Source: Phellopilus nigrolimitatus
Lineage: Eukaryota; Basidiomycota; Agaricomycetes; Hymenochaetales; Hymenochaetaceae
DNA: 64,000 bases
Assembly (NCBI GenBank): GCA_021029095.1
Contig: JAJOHG010000009.1
Coordinates: 930,001 to 994,000 of the forward strand
Direction: 5' to 3'
Each line of letters opens with the position of its first letter. Position 1 is the stretch's first letter. Under the pieces are notes generated by a model that saw nothing but the letters and a program-made list of their open reading frames with translations, had not been told where the DNA came from and did no database searches. Below are positions 1 through 64,000 of the stretch, in pieces. The position numbers and the translations under genes are program-made.

Positions 1-20
1 CGGTCTTAAAGAGGGGGTAA

Positions 21-525
21 TGTTAGAACTTACCTTGCTTACCTCACGATCCCCCTTACATCATTCCTTCCTTGCTTAGTCAGGCCCTTCACCTTTCCAT
101 TATCTTTCCCTTAGTTTATGGCCTGACCCCTTCCTCATTGTACGCGCCCCTCCTAGGTGCTCCCCGCTCCACGCTCCACTGCCTCATTCCATGCTCCACT
201 GTACATGCCTCTTACGGGCCTCTCCCTCACGCTCCCCTCATGTCATGCTGCGCATGACTCCATTGCTCCACTGACATCACAGTCAGTCTCACAGTATATA
301 TAGGTACATCACTGGGACCTTAAGCCCAGCTTGACCTCCTTGTTCAGTAGCTAGCACAGTCTTGCTATTCATCGCCCTTGCTCTTCATAGTCCTGCGCTC
401 TGCGCTTCACAGTCTTGCCATAGCCATCGTCGCCTTGTCACAGTCAAGCCTCACGTCACTCGTCACGTCACTGCCCACAGTCACGCTCCTCGCTCCATTA
501 GGCAAGACCCTGTTACTCCGTAACA
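21..525 (+). mobile_element. 3' LTR of an LTR retrotransposon, internal part off the left edge
   Basis: The segment starts TGTTAGAACT and ends CCGTAACA, so it has the TG..CA ends and short TGTTA/TAACA inverted termini of an LTR. Directly before it (about 8-20) lies a purine-rich AAAGAGGGGGTAA, which fits the polypurine tract that precedes a 3' LTR; the coding part would therefore lie to the left, outside the window. A TATA-like stretch sits at about 294-302, as expected of an LTR promoter, and the part after it has several short CACGTCACT-like repeats. The superfamily cannot be told from an LTR alone; Ty3-type elements are common in mushrooms. No second LTR is present, so no target duplication can be confirmed. 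Confidence 0.65.
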
Positions 526-1005
526 CTTTTTGCCGACATCAAAATCACACCTATTTATCTATTTATCAAGAATAGCATTAGCAAACGGCAGGCAGTGGCA
601 AAAAAAAAAGGGGGGGGGGTGATGGTGGCACCAAAGTCCTAATTCTATTCTCCCAGTTTCGTTTGTATCTGCTCTAAGACATACGTATAATGCAAAAAAA
701 AAAAAGAATGGAGAAGGTGGAAAATTGAGGAAGACAGTCATGCTCGTCGTTCGACACGACGAGCACGACTATCTCGGTGCGGCGCGGGAAGCCGGCAGCA
801 CAAAAAAAAAGTTGATGGCGACGAAAAGTCACGTGAATCGCCAACGCGGGCAGTGCCGACAATCCACGCTGTGGTGGCACGGCCGGCAGTGATGTCAAAT
901 AGCCGGCATTTCAAGCAATCAGCATTTACTTAGTTGGGAGACTATAATACCTAATTAGAGATATGTACCTCACGATCACATGCTTCTAGTTAGATATTAT
1001 GGGTG
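526..1005. other. intergenic, no gene seen
   Basis: I find no credible coding segment here. It holds an A-run followed by a G-run (about 600-620) and two further A-runs (about 693-704 and 802-810). Short open frames show no splice-linked continuation and no family resemblance. Confidence 0.5.
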
Positions 1006-1187
1006 TAGGGTCACGTATCACGTATTACAAACGTATACAGACATATTATACGGGTTCAATACGTGTACGGTCACGTAAATACGTGACCGTATTTTCGACC
1101 ATCGGAGAGCATTACGATACTGGTACGTGACCGTACCGTACCGTACCGTACCGTATTTCGTATATACGGGTACGTTGCGGAGCCCTA
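1006..1187. mobile_element. small inverted-repeat element (MITE-like candidate)
   Basis: The segment starts TAGGGTCACG and ends GGAGCCCTA, so its ends are TAGGG/CCCTA inverted, and GTG flanks it on both sides (possible 3-bp target duplication). It is built from CGTA-type words. Near 1065-1090 is a perfect palindrome with 12-bp arms (TACGGTCACGTA and its complement) around AA, and near 1130-1156 is a run of CGTAC units. It encodes nothing. It could be a non-autonomous DNA transposon, or simply a palindromic satellite-like patch; only further copies in the genome would decide. Confidence 0.4.
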
Positions 1188-1520
1188 GTGCTATGTAGAG
1201 AGAAGAAAAGGTAGGAAAGTCGTAATGTACAGCCAGTTCAAAAACGCGACCGCCGAACGCGTCTGTCACACAGTTACAATCATGGTCAGTTTTGTCCGGG
1301 GGCTGTAAGAACAAAGCCAGAGGAGGCCAGTTTCTTGCTGCTGACTCACTGGTTATGGCCGTGTCTTTGGATTGCAAAAGAATGGAGGACAAGCAGAGAA
1401 AGGTTGGACCTGGTGCGTGACAAGACCATGCCGAGTGCTGAACATTAGTCAGTAATCGCACGCCCCTCGGATTGGTTGCAGAAGAACTCTAATCATCATC
1501 TCTTATTTAGAGTTACTACC
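1188..1520. other. upstream region of Med10
   Basis: No gene seen. This is the presumed promoter and 5' leader of the Mediator Med10 gene. No clear TATA box or other recognisable site. Confidence 0.4.
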
Positions 1521-2223
1521 ATGGCGCAGTACTCGACATTTGGCGCTACTCCTGACTCTCCGGGGGATATCTCACAAACGCCTCCGCCAACTGGCGCGCA
1601 AGGCGATCTGGAGCTAGAAATAGTCGGACTGGCGAATGCTCTGTACAATCTTGGCACAACGGTTGTCATAGATTCCACAAAAGAAAGACAATTGGCAAAG
1701 TCAGCAGTCGCCAGCGAGGAAGAGGCTAGCAAACCGGTCGGCCAGAGAGTCAACGATGTCATCGGCCATCTATCTACAATTGAGGACCTGGCTGGAGATT
1801 TAAGAACAATGGTCCCCTTACAGATTCTGCAGTACGTTCACCAGTGGGCAATGTGCAATCTGGGGCGAATATCGTTGATATGTTCGAATGATAGGGATAT
1901 CGATAATGCACGTAATCCAATGTTCTTAACCAAGGACCGACTGGAGCGCGCGGCCACGGAAAACCAGTTTATGAACGGAAAGATTAAAGCCATCGAAGTG
2001 TGTGCCCTCGTTGGTCACTTATTCATGTCAATTTCTCACTTTAAGTGCCGTTCTTCGTGCGCGGGACGTGCTGATGCGCACCCCACTACAGTCTTACCGT
2101 AACACGTTGAACTCATCCTTGATGGATTATTTTCCCGAGCTTGCGCCTCATCTTGATTCGGTCGACGAATATGCAATACCCTCAGTCCTTACTTCAAACC
2201 ATGAGGTCAAATATGAGGTCTGA
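1521..2223 (+). CDS. MED10: Mediator complex subunit 10 (Med10/Nut2)
   Basis: Subunit of the Mediator middle module, which links transcription activators to RNA polymerase II in the nucleus. Three exons fit well: 1521-1843, 1895-1997 and 2092-2223, giving about 185 residues, usual for the family. The family core is clear: an N-terminal helix (LELEIVGLANALYNLG), the VPLQILQYV segment, then DNARNPMFLTKDRLERAATEN, which matches the conserved Y-(I/V)-D-x-x-RNP-x-x-(Y/F)TKD signature, then GKIKAIESYRNTLNSSL and FPEL near the end. ATG 1521 is the first in frame. The first intron is 51 nt, a multiple of three with no stop, so an unspliced message would still be readable but would break the conserved block. 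The next gene is on the same strand, 527 bp downstream. Confidence 0.9.
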
Positions 2224-2750
2224 ATTAGTTACTCGGGAGTAAGCTAGAAACTCGCTCGATCGTTGTTGCCGAGCCCACCCTTTGCTGATGAACAGGCCAG
2301 GCGTTCGCATAACGCGGTTTTCTCGCGTTTCGTCGTGAGCCGCACGTGTTTCTGGGCAGGCGTTAGATATCGTCGGATCCGAGGAACAATAATCTGTTGT
2401 ATGGCAAGCTGAAAGACTAAGTTTTTTAGTGGGCAGACAGGAGCGGAGCCGTTAAATGGTTCGACGAGTAAAGGTTAACTATGCAAGCCTGTACGATTGT
2501 GCCATCTGTATACATAGATAAAAGGAACAACCGACGCTTTATTCATTCTGTTTACACCGAGACCGAGTACTCGTGTCCCTGAGGCAGGATCCGAATTCCT
2601 GATTCCTGATTCCTCGGGAATGTTCGCCAAATGAGGTCATAGCGGTCGTTGCTAGCGACGGTCCGGTCTGTTGCAGCGAAGCGCATTGGTACTCAGCACA
2701 TAAAGACGCGTCGTGTTTGCTTGCTGCTGCTCTATTCGATTGACACTTTG
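2224..2750. other. intergenic between Med10 and Ric8
   Basis: 527 bp holding the end of Med10 and the promoter/leader of ric8. No additional gene or RNA recognised. A GATTCCTGATTCCTGATTCCT direct repeat lies at about 2593-2615. Confidence 0.4.
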
Positions 2751-5180
2751 ATGGACTTACTGGACTCGTACGAATCGTTGTCTCCTTCCCCAATTCGAAA
2801 TGACGTCGCTGCTGCTGTCCTGCGATCTATTATAAACGGTGTGCAGTCTCGTGTCTTTACACGCTATCGGTACAGATCACCAACGATGAATTAGCTCCGC
2901 CTTTCGCTTTCGCACCGACTGAGAGGGACAGACTTGTCCAGCTGCTTCTTAGAGACATCGGAGACAGTATCCAGCGTTCAGATGGAAAAGGGAGACTCCC
3001 GCAGCAGGGTAAGCTCATTTTTAGTGGCCGTCGGACAATTCATATATATGCCGTTTAGATATCGGCCTGGCATTGCTGGCTCTGAAAATCCTAGGACGAG
3101 CCCCTGCCGCTTCAACTATAATCTCGAAAGAAAATGTAAACGGTAGTCACTTTGTTGCTTGCTGCATGCTTTAATTGATCATGTCATACTTTATATACCA
3201 GAATCTCAAGGTGCTCTTAGGCGCGGCAGAAACCCTTCGGGACGTGGACAATGAGGCGGCGGATGATGCTTTGCGTTGTGTTGCGAATGCTCTTTTGCTG
3301 ATCGAGAAGGGGCGCGCAACGTGGGTTAACTTACGAGGCTCAACTCATTGTGTAAATTTGCTAGAGGTGAGTCTTTCATACTCGCCTATTATCTTGCTCT
3401 TAATCAGTGCATACAGAAAACGACATCTCCTACGTGCATATTCCTGTGTTCCCGCATACTCTTTCTTTCTACTGCATCTGCTGCTTCCGAGCTGCTCAAA
3501 GGCCTTCTCGATCATCCTGCGGATTCGACGTCTGGCGGGACACACGACTCCAATGCTCAGCAAGATATAATCAATATAATCTCCAATCAGCTCGACTTCC
3601 TTTTATCCAGCATTCTACAGAATACGCTCATGAGCAAAGAGGCTATGACCGATCTGCTGAAGTTGACTTTCAATCTCCTCTGCCATTGGCCAAAGGTAAC
3701 TGTCCATGCTCGCTATACTCTATTCGAGATTCCCAATCGACCATGTTTTTAGATTGCACCTGATGCCGAAGATTCGAGCCAGGATTCTGGTAATGATGTT
3801 GAACGCGCAACACCTGAGCTCGCCGATGAAGATAGACCGGTACTTGGCGAACGATGGACAAAGCGGCTCGACGGGTTCGTCGAACATTACTCTGACTGTC
3901 AACATCTTTGCTAACTTAACTTTTACATTCTAGAATTCTACCTTCATTACGACGAGTTTTTATCGGTCTACCACCGGTATCGCCAGCACCGTTAGCAGCA
4001 CCTTTAGCTCATGTCCTGCACGCTTTGTTACCGATCCCTGTGAGCGATAGACTTTATTCGGTCTGGTTTCCTGAGCAAGATGTTTTAGGTAAGTTCGCCC
4101 GTTATAGCTGCGTCTAACAATCGCTAATGTTTGTCCAGTATCAAACGAAAGTTCGAACATCGGTTCAAGCAATATCGCAGCTATACCACCGGATACTCAC
4201 TCGCAAGTCTCCTGTGGTTCGGTGTCTTCCACTGGAACAACACTTATTAAAGGGAAAGAGAAAGATGGTGAATTCCGGGGTGCTTTCGATCGCGCATTAT
4301 CTATGTTGACTCCTCGCCTGTCTTTATCGTCTCGCTCACCATCGCCGTCTCCGCAAGTGTCTAAGGAAGCCGAGCTACCGCCAACCACTCCCGAAGTGTT
4401 AAGACGTAGCGTAGAACTTCTCGACATGTCTTTGGCGCATTATCTTCCCGGCAATGTTGACCCGGACGATGCATCTGTCCGACGAATCTGTGTTCAAGAG
4501 GATGTTCAGCTAGATCACGTTCTGACGCCGCTTGTTCTGCTGTTGACAAAATTCTGCAAGTCTAATGTGAGCTGTCGCAAGTGTTTCCGAGAGCATATCC
4601 TGCCGTCGAACCTGTGCGTTCCCAATCATTCTATCAAAGCCTATGGGTTCTAATGCTGCACAGAGATCGTTCGTCATCAATAGAAGGCCGGGCAAATGCA
4701 CTTGGACGATGTGTTAGACTCATGGCTTGCGTCAACCATCCGCAGCTTAAAGATGCAGTCGGAGAACTACTTTTTATCGCTTGTGACTCGGATGGTATGT
4801 GTTCGCAAACTGCCTGGGCGTGCTTCAAGTAACCGTCCATTTCAGCCCAGGCGCTGTCAGGTCAGATAGGATATGGTAACGCCGCCGGTTTCCTCTTCAA
4901 CAAGGGAATTCTTTCTGCGCCGCCGTCTGGATCGTCGAGCGGCGCCTCGGCCGTGACAGATCCATCTGTCAACCCCATCACTGGAATGATCCAACGCGAG
5001 CAGCCATCTGAGCCGGAGATGACGGACGAAGAGAAGGAGAGAGAGGCCGAAAAACTGTTCGTCCTGTTCGAACGGTTGGAAAAGTCGGGCGGTATGGAAA
5101 ACCCTATCAAGAAAGCATTACACGAAGGGAAGCTCGAGAAATATACTGGGCGTCCCAATAAAGATGAGGATAGTGACTGA
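2751..5180 (+). CDS. ric8: Ric8/synembryn, Galpha chaperone and exchange factor
   Basis: Ric8 proteins bind monomeric Galpha subunits, act as nucleotide exchange factor and folding chaperone, and in fungi support G-protein signalling and growth. The gene starts at ATG 2751 (MDLLDSYESLSP) and is cut by several short introns. Armadillo-like helical segments are visible, such as the exon from about 3205 (NLKVLLGAAETLRDVDNEAADDALRCVANALLLIEKG). The C-terminus carries the family hallmark: GYGNAAGFLFNKGIL, then NPITGM and EMTDEEKEREAEKLFVLFERLEKSG followed by NPIKKALHEGKLEKY (about 4860-5150). The end at 5180 is fixed by the last exon. Exact inner splice sites in 3600-4700 are not all certain. Identification is strong from the C-terminal block. 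Confidence 0.85.
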
Positions 5181-5483
5181 AACCGAGGCACAGGACGGGA
5201 TATTTATCTAATATTAATTAATACTTTTTTCATCTGCGTACGCACATAATGAGACTAATCTCGTAGCACATATGTATTTATGACGCTTGAGTGAAATAAC
5301 GACGTTTCCTCAGAATAAGCTCGTCAACAAACTGCTTTTGATGATTCTATTTACAAGTGCAGATATCAAGACAAGATATTAGAGACAATATGTCTACAGG
5401 ACAGCATATGCAAGATAATTAGAATGGCAAACAATAAACAAGCGAAAAACGACAACGCATAACGGAAGAAATATAGACATTAA
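5181..5483. other. convergent 3' intergenic region
   Basis: AT-rich spacer between the converging ric8 and nucleolin-like genes. It should hold both 3' ends and polyadenylation signals; nothing else seen. Confidence 0.5.
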
Positions 5484-7453
5484 TTAAAAAGTCATCCTCT
5501 CTCCCTTGAACTCGACAGCACCTCCAGTGCGAGCTCCACCACGGGGTCCACCACGTCCACCGCGGCCTCCCCTGTCTCCACCTCGTCCCCCACCACGTCC
5601 ACCCTGGTGAAGAAATTATTAGACTTGTAATAGCAAATGAACGAAGATGATAGCTTACTCTGCCACCTCTGTCACCACCCCTGAAACCACCACCGGAACC
5701 ACCACGACCGCCCTGTGGACAGTAACCAGTTATAATCAGTTGTTAAACAGACACAAGAAAAAATACTGACCCATCCGCGATCACCTCCACCACGATCACC
5801 TCCGCCGAAACCTCCACGACCGCGTCTCTCTCCACCTCCACCCCTGCCTCCGCCGCCTTCTGTGCGAGGTTGCGAGAAGTCTAGACGGAGAGGGCGACCG
5901 CCGATCTCCAGTCCCTTCGCACCATCGAACGCCTTCTTCGCTGATCCGATATCCACGAACTCGACGTAGCCAAAGCCCTTGGGCCGTTGCGTTTCCCTAT
6001 CAGTAGGAAGGCGCACGCTTTTAACCTCGCCATACTCCGCAAAGACTTCCCACAAGCCATCCTCCGTCGTGTCAAAGCTGACGTTGCCGACGAATAAAAC
6101 ACTTGACGGCTCACTCGGCACGTCTCCGAAAGCCTTCGCACGCTTCTCAGGGTTTGCGGGTTTCGGCGATGTCTTGTCGATATTGACAGCTCTTCCATCA
6201 ATTTCCTTCGAGCCATTCAAGGCGACAGCTGCGTTCGCACCCTCCATAGTGGCAAACTCTACGAAACCGAAACCGCGCGACTTTCCCGTATTCCGATCCA
6301 TTTGTACACGAGCAGAGACGACCTCGCCGCAATCGGCAAACTCGGTCGCGAGCCAGTCATTATCGACGTTCCACGACAGCCTCCCAATAAAGCAAGTCTT
6401 AGATTCTTCTTCTGAATCCCCCGACGGAGCAGCCTCCCCAGAAGCTAGCTTGACTTTTTTTGTCGGAGCCTCAACGACTTCATTGGCCTTACGCTTGCCT
6501 TTGTCTACGATCAGAAATAGAACTTGATGCAATGAATTCGTACTCACCATTTTTCGCAGTAACCGCAGTATCAGTCATCTCAACGTCCTTGCTTTTTTCC
6601 TCAGAATCATCATCGGATGAATCGTCGGACGAATCATCTTCACTAGATTCAGCAGACTCAGCCTTTTTTGCCTGCTTTTCAACAGCGGGCTTCGCTTCCT
6701 CGTCCGAGCTATCGTCTGAGTCGCTATCATCTGAGTCGCTGGTGTCTTTGCCCACCGCCGCTTTTGTTGGCGAGGCTTTCACGGGCACTGATTTTTTCGG
6801 CTCATCATCGTCCGACTCCGAGCTGTCAGAGCTTTCACTACTTTCTTCTTTGCTCGCTTTTTTAAGGGTAGACTTGACCTGCGCAGCCTTCGGCTTTTCG
6901 TCTTCAGACGTCTCGTCGCTGTCGTCCGAATCAGACTTGGACGAAGGCTTCACCAATTAACCTGCGTATAAGCAAACGATTATGACTTCGTGAAACTGCC
7001 AACACACCTTGGACGTATTGCCGTTGGCCTTTGGTACAGGCTTTTCCTCTTCGGAAGATGAGGACTCGTCGGATGAGTCGTCATCGTCACTGCTGCTTTG
7101 GGCCTTTTTGGCCTTTGTCTAACAATGAAGATTTTAACAATTACGTTTTTCTCGAGACGATACGACGAGCACATACTGCAGCTGCCTTCCTGTTGACCTT
7201 GATCGGCTTCTCACTTTCCGACTCGGACGACTCCTCGGACAATTGCTTTTTGAGGATTTTCTCCTTTTTCGAAGGTTTCGACTTGCCGTTTGCAATCTTC
7301 TGGTAAATGAAATAAAAATTTGGCCCGGAGCTGCGAGAAAATATGGCATACAGCTTTGGGCTTCGTAACAATCTCCTTCGCAACAGATACCACCACTGCT
7401 GACTTTTTCTCCTTTACATCCTTGCTTTTGACTTTGCTGTCAGATTTTCCCAT
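5484..7453 (-). CDS. nucleolin/Gar2/Nsr1-like nucleolar RNA-binding protein
   Basis: Likely acts in the nucleolus in pre-rRNA processing and ribosome assembly, like S. pombe Gar2 and S. cerevisiae Nsr1. Start is MGKSDSKVKSKDVKEKK at 7453. The N-terminal half alternates lysine-rich stretches with long acidic serine tracts (DSDDSDSDDSSDEE-type, 6956-6489), typical CK2 substrate regions. Two RRMs follow: RRM1 has CFIGRLSW and KSRGFGFVEF, RRM2 has LFVGNVSF and RPKGFGYVEF. The C-terminus is an RGG box split by short introns (about 5860-5500) and ends in GAVEFKGERMTF. Domain order and size match the nucleolin family. Acidic tracts are spread over several small exons. The start is divergent from the Rab escort gene, 224 bp away. 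Confidence 0.88.
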
Positions 7454-7677
7454 TTTTGCAGAGCGAAAATGGAAGGGGGTGGGTAATGATGGGAGGAGGG
7501 AAAGGGATCGAGAGCGAGAGTTGTAAATTCTGGACGTGAAAAACTTCGTCCAAAAACCCCAAATAGGAAGGAAGCAGCTGGTCACGAGACAGCGTCCCAA
7601 AGAGTATGTGTCGATCCCAGTGCCGGTGCGGAATGCATCATCACACTGTCTATCATCACACTGACTATCCATCCACA

Positions 7678-9512
7678 ATGGATTTGGAATCGCATTTCCA
7701 CGTGCTCTTGTTAGGAACAGGTCTCACTGAATCCATAACTGCAGCGTAAGCCTTTCTGTTTCTCCGCTCGTCTATTTCGCTGGCTTATTATTTTGCAGTG
7801 CACTTGCCAAAGCCGGCTTCAAGGTCGTGCATATCGATATCAATTCCTACTACGGAGCCAGCGAAGCCAGCTTGACGACCGAAGAGCTCAAAACATGGAT
7901 CGAGGCTTTCTTGAAGAGTTCTGATAGTGTCTCACCATTAGCATCAGTACATGGGGAGTCACCGTCTTCCTCCAGATCGTATTCGTTGTCTTTGTCGCCA
8001 TCAGTGTTCGCCTCTACTGGGCCCTTCATTACTTCTCTTATCGGTTCCGGAGTCGCTCGTTACGGTGGCTTCAGACTTCTTGAGCGTACCTGTGTTTACT
8101 CTGCGGCTGGTTTCAAGAGTGTTCCGGGAAGCAAAGAAGACATTTTCAAATCCAAGGAGCTATCTCTTGTGGATAAAAGAAAGCTCATGCGCTTTTTGAC
8201 CTTTGCTTCAGGAGATTTTGAATGCTCTTCTGAAATCCAAGGCAGAGAATCTATGTCGTTCTTGGAATTCCTAGAGGAAGTCTTCTCCATCAATAAGCAG
8301 CTCGCCTCTGCTCTTACATATGCTCTCGCCTTCTGCAGTACTAGTTCTGGTGCGTATCCTCGAACTATTTTAACAAAATCAATGAGAACGTCTCCGGAGC
8401 CTTTCACACATTAGATACTATCATACCCGCATTGACTCGAATAAAGCACTATTTGCGCTCGGCAGGGCGATATGGCCCGTCACCATTTTTGGTTGGTCAG
8501 TACGGGGGCTTGGGAGAACTTGCTCAAGGATTCTGCAGGTGAAGACGATGATCTGCTTGTGCTACAGATTTATGGAGACGTCATTCATGCTTACAATCAC
8601 TTGCAGAGTATGCGCAGTATCTGGTGGGACGTACATCCTCGGACACGACATACTTGCCTTTCAAGAGGCTAATGCAGAGGGCGTGACGAGTCATTGCCTG
8701 AATCTCGGAGGAATTCCCGAAAATCTTACAAGTGATATAATCATTGTCTCCTCTGATCTCCTGTCCAAACTCAAGAACGAGGACGGGGCTGACCTCGAAG
8801 GTCATTCGTCAGAGGGATCTCACATAGCACACTGCATAGCGATCATCGATGGAACAATCGCTTCGCTTTTGACGCAGCAAGCTGCATCCGAAGAAGGACG
8901 CACAGAAGAAACCGATTCGGTGGACGTTGATGATGGTCAAGCTCGAACCGTCGATTCTGCTCTACTAGTATATCCCCCAAACGTGCTATCTACCGGGTCA
9001 GCGCAGTCGCCCGTCAACGCTATAATTAATGGTGAAGGCACTCTGTCTTGTCCACGCGGAAAGAGTATGTCGTTTATATCGTCTTACATGAATTAAAATG
9101 CTGGCGCTTACCGAAAAACGAGTAAGGTCTACTGTATCTGTCCACAGCTATGGATAAGAACACTTCGGACCGGCAGAACTCAGATGCAGAGCGTCTTCTC
9201 CGTCCATACCTGGATGCGACACTGTCGTTGGCTCGCACCACGGATGCCTCAACCCCTAAAGAGCTTTTTAGCGCGTTTTATGTGAAATCGAGTCGTACAT
9301 TCTCAGCTCCTTTCTTGGATTCCTTTAAGCAACGCGATATATTGGTATGCCCTTCTTTACCTTCCCATTTTGCGGAATCCGGCGATGCCGCTGCTGTCTA
9401 TGCGGAGGCATTGTTTCGGGAAACGGCGAAGCATTTAGGAAGGCTTGACTTCGAGAGTATGGATTTTTGGCCTCCTTTGCCGATGGACCCTGATGACGAA
9501 GACATCTCCTGA
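7678..9512 (+). CDS. MRS6: Rab escort protein (REP/Mrs6)
   Basis: REP presents newly made Rab GTPases to geranylgeranyl transferase II and shares the GDI fold. The N-terminus reads MDLESHFHVLLLGTGLTESITAAALAKAGFKVVHID followed by NSYYG, the GDI/REP dinucleotide-like motif with the conserved tyrosines. Later segments are KLMRFLTFA, SMSFLEFLEEVF, then FLVGQYGGLGELAQGFCR and CAQYLVGRTYILGH, the conserved GDI/REP core. The protein is longer than a GDI and has an acidic variable insert (about 8790-9000), which favours REP over GDI. The first intron follows the GTGLTES exon. The last exon runs 9150-9512 and ends in an acidic DPDDEDIS tail. Converges with the DUF2433 gene. Confidence 0.82.
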
Positions 9513-9775
9513 AGAGGATTATACTTTATAAGCGTATGTAATTCGATGCAGCGTATCGGTCGGGCTTCATTTGAAAATTATCTGCTATTCGACTGATTGC
9601 AACAAGGAACCAACATATCGCATATGAGATGAATACAAAGTAAGTTCTCAGCCCTCAGAAAGCCACGAAAGAAAACTCAACGCTCAAACCAGACGTTGCC
9701 CTCGTATACAGAAGGCGGCGTCGCAATAGACATAAGGATGAAAAGATGTATGAATTAGCATTATATAGCATACGC

Positions 9776-12172
9776 TCAGCTCTCTTTCGATGTCGTTGAA
9801 TCCCCGTTCAACTTCCTGTCCGACTGCTGTCTCGTCAGACCTGCGGCGGCAAACCCCCGCGCAGCAAACCCGCCACCCCTCCCCCGACCTCGCCCACGGA
9901 AACCTCCTGAAGAATTCGGCTCGCGGTCTTCCGCTTGAACGATATATGGCACATTGTCTTTCAGTTTCTGAAGTGATGTTTAGTTCCCCGCAATATATGA
10001 ATTCAGGAGTCAACAACATAGTTTTACCTCTCCATGTCTTTCCAGACCCGCCCTCATAGATTCTTCATCCCCGAATTCAACGAAGGCAGTTCGCGTTGCC
10101 TTGCCATAGTTCTGCGGGAAGTGCACGCGAACGATCTGTAAAAAAAGGTGGATGAGCATAGAATCTCAAGGGCATACATGATTTTTGGGATACATACGCT
10201 ATCCGCTGCTCCACCGAAAAACTCCTTCACTTCAGACTCTGTGGCTATTACTGAATACCTCATAAACAATGTCCACGGGTTTCTAGGAGGCCTCTTAGAC
10301 GTCGGAGTCTGAGCGCCAGAGCTTTCAGGACCAATCACAGGGGAAGCAGAATTCGCGCTCCAGTTTCCCCTTTCGTTCGTCTCAATCGGCGTCGCCTTAC
10401 CAGAAGGAGGGGCAGACGACTGAGCAGCCTTAGACTCGGACGAAGGGTTTGTATCGTCAGAGGGCGCACCCTCTTTATCCTTTGCGTCTCGCTTCTCTTT
10501 TTTCTTCTCCTTCTTGCTCTTTTTATCGCCGGTTTCTGTAGGGCTGGACAATGCGGCATTTCCGTTGAGCTTAGGAGCCTGAGCTTCCTTCGGTGCCTCC
10601 TTTCCTGAGCCGGGAGCTGAAGGATGCTGGGTCTTGGGCAATTGTGGTGGTGGAGTAGGAGCGATTGATGGACCGCTGGACTTGGGAGCTAAAAGTGGCT
10701 GAGGTTTCGTCGGCGCAGGCGTACTGCTAGTCGACGTCGGAGCAGCGGCGACGTTGTTAGGTAGAGCAGAGGTTGTAGAGTTAGGCGTGGAACCCGAGTT
10801 TGCAGTACGACGATAAGCATAGTTAAAGCCTTTTTATACGAGTAAGTACACCATATGAATGGAAAGAAGTGAACACATACCTTGGCTCTTGAGTTCAGCA
10901 CTGACCCTGCCTTCCTTGACATCTAAAATCAAAGAACCGTATGCGGCATCGCAAAGATTCCAATTCCAACAATTCTTCCACGCAGGCTCATCACCAGTCG
11001 CTGTTCCTCCAGGGCCAATATGGGGTTGCATAGCAGGCACCCTTTCAATAACACTCAGGGCCTTCTCCAACAAAATGCGCTGATTTTCATCCACGACCGC
11101 TTCGACCTGGGGCTTCACGCTTTCCCAGATCTTATCGAAGCTATCCTTACCACTCATAATCTTGTGGCGGAAACCTTCGAAGTCACCCTGGACGCTGAAC
11201 TCGTTCCATGAGCTTGTGTAGCGAAAATGCAATCCGGCGGAGATGGTAAGGTCGGCTTTAAGGATAAGCGCAAGCTGGGCAATAATGCCTTCGCGTCCTG
11301 GGCTCGCGTGAGTAACCAAAAGACGCGTCTCAGTGGGGTCATATACACGTTGCGCCGTATCGACGAGCTCTCCAATCTGCAGCGCGGTTGTCCACATCGT
11401 GCCTTGACCGCCAGCAATAGTCGCATTGCCATCGCCATTGTCAAACATCTTGTGCGGGACAAACGCCCCACCCAAACCAAGAAGGCGAAGCTTGACACCA
11501 CCCACGTCGAGGCAGCGCGTCGTTGCTTCGTCAATGACATGGAGATTTTCAATATCATACGTTCCTTGACGGAACTTTTCGAGAACTATGACGTCCTCAC
11601 AAGCGCCCCAGACCGTGAACACCGGCACACTAAGCTTGAGCTGGCCGGATAGTAGTAGCGGAAATTCCGACAGTAGGGAAATGGTCATAGCGGCACGTAT
11701 GACGGCTGGTGGGGTCTCAGGAGAGAGGAGGGAGCCGCGCTGTGCGTTCGGGATTAAGGGCGAATATTGAGTGAGGTGTTTGAGAGTACGATCGTTGATG
11801 CGTTCCAAACTTGAAGATTCTGTAATCGAGTCAGTAAGGATTAAAGGGTTTTTTAGAGAATAAAAAAGAGAGGCGAAAACGATCGCTCGGAGTCGCAAAG
11901 TCGACTGACGCCCGACAGGCGCGTTATGAATGAACTCGTAACTCACCAAAAAAGCCGAAGTCACCCGTGTGGATGATGGCCTTCGCCCCAGCCTCTCTTG
12001 CCATGTCGTTGAGACTTGAGAGACGGCCACGCACGTCTGCGATGCATAGTATGCGACCAGAAACGGTGTCGATGACCTTAGTTTGAGTATTAACCTGGAG
12101 CGGCTGCGTTCTTGGTAAGGGAGAAGCGCCCGGCCGAGTCGAGGACGAAGCTGTTCGAGTGGCAGATTGCAT
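9776..12172 (-). CDS. DUF2433 phosphoesterase-like protein with RRM and RGG tail
   Basis: Fungal family with a calcineurin-like (metallophosphoesterase) fold; function not established. Start MQSATRTASSSTRPG at 12172. The N-terminal domain reads GRILCIADVRGRLSSLNDMAREAGAKAIIHTGDFGFF, then SSLERINDRTLKHLTQYSPL, VFTVWGACEDVIVLEKF, RLLGLGGAF, GGQGTMWTTALQIGEL and RLLVTHASPGREG. Usual metal-binding signatures are changed: D-x-H reads DVR and GNH(D/E) reads GACED, so classical phosphatase activity is doubtful. A disordered Pro/Ser/Lys-rich linker follows (10,900-10,350). Then comes an RRM-like domain (RNPWTLFMRYSVIATESEVKEFFGG .. IVRVHFPQNYGKATRTAFVEFGDEESMRAGLERHG), then an RG-rich tail (GFRGRGRGRGGFAARG) ending in STTSKES. 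The RRM suggests RNA binding. Divergent from Med13. Confidence 0.82.
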
Positions 12173-12542
12173 GGCAGGATAGAATGCGTACCGTCCAAGA
12201 GCTCTTTTGAGAGATTGGAAGCGACGAGGGTGGCGACGACAGCAGCAACGTTCTTAGCGGCAGCGACAGCGACGACAGCGACGACGACGACGAGCACTTC
12301 ATCTTCGACAAATTCAAGCGACGCGACCCGTGATGTGACACTGAAGTGACGCTCCTAATGGAGCACAGCCTCCTACTTTTGTGTGGCCGACGCGTCCGAC
12401 CGTCTGGCAGAGTTTACACGACGACGAAGCGACGACGACGACGACAACAACCGCCACTTCCGCATGAGCCGACAAAGTCACAGCACTGTAGTCGACTCGT
12501 TCGGCTTTGTCGACTTTCTAAAATATCTGTGACCGAATATCA
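12173..12542. other. divergent promoter region with GAC-rich repeats
   Basis: 370 bp between two divergent starts (DUF2433 protein and Med13). It holds two purine/pyrimidine-biased imperfect GAC/ACG repeats, about 12,270-12,296 and 12,419-12,451. No gene; any small frame here is low-complexity. Confidence 0.45.
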
Positions 12543-15500
12543 ATGACTTCTAAGGCGAGCTCTAAACGAGCTTCACCCACTGTCTCCACCTCATCTGCGC
12601 AACTCATTCCGGCCGTGCAACAAATATCTCTTGAATCTCACATTTTTGCTTCCCGAATTACCCTCCCTACAAACTTCTCAATCGTTTTCGCCCAGTTAAC
12701 ACCGCTTCAATCTTCCCAAAGCCACCAGGAAATTGACCATGCTCGGAGGGCCATATTTGAAAGTAATTCAGGGCGCGTGGTGGAGGAAAGCCTCCTGTCC
12801 CATTCCCAAATATCCAGCGATGTCTCTACTCTGTGGGTATTTGCTATTGAGTCTGATAGCTCTAGGAAAGATGGCGACGCGGCATTCCTCTCGCGACTTG
12901 AAGCCTTGAACATCCAGGGATTGATTAGTGAGTGACGCTTCATTCAAGTATTTTAGAAAACTACTAATCTATTCGCAAAACTCTCTTAATAGAGACTGGC
13001 ATGGATCGATTCTTCTATCACGATCTTTATCCATGCTGCTTTGCTTGTTCTATGCAACGAAATCCCTGTCCGACTTGTCTTCAACCTTCGTCCGTTACGT
13101 CTCTACCTATTTCGTTCCCTTCGTCTCAGTCTCGGATACTATCGGATGGTCCGCAGTCTGCTTCTCGTGAACCCACACCTGCTTTTTCTCCAGCCCCCAG
13201 TCATTCTCTTTCAAAAGCTCGTCTCTCTACAGCCTGTCATCTTCCTCGGCGGCCTCTCCGTCAGCCTTACACTTTCTTTTTGAGTGCAGTGCAGAATCGG
13301 GTCATCAACGATATGTGCGAGCGTGCGATGAGATCAGGAAGGGTTGCGCGAAGACTACGGGGTGGCGTCCTTTGGGGCCTTTCTAGCTCAACAAATAACT
13401 GGGGCGATGGCTGGGATCAACATGGGAAAACTCGGTTCGCGGCATCAATTCTATAGATCCTTACTTCAAACTTACAGATTCATATTTCTTAGACCTCTTT
13501 CATTCTGTCAGATTGAAGTGACGCTGTTCCCCTCGGGTTTGTTAGTCCAACCTAGGTTTCATCCGACTCATTTTTTGCCTTTCCTCCCCTCATCGCTTCA
13601 ACTTCCTGGAACCCCAATCAATCTTCTTCCTTTCTCGACGCCTGCATACTACCTGAACATGTATTCTGGTCCGACTTCGACTCTTGTCAAACAGTTCCAA
13701 GCCAGTCTCATCGGCTTGGGTGCGGGTGACTTATCGTCTCCCAGTGGTTCAATGCGAAACTTGACTGAATCTGGAACCTCTACGCAGTTTGTCATTGCAT
13801 GGGTGAGCGTACAGAATAAGCAAGGCGAAGAGAAGGGCATGATGGTAATTTGGCCCGCTGCTCTTTGTCTTTCACTGCTATCGGCACCCGAAAGCGATAA
13901 GCCGGGCAACAACATCCTTTTCGCGTGCAATCGCAAACCGTTGTCATATATTCCGGAGCTCCCTATTGCACTCCAGGCATCACCAGTCCCCGTGCCTGCA
14001 ACTGTTCCAATGCAGCAGCGCGCTGTCTCTCCACATGATTCTCTTTTTTCACCTCTTTTCACGCCAGGCGGACCCATGTCCGCTTCGCGCGAGGCATCTC
14101 CGGGCGCCCCTTTCCAAACACACCTTGCAAATCTTGTCAAGGCCAATCGCCCATCCCTAAGCAAAGCAGCACGGTCTTTCTCTTCGGAGGCGACGCAGGC
14201 TTTTCGTTCCCTCACCGTGTCTCACCTTCCTCCGCGTGATATTCGCAAGGTGACGGCTGGCGTCGGCAAGTATGTGGACTTCGTGGCAAAAGAGCGCGAA
14301 CGTGAAAGAGAACGTATCAAAAAGGAGAGGGAGGCCGTTGTTCTCGGACAAGGAGCGAAAATGACAGATAGTTCATTCGTCACGGAAGCCGAGCTTTCTG
14401 GCCTAGATTCTGGTGTATCGAGCTCCGCGCACTCAGTTTCAGAGCACATGTTCATGACTGAAACGGAGCCTACAACGCAAACATTACCGTCGATCACTGT
14501 GAACACCCATCCCCTTATAGTTCCTTCCTCGATACAAACGCCACATCCACTTGCCTCTCCTGTCCAACCAGCATACCCATCGCCTCCGGATGATTTAGTC
14601 AAACCAGATGATGACATGTCTGACCTCGAAGTGTTCGCCTCACAGATCGGAATGGATGGAATAGAGCAAGTATCTGCCGCGCCGACGGAGGCTTTCGAAC
14701 CATTTACCAACATGGATGAATTTATGATGGATCTCGGCATGGACTTCAGCTTGAATATTCCGCCCTCGACTGTTCACCAGGGCGGTCTGTCGTCCGAAAG
14801 TATTAAAGTGGACCTGGATTCATTGGGAGTGTTCACAGACGATGACTTCAGTTTTTTCGACGATCCCGTCCGCACTACTTCTGCAAGTTATGCCACAGGG
14901 GTTCCGCGAGTAGATCAGATCGCGATACAGCCACCCTGCGCGCTCAGTAGTGAGGAAGCACTCAGTTCGCTTGGAATCGCGCCGCTATTCGGAGATAGCT
15001 TCTTTACATCTATCCCCGGCACATCTGGGACTGCGTCGACGTCTAGTGTCGCTTCCTCATGGCCACATGCGAAATTAACTGACGGATTTGATGTCAAACC
15101 ATATAGTGTAGCTATGCCAGACGGCGCTTCAGCACCCGAGCTTATAAGCTCTTCCCCAGACAGGTTGAGCTCTTCCCCTTCTGGTCCTATTACTCCAGAT
15201 GTTACTTGGGCCTCCGATTTTGAAGCATACCGCCCTGACCTTAATCAGCCATTCTATCCGATCACATTCTCCAACAATTATCACTCGTCGGATAAGAAGT
15301 ACGCAATTGGGAAATTTTCGAGCTCTTTGATTGAAAGAGATATTGTTGAACACGAGTCTCCGTTCTCGTTGTATTGGAGGACAAAATATACTTCTGTAAC
15401 CGATCCCCGAGTCGCAGTTGTCAAGAAGCTCGCTGGGGTGAAACGGAAGATCGACATTCAGGGTGTTAGGACCGTAGCACAGTCTCCGGCCTGGAACAAT

Positions 15501-17852
15501 ACTACTGACGATGAAGTTTCAGTCGTCGACGATATGTCCGAACAGGATTCAGATGATCAATGCATGGATGACGAAGACGACTTGGCAGTAACTCGACCTT
15601 CGACTCCTCTTCCCGCTCATATCCCTCTAGGCCCAACGCTTATATCCACACAGTTCTCTCATTCACTTTTGCTTCCGTTATCGGTCAATTTGCGGCCTGC
15701 TGGTGCTGCCTTCACTGAAACAGACATACCATCACCGATTCCAAACCCTGTGCCAACACCAGTATCGCCCGCGGCGGTCTTGGGTCAGGCAAGTGAGAAG
15801 TCAAAGTCACTAGAAGCAACCGTACAGATTTTAGGTCGCGAAGTGGTGGAAAATTCTGTGTGGGCGTCCGCATGGCGGTCTAGTGCAGTAGATCAAGCAC
15901 CACCCTGGAAACAAGTTGATCAAATCGAGCAGACCGATAGTTCTTTCGATGGGAATAATTTTCTTTCGGCTTGTTGGTTGTGGGATACGATGACCATCGG
16001 GAGTATTTCTGACTTTGGTAAGTTAAGTTATTTTTACAATCCATCCTGCTTACTGACAAAAAAGTCAGCGTCACCTCGACCTTTATCTGTTAATTGCAGA
16101 GCCAAGGAGGATTCACTTTCGATGTTGCCGCTTGAACACCCCCTGTTTGCTGTTGGAAAGACTGGCGGAATAATTAATCTATCACCTCCAGCTCTTCGGT
16201 TCTGGGCAAAACTGGGGTTGACACCGCGAAGTGGACCAAAGGATGTCGTGGCTTTCGCCATGTTTCAGGATGACGAGGGGACACTCAGTCAAGCAGGAGA
16301 TTGGCTCAGTCGGGTATCTGCCATTTACACCGTGAGTCTAAAACGTACCTCACTCGGTGGAGTCAGACTTGAGTAACTTAACCTCTTCAGTCCAAAGGAT
16401 ACGGCTCACACGAACTTGGAAAAATTTGTACTTGCCCTAAGGACGGATTAATACCAATACAGTTTACTTCTTTTCGTAAATCTCTTAGTGAGTGATGTTT
16501 ATCTGTCATTTACAACTTGACTGAGAGATTATTCAGCTTCCGCTTTAAACTCAATTGAATTAACTGCCTCTACTCTATTATTTTATGTTGTCACGCCTGG
16601 GTCTGTTCTTTCACTAAGCTCTCCTCTTCTGCGACAAATATTTTCTGGTATGAAGCGGGCGCTCGTCGGTCACGAGAAGAAAGCGATTTATTTTCATTTT
16701 GTCCCGGAATTTCTTTTCAGCTCTGACGACGATGTTGCTACTGCGTCTAGTTTGGAGACGTTGGTTGATGGCGTCTATGACCGAATTCGCAGATCAGTCG
16801 ACAGGTTCATGTCCCGGCCGTTTTTCGCGTATGGTGAAGAGACGCGGAAACTCTTCGAAGCTCCTTCTTTTACCTTAGCCCGTGCACCTCATGTTGCTAC
16901 ATCCCTTTCCTTCCATCACCCACAAAGTAATTTGGGATCCCTGGACCGCCATACAATTCTACACGTTGGTTACAAGCTGTCGAAATGTGGGAAGTGGCTT
17001 GTTGCGGCATGCATTGACCAGAGAGGAGAAAGTCATGACTTGGCACTCTGGCTCATTCAGGACGAAACCGACCACAAACAGGCAATCTCTCTCGTGTGGA
17101 AATTTGCAAAGGAGTTCGCCAGGGGAGCAAATGTAGAATGGCGAATAGTCTTTGCGAAACTCGGTGTCATCGATGAGACTGAGCTGGAAGGTACGCGTTT
17201 GTTAGATTTGTTAGCATGCGATGAGGAATATCAATTGATTTTGACATCATCAGCCTGGGACACACTGTTGTCAGATGAATGTTTGTCTGATGAGCAGGAC
17301 ATTGCAATGCATATTTCCATTGCGAGCATCGAGGGCAACGCTGGATGGACGATTCTGGAACAGAAAACAAATAACCTGACGAAGCCGCACAATGCTCACG
17401 ACATCCATGGAAAAGATCAATTTTTTTCTACAACAATCGCCGCATACACTTTATCGACTTTCTTGCGGTGCCCTTTGCCATCAAAATGGGATGCGGATCT
17501 CGGAGCGCATCACAACCACATTCCAGATGATGACGATTCTATTCCGAGCAACGGTGACCGTCTCAGGCCACTACACACAGCTATCTTGGTCACGACTCCC
17601 TCAGACCCTGGGCACGCCTCAGCAAACGCTCAATACATCCACCTTCTTCAGACCGCCAGGTTCGCTTGCTCGGCACTCACAAAGACAGACGAAGAAACAT
17701 TCCGGGATATTTGTCGCAATTATCATGAATTAGCTGTTCTCACTAGGGCACGTTGGCAATTGCATGTCGACCCTGCTTTGCCGTACCATCTCGCAGCGCT
17801 ACAAGTTGTTGAGTCTACTTTGGAGCTGAGTGACGCAGTTCTTCTGGAATAA
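12543..17852 (+). CDS. MED13: Mediator kinase-module subunit Med13 (Srb9)
   Basis: Med13 ties the CDK8 kinase module to core Mediator in the nucleus. Start MTSKASSKRASPTVSTSS at 12543. The N-terminal Med13 region includes SRITLPTNFSIVFAQLTPL and, in the large exon, GTPINLLPFSTPAYYLNMYSGPTSTLVKQFQASLIGLG. A long disordered middle follows (about 13,970-15,870), acidic and Ser/Pro-rich. The C-terminal domain contains FWAKLGLTPRSGPKDVVAFAMF, SKGYGSHELGKI, LFYVVTPGSVLSLSSPLLRQIF and KKAIYFHFVPEFLF. It then reads TILHVGYKLSKCGKWLVAACIDQRGE, the most conserved Med13 signature, and ends in HYHELAVLTRARW-like sequence. About 1,700 residues. Splice sites between 12,935 and 13,440 are uncertain because two frames are open. 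Confidence 0.87.
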
Positions 17853-18033
17853 TATTCACGCTTTGAATGCCCATCCCCCACTTGTACAATAGTATCTCCC
17901 TTTCTCATTCCATCTTCTGTACACGCCACTCATTATCATTAGACAATCGCATGTTAGACGCAGCATCGTTATACGCATCACAATGTATCTGTAAATTACA
18001 CCCACCAGCATCAATAGTATTCTAAACTGTTCA

Positions 18034-19049
18034 TCACTGACTCTTTTTGTCTACACTGGATCCCTTTGGGGCATCAAGTCGTACACTGGACTGAATACTG
18101 GCTAATGCTTGAATGGCGAGCATGATAATCGGAACGAGGAGGAAGAAAGCAACGAGTAATGAGATAATCAAGCCGGGGGTAAGAAGCTGGTAGCGTTGCA
18201 AGATACCAACACTCGACGTGTCAGTTCCGTTGGAGGGAGCAAAGGAGAAAGGCAGATCGATGTTGTCTCCAGCTGGCTGTCGCTTGTCCACACCAGGCGA
18301 CTCAGAACCGGTGTAAACGAAGAGGTGGCTGGGAAAAGTAAGTTCTATCTCTGCGAAGGAACGATCCAACGATTCCTCTGGTTAAGATGTAGATGCATTG
18401 GTGCCAACGCTTTGCAAAAAAATGGTAGGGTAACCCACCGAGTTCAGACATAATATGCTTTCTCCATGGCCCCTCGACTGCAATTGATGGCAGTGCGATA
18501 TGCAGAACATGCTTCCTCGACGCATCGAGATTAAACTCGCCGTCTGTGCCGTGCCAATGAATACGGGAACCGCAGCGGTGTGCAAGAGCCCTCGCGGCAT
18601 CGGTAAGCAAGTCCGACGCGTGGCGACGACCATAAGAGACCTGTATTGACTTGTCGGCTTTCTTGAGTCGCGATGGTAGCGCCGACGAAGGCGAAAGCGA
18701 CTTCAGATCGTGTGCATGCAGCTGAGGAGGGGCCGTGTTTGATATACGATTCAGTTTTCAATGCATGGTAATAGGCGACGTACCCCGGGCTGGTCAATTA
18801 TGATCACCGCATCAAACCTGCATAATTCTTCATTGCTCAATAGCGAATCGATCTGCGGTTGTTCAGAACCAGAGAACGCGTCCACGAGAGCGTTCCTGTG
18901 ACAAAGTGAACTGTTCAGTCGCCACAGCCAAACGTGTCTCCAATGTCCAATACTCACTTATGTGTTGACCAGGCTACTAAAGGCGCAGAATCAGAGAATG
19001 CCCAAGACAAATGCAATAGCGCCGCTGCAATAAAGAGCTTCGTAAACAT
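18034..19049 (-). CDS. BIG1/VOA1-type ER membrane protein
   Basis: Similar to fungal Big1 (cell-wall beta-1,6-glucan) and Voa1/Ac45 (V-ATPase assembly in the ER); which role applies here is open. Start at 19049 gives a signal peptide, MFTKLFIAAALLHLSWAFS. A lumenal region follows (NALVDAFSGSEQPQIDSLL, FDAVIIIDQPG, RKHVLHIALPSI). One C-terminal membrane segment follows: RYQLLTPGLIISLLVAFFLLVPIIMLAIQAL, preceded by the RYQ-x-x-(T/S)PG junction typical of the VOA1 transmembrane domain. It ends in a short lysine-containing tail (SSVDKKSQ). Size, about 270-300 residues, fits BIG1. Several introns of about 50 nt. Converges with Med13. Confidence 0.78.
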
Positions 19050-19323
19050 TATTTGCTAGCAGAGTCGTTCTTCGTGCGCTCGCGGTGAGAGTAAGAATAA
19101 CTTATTATTACATATGTAACTCTACAAAATTTTCTCACGAATCAAACAAACACGACCGGGTCACATGACACAATTTGAAGGTTTTTCTCAAGTGAAATAC
19201 ATGTACGCGAACACAAATGCAATAAATAGCTTGGCGATAGCAAAAACAATCCTTGCAGTTTAGAGTAAGTAACAACATAATAACAATACATGCCATTGAT
19301 ACAAAATTTTGAGTACCCAATTT

Positions 19324-22300
19324 TCATAGCGCATCTTCAAACATTAATTTACGTGGCTTGCTGATCGGCGGAGGTGGTGTGACTAAAGCAGGCCTATGAA
19401 AGATCATAAGCATTATCCAGAGATGTAGATTTCTCCTCTTACATTGACGTTCCGCAGTTCGCCGCAGGGTTCCCCATGATGATACTTTCTGAGACTCCCA
19501 GGATGCTATCGGTCTTACCATACGCCGACGCGTCGAAGAGATGATCCGTTGTCTTTTCGAAGGATGCAAGCATCAATACGCTGTCTTTCATCTTTGCTAC
19601 ACCGAATCGTGTGATGCCCAAAATCTCGCCCTATGCAGCGTGAAAAAGGTCAGAGGAATCAAAGGATTGACATTTCGCCAGCTCATACCTTGTAAGTCAT
19701 GACGTCTCCGAGCAACATGACATGTCGAGGATCGATGCTCATGCCATGCTCCTTCATGATGAACTGGATTTCGTTGATGATAGTTCCTCGTGCTGCCTCA
19801 ATGCCGAGCACAGCCGCAGTTTCGATAATGTGGTTAGTAGTCGCTTGTTCGCCCACGATACCTGACAAGGATAGATTGTTAGACTCGTGCATAGAAATTC
19901 AAGTCGACAAGATTTTACCATCCGTAATCATGACTTTCTGAAGTCCGTAGCCTTCCACGAGCATTTCCTTTTCACCTTTCTTTCCCCTGTGATCATCCTT
20001 GTCCTTGATGTTTATAATCGCGCGCTGGATACTTTGTATGCCCTGCACACGACATTAGTTTGGGTTAGCAAGAATATTGTGGTAGGTAAAATAAAACCTG
20101 CCTTAACAACGACGAAAGGTAATACTCGACGAAGTTCTCTGAGCCTATAGAATTTATCTGGGCCATCGATGTAAATCCGTAGACGATTCTTGCGAGGAAT
20201 GACAATAATCGACTGGACCGTTTCTCAGGAAGTGCGCTCAAACATAGATCGATACAAATCTGTACCTCTTGTTTAACTTTGAGTTTTTTGGCAGCGACGA
20301 TTGCCCATTTTATATCGTCAAGAGTAAGTTCGAGCTTTGTCGCTATGTTAAAAATGCAATCTCTGATAGAGACTACGTTGCTTACCTGAAGCTTCTGGAC
20401 AGCAGCCATGTCGACGATGATTCCAATGTAAGTATACTCCGGAGCCCATGCTTCTTCTAGCACAGCTGCAACCTAAGGATAGATACATAAACGTTTGCCC
20501 ATAAAACCTGATGAACAAAACCGATGAACAAAATAGACGAACATCTCCAAGCAGAGTTTTCTCCAGACGTCCCTTGACGATACGAGCAGAAGCTTCGCTC
20601 GTGTTATTTGCAAGCCTGCAACTAATGATTGGCGTGCTGATCGTTTTCGAGGCGTTGATAATTTCTTTGATGCGCGGAACACCGAGCGTGATGTTCATGG
20701 AGGCGACGCCGGCGAAATGGAAAGTCTTGAGAGTCATTTGGGTGCCCGGCTCACCAATTGACTGGGCACCGACAGCACCAACAGTAGAGCCGGGCTCGAT
20801 CTTTGCCTTCAGATACTTAATACGGCACAGATCCAGGAAGCACTTGAGCTGGGCTTCTGTGACCTTTATCTTGTTGTCCACGATTTTTATATTCGCATCT
20901 GTAAGAAAGAGAGGAAATGGAGTGAGAATCAATGTCACGCGTAAAAGACATTGAAGGCAACGCGCACCAGAAACACCCATGGACAAATCCGTGTCTGCAT
21001 CCCATTCCTCTTCTTTCTCAAGAGCGTCAAACATACCGTGCTGTCTCCTCTGCTCCGCTAGGACAGAGACTGCATTGTCGAACATGAACTTATGCAACGA
21101 TGATATGTAAGCATCTGAGCATTCAGCCGTGAACTTTTTCGAGGTTAGCTCCTCGACCATGATCTCCGTGATTTCATAAGGCAATAGACCTCGGCCTCGT
21201 TGAGAGACAATAGCCTAGTAGCGGCTTCAGCACTTGAAAAAGGGGAATATGAACGGCTGCTTACCCGAGCATGATTCCAGGAACGTGAAAGCTCAACTGG
21301 CTGAGCGTCACCCTCGAGACAGCCAGGGTCCAGACCATCATCACCATACTGAAATTGAACCACCCCTCCTTCAGAGTTGCGCACCGACAGATCATACATA
21401 GTCGTCAAGTCTTCCAAAGCTTTCATCAGACGACGCGCCATGTAACCAGTTTCTGCAGTCTTCACAGCGGTATCAACCAGACCTTCACGACCAGAGATGG
21501 CGTGGAACAGAAACTCTGTAGGGAGGAGGCCAGTATAGAAGCTGTTGCGTACAAAACCTTTCGAAGGCGGCTCCTTGGACTTCTTCGGAAAATGAGGGAG
21601 AGAGCGGTCTTGGAAACCATCTGGGACACGCTTTCCCGCAATGATTTGCTGACCGACACACGCAACCATCTGACAGACGTTGATAGCAGAACCTTCGGGG
21701 CAGAGTAAGCCATACCACGCAAAAAAGATCTCAAAATAAGAGCTAACCTTTGGAACCACACGTAGCCATGATAAGCGGCGCATTATGACGGCTCAGCTCC
21801 TTCATACACAAGTCTCCGACTGTATCTCGGACCTTGGAAAGTACGCCGGATATCATGGCTTCCAACGTCTGCTCCTGGTCGCACCCAGGTTTATTTTCCA
21901 GCTTGCCCTTCTTCGCTTGCGCAATAAGATCGGTACAGGTTGCATATGCTGCCTCTACTAGTCTATCCTTGTTGGCAGAAAGAGTGGGACCCGGAATGAC
22001 ATCGTTGATACCAAGAGAGAATCCGACATTTGCTAGAAAACGATTGAGAAAAAATACGCAAGGAAAAATAGACCAAACTCACTGAGCCAGCGAGCACAGA
22101 GCTTCGCGACTCTGTTCATCGCCGCAGCTGCTTCGTCTGAACCGTAATCCCTCAATATGACACCGAAGATCGATCTCTTCTTTCCGCTACCAACAGTGGC
22201 CTTGTCCATTACACCGCACATGATCTCGCTGTTGATGACGACGAGATAGCCGTCATTCGGCGAAAGGTCAGGAGCGGGATTCATCCGAGGATAATTCGCT

Positions 22301-24622
22301 GCGTCAGGTTTCTGCTCCTTGTTGCATTTCGATTCTACGTTCACGAGGACGTTGCTAGCCTTGTTCGGACGCATAAGAACATTAAATATTTGTTTACCGG
22401 TCCACAGGCGCTGCGGTTTAAGAATAGTAGGTGGGGGTATGTCGATGTGAAGGTCCGCGTCCGCGAAGTAGGAGCATACTTGCGTAAATTGTCGGCGGTC
22501 AAAGAAGCGATCGCGTCGTGAAAGTAAAAATGAGGCTGTGATGAAATCCTGAATGGCTGCTATGACAGGTTCACCATTTCGCGGAGTGACGAGATTCAGT
22601 TTGATGTTCATGAGGGTCAGAGCTTCGGTGCGGGCTTCTTCAGTCTGCGGAACGTCTAAAATCATAGATTCTCAACGGGTGTACAGGGAAGCCGAGACAA
22701 CACTCACGGATGTTCATCTCGTCTCCGTCAAAATCAGCGCCGTATGGACCACAAACACATTCATTAAGACGAAACGATCGCCATGGTCTCACTTTGACCT
22801 GAAAAAAAGGTCAGCAACTATATCTCACAAATAAAAGAGGAATTTACTCTGTGGCACATGATAGAAAGCTGCAAAAATATAAAATTAGCAACGAGCACGT
22901 CTAAAGGTCCCTATGCCACGAACCCTATGCAAACTAGGTTGACGATTGAAGAGAACGACGTCCCCGTCAATAATATGCCGTTCCACAACATCGCCTATCC
23001 GCAAACTGTCCGCGATTGCATTCCGATTGCCGAACTTCAGGAACTTTTTGAAGCCGCTGCTCCCGGCCGTCACATAGTTCGCTCCAGGATGCAGATCGCA
23101 CCCATTCCTCACAGCGCGCCGTAGCATATCGAGGTTGTGGGACGTAACGCGTTCGGGATATGTCAGAATTTTTGCGATGCGCTCAGGGATAGCTACCTCA
23201 TCAATGCGCAGATTGGGATCAGGCGAGATGACTGTGCGTCCGGAAAAATCGACACGCTTGCCCGAGAGGTTACCGCGGAAGCGCCCCTGCTTGCCTTTCA
23301 GACGCTGGCAGAAGCCTCGTATAGGTTTTTGGGCCATCTGTATAGGGATACCAGGCGTCTCAGAGTTGATGTAGATTGCAACGCCAACTTGTAGGAAGTC
23401 CCATTGTTCCTAACGCGCAGTTCTAGTATCAATGTTTTTTCTCGAAAGAAAGAAAAATGAGATAGACAGAGCACTGACCATGAATTGCTGAGTCGGTGCT
23501 CCTTTTACTAGTCCCTGTTTTATGAGTGCGCTGGTAAAGACGATTTCTGTCAACTTGACAGTCAGATCATCTTCGTTGGAAGCGCCGTCTTGAGCAACTG
23601 ATGGTCGAATACAGACTGGCGGGACAGAAATATATTGCCAGATATATTCTTCTGGTCGCCCATGAGATGGGTTTAAGCCAAGAAGCTCGCAGTCCTGTAA
23701 AAGTTTTTTTACTCATAAAATTTCGGTTACAATTAGGTGCATATAGGGAACTAGTAACAGACCTCGTCTGATATTCTCTTGAACAAGTCCAGCACTTTCA
23801 GCGGGTTCAAGTCCTCGTGGACTGCCTTGCTGATATACATCGCAATCTCCTTCTGCGCCTCGACGGCAGACGAGAATGACTTCTTGAACTTTTCGAGCTC
23901 GTCGGCGGTCTTCTTCGCGCGGAACTTGTCGTGGATGATCTTGATCGCGCCGACTTTCTTCACCGCACCGTTAGTCGCAGAGCAATACGGACAGTACACG
24001 ACTTTGCGTGCCATGCCATTTACGGCCTTGATAAGTGCCATGCGCTGGATGTTTTCTAACTTGGGCCGTCGGAAGCGCTTAAGGTACGTGCGTCGCTCGG
24101 GCTCGTCGAGGAGGACGCGCGCACAGGTCTAAGCGAAATTTATGAAGATGGCTGCAGACGGGAAGGGGGACAAGATGTGCATACATACCTTGCAAATGCA
24201 TTGCAGGATCGAAATGATGTGCTTGAAGTATCCGATGTGGAAGACGGGCAATGCAAGCTTTATGTACGCATAGTGACCGACACAGTCCGCGGACGCCAGG
24301 CCGCACGTTTCGCAGAATGCGTTCTTCTCTGTCGTGCCCTGGTAAAAAATCATATTAGCAAGGAGAGCAGTCTAATTTACTTGAAAGCAATACTCACGAG
24401 ACGGCGATCCAAAACACCATCCTTCACGGGCATCCTGTCCACTGGCGTGTACAGGTCTCGATGCGTAACTTGGAACTCAGAGAGTTTGACGACATCCTGC
24501 GCCTTCAGTAGGCCGAATTGAATCTTCTTACTGATATATTATTTAACAAGTATGATGGAGCAGTAGACACTACACAACACTTACATGACTTTTGGCGCAT
24601 GGTGCGAGACGGTCTCCTTCAT
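19324..24622 (-). CDS. RPO31: RNA polymerase III largest subunit (Rpc1/Rpo31)
   Basis: Catalytic subunit that makes tRNA, 5S and other small RNAs in the nucleus. ATG 24622 ([13 protein letters not shown]) is chosen because an in-frame stop lies just upstream. Signatures in order: [21 protein letters not shown] zinc region, [16 protein letters not shown] (a Pol III type insertion), [64 protein letters not shown] (three catalytic aspartates), [18 protein letters not shown], and [25 protein letters not shown] (Pol III rather than Pol I or II). The trigger loop is [25 protein letters not shown], followed by [18 protein letters not shown]. No C-terminal heptad repeat, as expected. About a dozen or more introns. 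Odd: the residue before ADFDGD is Gly instead of the usual Asn. Confidence 0.93.
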
Positions 24623-24899
24623 AGCGGCTTCCTCAGCGTCCCCGAGCAGCACGAGCACCCCAGCCTATCACAAGATGTACAATCCCAGATGTCCCGAATA
24701 ACGCGACAGGTAATTGAGAATGCAGCAAAATTGTCGAAAGCTTGACTCAGGGACACGGATTCCGAGGTCGCGTCTGGAAATCCGTGGGAGTTGCTAATTT
24801 CGGAAAGACCACGTGCTCCACGTGCGCGTAAGCACTTGCGCGTCCCCAGTCAGAATCTACGTCTGCCTCAAGCTGCTTTCACTTTGAACTCGCGTCAAC

Positions 24900-26061
24900 A
24901 TGTCGCGAACATCATATGACAGGTATATACTCGAAATTCTCCCGTAGAAGAATATCTTGTCTCACAAAATCTGTCAGATACCTCACCGTCTTCTCGCCAG
25001 AGGGGCGTCTGTACCAAGTCGGTGCGTGACGCGCCGCGCGTTCTTTTGGTCTGCGGTCGTCGCCGCGCAGAAGGAGCCAATGCTAACGGGCTGAGGTGTT
25101 GCATTTCAGAATATGCATTCAAGGCGATCTCGGGCTCGGGCCATACGGCTATTGCAATAAGGGGGAAGGACACCAGTGTTGTCCTGACACAGAAGAAAGT
25201 GCCTGTGCGTAGGCTTGTCCTAGACTTCGCAAACATCTTGCTGATCTCAAATTGCAGGACAAGCTCCTCGATGCCTCTACCATCACCCACCTATTCTCTA
25301 TTACGCCCTCGATTGGATGCGTCATGACTGGACTCATTGGTGTGCTCTTCTCTGTTTCAAATGCATATATATAACCTGAACAAATGCGTGTACAAAGCCG
25401 ACGCTCGCGCACAGGTGATGCGCGCACGCAGCGAGGCTGCCGAATTCCGCCACAAATATGGCTACGAAATCAGCCCCGAGGCGCTCGCACGTCGGCTGGC
25501 GAATATCAACCAGGTGTACACACAACGCGCGGCCATGCGCCCGCTCGGGATCTGTGCGCAATTTCTCTATGGCAAGTTGGGAACCTGACTAAATTGAACT
25601 GACGCGGTATTTCTAGCGATGATCCTGATCGGGACGGACGAGGACTTTGGCCCCCAATGCTTCAAGCTGGACCCAGCAGGTTATTTCGTGGGTTTCCACG
25701 CGACCGCTGCAGGCCAAAAACAGCAGGAGGCGATGAACCACCTCGAAAAGAAGTGGAAGAAGCTGGATGGCGGAGCAGGTTCAGATGATCCCGTTCAGGC
25801 CGGCAAGACGTTAGGGAGGGCAGAGGCGATCGAGGTGCGTTAAGCGACATCTTGATTGCTGCAAGACTCCGACTTAATGATTGGCAGATGGCAATTGAAG
25901 CCATCTCGACAGTATACTCACAAGACTTCAAGGCGGGAGAGATCGAGATTGGTATTGTATCAACATCAGAGGAGGAAGACGAAAAGACACGGGGCAAGTG
26001 GCGGGTAATGAACGTGGCCGAAGTCGAGACGCATCTGTTGGCATATGCTGAAAAGGATTGA
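24900..26061 (+). CDS. SCL1: 20S proteasome subunit alpha1 (Scl1; PSMA6 in animals)
   Basis: Structural alpha-ring subunit of the 20S proteasome. Start ATG 24900, MSRTSYDR, then after a short intron [21 protein letters not shown], the alpha-subunit signature. Next come [122 protein letters not shown], and the end [11 protein letters not shown]. The order and wording match PSMA6/Scl1 rather than other alpha subunits. Seven or so short introns. It is divergent from the Pol III gene with 277 bp between starts, so the two housekeeping genes may share a promoter region. The protein appears full length. Confidence 0.93.
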
Positions 26062-26321
26062 GTCTTGTAGTAGTTTTTTTTTCCGTTAAATTGTATTCTG
26101 CATGGCTGAGACCGAGGAAATCGGGACGAGTAGAGCTCCGGTTGAACGGACTACGAAGTTTTTATGATATTTTCCGTTGGCTCCGAGGTAAGGGATAATG
26201 ATCTCAAATTTGACGCCCTCCTCCTATTCTTGAGCTGGTTGCAAAGCGAGTTGTGCTTTGATGTTCTCGTTAAGATATTCTAGCTAGAGTAGGTTCCTAA
26301 GTTACGAGACGAAATAGTGTG

Positions 26322-26765
26322 CTAGTGCAGCGAAGCACCTCCCGACTGTACGGAAGCTGGTCAGAAGAACACAATGACTTCTAAGTTGCAGCTCACCAAA
26401 ACCGCTTCGACCTCCTCATCGCTCAGCTTTCGCACCCGCGGATTCCACAGCCGCGCAGGTGCCTGCCAGAACTCCTGGTATGCAGCGTGATCGACATCTA
26501 CGTCTGCCGCCTCTACGGTTGCGGCCGAGCTCGATGAACGCGAGCCAGACAGTTCAAACTTCTTCAAGAAATCGGCGAAATGCGCTTTGTAGTCTTGTGG
26601 ACCAGCCGGGTGCGCGTGCGGAGGTTCCGGCTCTAGATACGGATGGTCAGGATGCGTCCAAAATGACGGATGAGTGTACGGACTTGTCGGCCATTGACGT
26701 TTCCCGAGAAAATGAATGAGTGGCGTGTGCACTCGGGGAGAGCAGAGGCGCAACGTCGGGCGCAT
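26322..26765 (-). CDS. KGD4: Kgd4/Ymr31-type mitochondrial protein
   Basis: Kgd4 links the E3 subunit to the 2-oxoglutarate dehydrogenase core in mitochondria; it was once listed as a small mitoribosomal protein. Two exons (26397-26765 and 26322-26345) give 130 residues. The N-terminus MRPTLRLCSPRVHTPLIHFLGKR is basic and fits import, and matches the I-K-F-(V/L)-G-x-R start of the family. Then PPHAHPAGPQDYKAHFADFLKKF, a loop, and a C-terminal EFWQAPARLWNPRVRKLSDEEVEAVLSGGASLH, whose PARxxxxxxxxxxEx-(I/V)-xSGGA end is the family hallmark. The hallmark SGGA lies in the tiny last exon. An open frame extends upstream of 26765 but adds sequence that does not resemble the family. Confidence 0.8.
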
Positions 26766-27047
26766 GTCGAGGATACTTGCAGGAAGATAGAAAGCAATGG
26801 GCAAGTGTAGACGGCTATAGGACCGAGCTTGAGCTAGTTGTGGCTGTCCGATGTAAGTTATTGCCAAGTTGGTACTTTGCTTTTTGACTCGGAATCTCAG
26901 ATGCCGTCTCTCACGCAACCGTAGATATGCAGTCAGGCACTCTTGCTCTCGCCACCATGGTTCTCTTATAACTCTTTCGACTGACTGAAATCAGGCGCAA
27001 TATTGCCATTCTGAAATTTGGGCCTTTACTGCGCTTTACCTCTTGCC

Positions 27048-29269
27048 ATGGACAATGCCGTGTTGACCGACTCGACGTCTCTTAACTCATCTGCAGTCAA
27101 CGGCTATGGTGCAAGTATTAACATCTCCCGGCCTGACTCAGTGCGCTCGGCGCGTGCTCGGACAAGCAGACCCTCCTTGCAAACAGAGACGGACGCCCTT
27201 GCCAAGCGATCCGGACGCCCCATCTCCTTTATCACCCCAGTGCACGGCGGCGCAAGGTGGTACAGGCCGTCGTTTAGAAACCGTCTTATGTTGCATGGCA
27301 GTCAAGTCATGTCTTTCATCACCTCGTCATTCCTTCTTGGAGGTGTTGTGGTGTGGGCACTGCTCGCAGATTTATCTACACGCTTGCCGCGGTTCCTGCG
27401 CCCTGTCGAGCCCGCGACTTTTCCCTGGGACGACCCCGATCGCTGGAAGAACGAAAAATGTGTGAAGGACGTGCACTATTATGCACGGACTGCCGGCGCT
27501 GGGTTTGATATCATCGAAGAGGAGGTTGAAACTGAGGACGGATTTCACCTGAGGTGTGTTTCATGAAATTCTACGATCACTCAATGTGGATAATTTACAG
27601 AAATCGAAAGAATACACCGAGTTGTCAACCCAAGACATAAGGCTCAGACTAACGGAAAGGGTATGCAGTGTTAACCATCTTCTCTGACGTCGGTTTTGAT
27701 TTGTATAACTTGTTTAGGCGGATATCCTGTGCTCATTCTACACGGTATATATGCATGATAAAAGCCTTTGGATTTATCTAATAGCACATCTCCAGGTCTA
27801 TTCCAGTCTTCAGGCGCCTTTGTTACTTCAGAGGAGCGTTCCTTGGCCTTCTGGCTTTCTGAACACGGGTCAGGCAAATCTAAATCTTGCCAGAATTTGC
27901 TCTCTTACCTTACATCACACACGCTATGCAGCGGGTACCAGGTTTTTCTAGGGAATACACGCGGTGTCTTCAATATGGGGCATAAGGCATTCGGTAGGGA
28001 CGACCCTCGTTTCTGGGGTAAGCAATATAATACGTCGTCCAGGTGAACTCGACTACATGTCCTTCTTCCCAGATTGGACGATCTGTGAACTCGCGATGTA
28101 CGACCTGCCGGCGCTTGTGGATTATGTCCGCGACGCTACGGGATATGATAAAGTATGTCAGCAGGTTATTGCCACCTTGTATTCTGCTCAATGAAATTTC
28201 TCGCTAGATCGCCTTTATCGGCCACTCGCAAGGGAACGGTCTAGCGTTTCTCTCGCTGAGTGAGGGTATGCGTTCAGAAGTGGGTGCAAAGCTCTCCTGC
28301 TTCATTGCACTCGCTCCAGCGGTGTATGCAGGCCCGCTAACGCACGGGTTCCCTTTCACGACGTTGCGTCACATTGGATGGAATAGGTGGCGTATGCTGT
28401 TTGGTAACTCCGAAGAACGATAAGCGCAGACGTTTCCTAATTGGTTGACCATCGATACCTTTCTAGGTGTACTGGATTTTATTCCGCTCATGCGCTACTC
28501 GTACGATTGGGTTCCTGCTATGCTTTTTGCTTCCGTGGGCTATGCTATGTTTGCATATCTATTCTCATGGACGGACGCTAATTGGTGAACTCCGTCGTCT
28601 GATTATCTGTCGAGTCGCGAACTAAAAAATAAAATAACTCCAGGTTAAAACGGCGGAAGGTCAAAATATTTCGGTTTACCCCGACTCCAGTCAGGTGAGT
28701 GTCGAGAGATTTCATTCGCATTTGTGACAATTTCCTAACGCCTTACTACTTGCAGTTCTGCGAGCATATTCTGGTACGACTGTCCGGACCTTCTTTTACT
28801 GTAGCAAATTGACTCAGTGATTTACGTACACAGGTGGTGCGGGAAGGGAGGATTCGCACAGCGGAAATGCACAATGGATACCTCACTTCCAGCGATGGTT
28901 TGACGACAACTTCCCGCCGCTGGCAATATACCACGGTGGTCGCGATTTCCTAGTCTCGACAGAGCCGCTTCTCGAGCGCATCGAGAAACAGGAGAAATCT
29001 GTGAACCTGATCAGGGTGCAGAAGTTAGATGAATGCGAGGTAATCTTTTTTACATTTAGTTTGATGACTAAAGGCTCATACTATGCTATTATAGCATTGC
29101 GACTTCTATCTTGCGGGTGAGTACAGGAGACAATATACAATGAGGTATAGACTGACGACTCTAGCGAACAGCGGATGCGGTTGAATGGTGTTTCTCATCA
29201 TTTCTAGAAGACATAGAGAAGACTCGGACAGACGATGTAGAAAGAGGCATTCTCAGTGATAGCACTTGA
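27048..29269 (+). CDS. alpha/beta-hydrolase lipase, steryl ester hydrolase-like (Tgl1/Yeh1)
   Basis: Probably hydrolyses steryl esters or triacylglycerols at membranes or lipid droplets. Start MDNAVLTDSTSLNSS at 27048. A hydrophobic segment at about residues 98-115 (VMSFITSSFLLGGVVVWALL) suggests membrane anchoring. Then the lipase-associated region DIIEEEVETEDGFHLR, GYPVLILHGLFQSSGAFV, LAFWLSEHGYQVFLGNTRGV, YDLPALVDYVRDATG and IAFIGHSQGNGL. The last is the nucleophile elbow with Ser in GHSQG. Candidate Asp is in YHGGRDFLV and candidate His in DECEHCDFYLA, completing the triad in the expected order. Many short introns. It ends in an acidic tail (TDDVERGILSDST). Confidence 0.85.
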
Positions 29270-29438
29270 GTGTTCCTGCTTCTTTGCTTATCTCACTTTA
29301 CTTTACCTTTTTTCCTTCTGACCTTCAGAGATCACGACAGACATCTTTATAACGCACTAACGCACATGCATACTGTAACAGATATCATTAGTAGAGCCTA
29401 TAGAGCAAATTGCCCAATGTACATCGATACCACTCATG

Positions 29439-31604
29439 CTAGTTTATAGGTCTGCGGCATACGCCCTTGTCGTCCCACCTCTCGCTACCCACTCCCGCGC
29501 CCACGATGAACAGGTCGTTCGGATCGTATTTCCTCTTGATCGCGGAAAGACGTTCATAATTCGGGCCGTAGAACGTTGTCTGGAAGTCTGGCTCCCTTAC
29601 ATTCGCCTCGTTGGAGTACGAGCCGCTGTCTAGCTCCCCGGTCATCGCTACTAAAGCAGGAACCCAGCGATAGGTCACATTATTCTTCGCTTGCTCGATT
29701 TGCGCGATAGGTAGTACTGTCCTGCCAGACCACGCCAAAGAGGACCTGCAATTTCGAAGTTTACAAACATCGCCGCTATCTTCAATCGAACAGAAAACTC
29801 ACATGCGCCTTCGCAGTTCGCCACTTGGGAGTAACGGCTACCGGCAATTGACTGTTCTCTGCTACTTTCCCTGCGAAGTAATCCTTTTGAAAATGATTTG
29901 ACTAATTTTGCTTTAGAAAATCTTACCACCAGCGACTAGATGTCCACCGATCCTAAGGGTGTTGAAATTCAGAAAAAATGTGAATGGTCCGATTGGTCAA
30001 AATATGCTCACTGATCGATTGGCTCATCGAGGAGAAATTTATAAATGTCGCCGATGCCTGACGCGTTGTTGCGATATGCTTTTGCTGGTATCAGCCTTGA
30101 GCCAAGAACAGCATCGAACCCGATCGGGTCGTCCGCCACAAACACAAGATCGTTTGCTATAGCCGTTGTTGTAGTCTCCGGACCCACGGTGAGATTCATA
30201 GCCCTCGCATCGTCGAGCAGAGGCTTCATGGCGGCGACAGCCTGTTCTTCTGTGTAGTTTGCGAAGTATGTGCGCAAATTCAGGACGCTTCCTGGGAACC
30301 CGCGAGAAGCGCCCGAGAAGAAATAAAAATACTGGCCCGCGCGGACATCGTCCCAGTCGAAAATGTGCTGGGCGTGCAGCTCTGCGACCTTCCCTCCAAT
30401 CTCGCTTGTCGGAGCCATGATATTCGTTGTGTGCATTGTAGCCTCGAAAGTGGGAAACGTGCGGAAAGTGGCGGAAACAATAACACCCCAGCTACCAGCT
30501 CCTCCTCCACGGAGAGCCCAAAATACTAGATCAAAAGCGTCAGCAATCCATTCAAAGGGTGGTTTTATAGAGCAACTCACGGTCACTATTTTCTAATTCA
30601 TTAGACAGTGACGAATTCTCCGTTCGCGATGACGAGTTTGTACTCTGCAGTATATTTGTTAACAAGTTTACGTAGAAGCGCAAAGCATAAGATTACCCAA
30701 GGCATTGTCGGCTGCCAAACCGAAAAGCGGAGAGTAGGCAGAATGACCCGCGCCTTGGCCGAAACCTCCGGCAGCAACAACATTGGCAGCGGTTCCTCCA
30801 ACGAATATTTGATTTACTGCCTTTGACGCTGTGTATATCATGTTCAAAGGGACTCCGCTGCCGACGGTTACTGCAGCCCCCACGTCGTTGCCTCCGACGA
30901 GGAAAGAGTCCGTGAAAGTGATATTTCTCATGTAATGCGTCCAAAGAAGCAGAGCCCCTTTTGCCGTTGAACGACCTTGAAAGTCATGCCCTGAAGCTTT
31001 GATCACCACTCTCAGATTGTGCTGAGCAGCAAATTTTACTCCAGCCTAATGTTCAAACAGATTAGAAGCGTGTGTAGCAGTATGTCGCGAATAATTACTT
31101 GTATGTCGGCGATAGAAGAGACGTTGATTGCGTACACTGGGACATCACCTTGCCCACATGTTGTGCCGTTTTGAAGACAAAGAGAAGGCGGGTGCGACGG
31201 TATAATCCTTCGTGGCATTAGCCAAAATTTATAATCAATTGAAGACGGCATCTAAGAACTCACCTGTTCCCAATTAAACTTTCGAAACACTGGTCAGTGT
31301 GAAAGATCAAAGAAGCTAAGAATTTTTAACTCACCACGTCTACCGCGCCGGGTATCGTTGCTCTAAATGTCGCACTCGTCCACTGGTCCTCAGTACAGTT
31401 ACCGGAAGGTAATTCGTGACAAAATTGGGCTGAAGGAACTACGCTCAAGAGGCGACCGCCCACTTGCGAACTAAGTTGGTCCCATTGTACCTGGGAAGGG
31501 AAGGCTGGATCCCCTGGCAGATTGCGACACACTGATCCACTGGCCTCGGTCCGTCCAAGAAAAGCGAGTCCGACAGAGACAAGGAACTGTGCGGCTCGAA
31601 CCAT
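29439..31604 (-). CDS. FAD-linked oxidoreductase, BBE / isoamyl alcohol oxidase-like, secreted
   Basis: Member of the VAO/PCMH flavoprotein family with a C-terminal berberine-bridge domain. Start MVRAAQFLVSVGLAFLGRTEASG gives a signal peptide, so secretion is likely. The FAD-binding part reads GVKFAAQHNLRVVIKASGHDFQGRSTAKGALLLWTHYM; the His in SGHD fits the covalent flavin site. Then FVGGTAANVVAAGGFGQGAGHSAYSPLFGLAADNAL and FWALRGGGAGSWGVIVSATFRTFP. In berberine bridge enzymes a second flavin-linking cysteine sits in the GxC segment; here it is absent, which fits isoamyl-alcohol-oxidase-like enzymes. The C-terminus is NYERLSAIKRKYDPNDLFIVGAGVGSERWDD. About ten short introns. Substrate unknown. 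Confidence 0.83.
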
Positions 31605-34227
31605 AGCAGAAGGGGACTCGTCTGGCTGGAATTGGTTTCTCTGGCAAGCCGCTTAAATACCGTAAATCATTGATGGTTTGACGTTCAGCTTCTCATCGAA
31701 AGATCAGGAACCAACAGTTTGCGAAGACATCAAGCAGTGGGAGTTGTCGGCGTCATGAATAATGAATATACGCAAGTGGGAATTGCAATTTACCGTAAAG
31801 CTGAGTGCCTTCATGCTCCAGAACTTTTGAAGCCCTCCATAGCTGGTCTAAGTAACCCCATTATCCGCATGCCATAAACGAGAAAAGCCGAGAGGCAACT
31901 CAAAGAGGATTTGAGATCGTTGCCAACACAAGGCTTATGAATTCAGTTTTCCGAACTTCTTTGAAGTGGCTTCATTCGGCACATCGAAGAACGCCCATTT
32001 CATTGATGCGATCTCATAGGAAGAACACGAGAACAGACAGTGAGAAGTGTTCAGGACTCATCAGCTGATAAGCAGAGTAACAGACACCGATCGTTCTGAA
32101 TCAAGTAGTAAAAGACGAAAGTTCACGGGAGGTCTGTACATGGTCACATACAGCAAGTTGTTAACTCGGCTTGCAAGCGAAAAAGCGAAATCACTCTCCT
32201 CTGCATGTAAGTTTATCACCGTTTCAAGATTTATGCCCTATCATTCCTCCTCCGTCCTGCATTTTCTTGTCTGTCGACGACGCCGCAGATCACAGAAGGA
32301 GGATTTCTCAAGTCGCGTCCCGTGAAACTTGCATTGATATTATTAATATCTTCGAAATCATTTCTCTGCATATTCTAACCCACGATAAATGATCTATCAG
32401 GCGCATACCAAACGCCGTGCTTTAACATATGCTGTGGTCGTAAATAAGCACCGTCGGCAGGTACACTTAGTCACGCAGTCGAGCACCGTTCTCTCGTTAC
32501 TGATCCCGCTCGGCAACAACTTTGTCTTTCATTTCGCAGGCCCAGGTTTCACGAGTGATACTGGTATGCTCGAATCTGTCTATCCTGTCCGCGGCCGAAC
32601 GTGTGCAAAAGGTCTGCCAAGGTCGGAGGTGTACACGACACTGGCACCTCCTCGAATCGGGACGCACTCAGCAAATACGGGTGGTAAATGCAAGCAGAAC
32701 ATACATATGCGTTGTCAAAAGTCTAGACGAGTATTCGTACTGCGCCGTCCAATTTACAAAAGACAAGAGGATACACACCGTATATACGGTTCTCCCCGAC
32801 GGCGGGTGGGCCAGCAGGTATCATCGCATGGTCGTCGTTCACCATCGTTAGTTCCTTCTTGATAATTTTCCTGAACTTTGGGGTCGGGGTAGACGACCAT
32901 GTAATGCATGCGTAACTCCAGAAGTAGAAAGTGAGCTCTTTCCATGATGGAGCATGCACTCGCGGGTCCTTATTAATATGTAAACCGCCGTGACCAAAAT
33001 AGTGCACCTCCTCGACGTTGATCAGGCTGTTTCATTCGGCAAAGATGGAATTGGTGATCAACTTGCAAAATTCTGGTAGATCATCGTCGTGCTAGTAGCG
33101 GGGTTGCTCCTCGGACACAACCAGAGCCCGCCTTCCACTCGACGCTCCTTCCGGCGTGCGCAATAGCCTGTTCGGAGAACGGGTGCAGGTCGTCGTCGGT
33201 TGCCCTGAAACAAAACGCACAGTCTTGCGCCGCGGAGATCCAAACCAGAGATTGGGCCTTCATTAATCCAGAGGTGGAAAAGTAGGCAAGGGACACCCTC
33301 GTTGGAGATGAGCCTTTCCTGGAATCGTCTGCTTGATGTGGTATTGAGAAGAGTTTCAGAAGCAGGTAGGTATTCCGTTGGGCTATTTTGTGCGGGTATT
33401 GCTCGAGGTAAGTTTGCATAACCTCAATCGTTCTGTTCCAGTGCTTTTCCAGAGTCTTTGCAAGCGCATCATCGGGTTCGCTTTCAATCCCGGGGATGGC
33501 GGACAAAGAATTGCTGTCCTTTCATCCCCCGGTCGAGATAGCTGCAATCAAGAACATATTCAAAACAACCTCCAGCACGACTCTAGGAATAGAGTCTGCA
33601 AGATATGCTAATATGGCCATATCTTCTGAAGATCCGCTTCTTGCCCTGGAACCAGTCTACAAATAATCATTTGCCGTAACCAATTGGCTAGGCACAGTAC
33701 GGTAAACGATGAAACCAACTTGTCCGGCTAGGATCGCGGAGCTTATACCTTGCCAGATCAATCTTCTGCACCTACGGCTATAGCTTTGAAGGACACCTGC
33801 AATAGAGCTATATATATGAGCATCACAATGATAAAGGTTGGACATCACCTTCAAGGAACCCAATCACTTATGTTGCTGCGGCACGAACTTATTAGTAACA
33901 CAGAGATTGCGATGATACAATGAAGAAAGAAAGGCAAGAGTGATTCAGCCAGTTCGAGCACAATCCTCCTTAATCACTTCCCAGTGTTTTCTCGAGGTCG
34001 CTGGGATAAGCTGTTGGTAAGATGACGAGACTCCGGCAAACTAAATCTGAAGTCCAGACGTAAACGTGTCCACTCTGGGTCTAAATCGCATTCTCGCGCA
34101 CAGACCATCATGGTCATCTCATATGATCCATTGAAAGTACTTTACACAAATTACATCCGACTTGATTAGAGGTGAGTTCAATACACGAAATTAATAATTT
34201 AAGTAACGAGCAGCGCAGGAAGGTAGT
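31605..34227. other. gene-poor stretch with unplaced open frames
   Basis: 2.6 kb without a gene I can recognise. The longest open frames are on the minus strand at 33081-33506 (HWNRTIEVMQTYLEQYPHKIAQRNTYLLLKLFS) and 32723-33007 (WKELTFYFWSYACITW, MIPAGPPAVGENRIYGVY), plus one on the plus strand at 32389-32862. The two minus-strand pieces could be exons of one gene or a decayed one; I could not join them with convincing splice sites, and neither resembles a family I know. No tRNA or LTR seen. Confidence 0.3.
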
Positions 34228-35478
34228 TTACTTGGCTTTTCTGAACCTCTTCCAAAAGCCCTTGAAATCAAAGCATTGCGAGCCGTGTTCGGACCCAGAG
34301 TCAATATCTGCAAACGTGAATGTGCTCATCGCGCTGAAACTCTTGTAGGCGCGCCCTGCTCTTCTCGCTGCTTTTCTCTGGTCAAAAACAGATTTCCGTT
34401 TGTTTGCAGTCGGTTCGCCCTGGCTTAGCATTGGCGTCGGCGGCAGAGCCTTCCCCGGCAGCGAATAATGAGGCGACTGAATGCCGGATCCGATATCTGA
34501 GAACAAAGGCTTTGCGTTGGCTAGTGGCGTCGAGCTTTGCCTGGCTGCGACCTCGTTCGCTCTGAGCAGCTCCGCGACGAACGCCTCCTCGAAAGCTGAA
34601 TTGGGCTGCGCGTACCCGGTGGCGAGCGCGCTCAGCCGCGCCTGAGATGTCCGCTTCCGCGCGTCCTGCCAGCCGAGTATACCAAAGGAATCCCGCTTGG
34701 GTTTGACGTACTTGCGCGGGTCCTCGTGCGCCATATTGCTCTCCAGCTTCGCCAGGGCCAGCCTGACGCTGCGGGCCCACTCGCCCTCGCCGTCCTCTAC
34801 TTCCTCCGCCACTTTCTCTTCTGGCATCTTTACTTGCAGCTTTGGCACCTCCTTCTCCGAGCTGCGCTTCGCTGCCACACTCGGTCTCGCGGGTACCTCC
34901 TTCTCCGAATTGCGCTTCGTCGCCACGGGCCTCCCCGCGGATGCCTCCTTATCCAAATTGCGTTTCGTCTTCGTCACCAGGCGCTTCCTCGCCGGCGCCG
35001 CATTTTCCGAGTTGCGCTTCGTCGCGGACGCCTCCCTTTCTAAACCGCGCCTCGCCGCCACGTCCCGCCCCTGCACGTTGCGCCCCGCCACCTCGGCCCG
35101 CTCCGCAGGCGCATCGTCGCCAGAGTGCGAGAACTGGTACGCGCCGACGAAGTCCTTCCGGAGCGCGGGGTCCCAGATCTGCGAGCGGAAGTAGTTGCGG
35201 TTGTGCGTGCGGATGCGCCGGCGCTCGTCGTCGAGCTTTGCGATGATGTGCTTCTCGTTGGTGCTGTCGCTCTTGTAGTATAGCGGGACTGGCGGGACTG
35301 GCGGGACTGGTGGGACCGTCGGTTCCTTGGCTGCTGTGGCGGCGGCATCCTTCATCATGCGCTGCTGCGACGGGCCCGCGCCGCGCAACGCTGATTTAGG
35401 CCTGATCTTGGGCTTGTCCGGTGACTGCCTAGCGCTGATGTGCCCTCGATCCGAGCTTGCCATGGTGGTGGTAGACAT
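34228..35478 (-). CDS. hypothetical basic protein with degenerate internal repeats
   Basis: A single open exon of about 416 residues from the first ATG (35478, MSTTTMASSDRGHIS); the frame stays open further upstream but lacks an ATG. I do not recognise the family. Visible features: a PPVPPVPPVP stretch, then DERRRIRTHNRNYFRSQIWDPALRKDFVGAYQFS. Next is a run of about four imperfect 16-18-residue repeats around KRNSEKE (about residues 180-250). Then KYVKPKRDSFGILGWQD, and a C-terminal basic/aromatic end (FDFKGFWKRFRKAK). The lack of introns, high GC and repeats contrast with neighbours. It may be a lineage-specific, mostly disordered protein. Confidence 0.55.
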   Translation of the reverse strand: MSTTTMASSDRGHISARQSPDKPKIRPKSALRGAGPSQQRMMKDAAATAAKEPTVPPVPPVPPVPLYYKSDSTNEKHIIAKLDDERRRIRTHNRNYFRSQIWDPALRKDFVGAYQFSHSGDDAPAERAEVAGRNVQGRDVAARRGLEREASATKRNSENAAPARKRLVTKTKRNLDKEASAGRPVATKRNSEKEVPARPSVAAKRSSEKEVPKLQVKMPEEKVAEEVEDGEGEWARSVRLALAKLESNMAHEDPRKYVKPKRDSFGILGWQDARKRTSQARLSALATGYAQPNSAFEEAFVAELLRANEVAARQSSTPLANAKPLFSDIGSGIQSPHYSLPGKALPPTPMLSQGEPTANKRKSVFDQRKAARRAGRAYKSFSAMSTFTFADIDSGSEHGSQCFDFKGFWKRFRKAK

Positions 35479-36187
35479 TGGCAGCGAGCGAAGCCTGCGG
35501 CGGCATTTATTATTTCTAGTACTTTGCGGTCTGCCACTTATCTTGGTCCGCGCGTTAGCCCCGACGGGGCTAGTATCTTCTCGAGGTGGCGCACTCAGCA
35601 ACGGCTGTCTGGCCCCTTTCTCCGTCGGCAGTAACTGGCTTCCTGTGCGGGCCTTTTGTTAGATCGAGCAACCTGGGCTTGAATCTGGGACTGCGTCCGA
35701 GGGCGCTCGATGGAGTAACAGACCCTGATTGACCTCGGTGGATGTTCAAGCGTCGTTCTCGACGGCTTCGCTGTCCGAGCGGTCAGGTGAAACGACGGAA
35801 ATTAAGCAGCTTAGGATTTTAAGGATTTTAAGCAATAAGCGTGATCTGCGTCGTTGCGTCATTCGAAGAGTAGTAATGCGTCTGTTGAGCGGAATACACG
35901 GTGGTAATGGCACTAGCTAGAAGTATAGAATCGAGACCCAGAAAGAAAGAAAGGGAAACACATGAAATCGATATCGTGAAATGCCATGAATGAGCACAAG
36001 AAAGTGTGACAATCGATTGCGGAGTAAGAGGCGTGAACGGGGCGTGTGGCGACGAAGTGAGAATAGGGGGCTGACATAAGTGGCGAAGCCAAAAAAAAAA
36101 AAAACTCTTGCAAAACGTTCATCGGATAGATAAATATTCAATCGCACGCAATCGTATTACGTCTCGCGGCCCGTCGGTCGTCGGGTA
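35479..36187. other. intergenic, no gene seen
   Basis: About 700 bp between two minus-strand genes: promoter of the hypothetical repeat protein and 3' region of the F-box-like gene. Contains an A-run at about 36,090-36,103. No coding signal. Confidence 0.4.
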
Positions 36188-37346
36188 TCAGGCGTCCCAG
36201 TTGCGCGAGAGGCGCGCGAGGAACTTGCGGCGGACCTGGATGGCCTTGTCCCAGACGCTCGGCCCGCCGTGCGCCTCGTCTTCCCAATCGCGGCGCGGCG
36301 CGTCCCAGTCACGCGTGGCGTCGTCCCGCGTCGCAGCGACGACGTACAGCCGCTCGTCGCGCGCCATCGCACGCACGGCCCAGCCCTTGAGGCTCATCTC
36401 GTCGAAGCGCCAGTAGCGCGGGTTGAGCGTGAGGACGACCATGCGCAGGTGTGGTTGCGCGAGGATGTAGTCCAGCCCGGAGAACGCGGCGGCGCCCTCG
36501 GCGACGCGCAGGTCGAAGAAGGGCAGGCAGAGATGCGTGAGGCTGGGCGTGTACTCGAGCGGGACTTTGCGGAAAACATGTGCGTCAGATTAGGAGCTTA
36601 CCGAGAGTGGTGGATCACACGCGGTGGCGACGTAGATAGGACTCACTGTAATGAGACAGACAAAGATTGAGGAGACGCAAGTGTGTCAGACCCCGCAGGA
36701 ACGCGAGCCCTTGCTTGCTCTGCGTGAGGGGCGCCCAGCGGTGAGGATGCGACTGCCCGAGGACGGTGAATGAGCGGCACGGCGTGACGTCCCGGCGCAT
36801 CGGGTCACGCCAAAAATGCGAGCGGCAAATCGTCTCGTGCGCCTCGAGCGGGAGAGCGAGCTGCTGGAGCTGTGGACACGCATCGAGCGTGGGCGGGGCG
36901 CGCTCGGCGGGGATGTCGAGCCAGAGGGAGCGGATGTGGCGCAGCGGGCTGGGCAGCATGCGCGGGGGCTCAGAGATAAAGGAGCGCCGGAACAGACCCA
37001 ACGCCCCACACTCTGCCCCGACACGATCGAACGGCGAGGGCGTGCTGCCGTGGAGGATGACGGTGTTGTACATGCACGGGAGGACGACGGCGCGGACCCA
37101 TGAAGCGACGAGGCAGAGCGCGAGAGCAGAGCGTCTGTGGGTGCTGCTCGCGAGCTCGACGATGTAGAAGATGAGCTCGACGGGGAGGACGAGCTCGAAC
37201 TCGATGACGGAGTCGCCGTCCGAGGCGGACTCGCTGTCGTCGCTGTCTACGTCGGGGTCGGCATCGGCGTGGTGGGCGAGGGGCGGGAGAGGGAGGCACA
37301 AAGAGGCCTGAAACTTTGAGGGGCTGCCGATAGGTGACAGTAGCAT
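36188..37346 (-). CDS. F-box-like protein
   Basis: Mushroom genomes carry many F-box-like proteins of this type, presumed adaptors of SCF ubiquitin ligases; the target is unknown. Start MLLSPIGSPSKFQASLCLPLP at 37346. An acidic stretch (DADPDVDSDDSESASDGDS) precedes LVLPVELIFYIVELASSTHRRSALALCLVASWVRAVVLPCMYNTVIL, the F-box-like helix set. Leucine-rich segments follow: LRHIRSLWLDIP, CPQLQQLALPLE, LTHLRLLNLCLSHY. One intron of about 80 nt joins LCLSHY to IPLEYTPSLTHLCLPFFDL, after which the C-terminal part reads LDYILAQPHLRMVVLTLNPRYWRFDEM to FLARLSRNWDA. GC content is higher than in neighbours. Confidence 0.7.
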
Positions 37347-37553
37347 CGACAGGCTACAGCCATTTGCTCACCCGTCCCGTAACTATATGCGGCCCTGCAA
37401 TCCACCATCTCCCACGACCCACGAGGCCGGCCTCCGTCCTGCGCTACACAAATCTAAATAAATAATCAATCTGTATCGGCTCTCTGTCTCTCGGGAAATA
37501 TATATATATGCATTGTAAGTCGACGGCAAAAAATCAGCAACCAGTATGTATGT

Positions 37554-38324
37554 TTACAACGCAATGTGCCCGCCTGTCGACCCAAACCCACCAGCACCAC
37601 GTAGCGTCACGTTCAAGTCCTGCAATCGCGCCTCGCGTCAGATCCGCCCGTTGTACGTCCACAAAAATAATCGGAGCTACTTACGTTCACTTCGATAACA
37701 TCAGGCGTCTCGATCTTTTCGATAATGAGTTGCGCAACGCGATCGCCTTCTTGGACTGTCGTGCTTATCAGTGTTACGTCCAGAGAAAAAAAAAATAGAA
37801 AACAAAAGGGGTAGAGAAACTTACTCTCAAAGTCAGAATCCGAGTGATTGAAAAGAAGGACGAAGACAATGCCTCGGTAATCCGAGTCGATGACTCCGGC
37901 TCCGGTGTCAATCATGAATTTCGAAGCTAAAGGGACATTAGATACCCGCGTGATAACAACGATGGCAGAAAAGGACGCGAGCGTACCGAGACCGCTGCGC
38001 GGGGCAACGCGTCCGTAGCAACCCTGCGGAACAGCTATGGATATTTGAGTGTCCACCAGGGCCTTGCTTTTCGCGGGCACCACCTTCTTCTCGGCACTGC
38101 GTGTCGCGATAAGTTCAGGCTAATCCATATACGGGGAGATCAATTTACCTATAGAGGTCGTATCCTGCTGCGAATGGCGACCCACGCGTCGGCAGCGTCG
38201 CCTTGTCCGACAGGCGTTTTATCAATAGCTGGGAGGAAGGCGGCGGCGCAGCGCTCTCTTCGAGCTTGCGCTTCTTTTCGACGACTCCCTCTGGGACCGT
38301 GTTGACTATCGTGTCGGTGGGCAT
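37554..38324 (-). CDS. DUT1: dUTP pyrophosphatase (dUTPase)
   Basis: Hydrolyses dUTP to dUMP and pyrophosphate, keeping uracil out of DNA and feeding dTMP synthesis; acts as a trimer. Start [27 protein letters not shown] at 38324, a short basic nuclear-type leader. All five motifs are present: 1 AAGYDLYSA, 2 PRSGLA, 3 [11 protein letters not shown] with catalytic Asp and the Tyr that stacks on the base, 4 [12 protein letters not shown], 5 [12 protein letters not shown]. Motif 1 is joined by a 52-nt intron (TAT AG | T GCC), and motif 2 is cut by an intron inside SGLA. The end HIAL at 37554 is right after motif 5. Divergent from the disordered hypothetical gene, with only about 73 bp to its first ATG. 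Confidence 0.93.
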
Positions 38325-38397
38325 CGTGAAGGGGTGGTTAGAGGACAGAAAGAAAGAGACGCGTCGACGCGTCGCAGTATGTGACTAACGCGTGACA

Positions 38398-40998
38398 ATG
38401 GGCAAGCGTCACGCACGCCCTTTGAATCCGTGCACAGTGGAGGCTCGTTCAGCCGCCCTTTGCTTCCGTCCATCACCACCCATGTCTTCGAGCTCGACGC
38501 AGGACTGGCTCAAAGGCCTGCAAATGCCATTGGATAGCTTCTTCGATGCACCAGGGTCGAGCGCCGGCCGCCGCGGGAATGCCAGTGCGAAACGGAAGCG
38601 GGAGGGGAAAGGCGCGGCCAAGGAGGCGGGGCAGGCCCCGTCGAAGCGGCCGAAGACACACAGCACAAGGGACAAGCCCACAAAGGATACAGGCCTTTCG
38701 CTCGCGGAGGAACGCGGCGCTGCGTCGCCGCCGAAAGCTCAAGGGAGTCGCCGCGGCGCGCTGCTCGACGTCACCGCGCAGCAGAACAGTCCCCGCGCGC
38801 GCCGGCGCTTGGGCAAAGACGCGTCCGCACAGCGCCGGGCGCTCTTCGCGTCGCCTACGCGGAGATCTCCAAAGAGACCAAAAGGCAGGCCAATCGTGTC
38901 GGACGTCATCGAGCTGGACGACTCGTCCAACGATGCGTCTCCCCTTCCCCGTCCGTCGTTCGGTCGCACTCCGATAAGACCGCTGCCCAAGAAACTGGGT
39001 CGGACGAAAGGGAACCTGCCCACCCCGCCGTCGTCCAACTTCATCCCCAGCAGGACAAAGACCCAAGATCCGCCTGTCCCGGGTCCTCTCCCGTGATTGT
39101 TAGAAAGTTAGCATTCGGCCGCGCTGCAGAGCCTGAGCGAGTTGCGCAGACGCCAGTCGCGGGCTCATCTACCGCACTGAAGGCTAACTACATGACTCCC
39201 GAAACATTGAATATACTGCGTCTGAAATTCGCCTCCCCAGAACGTTCCTCGCATCCCCCGCTCCCCGCGCTAAAGACTAACCTCGCCTTGTCCCCGACTT
39301 CATCTCTGACACCCCTTTCCTTCGAAGGCGAGGAACCTAAGGGACTAGAAGATACAAAATACGATGATATTGTTCCCTCGTCGCAGACGCAATACCTAGT
39401 TATGTCTCCCCCGAAGAACTCAGTGTTCACATTCACGCGGCCTAAGCCTCTGTCGATGACAACGGTCCCGTCCTCGCAGTCGCAGCCCGCCGTGTTGTCT
39501 CCGCGCAAAACGCGCAAGCCCGCACCGCTCTTCACGCGAGGTTTCGGGTTCCTTCAGGACTCGACAGATGATAAAGGCAGACTCAATCTCGTGGTCCCAA
39601 CATCACAGGAGGATGAGGTGGAGATCAGTTTGTTAGATGCGACGGCTCCGCGGCTATCCCAGATGCTCGGGGCAGCAACTAACGATGAGCACGTGGATGC
39701 GCCGAGAAAGGATGAGCCTGCTCTCCCTGCATCGTAAGCACTTGTTTCCCCACTAGGACGTACAGGGAAGACACTGAATGATTAGCGTCTTTGGTATTCA
39801 GATCTGCTCCTGAGTCCGCAAGTCTAAAGTCAAATTCTAAAGACGATCCCGAAATTGGAAATTTCTCAGAAGAAGCTCTACCACAACACCAGGATGCACC
39901 CTCAGTCGCTATTTCGCATTCCGAAAGCCAGCATGATCCCCCGCACTCCGAGGAAAAGAAGTCGGAATCTGCGCCTTCTACGCAATTCCGCGAATTTTAT
40001 GCCATGCTGGAACGTCTGGACCGTCTCGCCGACGAGTCACTCCCGCCTTCGCCTTCTATGGAGAATCGCTATCATCCCCCTGAACTTTTGCGGCCACGCT
40101 CACGAGTCGCATCTCTTTCTTCTCCAAACAAAGCTCACAAAGACATCTGCGACGCAGGCTCCTCAAAAACTGCAGCCATTCAAAGCCAAAGCATTTCAGT
40201 TGCTTCAGAGACGCAGCCGGACAGCCAGTCCCAATCGGCAGACATGTTCATGCAGAGCTCGGTGACGGAGCCGGACCCGTGGAACTCCGACGACGACCCG
40301 TTCTCCGTCTCGAACAGCGCATATAGGGCGCACCTCGGACTCAGCCCGCTGCCCTCGCCAAGCCGGCGCTCGAACCGCGAACGGGACGCAAGCGCAGACA
40401 CGGCCGGGCCAAGCGACCCGTCCGGGCCACCCACGTGCACGCAGAGCTCCGTGACGCAGGTGGACTCGGACGAGGAGGACCCCTTCCCCACGCTGCCGCC
40501 GACATCGACGGCGGCTTCGCGGGCGGACCGCGAAGCGGTGCGAGCGCACCTGCTGGGCTCGCAGGAGTTGGAACACGGGCATACGTCCGACGAAAAGGAT
40601 TCGCCTCGCGCAGGTCCATCCCGCCCGAGCCGAGGGAGTCTCGGACTGGGTCAAGCCGGCGACGAAACTCAAGTGGAAGCGAAAGCGAAAGCCTGGCGAG
40701 CCAGCCGATGCCGGACATTGGCTCGCTCGATGACACGTTTGACGTCTCAGCCTCGTCCCCGCTACGCATGGCTGCGCGCGCGCGCAGCGCATTCAGTAAG
40801 GGCAAGTTCAGGCGGCGAGACAGAGGATCATTCGTCATCGAGCATGAGGGCCGCGATCACTCCTGCGAAGAGTCAGGCCTCGGCACGGGAGAGCCGATGC
40901 CGTCTGTGGTCAAGGATTTCTTGAGTATTTTCGATGAAGACTCGGAGGCTGGCACGCAGAGTGCGGGTGAAGGAAGGTTTTCTTTTTCGCCTTGTTAA
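38398..40998 (+). CDS. hypothetical disordered nuclear protein
   Basis: I do not recognise the family. The first ATG is 38398; a second in-frame ATG at 38482 (MSSSSTQDWLKGLQMPLDSFF) is an alternative. Splicing is well supported at two places: a 47-nt intron ending about 39,110 and one from about 39,735 to 39,801. The protein is Ser/Pro/Arg-rich with basic clusters (KRKREGK, KRPKTHS) that look like nuclear localisation signals, an SDVIELDDSSND acidic patch, and repeated QSSVTEPD / QSSVTQVD phrases. The C-terminus (SLDDTFDVSASSPLRMAARARSAFSKGKFRRRDRG .. VVKDFLSIFDEDSE) is in another frame, so a further intron or a frameshift lies near 40,550-40,690. The only candidate donors there are weak. Confidence 0.55.
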
Positions 40999-41231
40999 AA
41001 AGCCTAATTGATTTGTTTTTGCCGGGGAAGATGAGAGGATGTACGGATGAGTTTTGGGTTTTATGCTATTTCATCTGTTTGGTCGCTTTGCTGCGATCCC
41101 ATGCATGTATTATGAATCTCTCCAACAAGAATAAACTGAATAATCGCATACAATAAAAAGAAAAATTGACAGGCAAAGTCGTAAATGAAGAACTTTAAGA
41201 GGTACCGTAAAATGACTCTTGAGATATTCCA
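40999..41231. other. 3' region before tRNA-Arg copy 1
   Basis: No gene. On the minus strand a T-run lies about 20 nt past the tRNA 3' end and could serve as Pol III terminator. Confidence 0.4.
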
Positions 41232-41318
41232 TGACCACCGCAGGTCTCGAACCTGCAATCTCCTGATTAGAACATTAAGAATTCGTAGTCAGACGCGATA
41301 CCATTTCGCCAGGCGGCC
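41232..41318 (-). tRNA. tRNA-Arg(ACG) with 15-nt intron, copy 1
   Basis: Cloverleaf reads from 41318 down: acceptor GGCCGCC pairs with GGTGGTC, discriminator A. The A-box is TGGCGAAATGG-like and the B-box GGTTCGAGACC. Anticodon loop CTACGAA gives ACG, reading CGU/CGC arginine codons after A34 to I34 editing. A 15-nt intron (41268-41282) sits at the usual place, one base 3' of the anticodon. Exons are 36 and 36 nt; the mature tRNA is 72 nt before CCA. Confidence 0.92.
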
Positions 41319-42264
41319 TATGCTGAGCCATAATCTCATTAGCTATTAGTGTAACCATCCGCCTGCAATTTGTCCGTACTTATACGCATTGCGCACCGTA
41401 ATTCGAGCTTCGTCTTCTCTTACTCGAATTACAGAGTTTTCTCCCGTCTGTTTTCTACTATTGAGTTACAAATTATGAATTACAGCATACCATATGACTA
41501 ATCTTACTCTGGTTTGATAAAATTCTTTGTGAACAGCATAATTTCCCCGACTTTACACGTTTGCGGCACAAAAGTTAGAGCCTGGTTTTCTTCCTACCAA
41601 TGTTCTCCTGTTAAACGCACCTCAACCAGCTTTTTCATAGTTTTAACCACGCTTTTTTCAGTGCTCAATCCGCATGACGTGGGTTCATCGCGCAGTGTCA
41701 GGGTACTAGTACAACTTGGCACAAGTTTCGATCTACGTGCTAATCCAAACCTTTCGGAGATTTTCAAGTCTTTTAAGGCTACACCGCGTAAGATTTGATT
41801 CCTCCTATTATCTTCAAACACCTTCCAGGTGGACATGCACTAATTATCGTGCTTCAAGATATGCACTAAATTGACGGGATTCGCCGATAATATGGAACGT
41901 AGGTATCTCATGGAATGTTTCGCGCGATTTCCAATCTTGCAGAATGTGGAGTTTGGCTTAGTCCTGACGACGACTTCCCGGACAACTTTACGGTACTCTC
42001 GTTTGACCTTAAGTGAGGTATAATTTATATATACAAATAACATATGAAATATCATAGCTAAGTCTAACACATGATGCTCTACGGGCCACATTCAGCAAGA
42101 ATGCAATGAAGATGTCCGGGAAGGCACCTGCACTTCATCCTCTGAGAGAAGGGGGACCGAACATCACTCATTCTCTCCGGTAGGAAGTCCGGTAGAAAAG
42201 CACGCAGTGCTGGTTCATACAAGCCGTAAGGAAATTCACCGCTTCCAATTGACAAAATAACAAT
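41319..42264. other. spacer between tRNA-Arg copies 1 and 2
   Basis: About 950 bp with no recognisable gene. Open frames at 41514-41798 (+) and 41840-42091 (-) have no family resemblance. Confidence 0.35.
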
Positions 42265-42336
42265 GGCCGCCTGGCGAAATGGTATCGCGTCTGACTACGA
42301 ATCAGGAGATTGCAGGTTCGAGACCTGCGGTGGTCA
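42265..42336 (+). tRNA. tRNA-Arg(ACG), intronless, copy 2
   Basis: 72-nt tRNA identical in mature sequence to the other two copies as far as I can see (acceptor GGCCGCC/GGTGGTC, loop CTACGAA, B-box GGTTCGAGACC) but with no intron. A TTTTGTTTTATTTTT stretch follows directly and should act as terminator. It is convergent with the DUF6697-like pseudogene. Confidence 0.94.
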
Positions 42337-42904
42337 TTTTGTTTTATTTTTATTTGAATTATTATAGCCCTCAGCATAAGCTTTTGCCATCGGAAGCAAC
42401 GCCTTCATCCACCAGTCTTTTGTTGTATCCATTATAGGCAGGGCTATCGAGGCAGGTTTCTCTACGATACATATACCTTGTACGTCGACCTAATATACTT
42501 TGGTACCAGCTACGAATAGCTAAGCTACGGAATGTGTCATTGCTCTTGTGCGTTGGTACTTGCAAAAACAACAAAAATATCAAAAAATCACGCAAAAAAA
42601 TTGCTTCATACGTACAGTAAGAAGGAAAGGGAGCGAGATGCGTTTTCGGATTTTGTTTTCTCTGGCCTTCAGCTCAGGACGTGTTACAGAATCACGTGTA
42701 GCCGACACGCTACGTGTTGTGCGGAAGTTCGAACAAGGTGGCAATTTCTGGATTCCACACTCTTTTGAATGGTCATAACATACTAGCATCAAGACTATAA
42801 TCAATGGGCATATATGTAATAGTCATTCTTTAACGCCATCTTGGACCCCTTCGATTCATACCACTGCAGGGAGGTTGAGAGGCTAAATCTGTTCGACTAA
42901 ACCG
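42337..42904. other. intergenic between tRNA-Arg copy 2 and DUF6697-like pseudogene
   Basis: About 570 bp, AT-rich. Small open frames on both strands show no family resemblance. Confidence 0.35.
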
Positions 42905-45439
42905 CTAGCTTTCGATTGTATCTTGCGGTGCGGATAGCCTTCTTTTCTGAGATCGAAGTGAGGTATCACGTTCATTTCTGTCTTTGACAGGCTTTCGTTT
43001 GAGATGCAGGCGTTTCGGAGCCGCTGGACGCAAATTCGGAATGGACGGTTCATTCGAAGTGGGCACGGAGTTTACCAAGACATCATCAGGTTTGGCCCCG
43101 GCGCCGAGGGCGAGCATCCACTGAAAGGCTTCGTCATAGTCTACGCATTTCAGGACCCAAACATTGGCTTCCTAAAGAATTCGTGAGTCGAAAAGGGGCT
43201 TGGATCACTCATTCTCTGTCAGAGGGCGATCTCACTTCATTCCTCTGTTCTAAGCCTCTTCTGATGTCGCACAGCTTAGGGTAAGAATTTCGGCCCGAAA
43301 TATGTACGATATTGAACCTTCATGTGGGTCAGAATTGACGAACGACTCAAGCAAAGCGGCGACAGACCTTTCCGAGCAAACCATCCCATTCCGCCGTTGA
43401 AAAAGGATTACACTTTTTCCAGCACGTAGTCGCCTGTGTATAACCATTGGTTGGTGACTAAACGCACAATTACCTTGAATCGCTTTGATTCAGGCTGGCT
43501 CATTTTCCCCTTCGAACAATTCCTTGTCCTCGCCCAGGTCGAACAGAAGTCCATGCGCGCCGCAAACCTGTGGCGCGTACGGTTGCTCGTCTAGCTTAAG
43601 ACATACGAAGAATGGGCAGTTAAGAAGCACCGAGAAATTCTCGTGGGGGCGGAGTGTTTGGCCTCTAGCACTGCAGCGGAAGGTGCTAATCAAGAATTTG
43701 CGCGTTGTCGTGTGTTTCGTCAGAGCGACAGGAGCGGAGATCGGGAATAAAGGGTTCTTGAGGTGATTGAGACGGGCATAATTCGTATCGCTGACTAACG
43801 GTAAGTAGTTGATTTGAGGTTTCAAGGATTTCTGGGTGCAAATTCAACAGCGAGTAACTGGTAAAGAAATGCTTATGTGACGCACATTCACAAGCTTTGC
43901 ACAGAACCTGCTTTTTTCGATGCTGTCCCCGGTTCCGGGAGTAGGCATGGCCAGATTCATCTTGCTTTTTGATGAACACGCTTCGGAAGCTGCAGTATCC
44001 ACAACGGACGGGCCGCAGCTCAGGGCTGCCATCGCAGGATTTCGAAAAGAATTTTCCGGTGGGCTCGAAGGAAGGGAGTTCGCATAACGGCTTGTCTCCA
44101 GAGGAACTACTGGTTCCACTGGACTTGGTGAGTCGCATTTATATGGATCAGTGTGGTACAGTGATTTCTGTACCTTTGGGCATTGTTATTGTCGTGGGTT
44201 CGGCTTTCCACACCATCATCGGCTCTGGATGTTCAGTTTCATGAAGTTTCGTAGCTGAAGCATTCTCCGCGTTAAGGCCTTGGACAGTATGACCAGTATG
44301 CTCTGACGACTCTGGCTGAGCATCATGTGAATTATGTTTCATACTTGAGAACCGTTCGCGAAGAGCTGAAAGAGTAAGTACTAATGCGATATAAGACACT
44401 AACAACATTCTCGAAAACATTTGACAGCTCACTTTCATGTAATGGTTTCGAAGTATCGGAATCAGCCATCGCGCTTTCCGTAACGGACACGGGATTCACA
44501 GCACGCTCGTGTACATCAACTTTTTGCTCTTGTATCGATAGAAAATGTCTGCTCAGAGCGCTTGTTAAGTGATTAGCTGCATTTCCCTTCTGTATGTTGG
44601 TACGGCTGTTTTTTCGCTTTGACTTCTGTGTTCCTGCGTGTATTTCGCTTTCGAGCTCGTCGACTTCATCTTCGCTGTCTTCTCTGAGGACTTCGATCCG
44701 CGGTACTGAGGGTGGAGGCATACGGGGCAGACTCTACACAGAGTATGTTACAATATTTTTATTAGCGGAATTACTCGCATACTAGGCGCACATTTGGATT
44801 TGACTTTGAGCTCAACGGGGTGTTGTAATGGACCAGGCTCTCCAAATTTTGTATGGGAGTAGTGATTCTCAATAAAGAATTATGAGCATTAGACAAAAAC
44901 GATAATGCGAACTGAGCTCACATTCAAGCTGTCGGTTGACGGGGATGGTCTTATTTTGCTTTCATTAGATTTCTGAGCAAATTAATGAGTTTTGCGGACA
45001 AAACAAAAAACGAAAGAGTGCGTTTAGAAGGTTGAATGGACTCACGTCTCGATTTGAAGGAGTCAATTTTAACTCCGCTGTGTTCAACTCCGCTACTGTT
45101 TGCTGATTTCCCGATTCCGAGTCTGCGAGTAAGAGAGCGCCATGATCCTGAGCAAGCCAACAGCTTTAACGAAACCGCGACCTTCACCGTGTAGAAGTAT
45201 CACCAAACCTTCTCTCCGCTGGAGACTTGACATGTCAGATACGGGTCATCCACGCCTTCGACTGGTGAAAATATAACTGAGTCACAGTGTTGTCCTTCTG
45301 CCATTAATTTGAGGCGATCTTCCTCAAGTCTCTTCTTGTCAAGTTCCAGCAGTTTGATATGCATCGAAAATTTCTGGAGCTGGCCCCGGAGTTTCGCATT
45401 CTCATCTCGAAGATGCCATAGCTCGATGTTCTCGGACAT
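42905..45439 (-). pseudogene. DUF6697-like family member, decayed (copy 4)
   Basis: Clearly homologous to the three plus-strand copies at 55.7-62.9 kb. The 5' exon reads MSENIELWHLRDENAKLRGQLQKF, a coiled coil like MDDELRRLREDNAQLRNEL. An acidic patch EDSEDEVDELESEI (about 44,690-44,640) matches YDSNDEVDELENDI. The core reads YARLNHLKNPLFPISAPVALTKHTTTRKFL and APQVCGAHGLLF. After ENEPA comes a stop (about 43,490), and the match resumes in another frame as FKVIVRLVTNQWLYTGDYVLEK, then stops again. About 50 residues of the core are missing before DIRRGLEQRNE, while the 3' exon EANVWVLKCVDYDEAFQ is kept. So at least two frame breaks and one internal deletion. No histone-H3-like motif is seen. 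The family name DUF6697 is from memory and not verified. Confidence 0.65.
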
Positions 45440-45806
45440 ATTTCCAGGCACTGTAAGGAGGTTAAGAAAGTTGTGCGCTCGAGCTCACGGTCGCGTTCAG
45501 TTGGACGCGTTTGAACTGTCAGTGTTACACATTGCAATCACGTGCACGTGCACCGACATGACATCCGACTTCTTTTCTTGTACCCATTTTTTCCTCATTC
45601 AAATTCATGATAAGTTCGGAAAAACACTGTAACTCGCATTCTGCTGCGTTCTCCGATTTATCTGTGCGGCTAAAGAGCGGAAGTGTCGTCGGGTGTCGCT
45701 TACTAATCAATCGCCAAACGTTACGTGACACAGCATACGCGCTGAAATTTTGAGATTTGCAGTCCAGTTGTCAGAAGGGCCGTCTGGACTACAGCTGCTT
45801 TCACTT
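45440..45806. other. divergent intergenic region
   Basis: Between copy 4 (-) and ICP55 (+). A possible splice acceptor (CTCCTTACAG on the minus strand, about 45,450) precedes the copy 4 ATG, so an upstream non-coding exon is possible. Otherwise nothing seen. Confidence 0.35.
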
Positions 45807-48129
45807 ATGCTTTCGCTGTCCTTCGTCAAGCCAAATCTTGCTCACATTTGTCGTCACGCCTCCAGGAGAGCTTCAAGAATCAGGAACTATGCAACAGAAC
45901 TGAACACCTCCAACTTCGCTAAGCCGTCGGCGTTTGGCCAGCCATCTATTTCCCTCGCACCCCAACCTTGGTCGGACAATTCAAATCGCGTAAAAAAAAA
46001 GGCTTTGCTCACGCGTCTTTTAGACAGTCCAGCAAGATGAAATTACGCCTGGTTTTACCTCGAAGGAGTATGAGACACGGAGAGCAAGGCTCATGCAGCA
46101 GCTCCCAAACTCGTGCATGGTCGTTTCTATCGCGAATCCTGTAAAATATATGAGTGGAGGTGAGCTTGGGTATATAAGACTGCTTGGCACAGCTCTTACC
46201 TCGTTCTAAGAGATATTGTGAGTATCCTGAACCCAAGGAACGCAAGAGGTGTTTTACCTCATGCGTCCCGCAGTTACAAGTTTCGGCAGGCGTCCGACTT
46301 CTGGTACTTGACTGGCTTCCAGGAGCCTGAGTCCGCGGTTGTACTAGGTATGCGATGGGTCCTCTTAAAGACAAATCACTAACAAGGGCTCAAGAGAAGA
46401 ACTCGTCGAATTACAAGATGACGCTCTTCTGTCGAGGCAAGGACGCCGCAAGGGAACAATGGGAAGGATCGAGGTACGGAGTTTATTGTTCCTTTTAAGC
46501 CGTATAAGTTCTGACATGTAGCCTTGTAGGACCGACTTCGACACCGCCGCTGCCGTATTCGGCGCAGACGACGTGCGGCCCATAGACGAGTTCCCCGCTA
46601 CGTTGAAGGCACTCTCGTCGCACTACTCGTACGTGTATGCCGACGGCGCGGGGTCTGCTCGGCGTGCGCGCCAGCAGAAGTCGCTCATGCGCTACCTGAC
46701 GTCGCCCTCCTCGTCACGGTCTAGGGCCGAGCACGAGTACGAGAGCGCAATTGATGCACTCTCAAGTGCGAAACGCCGGAGCCTCGCCGCGGAGGTTGCG
46801 AAGATGCGTAACGTAAAGAGCGAGGCGGAACAGCGCGTCATGCAGCAGGCTGCACAGATCAGCGGCCGAGCACACGCAAAGGTGAGTGATCCTTGTCATA
46901 TATCTGCGTCTAATAAAGATATGAAAGACGAGAACGTAGACTATGCGTTTCACGGAACCAGGGATGCCGGAGTCTGCGCTTTCTGCGCACTTCGAATATA
47001 TTTGTGCATTGAACGGGTCACAGCGACCAGCTTACGTTCCTGTAGTCGCATCGGGGTGGGTGAAGTGAATGCCTCGCGAGTAAGATCCAGTGCTGAAAGA
47101 AAGTGCGCTCTTAGAGCGAATGCATTAATCATTCACTACACCTCTAATGACCAGGTTGTGCGTGACGGTGAGATGGTTTTGATTGACGCGGGATGCGAAT
47201 ACAAGTACGAATCTCTTTTTTAAACTGGGAATTGTCGCTCACCTTGTTATTTTAGCGGCTACGCATCGGACATCAGTATGTGTCTCAAAGGGAATAATTA
47301 TCACAGCATTCTGTCTAAGTCCTTAATTGAACTTGCTCAGCGCGCACGTACCCTGCGAACGGCGTTTTCACCGCACCGCAACGCGATCTGTACGCCGCCG
47401 TTCTGGCAGCGCAGAAAGCATGCGTTGCGCTATGCACGGAGGCCGCGCAAATCAGCTTGAACGAGCTACACCGCAAATCATGCGACCTACTTCGGGTTGA
47501 GCTCAATCAAATCGGCTTCGGGCTGATGACAGGTGATTTGGAGAGAGTGCTGTACCCGCATTATTTGAGCCACCCAATTGGCATCGGTAGGTATCCCCTC
47601 GCGACGGAATGCTTGTATAGTGTATCGCTGATTCCTCTACTTGCCTTCGTAAAGACTTGCACGAGTCGAGCCATTTTGATCGTAGTGGCCGGTGAGTTCC
47701 TCGTCTTCACTGTCTACCCCAGTCTACTAGATTCCAACTTGTCAGCCTAACGTCTGGAATGGTGGTGACCATCGAGCCTGGTCTGTTTCGTCTTTCCCCG
47801 TCTCGTTCCTTTACTTATAGACATTGCTATCGCAGGAGTATATGTCCCTCCATCGAATCAATTTCCCAAGCACTTCCACAACATCGGAATCCGTATAGAG
47901 GTAAGACAATCTTGTAGTTCAAAAGAAATCCTATCTCGTGGTTTCATCATTGTCTCCGCAGGACGAAGTTCTTGTGCAGAAAGAGCACCCAGTGGTGCTG
48001 AGCGCTGCTGCTCCAAAAGAGGTATGGTACCACATCTTTACGCTTTGCAGGAACTAACAGTAAAAAAAAAATTAGATCGTCGATATAGAAGGGGCTTGTC
48101 AAGGATCCATTGGTTTAGAACCGTACTAA
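45807..48129 (+). CDS. ICP55: mitochondrial intermediate-cleaving aminopeptidase (Icp55, Xaa-Pro aminopeptidase 3)
   Basis: Removes one N-terminal residue from mitochondrial precursors after MPP cleavage. ATG 45807 gives a basic import leader (MLSLSFVKPNLAHICRHASRRASRIRNYA). The N-terminal domain has RRARLMQQLPNSCMVVSIANPVKYMSG, FRQASDFWYLTGFQEPESAVV and the FCRGKDAAREQWEGSRT block. The catalytic pita-bread domain has KSEAEQRVMQQAAQISGRAHA, ANALIIHYTSND, LIDAGCEY-NGYASDI (metal-binding Asp pair), HPIGIDLHESSHFDRSG assembled across an intron, VTIEPG, and IGIRIEDEVLV (metal-binding Glu residues). End GACQGSIGLEPY. Short exons are bridged by introns, some about 100 nt. The metal ligands are present, so it looks active. 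Confidence 0.88.
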
Positions 48130-48308
48130 CTAATACAAGACGCCATAATACCATTCACCCCTACCTTATGGCATGCAGAATAACAATCAGCAACGCTTCA
48201 TCGTAATTCAGCCTTCTATGCTCTGCTCTCGACCAACAGTCGTTACAATACTCGGTTCCACTATTCTCATCCACTCTTTCGTAATTTTAGGACTTGAAAC
48301 GAGTTCGC

Positions 48309-50764
48309 CTATTCGTCTGTTCTTTCGCCTGCGCCATCCGCGCTGTTCAGGGCTTGGAGGATCTGCTCGCGTGGAAGCCACTTCTCTTCCGGGGTGAAGA
48401 TGAAGCTCAGAATGCCGAAGATGGTGACAGCTCCAAAGATGACAACGGACTAAATAACGCAACAGAGCTTAGTGCCGGGAAAAGTTCATCGCAGAGAAAT
48501 AACGTACAAAATTGAACGTGTCCCCAGTAACAGGGAACTCGAACGGCGAGATCATGACTGCGAATATAAGCGCATTGAATAACGCCGCCTGAGATATAGA
48601 ATGGCTTCGCAAAGCGCCCAAGGCCAAAGTGCGATCCGCGGAAGTGGTTCGGCGTCATCGTAAGGCGAAGGAGCGCGATGAGCCCGTACGCGGCAATCGT
48701 CGGCACGCCGCCCGCGGAAATGAGCGACGTGAAGGCAACCTGGCTCGGCAGGATTGTGCACAGAATCGCGGCTGCGAAGACGAACATAACCGTCACCGCA
48801 TGGCGCGGCTGGCCGTCTTGCGACACTTGTCCAATCCATCCGGAGAAGGGAAGCACGCCGTCGCGCGCAACAGCGAAGACAAGACGCGAAGCAGCGACGA
48901 TAGCCATGCTAGTGTTCTGAGGGAAATTCCAATCCGCGTGAGTGATGGGAGCGCAAGGCGCAAGTAGTGAAAAGAACAGACCATGATGAGGCCAATAACA
49001 GCAATAATAGTCATGACCACACAACCACCTTTGCCAAGAGCCATGGCATAGATTTGGACGAAGGGCTGTGGGGCCTCCAGGGCAAATAGAACATCGAGGT
49101 TTGGGGTACAAAAAAGGAACAGTATGGCGGTAATAAAACCGAGAATGCCAGTCGCAAACGCGCTGCTAAGAATGCCACGGCCGGCGACGACGCTAAAAGG
49201 AGAAATTAAGTCAGATTACGAGAGTAAACCGCTGAAAGCAAACATATGCCTACCTCGCATTCTTCGTCTCTTCTGCGATGTGACCGGATGCGTCAAAGCC
49301 CGTCAACGTACCAGCAGTAAACAAGCTTTGAAAGATATCCATATCAAACAAAACAAAAACAAAACAAAAGGCTCGTTACAATGATAGCAACCAGTTCCAA
49401 CCGGCAGGAGCTCCAGTTCCATTATCTATAGCCAAGCTGCGTGTAAGTAACTAGACCCCACACACCACCAAAACACTCACAGGTCATCGTAAAGACATCC
49501 TTCGCCGACCTGAACCCAAACGTCTTGGAGACGCCGATGGGCAGCCAAATGACGCAAAGGAAGAAGTCCACCATCATAATCAGAATAGAAAACTTGAATG
49601 CTGCAGAATACATCCTCGGCGGCAGATAGTTGATGGCTATGGAGACCAAAAGCATAGCTTCAGAGACGGCCCAAATGAACGCTCGCCATTTGATGTTGTC
49701 GTTCACAAGGCCTCCAGGAAAATCTACTTCGAAGACTGTGAGAAGAGAGACGATGTAATTTGCCGTTGTCTGAGAGATAAAAACCTGTAAGAAAGACAAC
49801 AATGCATTAAGAACAGCACCGAGCCTACTTGACAATTCCCAGCAGCAAACGTCATCCAAGCAGTGCATGACCACCAGGCCACGACAAAGCCAAAGAACCT
49901 GGCGTACTTTGGCCCAGCGCTTTCAGCAGCCCAAATGTAGATGGACCCGCTGAGAGGCAGAGCAGAGCAGATTTCCGCCAGAACGGCAGCCGTAATCATC
50001 ATGAACACAATCGTGATGATATACGATGACCTGAAAAGCTGTGAGCCTACAGAACAATATTCTGCCTAAATTCATAGGTACCATATCGCAGCAGGACCAC
50101 CAGCCAAAAGGCCAAGGAAAAACGCAGAGCTGAGTGCATACACCTAAGTCAGCGAATGTCTTCCAGTCAAACTCTAACCTTAAGAAATACACACCGAACA
50201 CCTCCGATGAAATTCAATGCACAGAAGCTTGCTGCGAAGCTCTCGAGCTGGTGCCAGGTACGATGCAATTGCTGTTCCCACGGCGAATTAGATGCTTCTA
50301 CATATCGTTCTATGAGATCATACACACCGGCTTGTATCCGAGATTTTGCTGCACGGTAAGAAAAAAGCAAAAATATTAGTAAACCTGGAATGCTCCCCTT
50401 GGAAGGGGATTTAGTAGTCGGCGACACTGGGGCTTCCCTACGCAGGTCTGAGCGCTGATCAGGTTCGAGCGGTATGATCTCAATCCAGTGCAAGTCGTGC
50501 GCTGCGTTCCCAGAGCCGGTCCTCGTACCTGACGACCAGCAAGGAGAAAACAGCGGCGACAGACAGCTGGATACCCGTAGCCATGATCCAGTGTTACCAC
50601 TAAAGAATCGACGTTACCGGTTCGATTTTATTTTAGCACGCCCATCCCTGCTGCAGGCTAGAACCAGTCCCGTCCGTGGTCATTACCAGCTGGAGCTCGT
50701 CTGAGTCGACGGAAGACGCATTTTCGGCGTCGTTCTTCGAGATCTTAGATTGCGCATCCGACAT
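48309..50764 (-). CDS. amino-acid permease, APC superfamily (GABA/choline permease-like)
   Basis: Plasma-membrane or vacuolar transporter with about 12 membrane segments. Start MSDAQSKISKNDAENASSVDSDELQL at 50764, a cytosolic acidic head. After a long intron of about 330 nt comes QNLGYKP, then LESFAASFCALNFIGGV. Membrane segments follow: ALSSAFFLGLLAGGPAAIWSSYIITIVFMMITAAVLAEICSALPLSGSIYIWAAESAGP, then ARFFGFVVAWWSCTAWMTFAAGN. Further on are GFDASGHIAEETKNA, a conserved APC phrase, and VAASRLVFAVARDGVLPFSGWIG. C-terminus EEKWLPREQILQALNSADGAGERTDE. Substrate cannot be fixed. The N-terminal splicing is uncertain because of the long first intron; an exon inside it is possible. Confidence 0.82.
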
Positions 50765-50925
50765 GGCAAAGAGTTGATGGTGGGAAGAGATAAAGACAGG
50801 AGTAAGGGAAAAATACAATTTTGTGTAATGGCGTGCGAAAACAAGTACATGTGCCTGATCTGCAAGATAAAACTCAAATATATAATATTGTACGCAACAC
50901 GCCCTTGTCAATCCTTCATTGAATA

Positions 50926-53900
50926 TTAAGACGCTATATATTGCTGCTATTAGACGAGCCAGAGACAAATATATGTAGCTGGCTTACGGGTTTCAAAGCC
51001 TTGATTAGGTGCCATTCATCCATGGAAACGTCGGTCTTGAACGTCGTCTAATAGCACTCGTCTCAGCCAATGTGAATTAAAGATAGTGGAGTACGAACCT
51101 TCAAGACGTCGATACTCGCGCGAGTGATGTGGCTAATGATATCATCTTTGTCATCGAAATGTCGCCCGAACATCTTAGCGGACTGGTAAACTGCATGTTC
51201 GATCTTTACCGCAACACCTCCACCAGCTTGCGATTTTTTGACAATCTAGAAGGCACAATATTAGTGACGATTCATTATGAGCAGCAAACTTTTTTTTCTC
51301 ACATCCATGGATTTGTGGTTAATCTCCAGCGACGTGCTGGGCGGCAGTAAGCAAACAGTGCATCAAATCCCTAAGACCACTCACATTTTCCCAAGATCAA
51401 CAATCTCTTTCTTCTGCGTCACTGGGTCGACTTTGACGACACATAACGGCGTTCCGACCCTAAGAGTCCCGTCCAAGATATCGACACCCAGAATAATAGG
51501 ATCGCGCTTGGCAAAGCACGCGATGGTCTTCAGCCTGCAAGGCCAGATAGCCTGTGGAGCAGCGTCTTTCCGCTTCGCTTCCATGATCTCTGCGTTATAC
51601 GCCGTGAACGCATCGAAGAGATGGTAGATGATGTCCGCTACACTACTAGTCAGACACAATAAGTCAAGCTTAATAAGATCATACCTTTAAACAGTTTGAT
51701 ACCGAGCTCGTCAGCGAGCCTCTCCGCATCCCTGTCGACAGTGACGTCGAAACATAGAATACATGCAAGTTCCTTCGCCTTCTCCAAAACGGTCGCGCAA
51801 CGCATAACATCCTTCTTGTGCACCGGGCCGATGTTTATACCAGACACTGGGATCTTGCTGACCCCGAGGAAGTCTAACAGTGCCTCCAGAGAACCAAGTG
51901 TGCTAGCTTGTACGCAGACGCCCCTCCCTGATTTGTCGATCGAGTTGAGTAAAGTCGTGAGGTCCGACATGACTTCGTCCCGGAGGTCATCCTCGTCGTC
52001 ATCAGGGCCAACAACAAGCAAGCGAGAACCAGCGATGGCCTTCTCAAGGTCAGGAGCAGAGATTTTAACACCAAGTGCCGCCTTGACCTCTTTGTGATGT
52101 ACATATTGTGACTGCAGAATATACAATTGACCGCAACCTTCCAAAACCAAATAAATAGACAATTTACCTTGATACGAAGTTCACGCAAGGGTTGTGGAGT
52201 TAGGAGAGCTCGAATTTGAGTAACGATAGGTCCGTTCAGACCGCAGACCACGATTCTATCTCCTTCGTGCAGAATGCCGTTCGACAAGACCACATCGATA
52301 GTCGTACCTAAACCTTCAATTACCTTGACCTCCAGCACGGTGCATTCAAGCTCCGAGAGATACATCAACCGGTCACTCATGCGCTGCTGCGTGAGGTTGA
52401 CAAGGAGCATGATCATGTCTGGTACGCCCTCCCCGGTGATAGCGGACGTCGGTACAAGCGAGACGTTCCGCGCGAAGCTTTTATTCTCATAGTACAATAC
52501 CGAGTTGAGACCTTGCTCAGCAAAAGCGAGAATCGTCTTTTGCACACGATCGTCGAATTCACGCTGGACGGCAGGTTTCTGTTTAGCCAGCGACTCGCGG
52601 AACGCGCCGTCTGGAGTTGCTTCCCAGCCGTAGAGACGATCGATCTAGAATATCAGAGTATTTAGAAATACAGAAATACGCAGCGCTGGCTTTGTCCAAA
52701 CCTTATTAAGAGCGACAATGAAAGGAGTCTTACGGTCTCTCAGCAATCGTAGAGACTCGAGAGTTTGCGGTTCAAGGCCATGCTACAGAACAAATTGAAG
52801 CTGATATACACAAAAAATAAGCAGATTAAGCTCACCATGATATCGACGACTAAAATAGCAATATTACACAATGAACTCCCGCGCGAACGAAGATTGGTGA
52901 ACGACTCGTGCCCGGGAGTGTCAATGACCAAAAGACCGGGAATCTTGTAGTCTTGTGAACCATCCTACACGAAAAAGTAACAAACTTTAGGTACTGCATT
53001 TCCCATATCAGTCTTTTGATCGAAAATAAAAACCTTGTTAAGGACAAGAGTCTTAGTCTTGATCGCATCGACGGGGAAGTATGTGGCACCAATCTGCTGT
53101 GTGATGCCTCCAGCTTCGCCCTCTTGTACATTTGTTTGACGAATCTATCACCAAGTGTCAGAACATAATATATATGGAAGAACAGTACAGATAACGTACT
53201 TTGTCCAGTAGCTTGGTCTTACCAGTGTCGACGTGGCCAAGAATACAGCAAATAGGACTACGCAGATCATCCTTGTTCCGATTTGCCAGCGCCGCCTCAT
53301 GCGCCTTCGCCCTTCGCTCAGCAGCCTCAACCTTACGCTGCGCGGCCAGACGCTGGGCGTTTGTCATCTCTTCCTCTGAGCTCGAGTCTTCTTCAGAAGA
53401 GTCCTCGTCCGAAGAGCACTCTGAAGACGACCCCTCTGATTCCGATTCCGATTCCGACTCATCCGGCTCTGCCTGCTTCGTTGATGTCTTCGTCGGAGCC
53501 GCAACAGGCGCTTTCGTGGATGCAGCGGCTTTCGCAACAGGGGCTTTTGGCGGCGTGGAAGCAGGAGCTGGCACAATTTTTTCTTTCTTCGGGTCTTTCT
53601 TCGCAGGGGTTGCAGCACCATTTACTGGGAAAAGACAGTAATGTAAGTGGACAGATTCTATTGATATCAATACAAAAGATTTGCCTTTAGCAGCTGGCTT
53701 CTCCGCCAATTTTGAAGGCTTGCGATTTTTCTCCTCATCCGAGCTGCTCGCGTCCCAATCGCTCTTCACATCCTCTGCGGGAACCGGCTTCTCGTCCTCT
53801 TTTTCGCTCTCCGCGTCCCACTCATCCTTGACTCCATCGTCCGTCGGAGTCAGCGCAGGTGCAGGCGTGACATCTGGGAGTTCCTCAACCTTCACAACAG

Positions 53901-55447
53901 GAGACTGCACTGTCGGTGTTGACGCCACCGTCGACGATATATCGTCATCCTTAGGGGCCGGGCCAGACTTCTTTTTTCGACTGGCATAAACCACTTTCTT
54001 GGGCTTATCGACCACTGCATGCTGCAGGCCTTCAATAAGCACGCCGGATGCGAGAAGGGCCTCCTTGCGTCTCTTGGCGGCGGCAAGTTCATCTTTCTGC
54101 TTTTTGGTAAGGAGGCGACCTTCTTTCTTTGCTTGCTCGCGTTTTTGCTGAAATTACAGATGAGCTATGTTCGAAAAGAACACAACTCGAAGCTTACCTT
54201 CTCCTTTTCTTTTTTTCGTGCTTTTTCTTCCTCTCTTCGCTTTGCCTCTTCTTCCGCCTTTCTCTCTTCCTCCTCGATCCTCTTGCGCTCTTCCTCCTCT
54301 TTCAATCTTGCTTCCTCCTCAATCCGTCTCTTCTCCTCCATCATCGCTTTCAGTGCGCTGATCCCACTCGCTCCCTTTTTCTTTCCAGCTGCTGGTGCTG
54401 GCGCCGGTTCGTCTTCTTTCTTCGCCTTCTTTTTCTTCTTCTTCTTATCAGATTTGCCTCCCGCGGCTGCACCAGCGCCATCTTCGTCATCTTCATCGTC
54501 TTTCGCCTCCTCGGCCGTAACTGCAGCAGCAGTAGCGGCGGGAGACGACACAGCAGCTCCTTCATCAGCAGCATCACCCGTAGTGCCTCCCTTTTTCGCG
54601 GCTGCTTGGGCCTTTTTCTTCATCTATGAGATAGAACTGAGATCTACACGTGAACATGAGAAAATGCAAAACGCGCGCACACCTTTTCACGCTCTTTCTT
54701 GAGTTTCTCCTTCTCTTTTTTCGAGAGAACTTTAGCGCCGGGCTCACTAGCCGGCTCGTCATCGTCTGCCAAATCGTCCGCAATTGCGACAGATTTCTTC
54801 AACTCCTCAGTATCCCCGGGAGGCCTGGCCTGCTCATCCTCTTCTGCATCGACTTTTCCCTTCTTGCCTTTCTTCTTCTTTCCGCCCTTTTCCTTCACAG
54901 GTCCCCACTCTTCATTGGCGAGCTCATCGGCAGTCATCATCGGAGCCTTCTTCGGGGCGCTGATGTCGCCATTTGCGGCGGCGGCCTCCGTATCTGAGCC
55001 TTCGCCTGGACGCGGGCCATTCGCGAAGGAAACGGAAGCAACCTCGTCCGTATCGGCGAAACCGCCTTTCTTGGATTTCTTCTTTTCCTTCTTACCCTTG
55101 GCTGAAGATGCTTGGATAGCCGCCTGCGATCATAACCGTTATTATAGTAGTGGACCAAAGAGATAGTAACGTACCATTAAACCACCAAAATCCTCCTCGT
55201 TCTCCATGTCTACGTCACCTGGGTCTATGCCTAGCGCTGCGAAGCCACTTGACCCTTCATTCTTCGACACAAACGCATCATCTTTAGGAACACCTCCAAC
55301 GTCTGTCAAATTATTTCCAGCGACCGGTTCGCCTGCATCCGCCCTAGACGATGGATTCAGGGACAGATAAATCATTGTCAAATGTGTAGCTCACCAGAAA
55401 TCATCGTCCTGCTTCTTGCCCTTCTTTCCCTTATTTTTCGGTGCCAT
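50926..55447 (-). CDS. FUN12: translation initiation factor eIF5B (Fun12/IF2 homologue)
   Basis: GTPase that joins the 60S subunit at the end of initiation. Start [18 protein letters not shown] at 55447. A very long charged N-terminal half is built of Lys/Glu tracts, including a coiled coil of [15 protein letters not shown] type at about 54,300-54,180 and a [15 protein letters not shown] patch. The GTPase has [36 protein letters not shown] and ALNKIDRLYGW. Domains II-IV follow: [56 protein letters not shown] and [31 protein letters not shown] end. The final residues depend on whether a short last intron is used: stop at 50926 if spliced, 50934 if not. Confidence 0.92.
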
Positions 55448-55660
55448 TTTTGGGTGTTTTTCTTAATTTATCAGGACTTGTTCGTTAACGAGAGGGCGTG
55501 AACGACGTCGTGGCGGCGGCGAAACTCGCCGTTTGCACGGTCAGAGAATCGGCACCGGTGTGACATGTATGTGACTATGTATGACTAATTTACGCCAGTC
55601 TGTGCTGTGCTAATCTCGGCGTGGTTGAGCTCCGTGCACCTCGTCGGAGGTTCCGAGAGG

Positions 55661-57684
55661 ATGGACGATGAGCTCCGTCGTCTGCGCGAAGACAATGCTC
55701 AGCTTCGTAATGAGCTTCGAACAGCTCGTACTAGAATTAAGCGCTTGGAACTTGAACAAGAGCGAAACAAGGCTGATCGCACTATACTGGACAGACAAGT
55801 GCAGGAGTTGCTTCAGCATGCTGCAGATGAGCAAGCCGAGTCGGAAACTACTGTAAATGTAGGGCAAACGATAAATCTGCGCTCTGCGACGCCAGCAAAA
55901 TTTATAGCGGACAGCAAGGAAGAGGTGAGAGTCTACATTATTAGTATACTAAGTTCCATTCAGCCTACCTTATTCCAGAATAATAAACAGACCGATCTTC
56001 AGGACAAGCCGAACACTGCAGGGACAGAACCTGCGTTCACCCCTCCATCTAGTACTGTGAGCAGGAAATACGCAAATCTGGTCTAGTTAATAATTGTCCA
56101 TATAGACCCCAAGCACGCTCATAACCCCCGACGAACGATCATCTAAAATTACCACGCGGTCAGATGTGAGAGATCGATGTTCGAAGTTCTTTCAATCTTT
56201 AATCTCCCAACTGTACAGCATGTTCCGTCGTCATCTAAAGCACTGGAGCTTGTGCCAGAGGTCTTCGTCGTCTACGACAGCAATGACGAAGTAGATGAAC
56301 TTGAAAATGATATCATTGAGATTGGAGACGCACAGCAACCAAAGTTCGCTAGCAAACCAGAGGATATAGTCGGGATTATAAGTGCATTTTTTTCTGGCGG
56401 GAATGCTGCAACTACTTTAAATCCACCGACCGCATCTGATTTTCCAACTGCACAGAGGAAGATAGGCGGGCCCCGAACAAAGCAGACTGCGCGTAAGTCG
56501 ACCGGTGGAACGCCTCCCAAGATAAAGAAACTCAAGCAAAATGTGGAGCTGCATAAAAGGAACCCCTTTTTCAGCAAGCTTGAAAACGTCCGTCTCTGTC
56601 TGCTTCCTCCTTGCCCTTCCGCACACTAACAAGCTCCCGCACAGCCTGCTATCAGGATCACAGTGAAGTCCGAAGCCATTCGTCTCCCAGAAGACACGGT
56701 GTACGCTCGTCTTTGCCATTTGGGTGATCCTGTATACCGAGTCACTGCGCCGGAAGCACTGACCAGGCGTACGACCACACGTGAATTTTTAAGCAGTACA
56801 TTTGGGGGAAACAAGTATGCATTCGTGCAGCGTCTGAATCCGACACATAAAGCTAAACACGGATACTCCCACTTCCTCTGTCCCAACCTTAACACGGACC
56901 CGCACGCACCTCAAGTCCCTGGCGCCCACGGGCTGCTGTTCCGATCGGAGGAGGATGACGACCTGCTCATGGAAGACGGCGAGCGAAATCAAAAACCTCA
57001 CAAAGTGATTGCTGGGCTAGGACCCAATTTGTGGCTATATACCGGCGATTACGAGCTTCAAGAGTCTGAGTCCCTGGCGCCTGAGCAATGGGGAGCTTTA
57101 CCACAAAAGGTTGTCTGCAAATTACATCGCATTTTCCTCCCGCAATTCGCTTATCTTCTTTACAAGGCGCGGGATAAATGGGCTATGAGCATCGTGAAAG
57201 CGAAGGCTGGCCCTCGCGCTCAAACACGCGCGTCTATCGCTCTCAGACTTCAAAACAAGTGTGAGCCGTCGACATCGCAAATTAAAAACATGGTTAAGAC
57301 AAAGGGCGGCGCCTGGAATAACATCAAGCCAGAAGACGTCAAAGGTGCTTTTCAACGAGGGGAAGAAGTAAGTAAACTTGGATTCTTTATCTACCGTATG
57401 AATTAACCAGCTCCCGATATTTCTAGCGAATAAATGTTTTGGTTATGAAGTGTGTCGGTTACGATGAGGCCTTCCAACAGAAGCTCATCGACGGGCCCAA
57501 GGCTCGACTTGATTACGTCGATAGTTCAAAAACACCTGATCTAGATGAATCTGACCAGGACTCTGTACTTGACGAGGATGTCGAACGGCATTCGCCAGAC
57601 TCTCGGGCGTTCAAACGAGCTCACAGCCCTTCTTCGCATCAAGAAGATAGGCAGCCTCATCGTAGACGCCTAGCACTTTCATAA
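55661..57684 (+). CDS. DUF6697-like protein with histone H3 tail mimic (copy 1)
   Basis: Function unknown; layout suggests a chromatin- or SUMO-linked protein. Exons line up phase-consistently. E1 55661-55924 holds the coiled coil MDDELRRLREDNAQLRNEL. E2 is 55979-56056, then a short E3. E4 (from about 56219) contains VFVVYDSNDEVDELENDI, a SUMO-interaction-like motif, and further on GGPRTKQTARKSTGGTPPK (56465-56524). The core follows: YARLCHLGDPVYRVTAPEALTRRTTTREFL, HGYSHFLCPNLN, PHAPQVPGAHGLLFRS, LWLYTGDYELQE, RASIALRLQNKCEP. The last exon begins with INVLVMKCVGYDEAFQQKLIDGP and ends in an acidic then basic tail (HRRRLALS). A 57-nt stop-free stretch (57,111-57,167) sits where copy 3 has an intron. 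213 bp from the divergent eIF5B start. Confidence 0.75.
56474..56509 (+). other. segment encoding RTKQTARKSTGG, identical to histone H3 residues 2-13
   Basis: Read in the frame of exon 4 of copy 1. Preceded by GGP and followed by TPPKIKKL, compared with A before and KAPRKQL after in histone H3. So lysines equivalent to H3 K4 and K9, and Thr3, Arg8 and Ser10, are all there, but K14 is replaced by Thr. No histone fold follows, so this is not an H3 gene. Confidence 0.9.
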
Positions 57685-58048
57685 ATTCTAATACGGTGCT
57701 TTACATTTGGATTTAATGTTGTCAGTGCACTTTTTTGTTTGCTGTCGACTTCGACTCACGTGCAATTGTCCGTGCAGTCGCTCTCGATTCGTTTTCAGAC
57801 CGTTTAAGATCCTTACTGAACCAACGAGTTTTATATGTCGACATATACCAACGCTTTCAATCACCGGCAGCACTATGACTCTCTTCTACTTGTCATGCAT
57901 ATGTATCACTTCTAAGACCCACGTGGGGAATGTACAGGCACGGATGTGACGTAATCGTAACAGTTTGTGACAAATGTTCAAGCTCTGTCGCTTGGCAACT
58001 TACCCAAAGTCTAAATCTCCTTCAACTTTCAATCTGGAATCCGATAGG
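57685..58048. other. intergenic between family copies 1 and 2
   Basis: 364 bp with no gene. Presumed 3' end of copy 1 and promoter of copy 2. Confidence 0.4.
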
Positions 58049-59990
58049 ATGGACGATGAGCTCCGCCGTCTACGCCAGGACGATGCTGAGCTTCGCAGCG
58101 AGTTTCAGACAGCTCATAGTAAAATAAAGCGGTTGAAATTTGAGCAAGATCGTAGATTATTGGACAGACAAGTGCGAGAGTTACTTCAACACGCCGACGC
58201 CGAATCGGAGGCAGCTATAGCCTTGGCGCAAGCAGTAGCTCAGTACGCTGTGTCATCAGCTCCAGCTCTTACCGATGCTCAGCAAGAGGTGTGTTTTTCA
58301 CCCTTATAGTACTATATATCATTCAGACTGCTTTTTCAGAAGGATAAGGCCAATGTCGAGGAGATGCCGAATAAGGCTTTCACAGAAGCAGGATCCGCGC
58401 CCATTCTTTCATCTAGAACTGTGAGCAAAACTGCGCAACTATGCTACACTTAATTGAGGATCCATCTAGGCACTGAGCACTGACAGGGGATCAGTCATAG
58501 CCAAGTCTTCCCCGCAGTCTGATGTGAGAGTTTTTTCTAAGCTTATTTCAATCTAAAACTCCTTTTTTCGATACAGCTCAGCCAGTCATCGTCTAAGGCT
58601 CTTACAATTGTGCCAGAAGAAGTAACCATCGACGACAACAGCAACGAAATGCAAGGAATTGAGAATGCTACGCCGGAAACTGGAGGTACACAGCAACAAG
58701 GGACCACCAGCAAACCCGAGAATAAAGCCGCAAGTTCCTCAAATGCATATTCTACCCACAGTAGTACTATCAGATCTATTCTCTCGCTTACGCGATGGCC
58801 GAGGAAAGTACAAGCGAGGAAGTCGACTGGTGGGCGTCTTTCGAGGGCGAACAATCAGGCGTGGTTCCTCGAAGACCTTGTTAATGTCAGTTTACGCTTG
58901 CTTCCTCCATTCTCTCCCGCACTTGACGAGTTTCTGTACAGTATACCATCAAGGTCAAAGCCAATCCTCGAGCCATTCGTCTTCCAGAAGAGACAGTTTA
59001 CGATTATCTTCGCCATTTTATGGATCCTGTATACCCAGTCCCTGCGGCGGCAGAGCTGACTGGACACACGACAACGCGTGAATTTCTAAGCAAAGCATTC
59101 GGGGGAAACAAGAATGCATTCGTGCAGCGTCTGAACCCGTCACATAAAGCTAAACACGGATACTCCCACTTCCTGTGTCCCAATCTTAACACGAACCCAC
59201 ATGCACCTCAAGTTCCTGGCGCCCACGGGTTAATATTCCGATCGGAGAATGACTATGGCGTGCTCGCGAAAGATTCCAAGCGAAACCGAAAACCTCACAA
59301 GGTGATTTCTGGGCTAGGTCCCAATATGTGGCTATATACCGGCGATTACGAGCTTCAAGAGTCCGGATTCCTGACGCCTGAGCAATGGGGAGCTTTACCA
59401 AAAAAGGTTGTTTGCAAATTACGCCGCGTTTTTCTCCCGCAATTCGCTTATCACATTTATAAGGCGCGGGAGAAATGGGCTATGAGCATCGTGAAAGCGA
59501 AGGCCGGCCCTCGCGCTCAAGCACGCGCGTCTATCGCTCTCAGACTTCAATACAAATGTGAGCCGTCGACATCGCAAGTTAAAAAAATGATCAAGAGAAA
59601 AGGCGATGCGTGGGACAACGTCAAGCTAGAAGACGTCGAAGGTGCTCTTCAGCGAGGGGAAGAAGTAAGTCTTGGTTATTTTATCTATCGCATGAATTAA
59701 GTAGTTCTCCAAAACTTTAGCGGATAGATGTTTTGGTTATGAAGTGTGTCGGTTACGACGTGGCCTTCCAGCAGAAGCTTATCAATGGCCCCGAGTTTGG
59801 AGGTGACTTCGTCGATAGTTCAGACGCACAAAATTCAGACTCATCTGATGGAGACTCATCTGATGGAGACTCTGTATCTGACGAGGATGTTAAACAGCAC
59901 TCGGCAGACTCTCAGACCTCCAAACGACCTCACAGCGATTCCTCGGATGAGGAAGAGACACAACCTCCTCTAAAGCGCATCGGACTTTGA
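58049..59990 (+). CDS. DUF6697-like protein with partial H3 mimic (copy 2)
   Basis: Tandem paralogue of copy 1 with the same exon plan. E1 reads MDDELRRLRQDDAELRSEF. Short exons follow (KDKANVEEMPNKAF.. and ALSTDRGSVIAKSS..). The linker exon has LTIVPEEVTIDDNSNE, a weak SUMO-interaction-like patch, and VQARKSTGGRLSR, the K9 half of the H3 tail. The core is YTIKVKANPRAIRLPEETVYDYL through HAPQVPGAHGLIFRS, LYTGDYELQESG and RASIALRLQYKCEP. The last exon has IDVLVMKCVGYDVAFQQKLINGP and an acidic tail with DSSDG repeats and PPLKRIGL. In the core and 3' exon, nucleotide identity to copy 1 is very high by eye, while the linker is diverged. No frameshift seen. Confidence 0.75.
58814..58834 (+). other. 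segment encoding ARKSTGG, histone H3 residues 7-13
   Basis: In frame in the linker exon of copy 2. The context PRKVQARKSTGG aligns with PRTKQTARKSTGG of copy 1 with one residue deleted, so the K4 half has been lost and the K9 half kept. Confidence 0.85.
59838..59867 (+). repeat. two perfect 15-bp tandem units in copy 2 tail
   Basis: Unit GACTCATCTGATGGA twice, followed by GACTC. It encodes DSSDG twice in the acidic tail and is absent from copy 1, so it arose after their split. Confidence 0.8.
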
Positions 59991-60628
59991 GTCTGTTATT
60001 AAACATAAATTGTAAGGTCTTGTCATGTCTTTATTGCTTGTTACTGATGTCATCCATCTCGTTCTTTTTCCTTTTGGCTTAGATGCAACCACACGTAGTC
60101 GCCTTCGATTCATTCGTTCGGTTCTTCTGATAGGTTCTAGACTACTTGACTAATTTCATCTGACTACATGTATCAACACTTTCTCTGAGTATCAATGAAT
60201 TTTTTGGATGACCGTGGGGGACCCTAACCCGATCTATACGTTTTCACCACCGGCATCTTCCGAAACCGACCCCTTGAACCATCCGCGCGATAAATGCACA
60301 CCTCAAGCTTCTCAATAGGCAACTGACGTTTGAAAATAAACGCATCAAAACCGATCGAGACGTATTGTAGAGTACAAATATAACAAATTACGCCCTAAAG
60401 GGTCTTTACTTGTACTCGGACAGACCTAGGCAGAGCGACGGCCAAATGCATATCAGATTACAGAGGGACTTCTGAGTCGCCTCATAAACTGTGTCTTATC
60501 AGTAATTTTGGCTTCGGCATCTTCCGAGCCTGACCCTATTATAGATAACGCTGTCCAGACTTCGAATGACGATCAAGCTCTGTTTCCGACGACGATCCCC
60601 TCGAACCGTTACCGAGCACCGAGCGACG
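59991..60628. other. intergenic with a relic of a family 5' exon
   Basis: 638 bp upstream of copy 3. It holds a decayed partial copy of the copy 3 leader and coiled-coil exon (listed separately) and no other gene. Confidence 0.5.
60251..60371 (+). pseudogene. relic of a DUF6697-like 5' exon
   Basis: CGGCATCTTCCGAAACCGAC at about 60,251 matches the copy 3 leader (CGGCATCTTCCGAGCCTGAC at about 60,516). From about 60,301 the translation reads LKLLNRQLTFENKRIKTDRDVL then a stop, against LKLQVQRLTFENKRIKADRDVLEEQ in copy 3. The middle part, including the ATG, is missing. Confidence 0.75.
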
Positions 60629-62919
60629 ATGAGCGACAACGTCCTGCGGCGTCTGCGAGACAAGAACGCGCGACTCAAGCTTCAAGTCCAACGTCTAACA
60701 TTTGAGAACAAACGCATCAAAGCTGACCGGGATGTATTGGAGGAGCAGGTGCAGAGTTTCTTCCAGCGTGCCGCTGAGACAACGCGGAGTACAACAGCAC
60801 AATCTGGAGTCCAAGACCCTAAGCCTGAACCCGTTGAACAAGAAGTGAGTCTTAAGTACTTTCTGTATGACGTGTTGTCTTACTACTTGACTTTAGTTTC
60901 GTGGAGAACAGGACGGGAAGCTTAATGTAAATGATTTCCAAGGCATCGATGATAGCGAGGTTGGAAACATTCATGAAGGGGAGCCAAAATTACCCTCTTC
61001 ATCTGACAATCACGATGTAAGCTCAAGCCCAGGTAATGTGTCTTCTGTGTGCTTATCTATATTTTCCTTCCACGAAGGTTCAAAATACGAATGTACTGGT
61101 CGATGAAAAACCTATGAAATCCAGTCCCTTTCCCCTCAAAGTAAGCGAATCTGGCTCGCACTAATTAATGTATTTCCTGAGCTTGATTGTATTTAATTCA
61201 ACGTACAGTCGCCGCCTCTTCCTGAACATCAGGGGCCAGAGGCTATCGTAATAGACGACAGCGAGGATTCCCGCAATAGAGATCAAAATTCGAATGTGCC
61301 ACTGATCGACGAAAAGCCTCCGTCTCAGACAGTAAGGAATTCTGACATACATTTTATACGATTTCTGACATCAATCTCCTCGTATCTTTCTTCATCCACG
61401 TCTACTCAGCCCACTTCGGACGTTATTGTCGTAGACGACAGCGATGACGAGGTCGACGAGCTCAGTGAGGACGAGAACGTTGATATTTCACCCGTTCTTG
61501 TCGAAACTGTACGCGATGCGGACGTTCGCGCCCATGTTGATCATACCGCAGGTTTTCAATCTCAGCCCGCTTCCAAGCCTGATCAGCCAGAAAGGGGGAC
61601 TGGCACGATGACGAGAAAGGTTATTAGGGAAGAAACGGCGATTACACGACCCGCCCTTCGCTTCCAGTCACAATCGACAGCGTGTAGGTATCGATTTGTT
61701 GTTTGTCAACGCGGACACTTAGTTAACGTTATGCTCAGCTGGTCTTGACAAGACGACGTTTCTCAAGAAGCTTGTCAATGTTTGTCTCATTCATTTCTTC
61801 GTTTATCTTGATCATCCCATCTGATACGAGCCATTTTCTAAGCCTAACTATAAAATAAGAATTAAAAGCGAGGCCATGCATCTTCCGGCTGATGCAATCT
61901 TTGATCGCCTGCGATATCTTGACAATCCAACTTACCCCGTCACTGCACCACCAAGGCTTACAGAATATGTCTCGACGCGTAAACATATCTCAAATACTTT
62001 TGGAGGGAATCAGTATAACTTTATTTCCCGCCCCGATGCTTCCAAAGCTGAGGAACATGGATATACCCATTTCTTGTTCCCCAACTTAAACATGAATCCA
62101 CACGCACCCCAGTTTCCCGGCGCTCATGGATTGCTTTTTCGTTCGGGTATGGACGACGAAATGTTTGCCCAGGAGGAAGGAAAGAATGCTCTGGGTAAAG
62201 GAGAGCCACACAAAGTAATTGTTTGTCTGGGTACCAAGCACTACATCTATGTCGGTGATTACGAATTCGAGCGCCCTGAGCCGTTGTCTATTGCGCAATG
62301 GGAGGCATTACCGGAAAATGTAAGTTCCGACACACTATATAAGTTTGCTTGCTTACCCTTTTCTCTTTTTCGATGCAAGGTGCGCAAGAAATGGGTTGAG
62401 AAGATATTTGATTCGAGGACAGGACTACGCGCCCTGACGCGTGCATCCGTTGCTCTCCGCTGCCGGAGCGTGCGCGAGCCGACTATCCTGGAAGTCCGAA
62501 ACTTAGTCAAGACTAAAGGACGGCCATGGAAGACTGTTACTTTGGAAGACATCAGAAAGGCCTTTGATCGCGGCGAAGAAGTACTGATTTGCCTGTGTGT
62601 CTTTATATATATATATATGCTAATACGTGTCTCACATTTCTAGAAAATCATTGTCTGGGTCATGAAGTGCGTCGGTTACGATGAAGCTTTTCAGCAAAAA
62701 CATATAGATGGCCCCCAAGTTCGTGAAAACGGCGATGCCGCGCCTGGGAGAATCGATGACGTTAGCGAGCTCGCCAGCTCTGATGAGGACGAAGGGCCTC
62801 CGAGACCGGCTACGAAGAGCGCTAAACGATCTCTCACTGAAGATCCGGATTACCGGGATACAGAGAAAGCCGCCACAGAGGATAGCCCGCGTCCCCTTCA
62901 GAGGCTTCGCACGCGATAA
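60629..62919 (+). CDS. DUF6697-like protein (copy 3)
   Basis: Third intact member, the most diverged of the plus-strand three. ATG 60629 (MSDNVLRRLRDKNARLKLQVQRL) aligns with the starts of copies 1 and 2; the frame is open further upstream. The linker has more exons and two SUMO-interaction-like patches, EAIVIDDSEDS (about 61,240) and SDVIVVDDSDDEVDELSEDE (about 61,420). No H3-like motif is seen; the equivalent part reads GTMTRKVIREETAITRP. The core reads HLPADAIFDRLRYLDNPTYPVTAPPRLTEYVSTRKHISNTFGGN, then HGYTHFLFPNLN, PHAPQFPGAHGLLFRS and IYVGDYEFERPEPLSIAQWEALPEN. Next, after a genuine GTAAGT intron, come VRKKWVEKIFD and RASVALRCRSVREP. The last exon gives KIIVWVMKCVGYDEAFQQKHIDGP. A tRNA-Arg lies downstream. 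Confidence 0.75.
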
Positions 62920-63245
62920 ATCAATGCATACAATCAATGCATATGTTAGGCTCGCTCTGCAGTGAGACATGGTTCCTTTTGCTTTGTATCTTGATGTATT
63001 CACTGATTCCGACCTCAAACATCTAAAACCGTAAATTTCTCTTCCCTTGTACTACTGTACCGATGTCTGCTGATTTCGTTCCCTGTGTGCATGTGTATGT
63101 TCGTCGTTTTAGTTTAGTAGCTATCCTGTAACCAGAAAAAATGTCAAGAGTATTGTACACTGTTCAGGTCGGATACGGCGAAAGAAAACTGCAAGTCAAT
63201 GACGAATGGAGAGAGAAAGAGCAGAAAAAACAAGAGAAAAAAATA
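62920..63245. other. convergent spacer between copy 3 and tRNA-Arg copy 3
   Basis: No gene. At its right end an A-rich tract (T-rich on the minus strand) forms the likely Pol III terminator of the tRNA. Confidence 0.45.
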
Positions 63246-63331
63246 TGACCACCGCAGGTCTCGAACCTGCAATCTCCTGATTAGGACATTATGAATCGTA
63301 GTCAGACGCGATACCATTTCGCCAGGCGGCC
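63246..63331 (-). tRNA. tRNA-Arg(ACG) with 14-nt intron, copy 3
   Basis: Same mature 72-nt sequence as the other two copies, read from 63331 down. Intron of 14 nt (63282-63295) one base after the ACG anticodon; its sequence is related to but not the same as that of copy 1. A strong T-run follows on the minus strand. Convergent with DUF6697-like copy 3. Confidence 0.93.
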
Positions 63332-63536
63332 ATGAAATTAACTGTACCTTACCTTTTCTGATTCGGCTAATTTATACTTACCATATTGGGGACATCTTCG
63401 TCCACGTTTGGTTAGCAAAGGATCGGCGAAATTCTTCTCGAAGTCGCCTAAATATCACATAGCGACATGAAATGCTGCAAATTCGATCCACTCATTCTCC
63501 TCTGACAATACCACATCAGCAAGGCTAGCTACCCTC

Positions 63537-64000
63537 ATGTCTGATGTGCTCACTTGGGAGGAACTTCTCGAGAAGCTTGCAACCTTAGAAAAAGAGAATA
63601 CCATTCTTAGGTCTCAGCTTCTGCAGGCTGACGCTGATGCAAAGAAGACCGGCTATGATCTAGAGAACAAAGAAATTCAGTTGAACCTGCGCACCCAGCA
63701 GCTTTATAGGCAGGTGGACGACCATGTTGCCAAACAGCATAAAGACGAGGAAGAGATCCGGCACCTGAAGGCGTCTCAGAGTACCTTGCAAGGTCAACTT
63801 GCCATGTATCATCACCATTTGAAGCATGATTGTTTGGGTGCGAAAAGTACTGCCCATGCTTCTTCGGCCAATACAACGGCTTCCGAGTCTAGGACTAGAA
63901 CGGTGGCCTCTACGAGCTTTCACGATTCCGGGTCCTCCTCTAGTAGGGAGCACAATCAGGTGAGCATGCAACTATGACTCAACTCAATGTATCAGTCTAC
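63537..64000 (+). CDS. coiled-coil protein, cut by right window edge
   Basis: First exon 63537-63959 then a GTGAGC donor; the rest is outside. MSDVLTWEELLEKLATLEKENTILRSQLLQADADAKKTGYDLENKEIQLNLRTQQLYRQVDDHVAKQ is a long coiled coil, then a Ser/Thr-rich stretch (ASSANTTASESRTRTVASTSFHDSGSSSS). Position right after three tandem family copies, and a coiled-coil first exon starting MSD like copy 3 (MSDN), suggest a fifth, longer member, but the diagnostic core would be off the edge, so this is only inference. Confidence 0.55.

Follow-up and report, generated by a model that had tools for sequence, protein, structure and literature searches.

Phellopilus nigrolimitatus is a wood-decay fungus in which a gene for a non-histone protein encodes, in frame, a segment identical to the tail of histone H3. 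The question is whether this segment was captured from an H3 gene, has been selected as a mimic of the H3 tail, or has no mimicry function, and, if it is a mimic, which chromatin factors it might engage. The species is described as saprophytic with a genome of 56.7 Mb (PMC10410303). We searched a genome of 56.4 Mb in 635 contigs; the window, that is, the whole 64,000-nucleotide stretch of DNA analysed, spans positions 930001-994000 of contig C625, and the positions below are those of the window unless a contig is named.

An H3-like segment in a DUF6697 protein

The segment RTKQTARKSTGG is translated from positions 56474-56509 (+ strand) and is exactly identical to histone H3 residues 2-13, as the initial annotation had stated. 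A search of the 64-kb window with the back-translated sequence, at a tolerance of 3 mismatches, gave this match alone, none of 100 shuffled sequences gave any match, and 12 exact residues would be expected at about 2×10−16 per position (equal residue use assumed). The view that the match did not arise by chance is thus upheld. The segment lies in the fourth exon (56219-56587) of a seven-exon gene on the + strand, hereafter copy 1 (55661-57684), the other exons being 55661-55924, 55979-56056, 56106-56165, 56645-57109, 57167-57367 and 57427-57684. The spliced model, with GT-AG introns, encodes 564 amino acids and is identical over its whole length to NCBI DFH11DRAFT_1304899 of P. nigrolimitatus, and therefore the peptide is within an annotated coding exon. 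It occupies residues 220-231 of the product, in which K222, R226, K227 and S228 are equivalent to K4, R8, K9 and S10 of H3. When the PDB was searched with the whole copy 1 protein (E up to 1), all 25 sequences found were histone H3 tail peptides, which align from residue 219 or 220; the best E value (0.22) is weak because H3 peptides are short. Just upstream of copy 1, lysine- and glutamate-rich exons are found on the opposite strand (54000-55450, −), which we take to resemble the N-terminal part of the translation factor eIF5B.

The H3K9-like sequence sits in a protein for which the Pfam scan gives a DUF6697 domain and no histone fold. The domain (PF20411, residues 306-501; 56789-57492, +, with two introns inside) scores 170.8 bits against a curated cut-off of 23.9 bits (E = 3.5×10−50) and covers positions 1-176 of the 177 of the profile, which also matches all seven aligned paralogues or fragments (E up to 1). 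Because this domain is present, the protein is not the orphan that it was first taken for. A chromodomain is absent from the Pfam scan of the copy 1 protein, the NCBIfam scan gave nothing meaningful, and a PDB profile search for relatives of the DUF6697 domain returned two sequences that are not meaningful (best E = 0.67). Protein searches matched Phellopilus proteins alone (1, 1 and 3 hits), two of these searches having scored just the candidates that share most words, and a scan of viral contigs gave 15 pattern matches and 0 relatives. No paper on DUF6697 was found in the literature searched, which included few subscription journals.

The predicted structure begins with a long helix at residues 2-67 (55664-55861, +), with a mean pLDDT of 80-91 for residues 1-60 and 49 for residues 61-70, in agreement with the coiled coil proposed in the initial annotation. 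The model was built from three sequences and is poor overall (mean pLDDT 43.8, pTM 0.26). Its pLDDT is below 50 over residues 123-401, a range that takes in the linker and the beginning of the DUF6697 domain, and this is consistent with a disordered linker. A SUMO-interaction-like patch had also been proposed; it corresponds to VFVVYDSNDEVDELEN at residues 149-164 (56261-56308, +), N-terminal of the mimic, and is no more than a pattern match, as are the comparable patches VIVVDDSDDEVDELSE and IVIDDSEDSRNRDQNS of the paralogue copy 3.

The position of the segment bears on which half of it could be read. It is internal (residue 220 of 564), and a proline stands where H3 has Ala1, so that the N-terminal Ala1 of an H3K4-type mimic is missing. 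Binding to most K4 readers requires a free Ala1. The K4 side is therefore less likely to be used, and the case for mimicry toward K4 readers (PHD/WDR5) is weak. The position also raises an autoinhibitory or pairing role, in which the mimic would bind a DUF6697 domain, in the same protein or in a sister protein, and the domain would be an H3-tail reader. Between the end of the mimic and exon 5 lie 26 residues, and 74 lie between it and the Pfam match. The sequence searches gave no solved relative of DUF6697, which leaves room for a reader function, and a comparable arrangement is reported for Swi6, the HP1 protein of fission yeast, in which an internal H3-like sequence acts as an auto-inhibitor (PMC7192584). 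However, nothing positive speaks for binding of H3 by DUF6697, and the structure model gave the first part of the domain no confident fold; we regard this role as improbable.

Relationship to the H3 genes of the genome

The region is represented on a second contig, C333. One stretch of 4178 bases is 97.1% identical to the window, and a separate stretch of 311 bases that holds the mimic is 93.6% identical. Because it is near-identical to the window, C333 is probably the other haplotype of the region. Near its edge, the mimic of C333 is unchanged in all 12 residues, and its two differences in DNA are silent. An assembly chimera between the window and an H3 gene, which the initial annotation had named as one finding that would undo its claim, is therefore unlikely and was rejected: across a region that is 94-97% identical, the peptide is the same although some of its codons differ silently. 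Around the mimic, C333 also differs in length from the window copy by single bases at several places; these interrupt the frame at the contig edge and may be sequencing errors at the contig end or mark a dead copy. A second, diverged mimic unit is found on C333, 72 bases after the first (90% identity over 21 bases; L048:262-380). It reads APKTFISRKSTG, and its similarity to H3 is not clearly above that of shuffled sequences, 101 of 2000 of which reach it; because of this second unit, the mimic may belong to an expandable repeat.

To what extent the segment resembles the H3 genes at the DNA level was examined with a histone search of the genome, which found 32 places; 20 of them were retrieved, and some loci are overlapping windows on the same genes. 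Five H3 gene loci (L001, L002, L003, L004 and L006) read ARTKQTARKSTGG followed by an intron, the splice site being deduced from the sequence, and so the match in copy 1 equals that first exon minus Ala1. This agrees with a capture of H3 coding sequence, in which H3 exon 1 or a reverse-transcribed message would have entered a DUF6697 ancestor at its linker. Copy 1 would have preserved it and copy 2, which resembles a partial version of the mimic, would have lost parts of it; the peptide might or might not be used. However, the window mimic differs from each of the five H3 genes at 7 bases, which fall in 7 of the 12 codons and are all silent, and the C333 mimic differs from them at 8 bases. Among 20000 random encodings of the peptide, about 13% are as close or closer to H3 than the window mimic (P = 0.13) and about 27% than the C333 mimic (P = 0.27), although uniform codon use makes this a crude control. 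In the H3-like loci L010 and L011 (on C99 and C157), the tail is interrupted after ARTK, so that exon 1 is not delimited alike in every H3 gene, and over the nine codons of QTARKSTGG they differ from the mimic at 7 (P = 0.56).

Thus, the mimic is no closer to H3 in its DNA than a random recoding, and its protein has no histone domain; both results are contrary to what an H3 gene, an H3 pseudogene or a chimera would show. Because 7 of the 12 codons differ silently, a recent capture of the H3 exon is unlikely; as a candidate it found support neither from the five genes nor from L010 and L011. The lack of a DNA trace of H3 leaves an ancient capture with the protein sequence held, or convergence. 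Two further observations stand against a capture. The local alignment of copy 1 to H3 does not stop at the exon border but gains another identical residue, P16, beyond it. In addition, RKV occurs at the position aligned with the mimic in both copy 2 and the more distant copy 3, which points to a stepwise change and not to an insertion, although the alignment is short. On balance, we consider a capture unlikely, yet it deserves more weight than any of the other alternatives weighed here.

Some other histone-related places were also seen. The five H3 genes and L010/L011 represent two different tail intron patterns in this genome. A 44-residue H3 tail query (E up to 10) found at least 15 places. 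Apart from H3-type loci and the C333 mimic, the matches listed include one at C334:26598 (E = 0.44, 40% identity); the list is incomplete, since the window copy itself is not on it. The locus L014 (C79:143794-143967) is histone-like, with KKATARKSTGGRPP before the histone fold, and is possibly the centromeric H3 variant.

The DUF6697 array and conservation of the K9 core

Copy 1 belongs to a tandem array. Contig C625 has six DUF6697 places in a row (contig positions 986789-1001746, neighbouring pieces merged) and C333 has five (651-12077), a possible copy-number difference between haplotypes. Two tRNA-Arg (ACG) genes are found in the window, at 42264-42337 (+) and at 63245-63332 (−), the second inside the array after copy 3; ARAGORN also gives an odd tRNA at 41232-41318 (−). 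When 26 DUF6697 loci of the genome were searched in six frames for TKQTA or ARKS, these motifs were found only at L022-L025, which are copies 1 and 2 on both contigs. Copy 2 (58049-59990, +) has seven exons and encodes 539 amino acids in our model, with ARKSTGG at 58814-58834 (+) after PRKVQ, aligned to the copy 1 mimic; its K9 core is kept, and the K4 part was lost or was never there. Copy 3 (60629-62919, +; nine exons and 596 amino acids, also our model) is without the mimic and reads TRKVIREETAI at the aligned position. In local alignments to the H3 tail, the copy 1 linker scores 67 (0 of 2000 shuffles as good), that of copy 2 scores 42 (4 of 2000), and that of copy 3 scores 19, which is reached by 611 of 2000 shuffles. 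The order from copy 3 through copy 2 to copy 1 fits a stepwise gain of the mimic, but a full mimic that later decayed would explain it almost equally well.

The NCBI models of the two paralogues begin late in comparison with ours. The copy 2 model P0002 (285 aa) starts within our fifth exon and misses four upstream exons, and thus omits the one with ARKSTGG; the copy 3 model P0003 (306 aa) starts within our seventh exon and misses six. The longer model of copy 2 is supported because dN is lower than dS in each of the seven exons in the comparison of copies 1 and 2. In the same comparison, dS is 0.35 and 0.20 in the DUF6697 exons and 0.88-1.57 in the N-terminal exons. Such far lower divergence of the DUF6697 exons suggests that the domain part of the array underwent gene conversion.

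In exon 4, 39 of 103 aligned residues are identical between copies 1 and 2 (dS = 1.35, dN = 0.57). Within ARKSTGG all 7 residues are kept and the three changed codons each encode the same residue, whereas at the other 96 positions 32 residues are kept and the codon changes comprise 17 silent and 64 replacement ones. Fisher's exact test gave P = 0.012 for silent versus replacement changes and P = 0.0008 for kept versus changed residues, and column shuffling of the alignment gave P = 0.017 for the longest identical run; these P values are optimistic because the block was picked after being seen, and the comparisons concern one genome and few sites. A path-averaged count gives one replacement step inside ARKSTGG, from a two-base change of an arginine codon. 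Between C625 and C333, exon 4 shows 12 silent and 16 replacement differences, of which both differences inside the mimic are silent (10 silent differences lie outside it); 6 of the 16 replacements adjoin a gap of 70 bases in the alignment and could be artefacts. Because copy 2 keeps ARKSTGG and its codon changes are silent only, these results suggest that selection may act on the K9 core (ARKS) rather than on K4.

It could still be argued that the segment has no mimicry function, a low-constraint basic linker having drifted there or the gene being on its way to loss. The linkers of the family diverge fast, as the dN and dS of exon 4 show, and C333 has frame interruptions near the mimic. Such an origin is, however, difficult to reconcile with the tiny per-position expectation for 12 exact residues, with the silent-only codon changes in the block, and with the excess of dS over dN in every exon, and we give it a small probability. 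The initial annotation had left the choice between capture of H3 coding sequence and strong selection for mimicry; from the codon comparisons, selection appears better supported, and a recent capture finds little in its favor.

Candidate partners and known histone mimics

The reading that we prefer, tentatively and with somewhat less than an even chance of being correct, is that the copy 1 mimic is an H3K9-like docking site for HP1 that depends on methylation and lies in the predicted disordered linker. It starts from a peptide that is encoded in frame within an exon and is found on two contigs, from the silent-only changes, from the K9 core in copy 2 and from the candidate writer and reader loci described below; methylation, binding, location and a phospho-switch are predicted from these. 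A Clr4/DIM-5-type (SUV39-type) enzyme would methylate K227, and an HP1-type chromodomain would bind the methylated lysine and tether the copy 1 protein to heterochromatin. Phosphorylation of S228, the equivalent of S10, could release the HP1-bound protein, in the manner reported for the neighbouring threonine of the G9a/GLP mimics. Self-association through the coiled coil may produce a multivalent docking site, to which the SUMO-interaction-like patch may add a second contact.

Candidate loci for the writer and the reader can be named in the genome. Pre-SET gave two equal-scoring matches, on C1 and C356 (E = 6.8×10−17), and the one on C1 is followed further on by a SET piece (E = 8.7×10−10), which makes it a candidate K9 writer of the SUV39/Clr4/DIM-5 type. 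Partial chromo matches (E = 1.1×10−5 and 8.8×10−6) are found 0.6-0.8 kb from chromoshadow pieces on C46 and likewise on C224. Alone, these chromoshadow pieces have E values of 1.43 and 3.45, and the cut-off of 22.4 bits was passed only by the C46 piece together with its neighbours (25.9 bits), so that an HP1-like gene split by introns is weakly supported at these places. No chromoshadow match was found in the genome at E 0.001; at E 10 there are 42 rows, 40 of them on chromodomain places and 2 on the HP1-like locus, and no HP1 was found in the three regions inspected out of five fetched for it. With the kept ARKSTGG of copy 2, the candidate writer and the weak HP1-like locus, the K9 half of the proposal that the segment could engage K4 or K9 factors is favored, whereas the K4/PHD half is weak for the positional reasons given above.

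Chromodomains outside HP1 should also be considered. There are 119 Chromo matches in the genome; 12 loci were fetched, and both of the two that were scanned with Pfam carry integrase domains beside the chromodomain. Many of the 119 are probably chromovirus integrases, because they lie in long open frames. A chromodomain at C625:928362-928511, about 1.5 kb upstream of the window, lies in an open frame of 1181 amino acids and probably belongs to a retrotransposon integrase. Tandem genes of variable copy number are common in conflict families, and the DUF6697 genes, at six places on C625 and five on C333, are of this kind. Together with the abundance of such chromodomains and the nearby example, this would fit a decoy role, in which the methylated mimic occupies integrase chromodomains and blocks or diverts their targeting to chromatin; the chromodomain of MAGGY is reported to bind H3K9me2/3 and to target heterochromatin (PMC3350952). 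However, a decoy that acts by stoichiometry would trap HP1 too, and the probability that we give to this role is low. Even more doubtful is its extended form, in which the tandem family of the host would have built the exact H3 tail from R2 to G13 stepwise between paralogues and the K9-methylated product would titrate or redirect the integrases.

If the preferred reading of a docking site for HP1 is true, the copy 1 protein would be a new player in fungal heterochromatin, or, under the decoy reading, in the contest with chromodomain retrotransposons, and the DUF6697 family would gain a chromatin hypothesis. The carrier does not belong to the established heterochromatin machinery. In addition, with a full mimic in copy 1 and a K9 core in copy 2, capture and stepwise convergence as origins of a mimic would be testable within one gene array. 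To our knowledge, most described cases of histone mimicry concern animal chromatin proteins or pathogens, and their motifs span only a few residues. In the literature searched (titles and the beginnings of abstracts, with few subscription journals), there was no description of the copy 1 protein or of a fungal H3 mimic of this length.

The closest parallels are found in four known systems. The motifs of G9a and GLP are self-methylated sites in methyltransferases, short and of the ARKT type. They are reported to bind HP1 once methylated, the binding being blocked by Aurora B, and copy 1 is similar in having a short internal H3K9-like segment with a phosphorylatable residue beside the lysine, for which methylation and HP1 binding are predicted (PMC9768651). 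Copy 1 is different in that its carrier is a fungal DUF6697 protein and in that the identity extends over 12 residues. As in Swi6, a fungal chromatin protein, the H3-like segment is internal, whereas the mimic of Swi6, as reported, is within HP1 itself (PMC7192584) and that of copy 1 is in the linker of a protein whose Pfam scan shows no chromodomain. ADNP shares with copy 1 an ARKS in a non-histone protein, which contributes to its HP1-dependent localisation; however, its motif has four residues only and is within the homeodomain, and a methylated ARKS peptide is reported not to have bound HP1, and ADNP is therefore a warning for the docking-site reading (PMC3022755). The mammalian EHMT interactome includes many proteins with H3K9-like linear motifs; these are motif-level matches from a derived pattern, and the accessible part of that report mentions no 12-residue identity such as that of copy 1 (PMC10611923). 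H3K9 mimicry as such is thus already a known kind. Within this genome, copy 1 has the full mimic and copy 2 the core; in the rest of the 26 DUF6697 loci scanned, apart from the counterparts of these two on the second contig, neither TKQTA nor ARKS was found. The 12-residue length of the copy 1 mimic and its DUF6697 carrier appear to be new.
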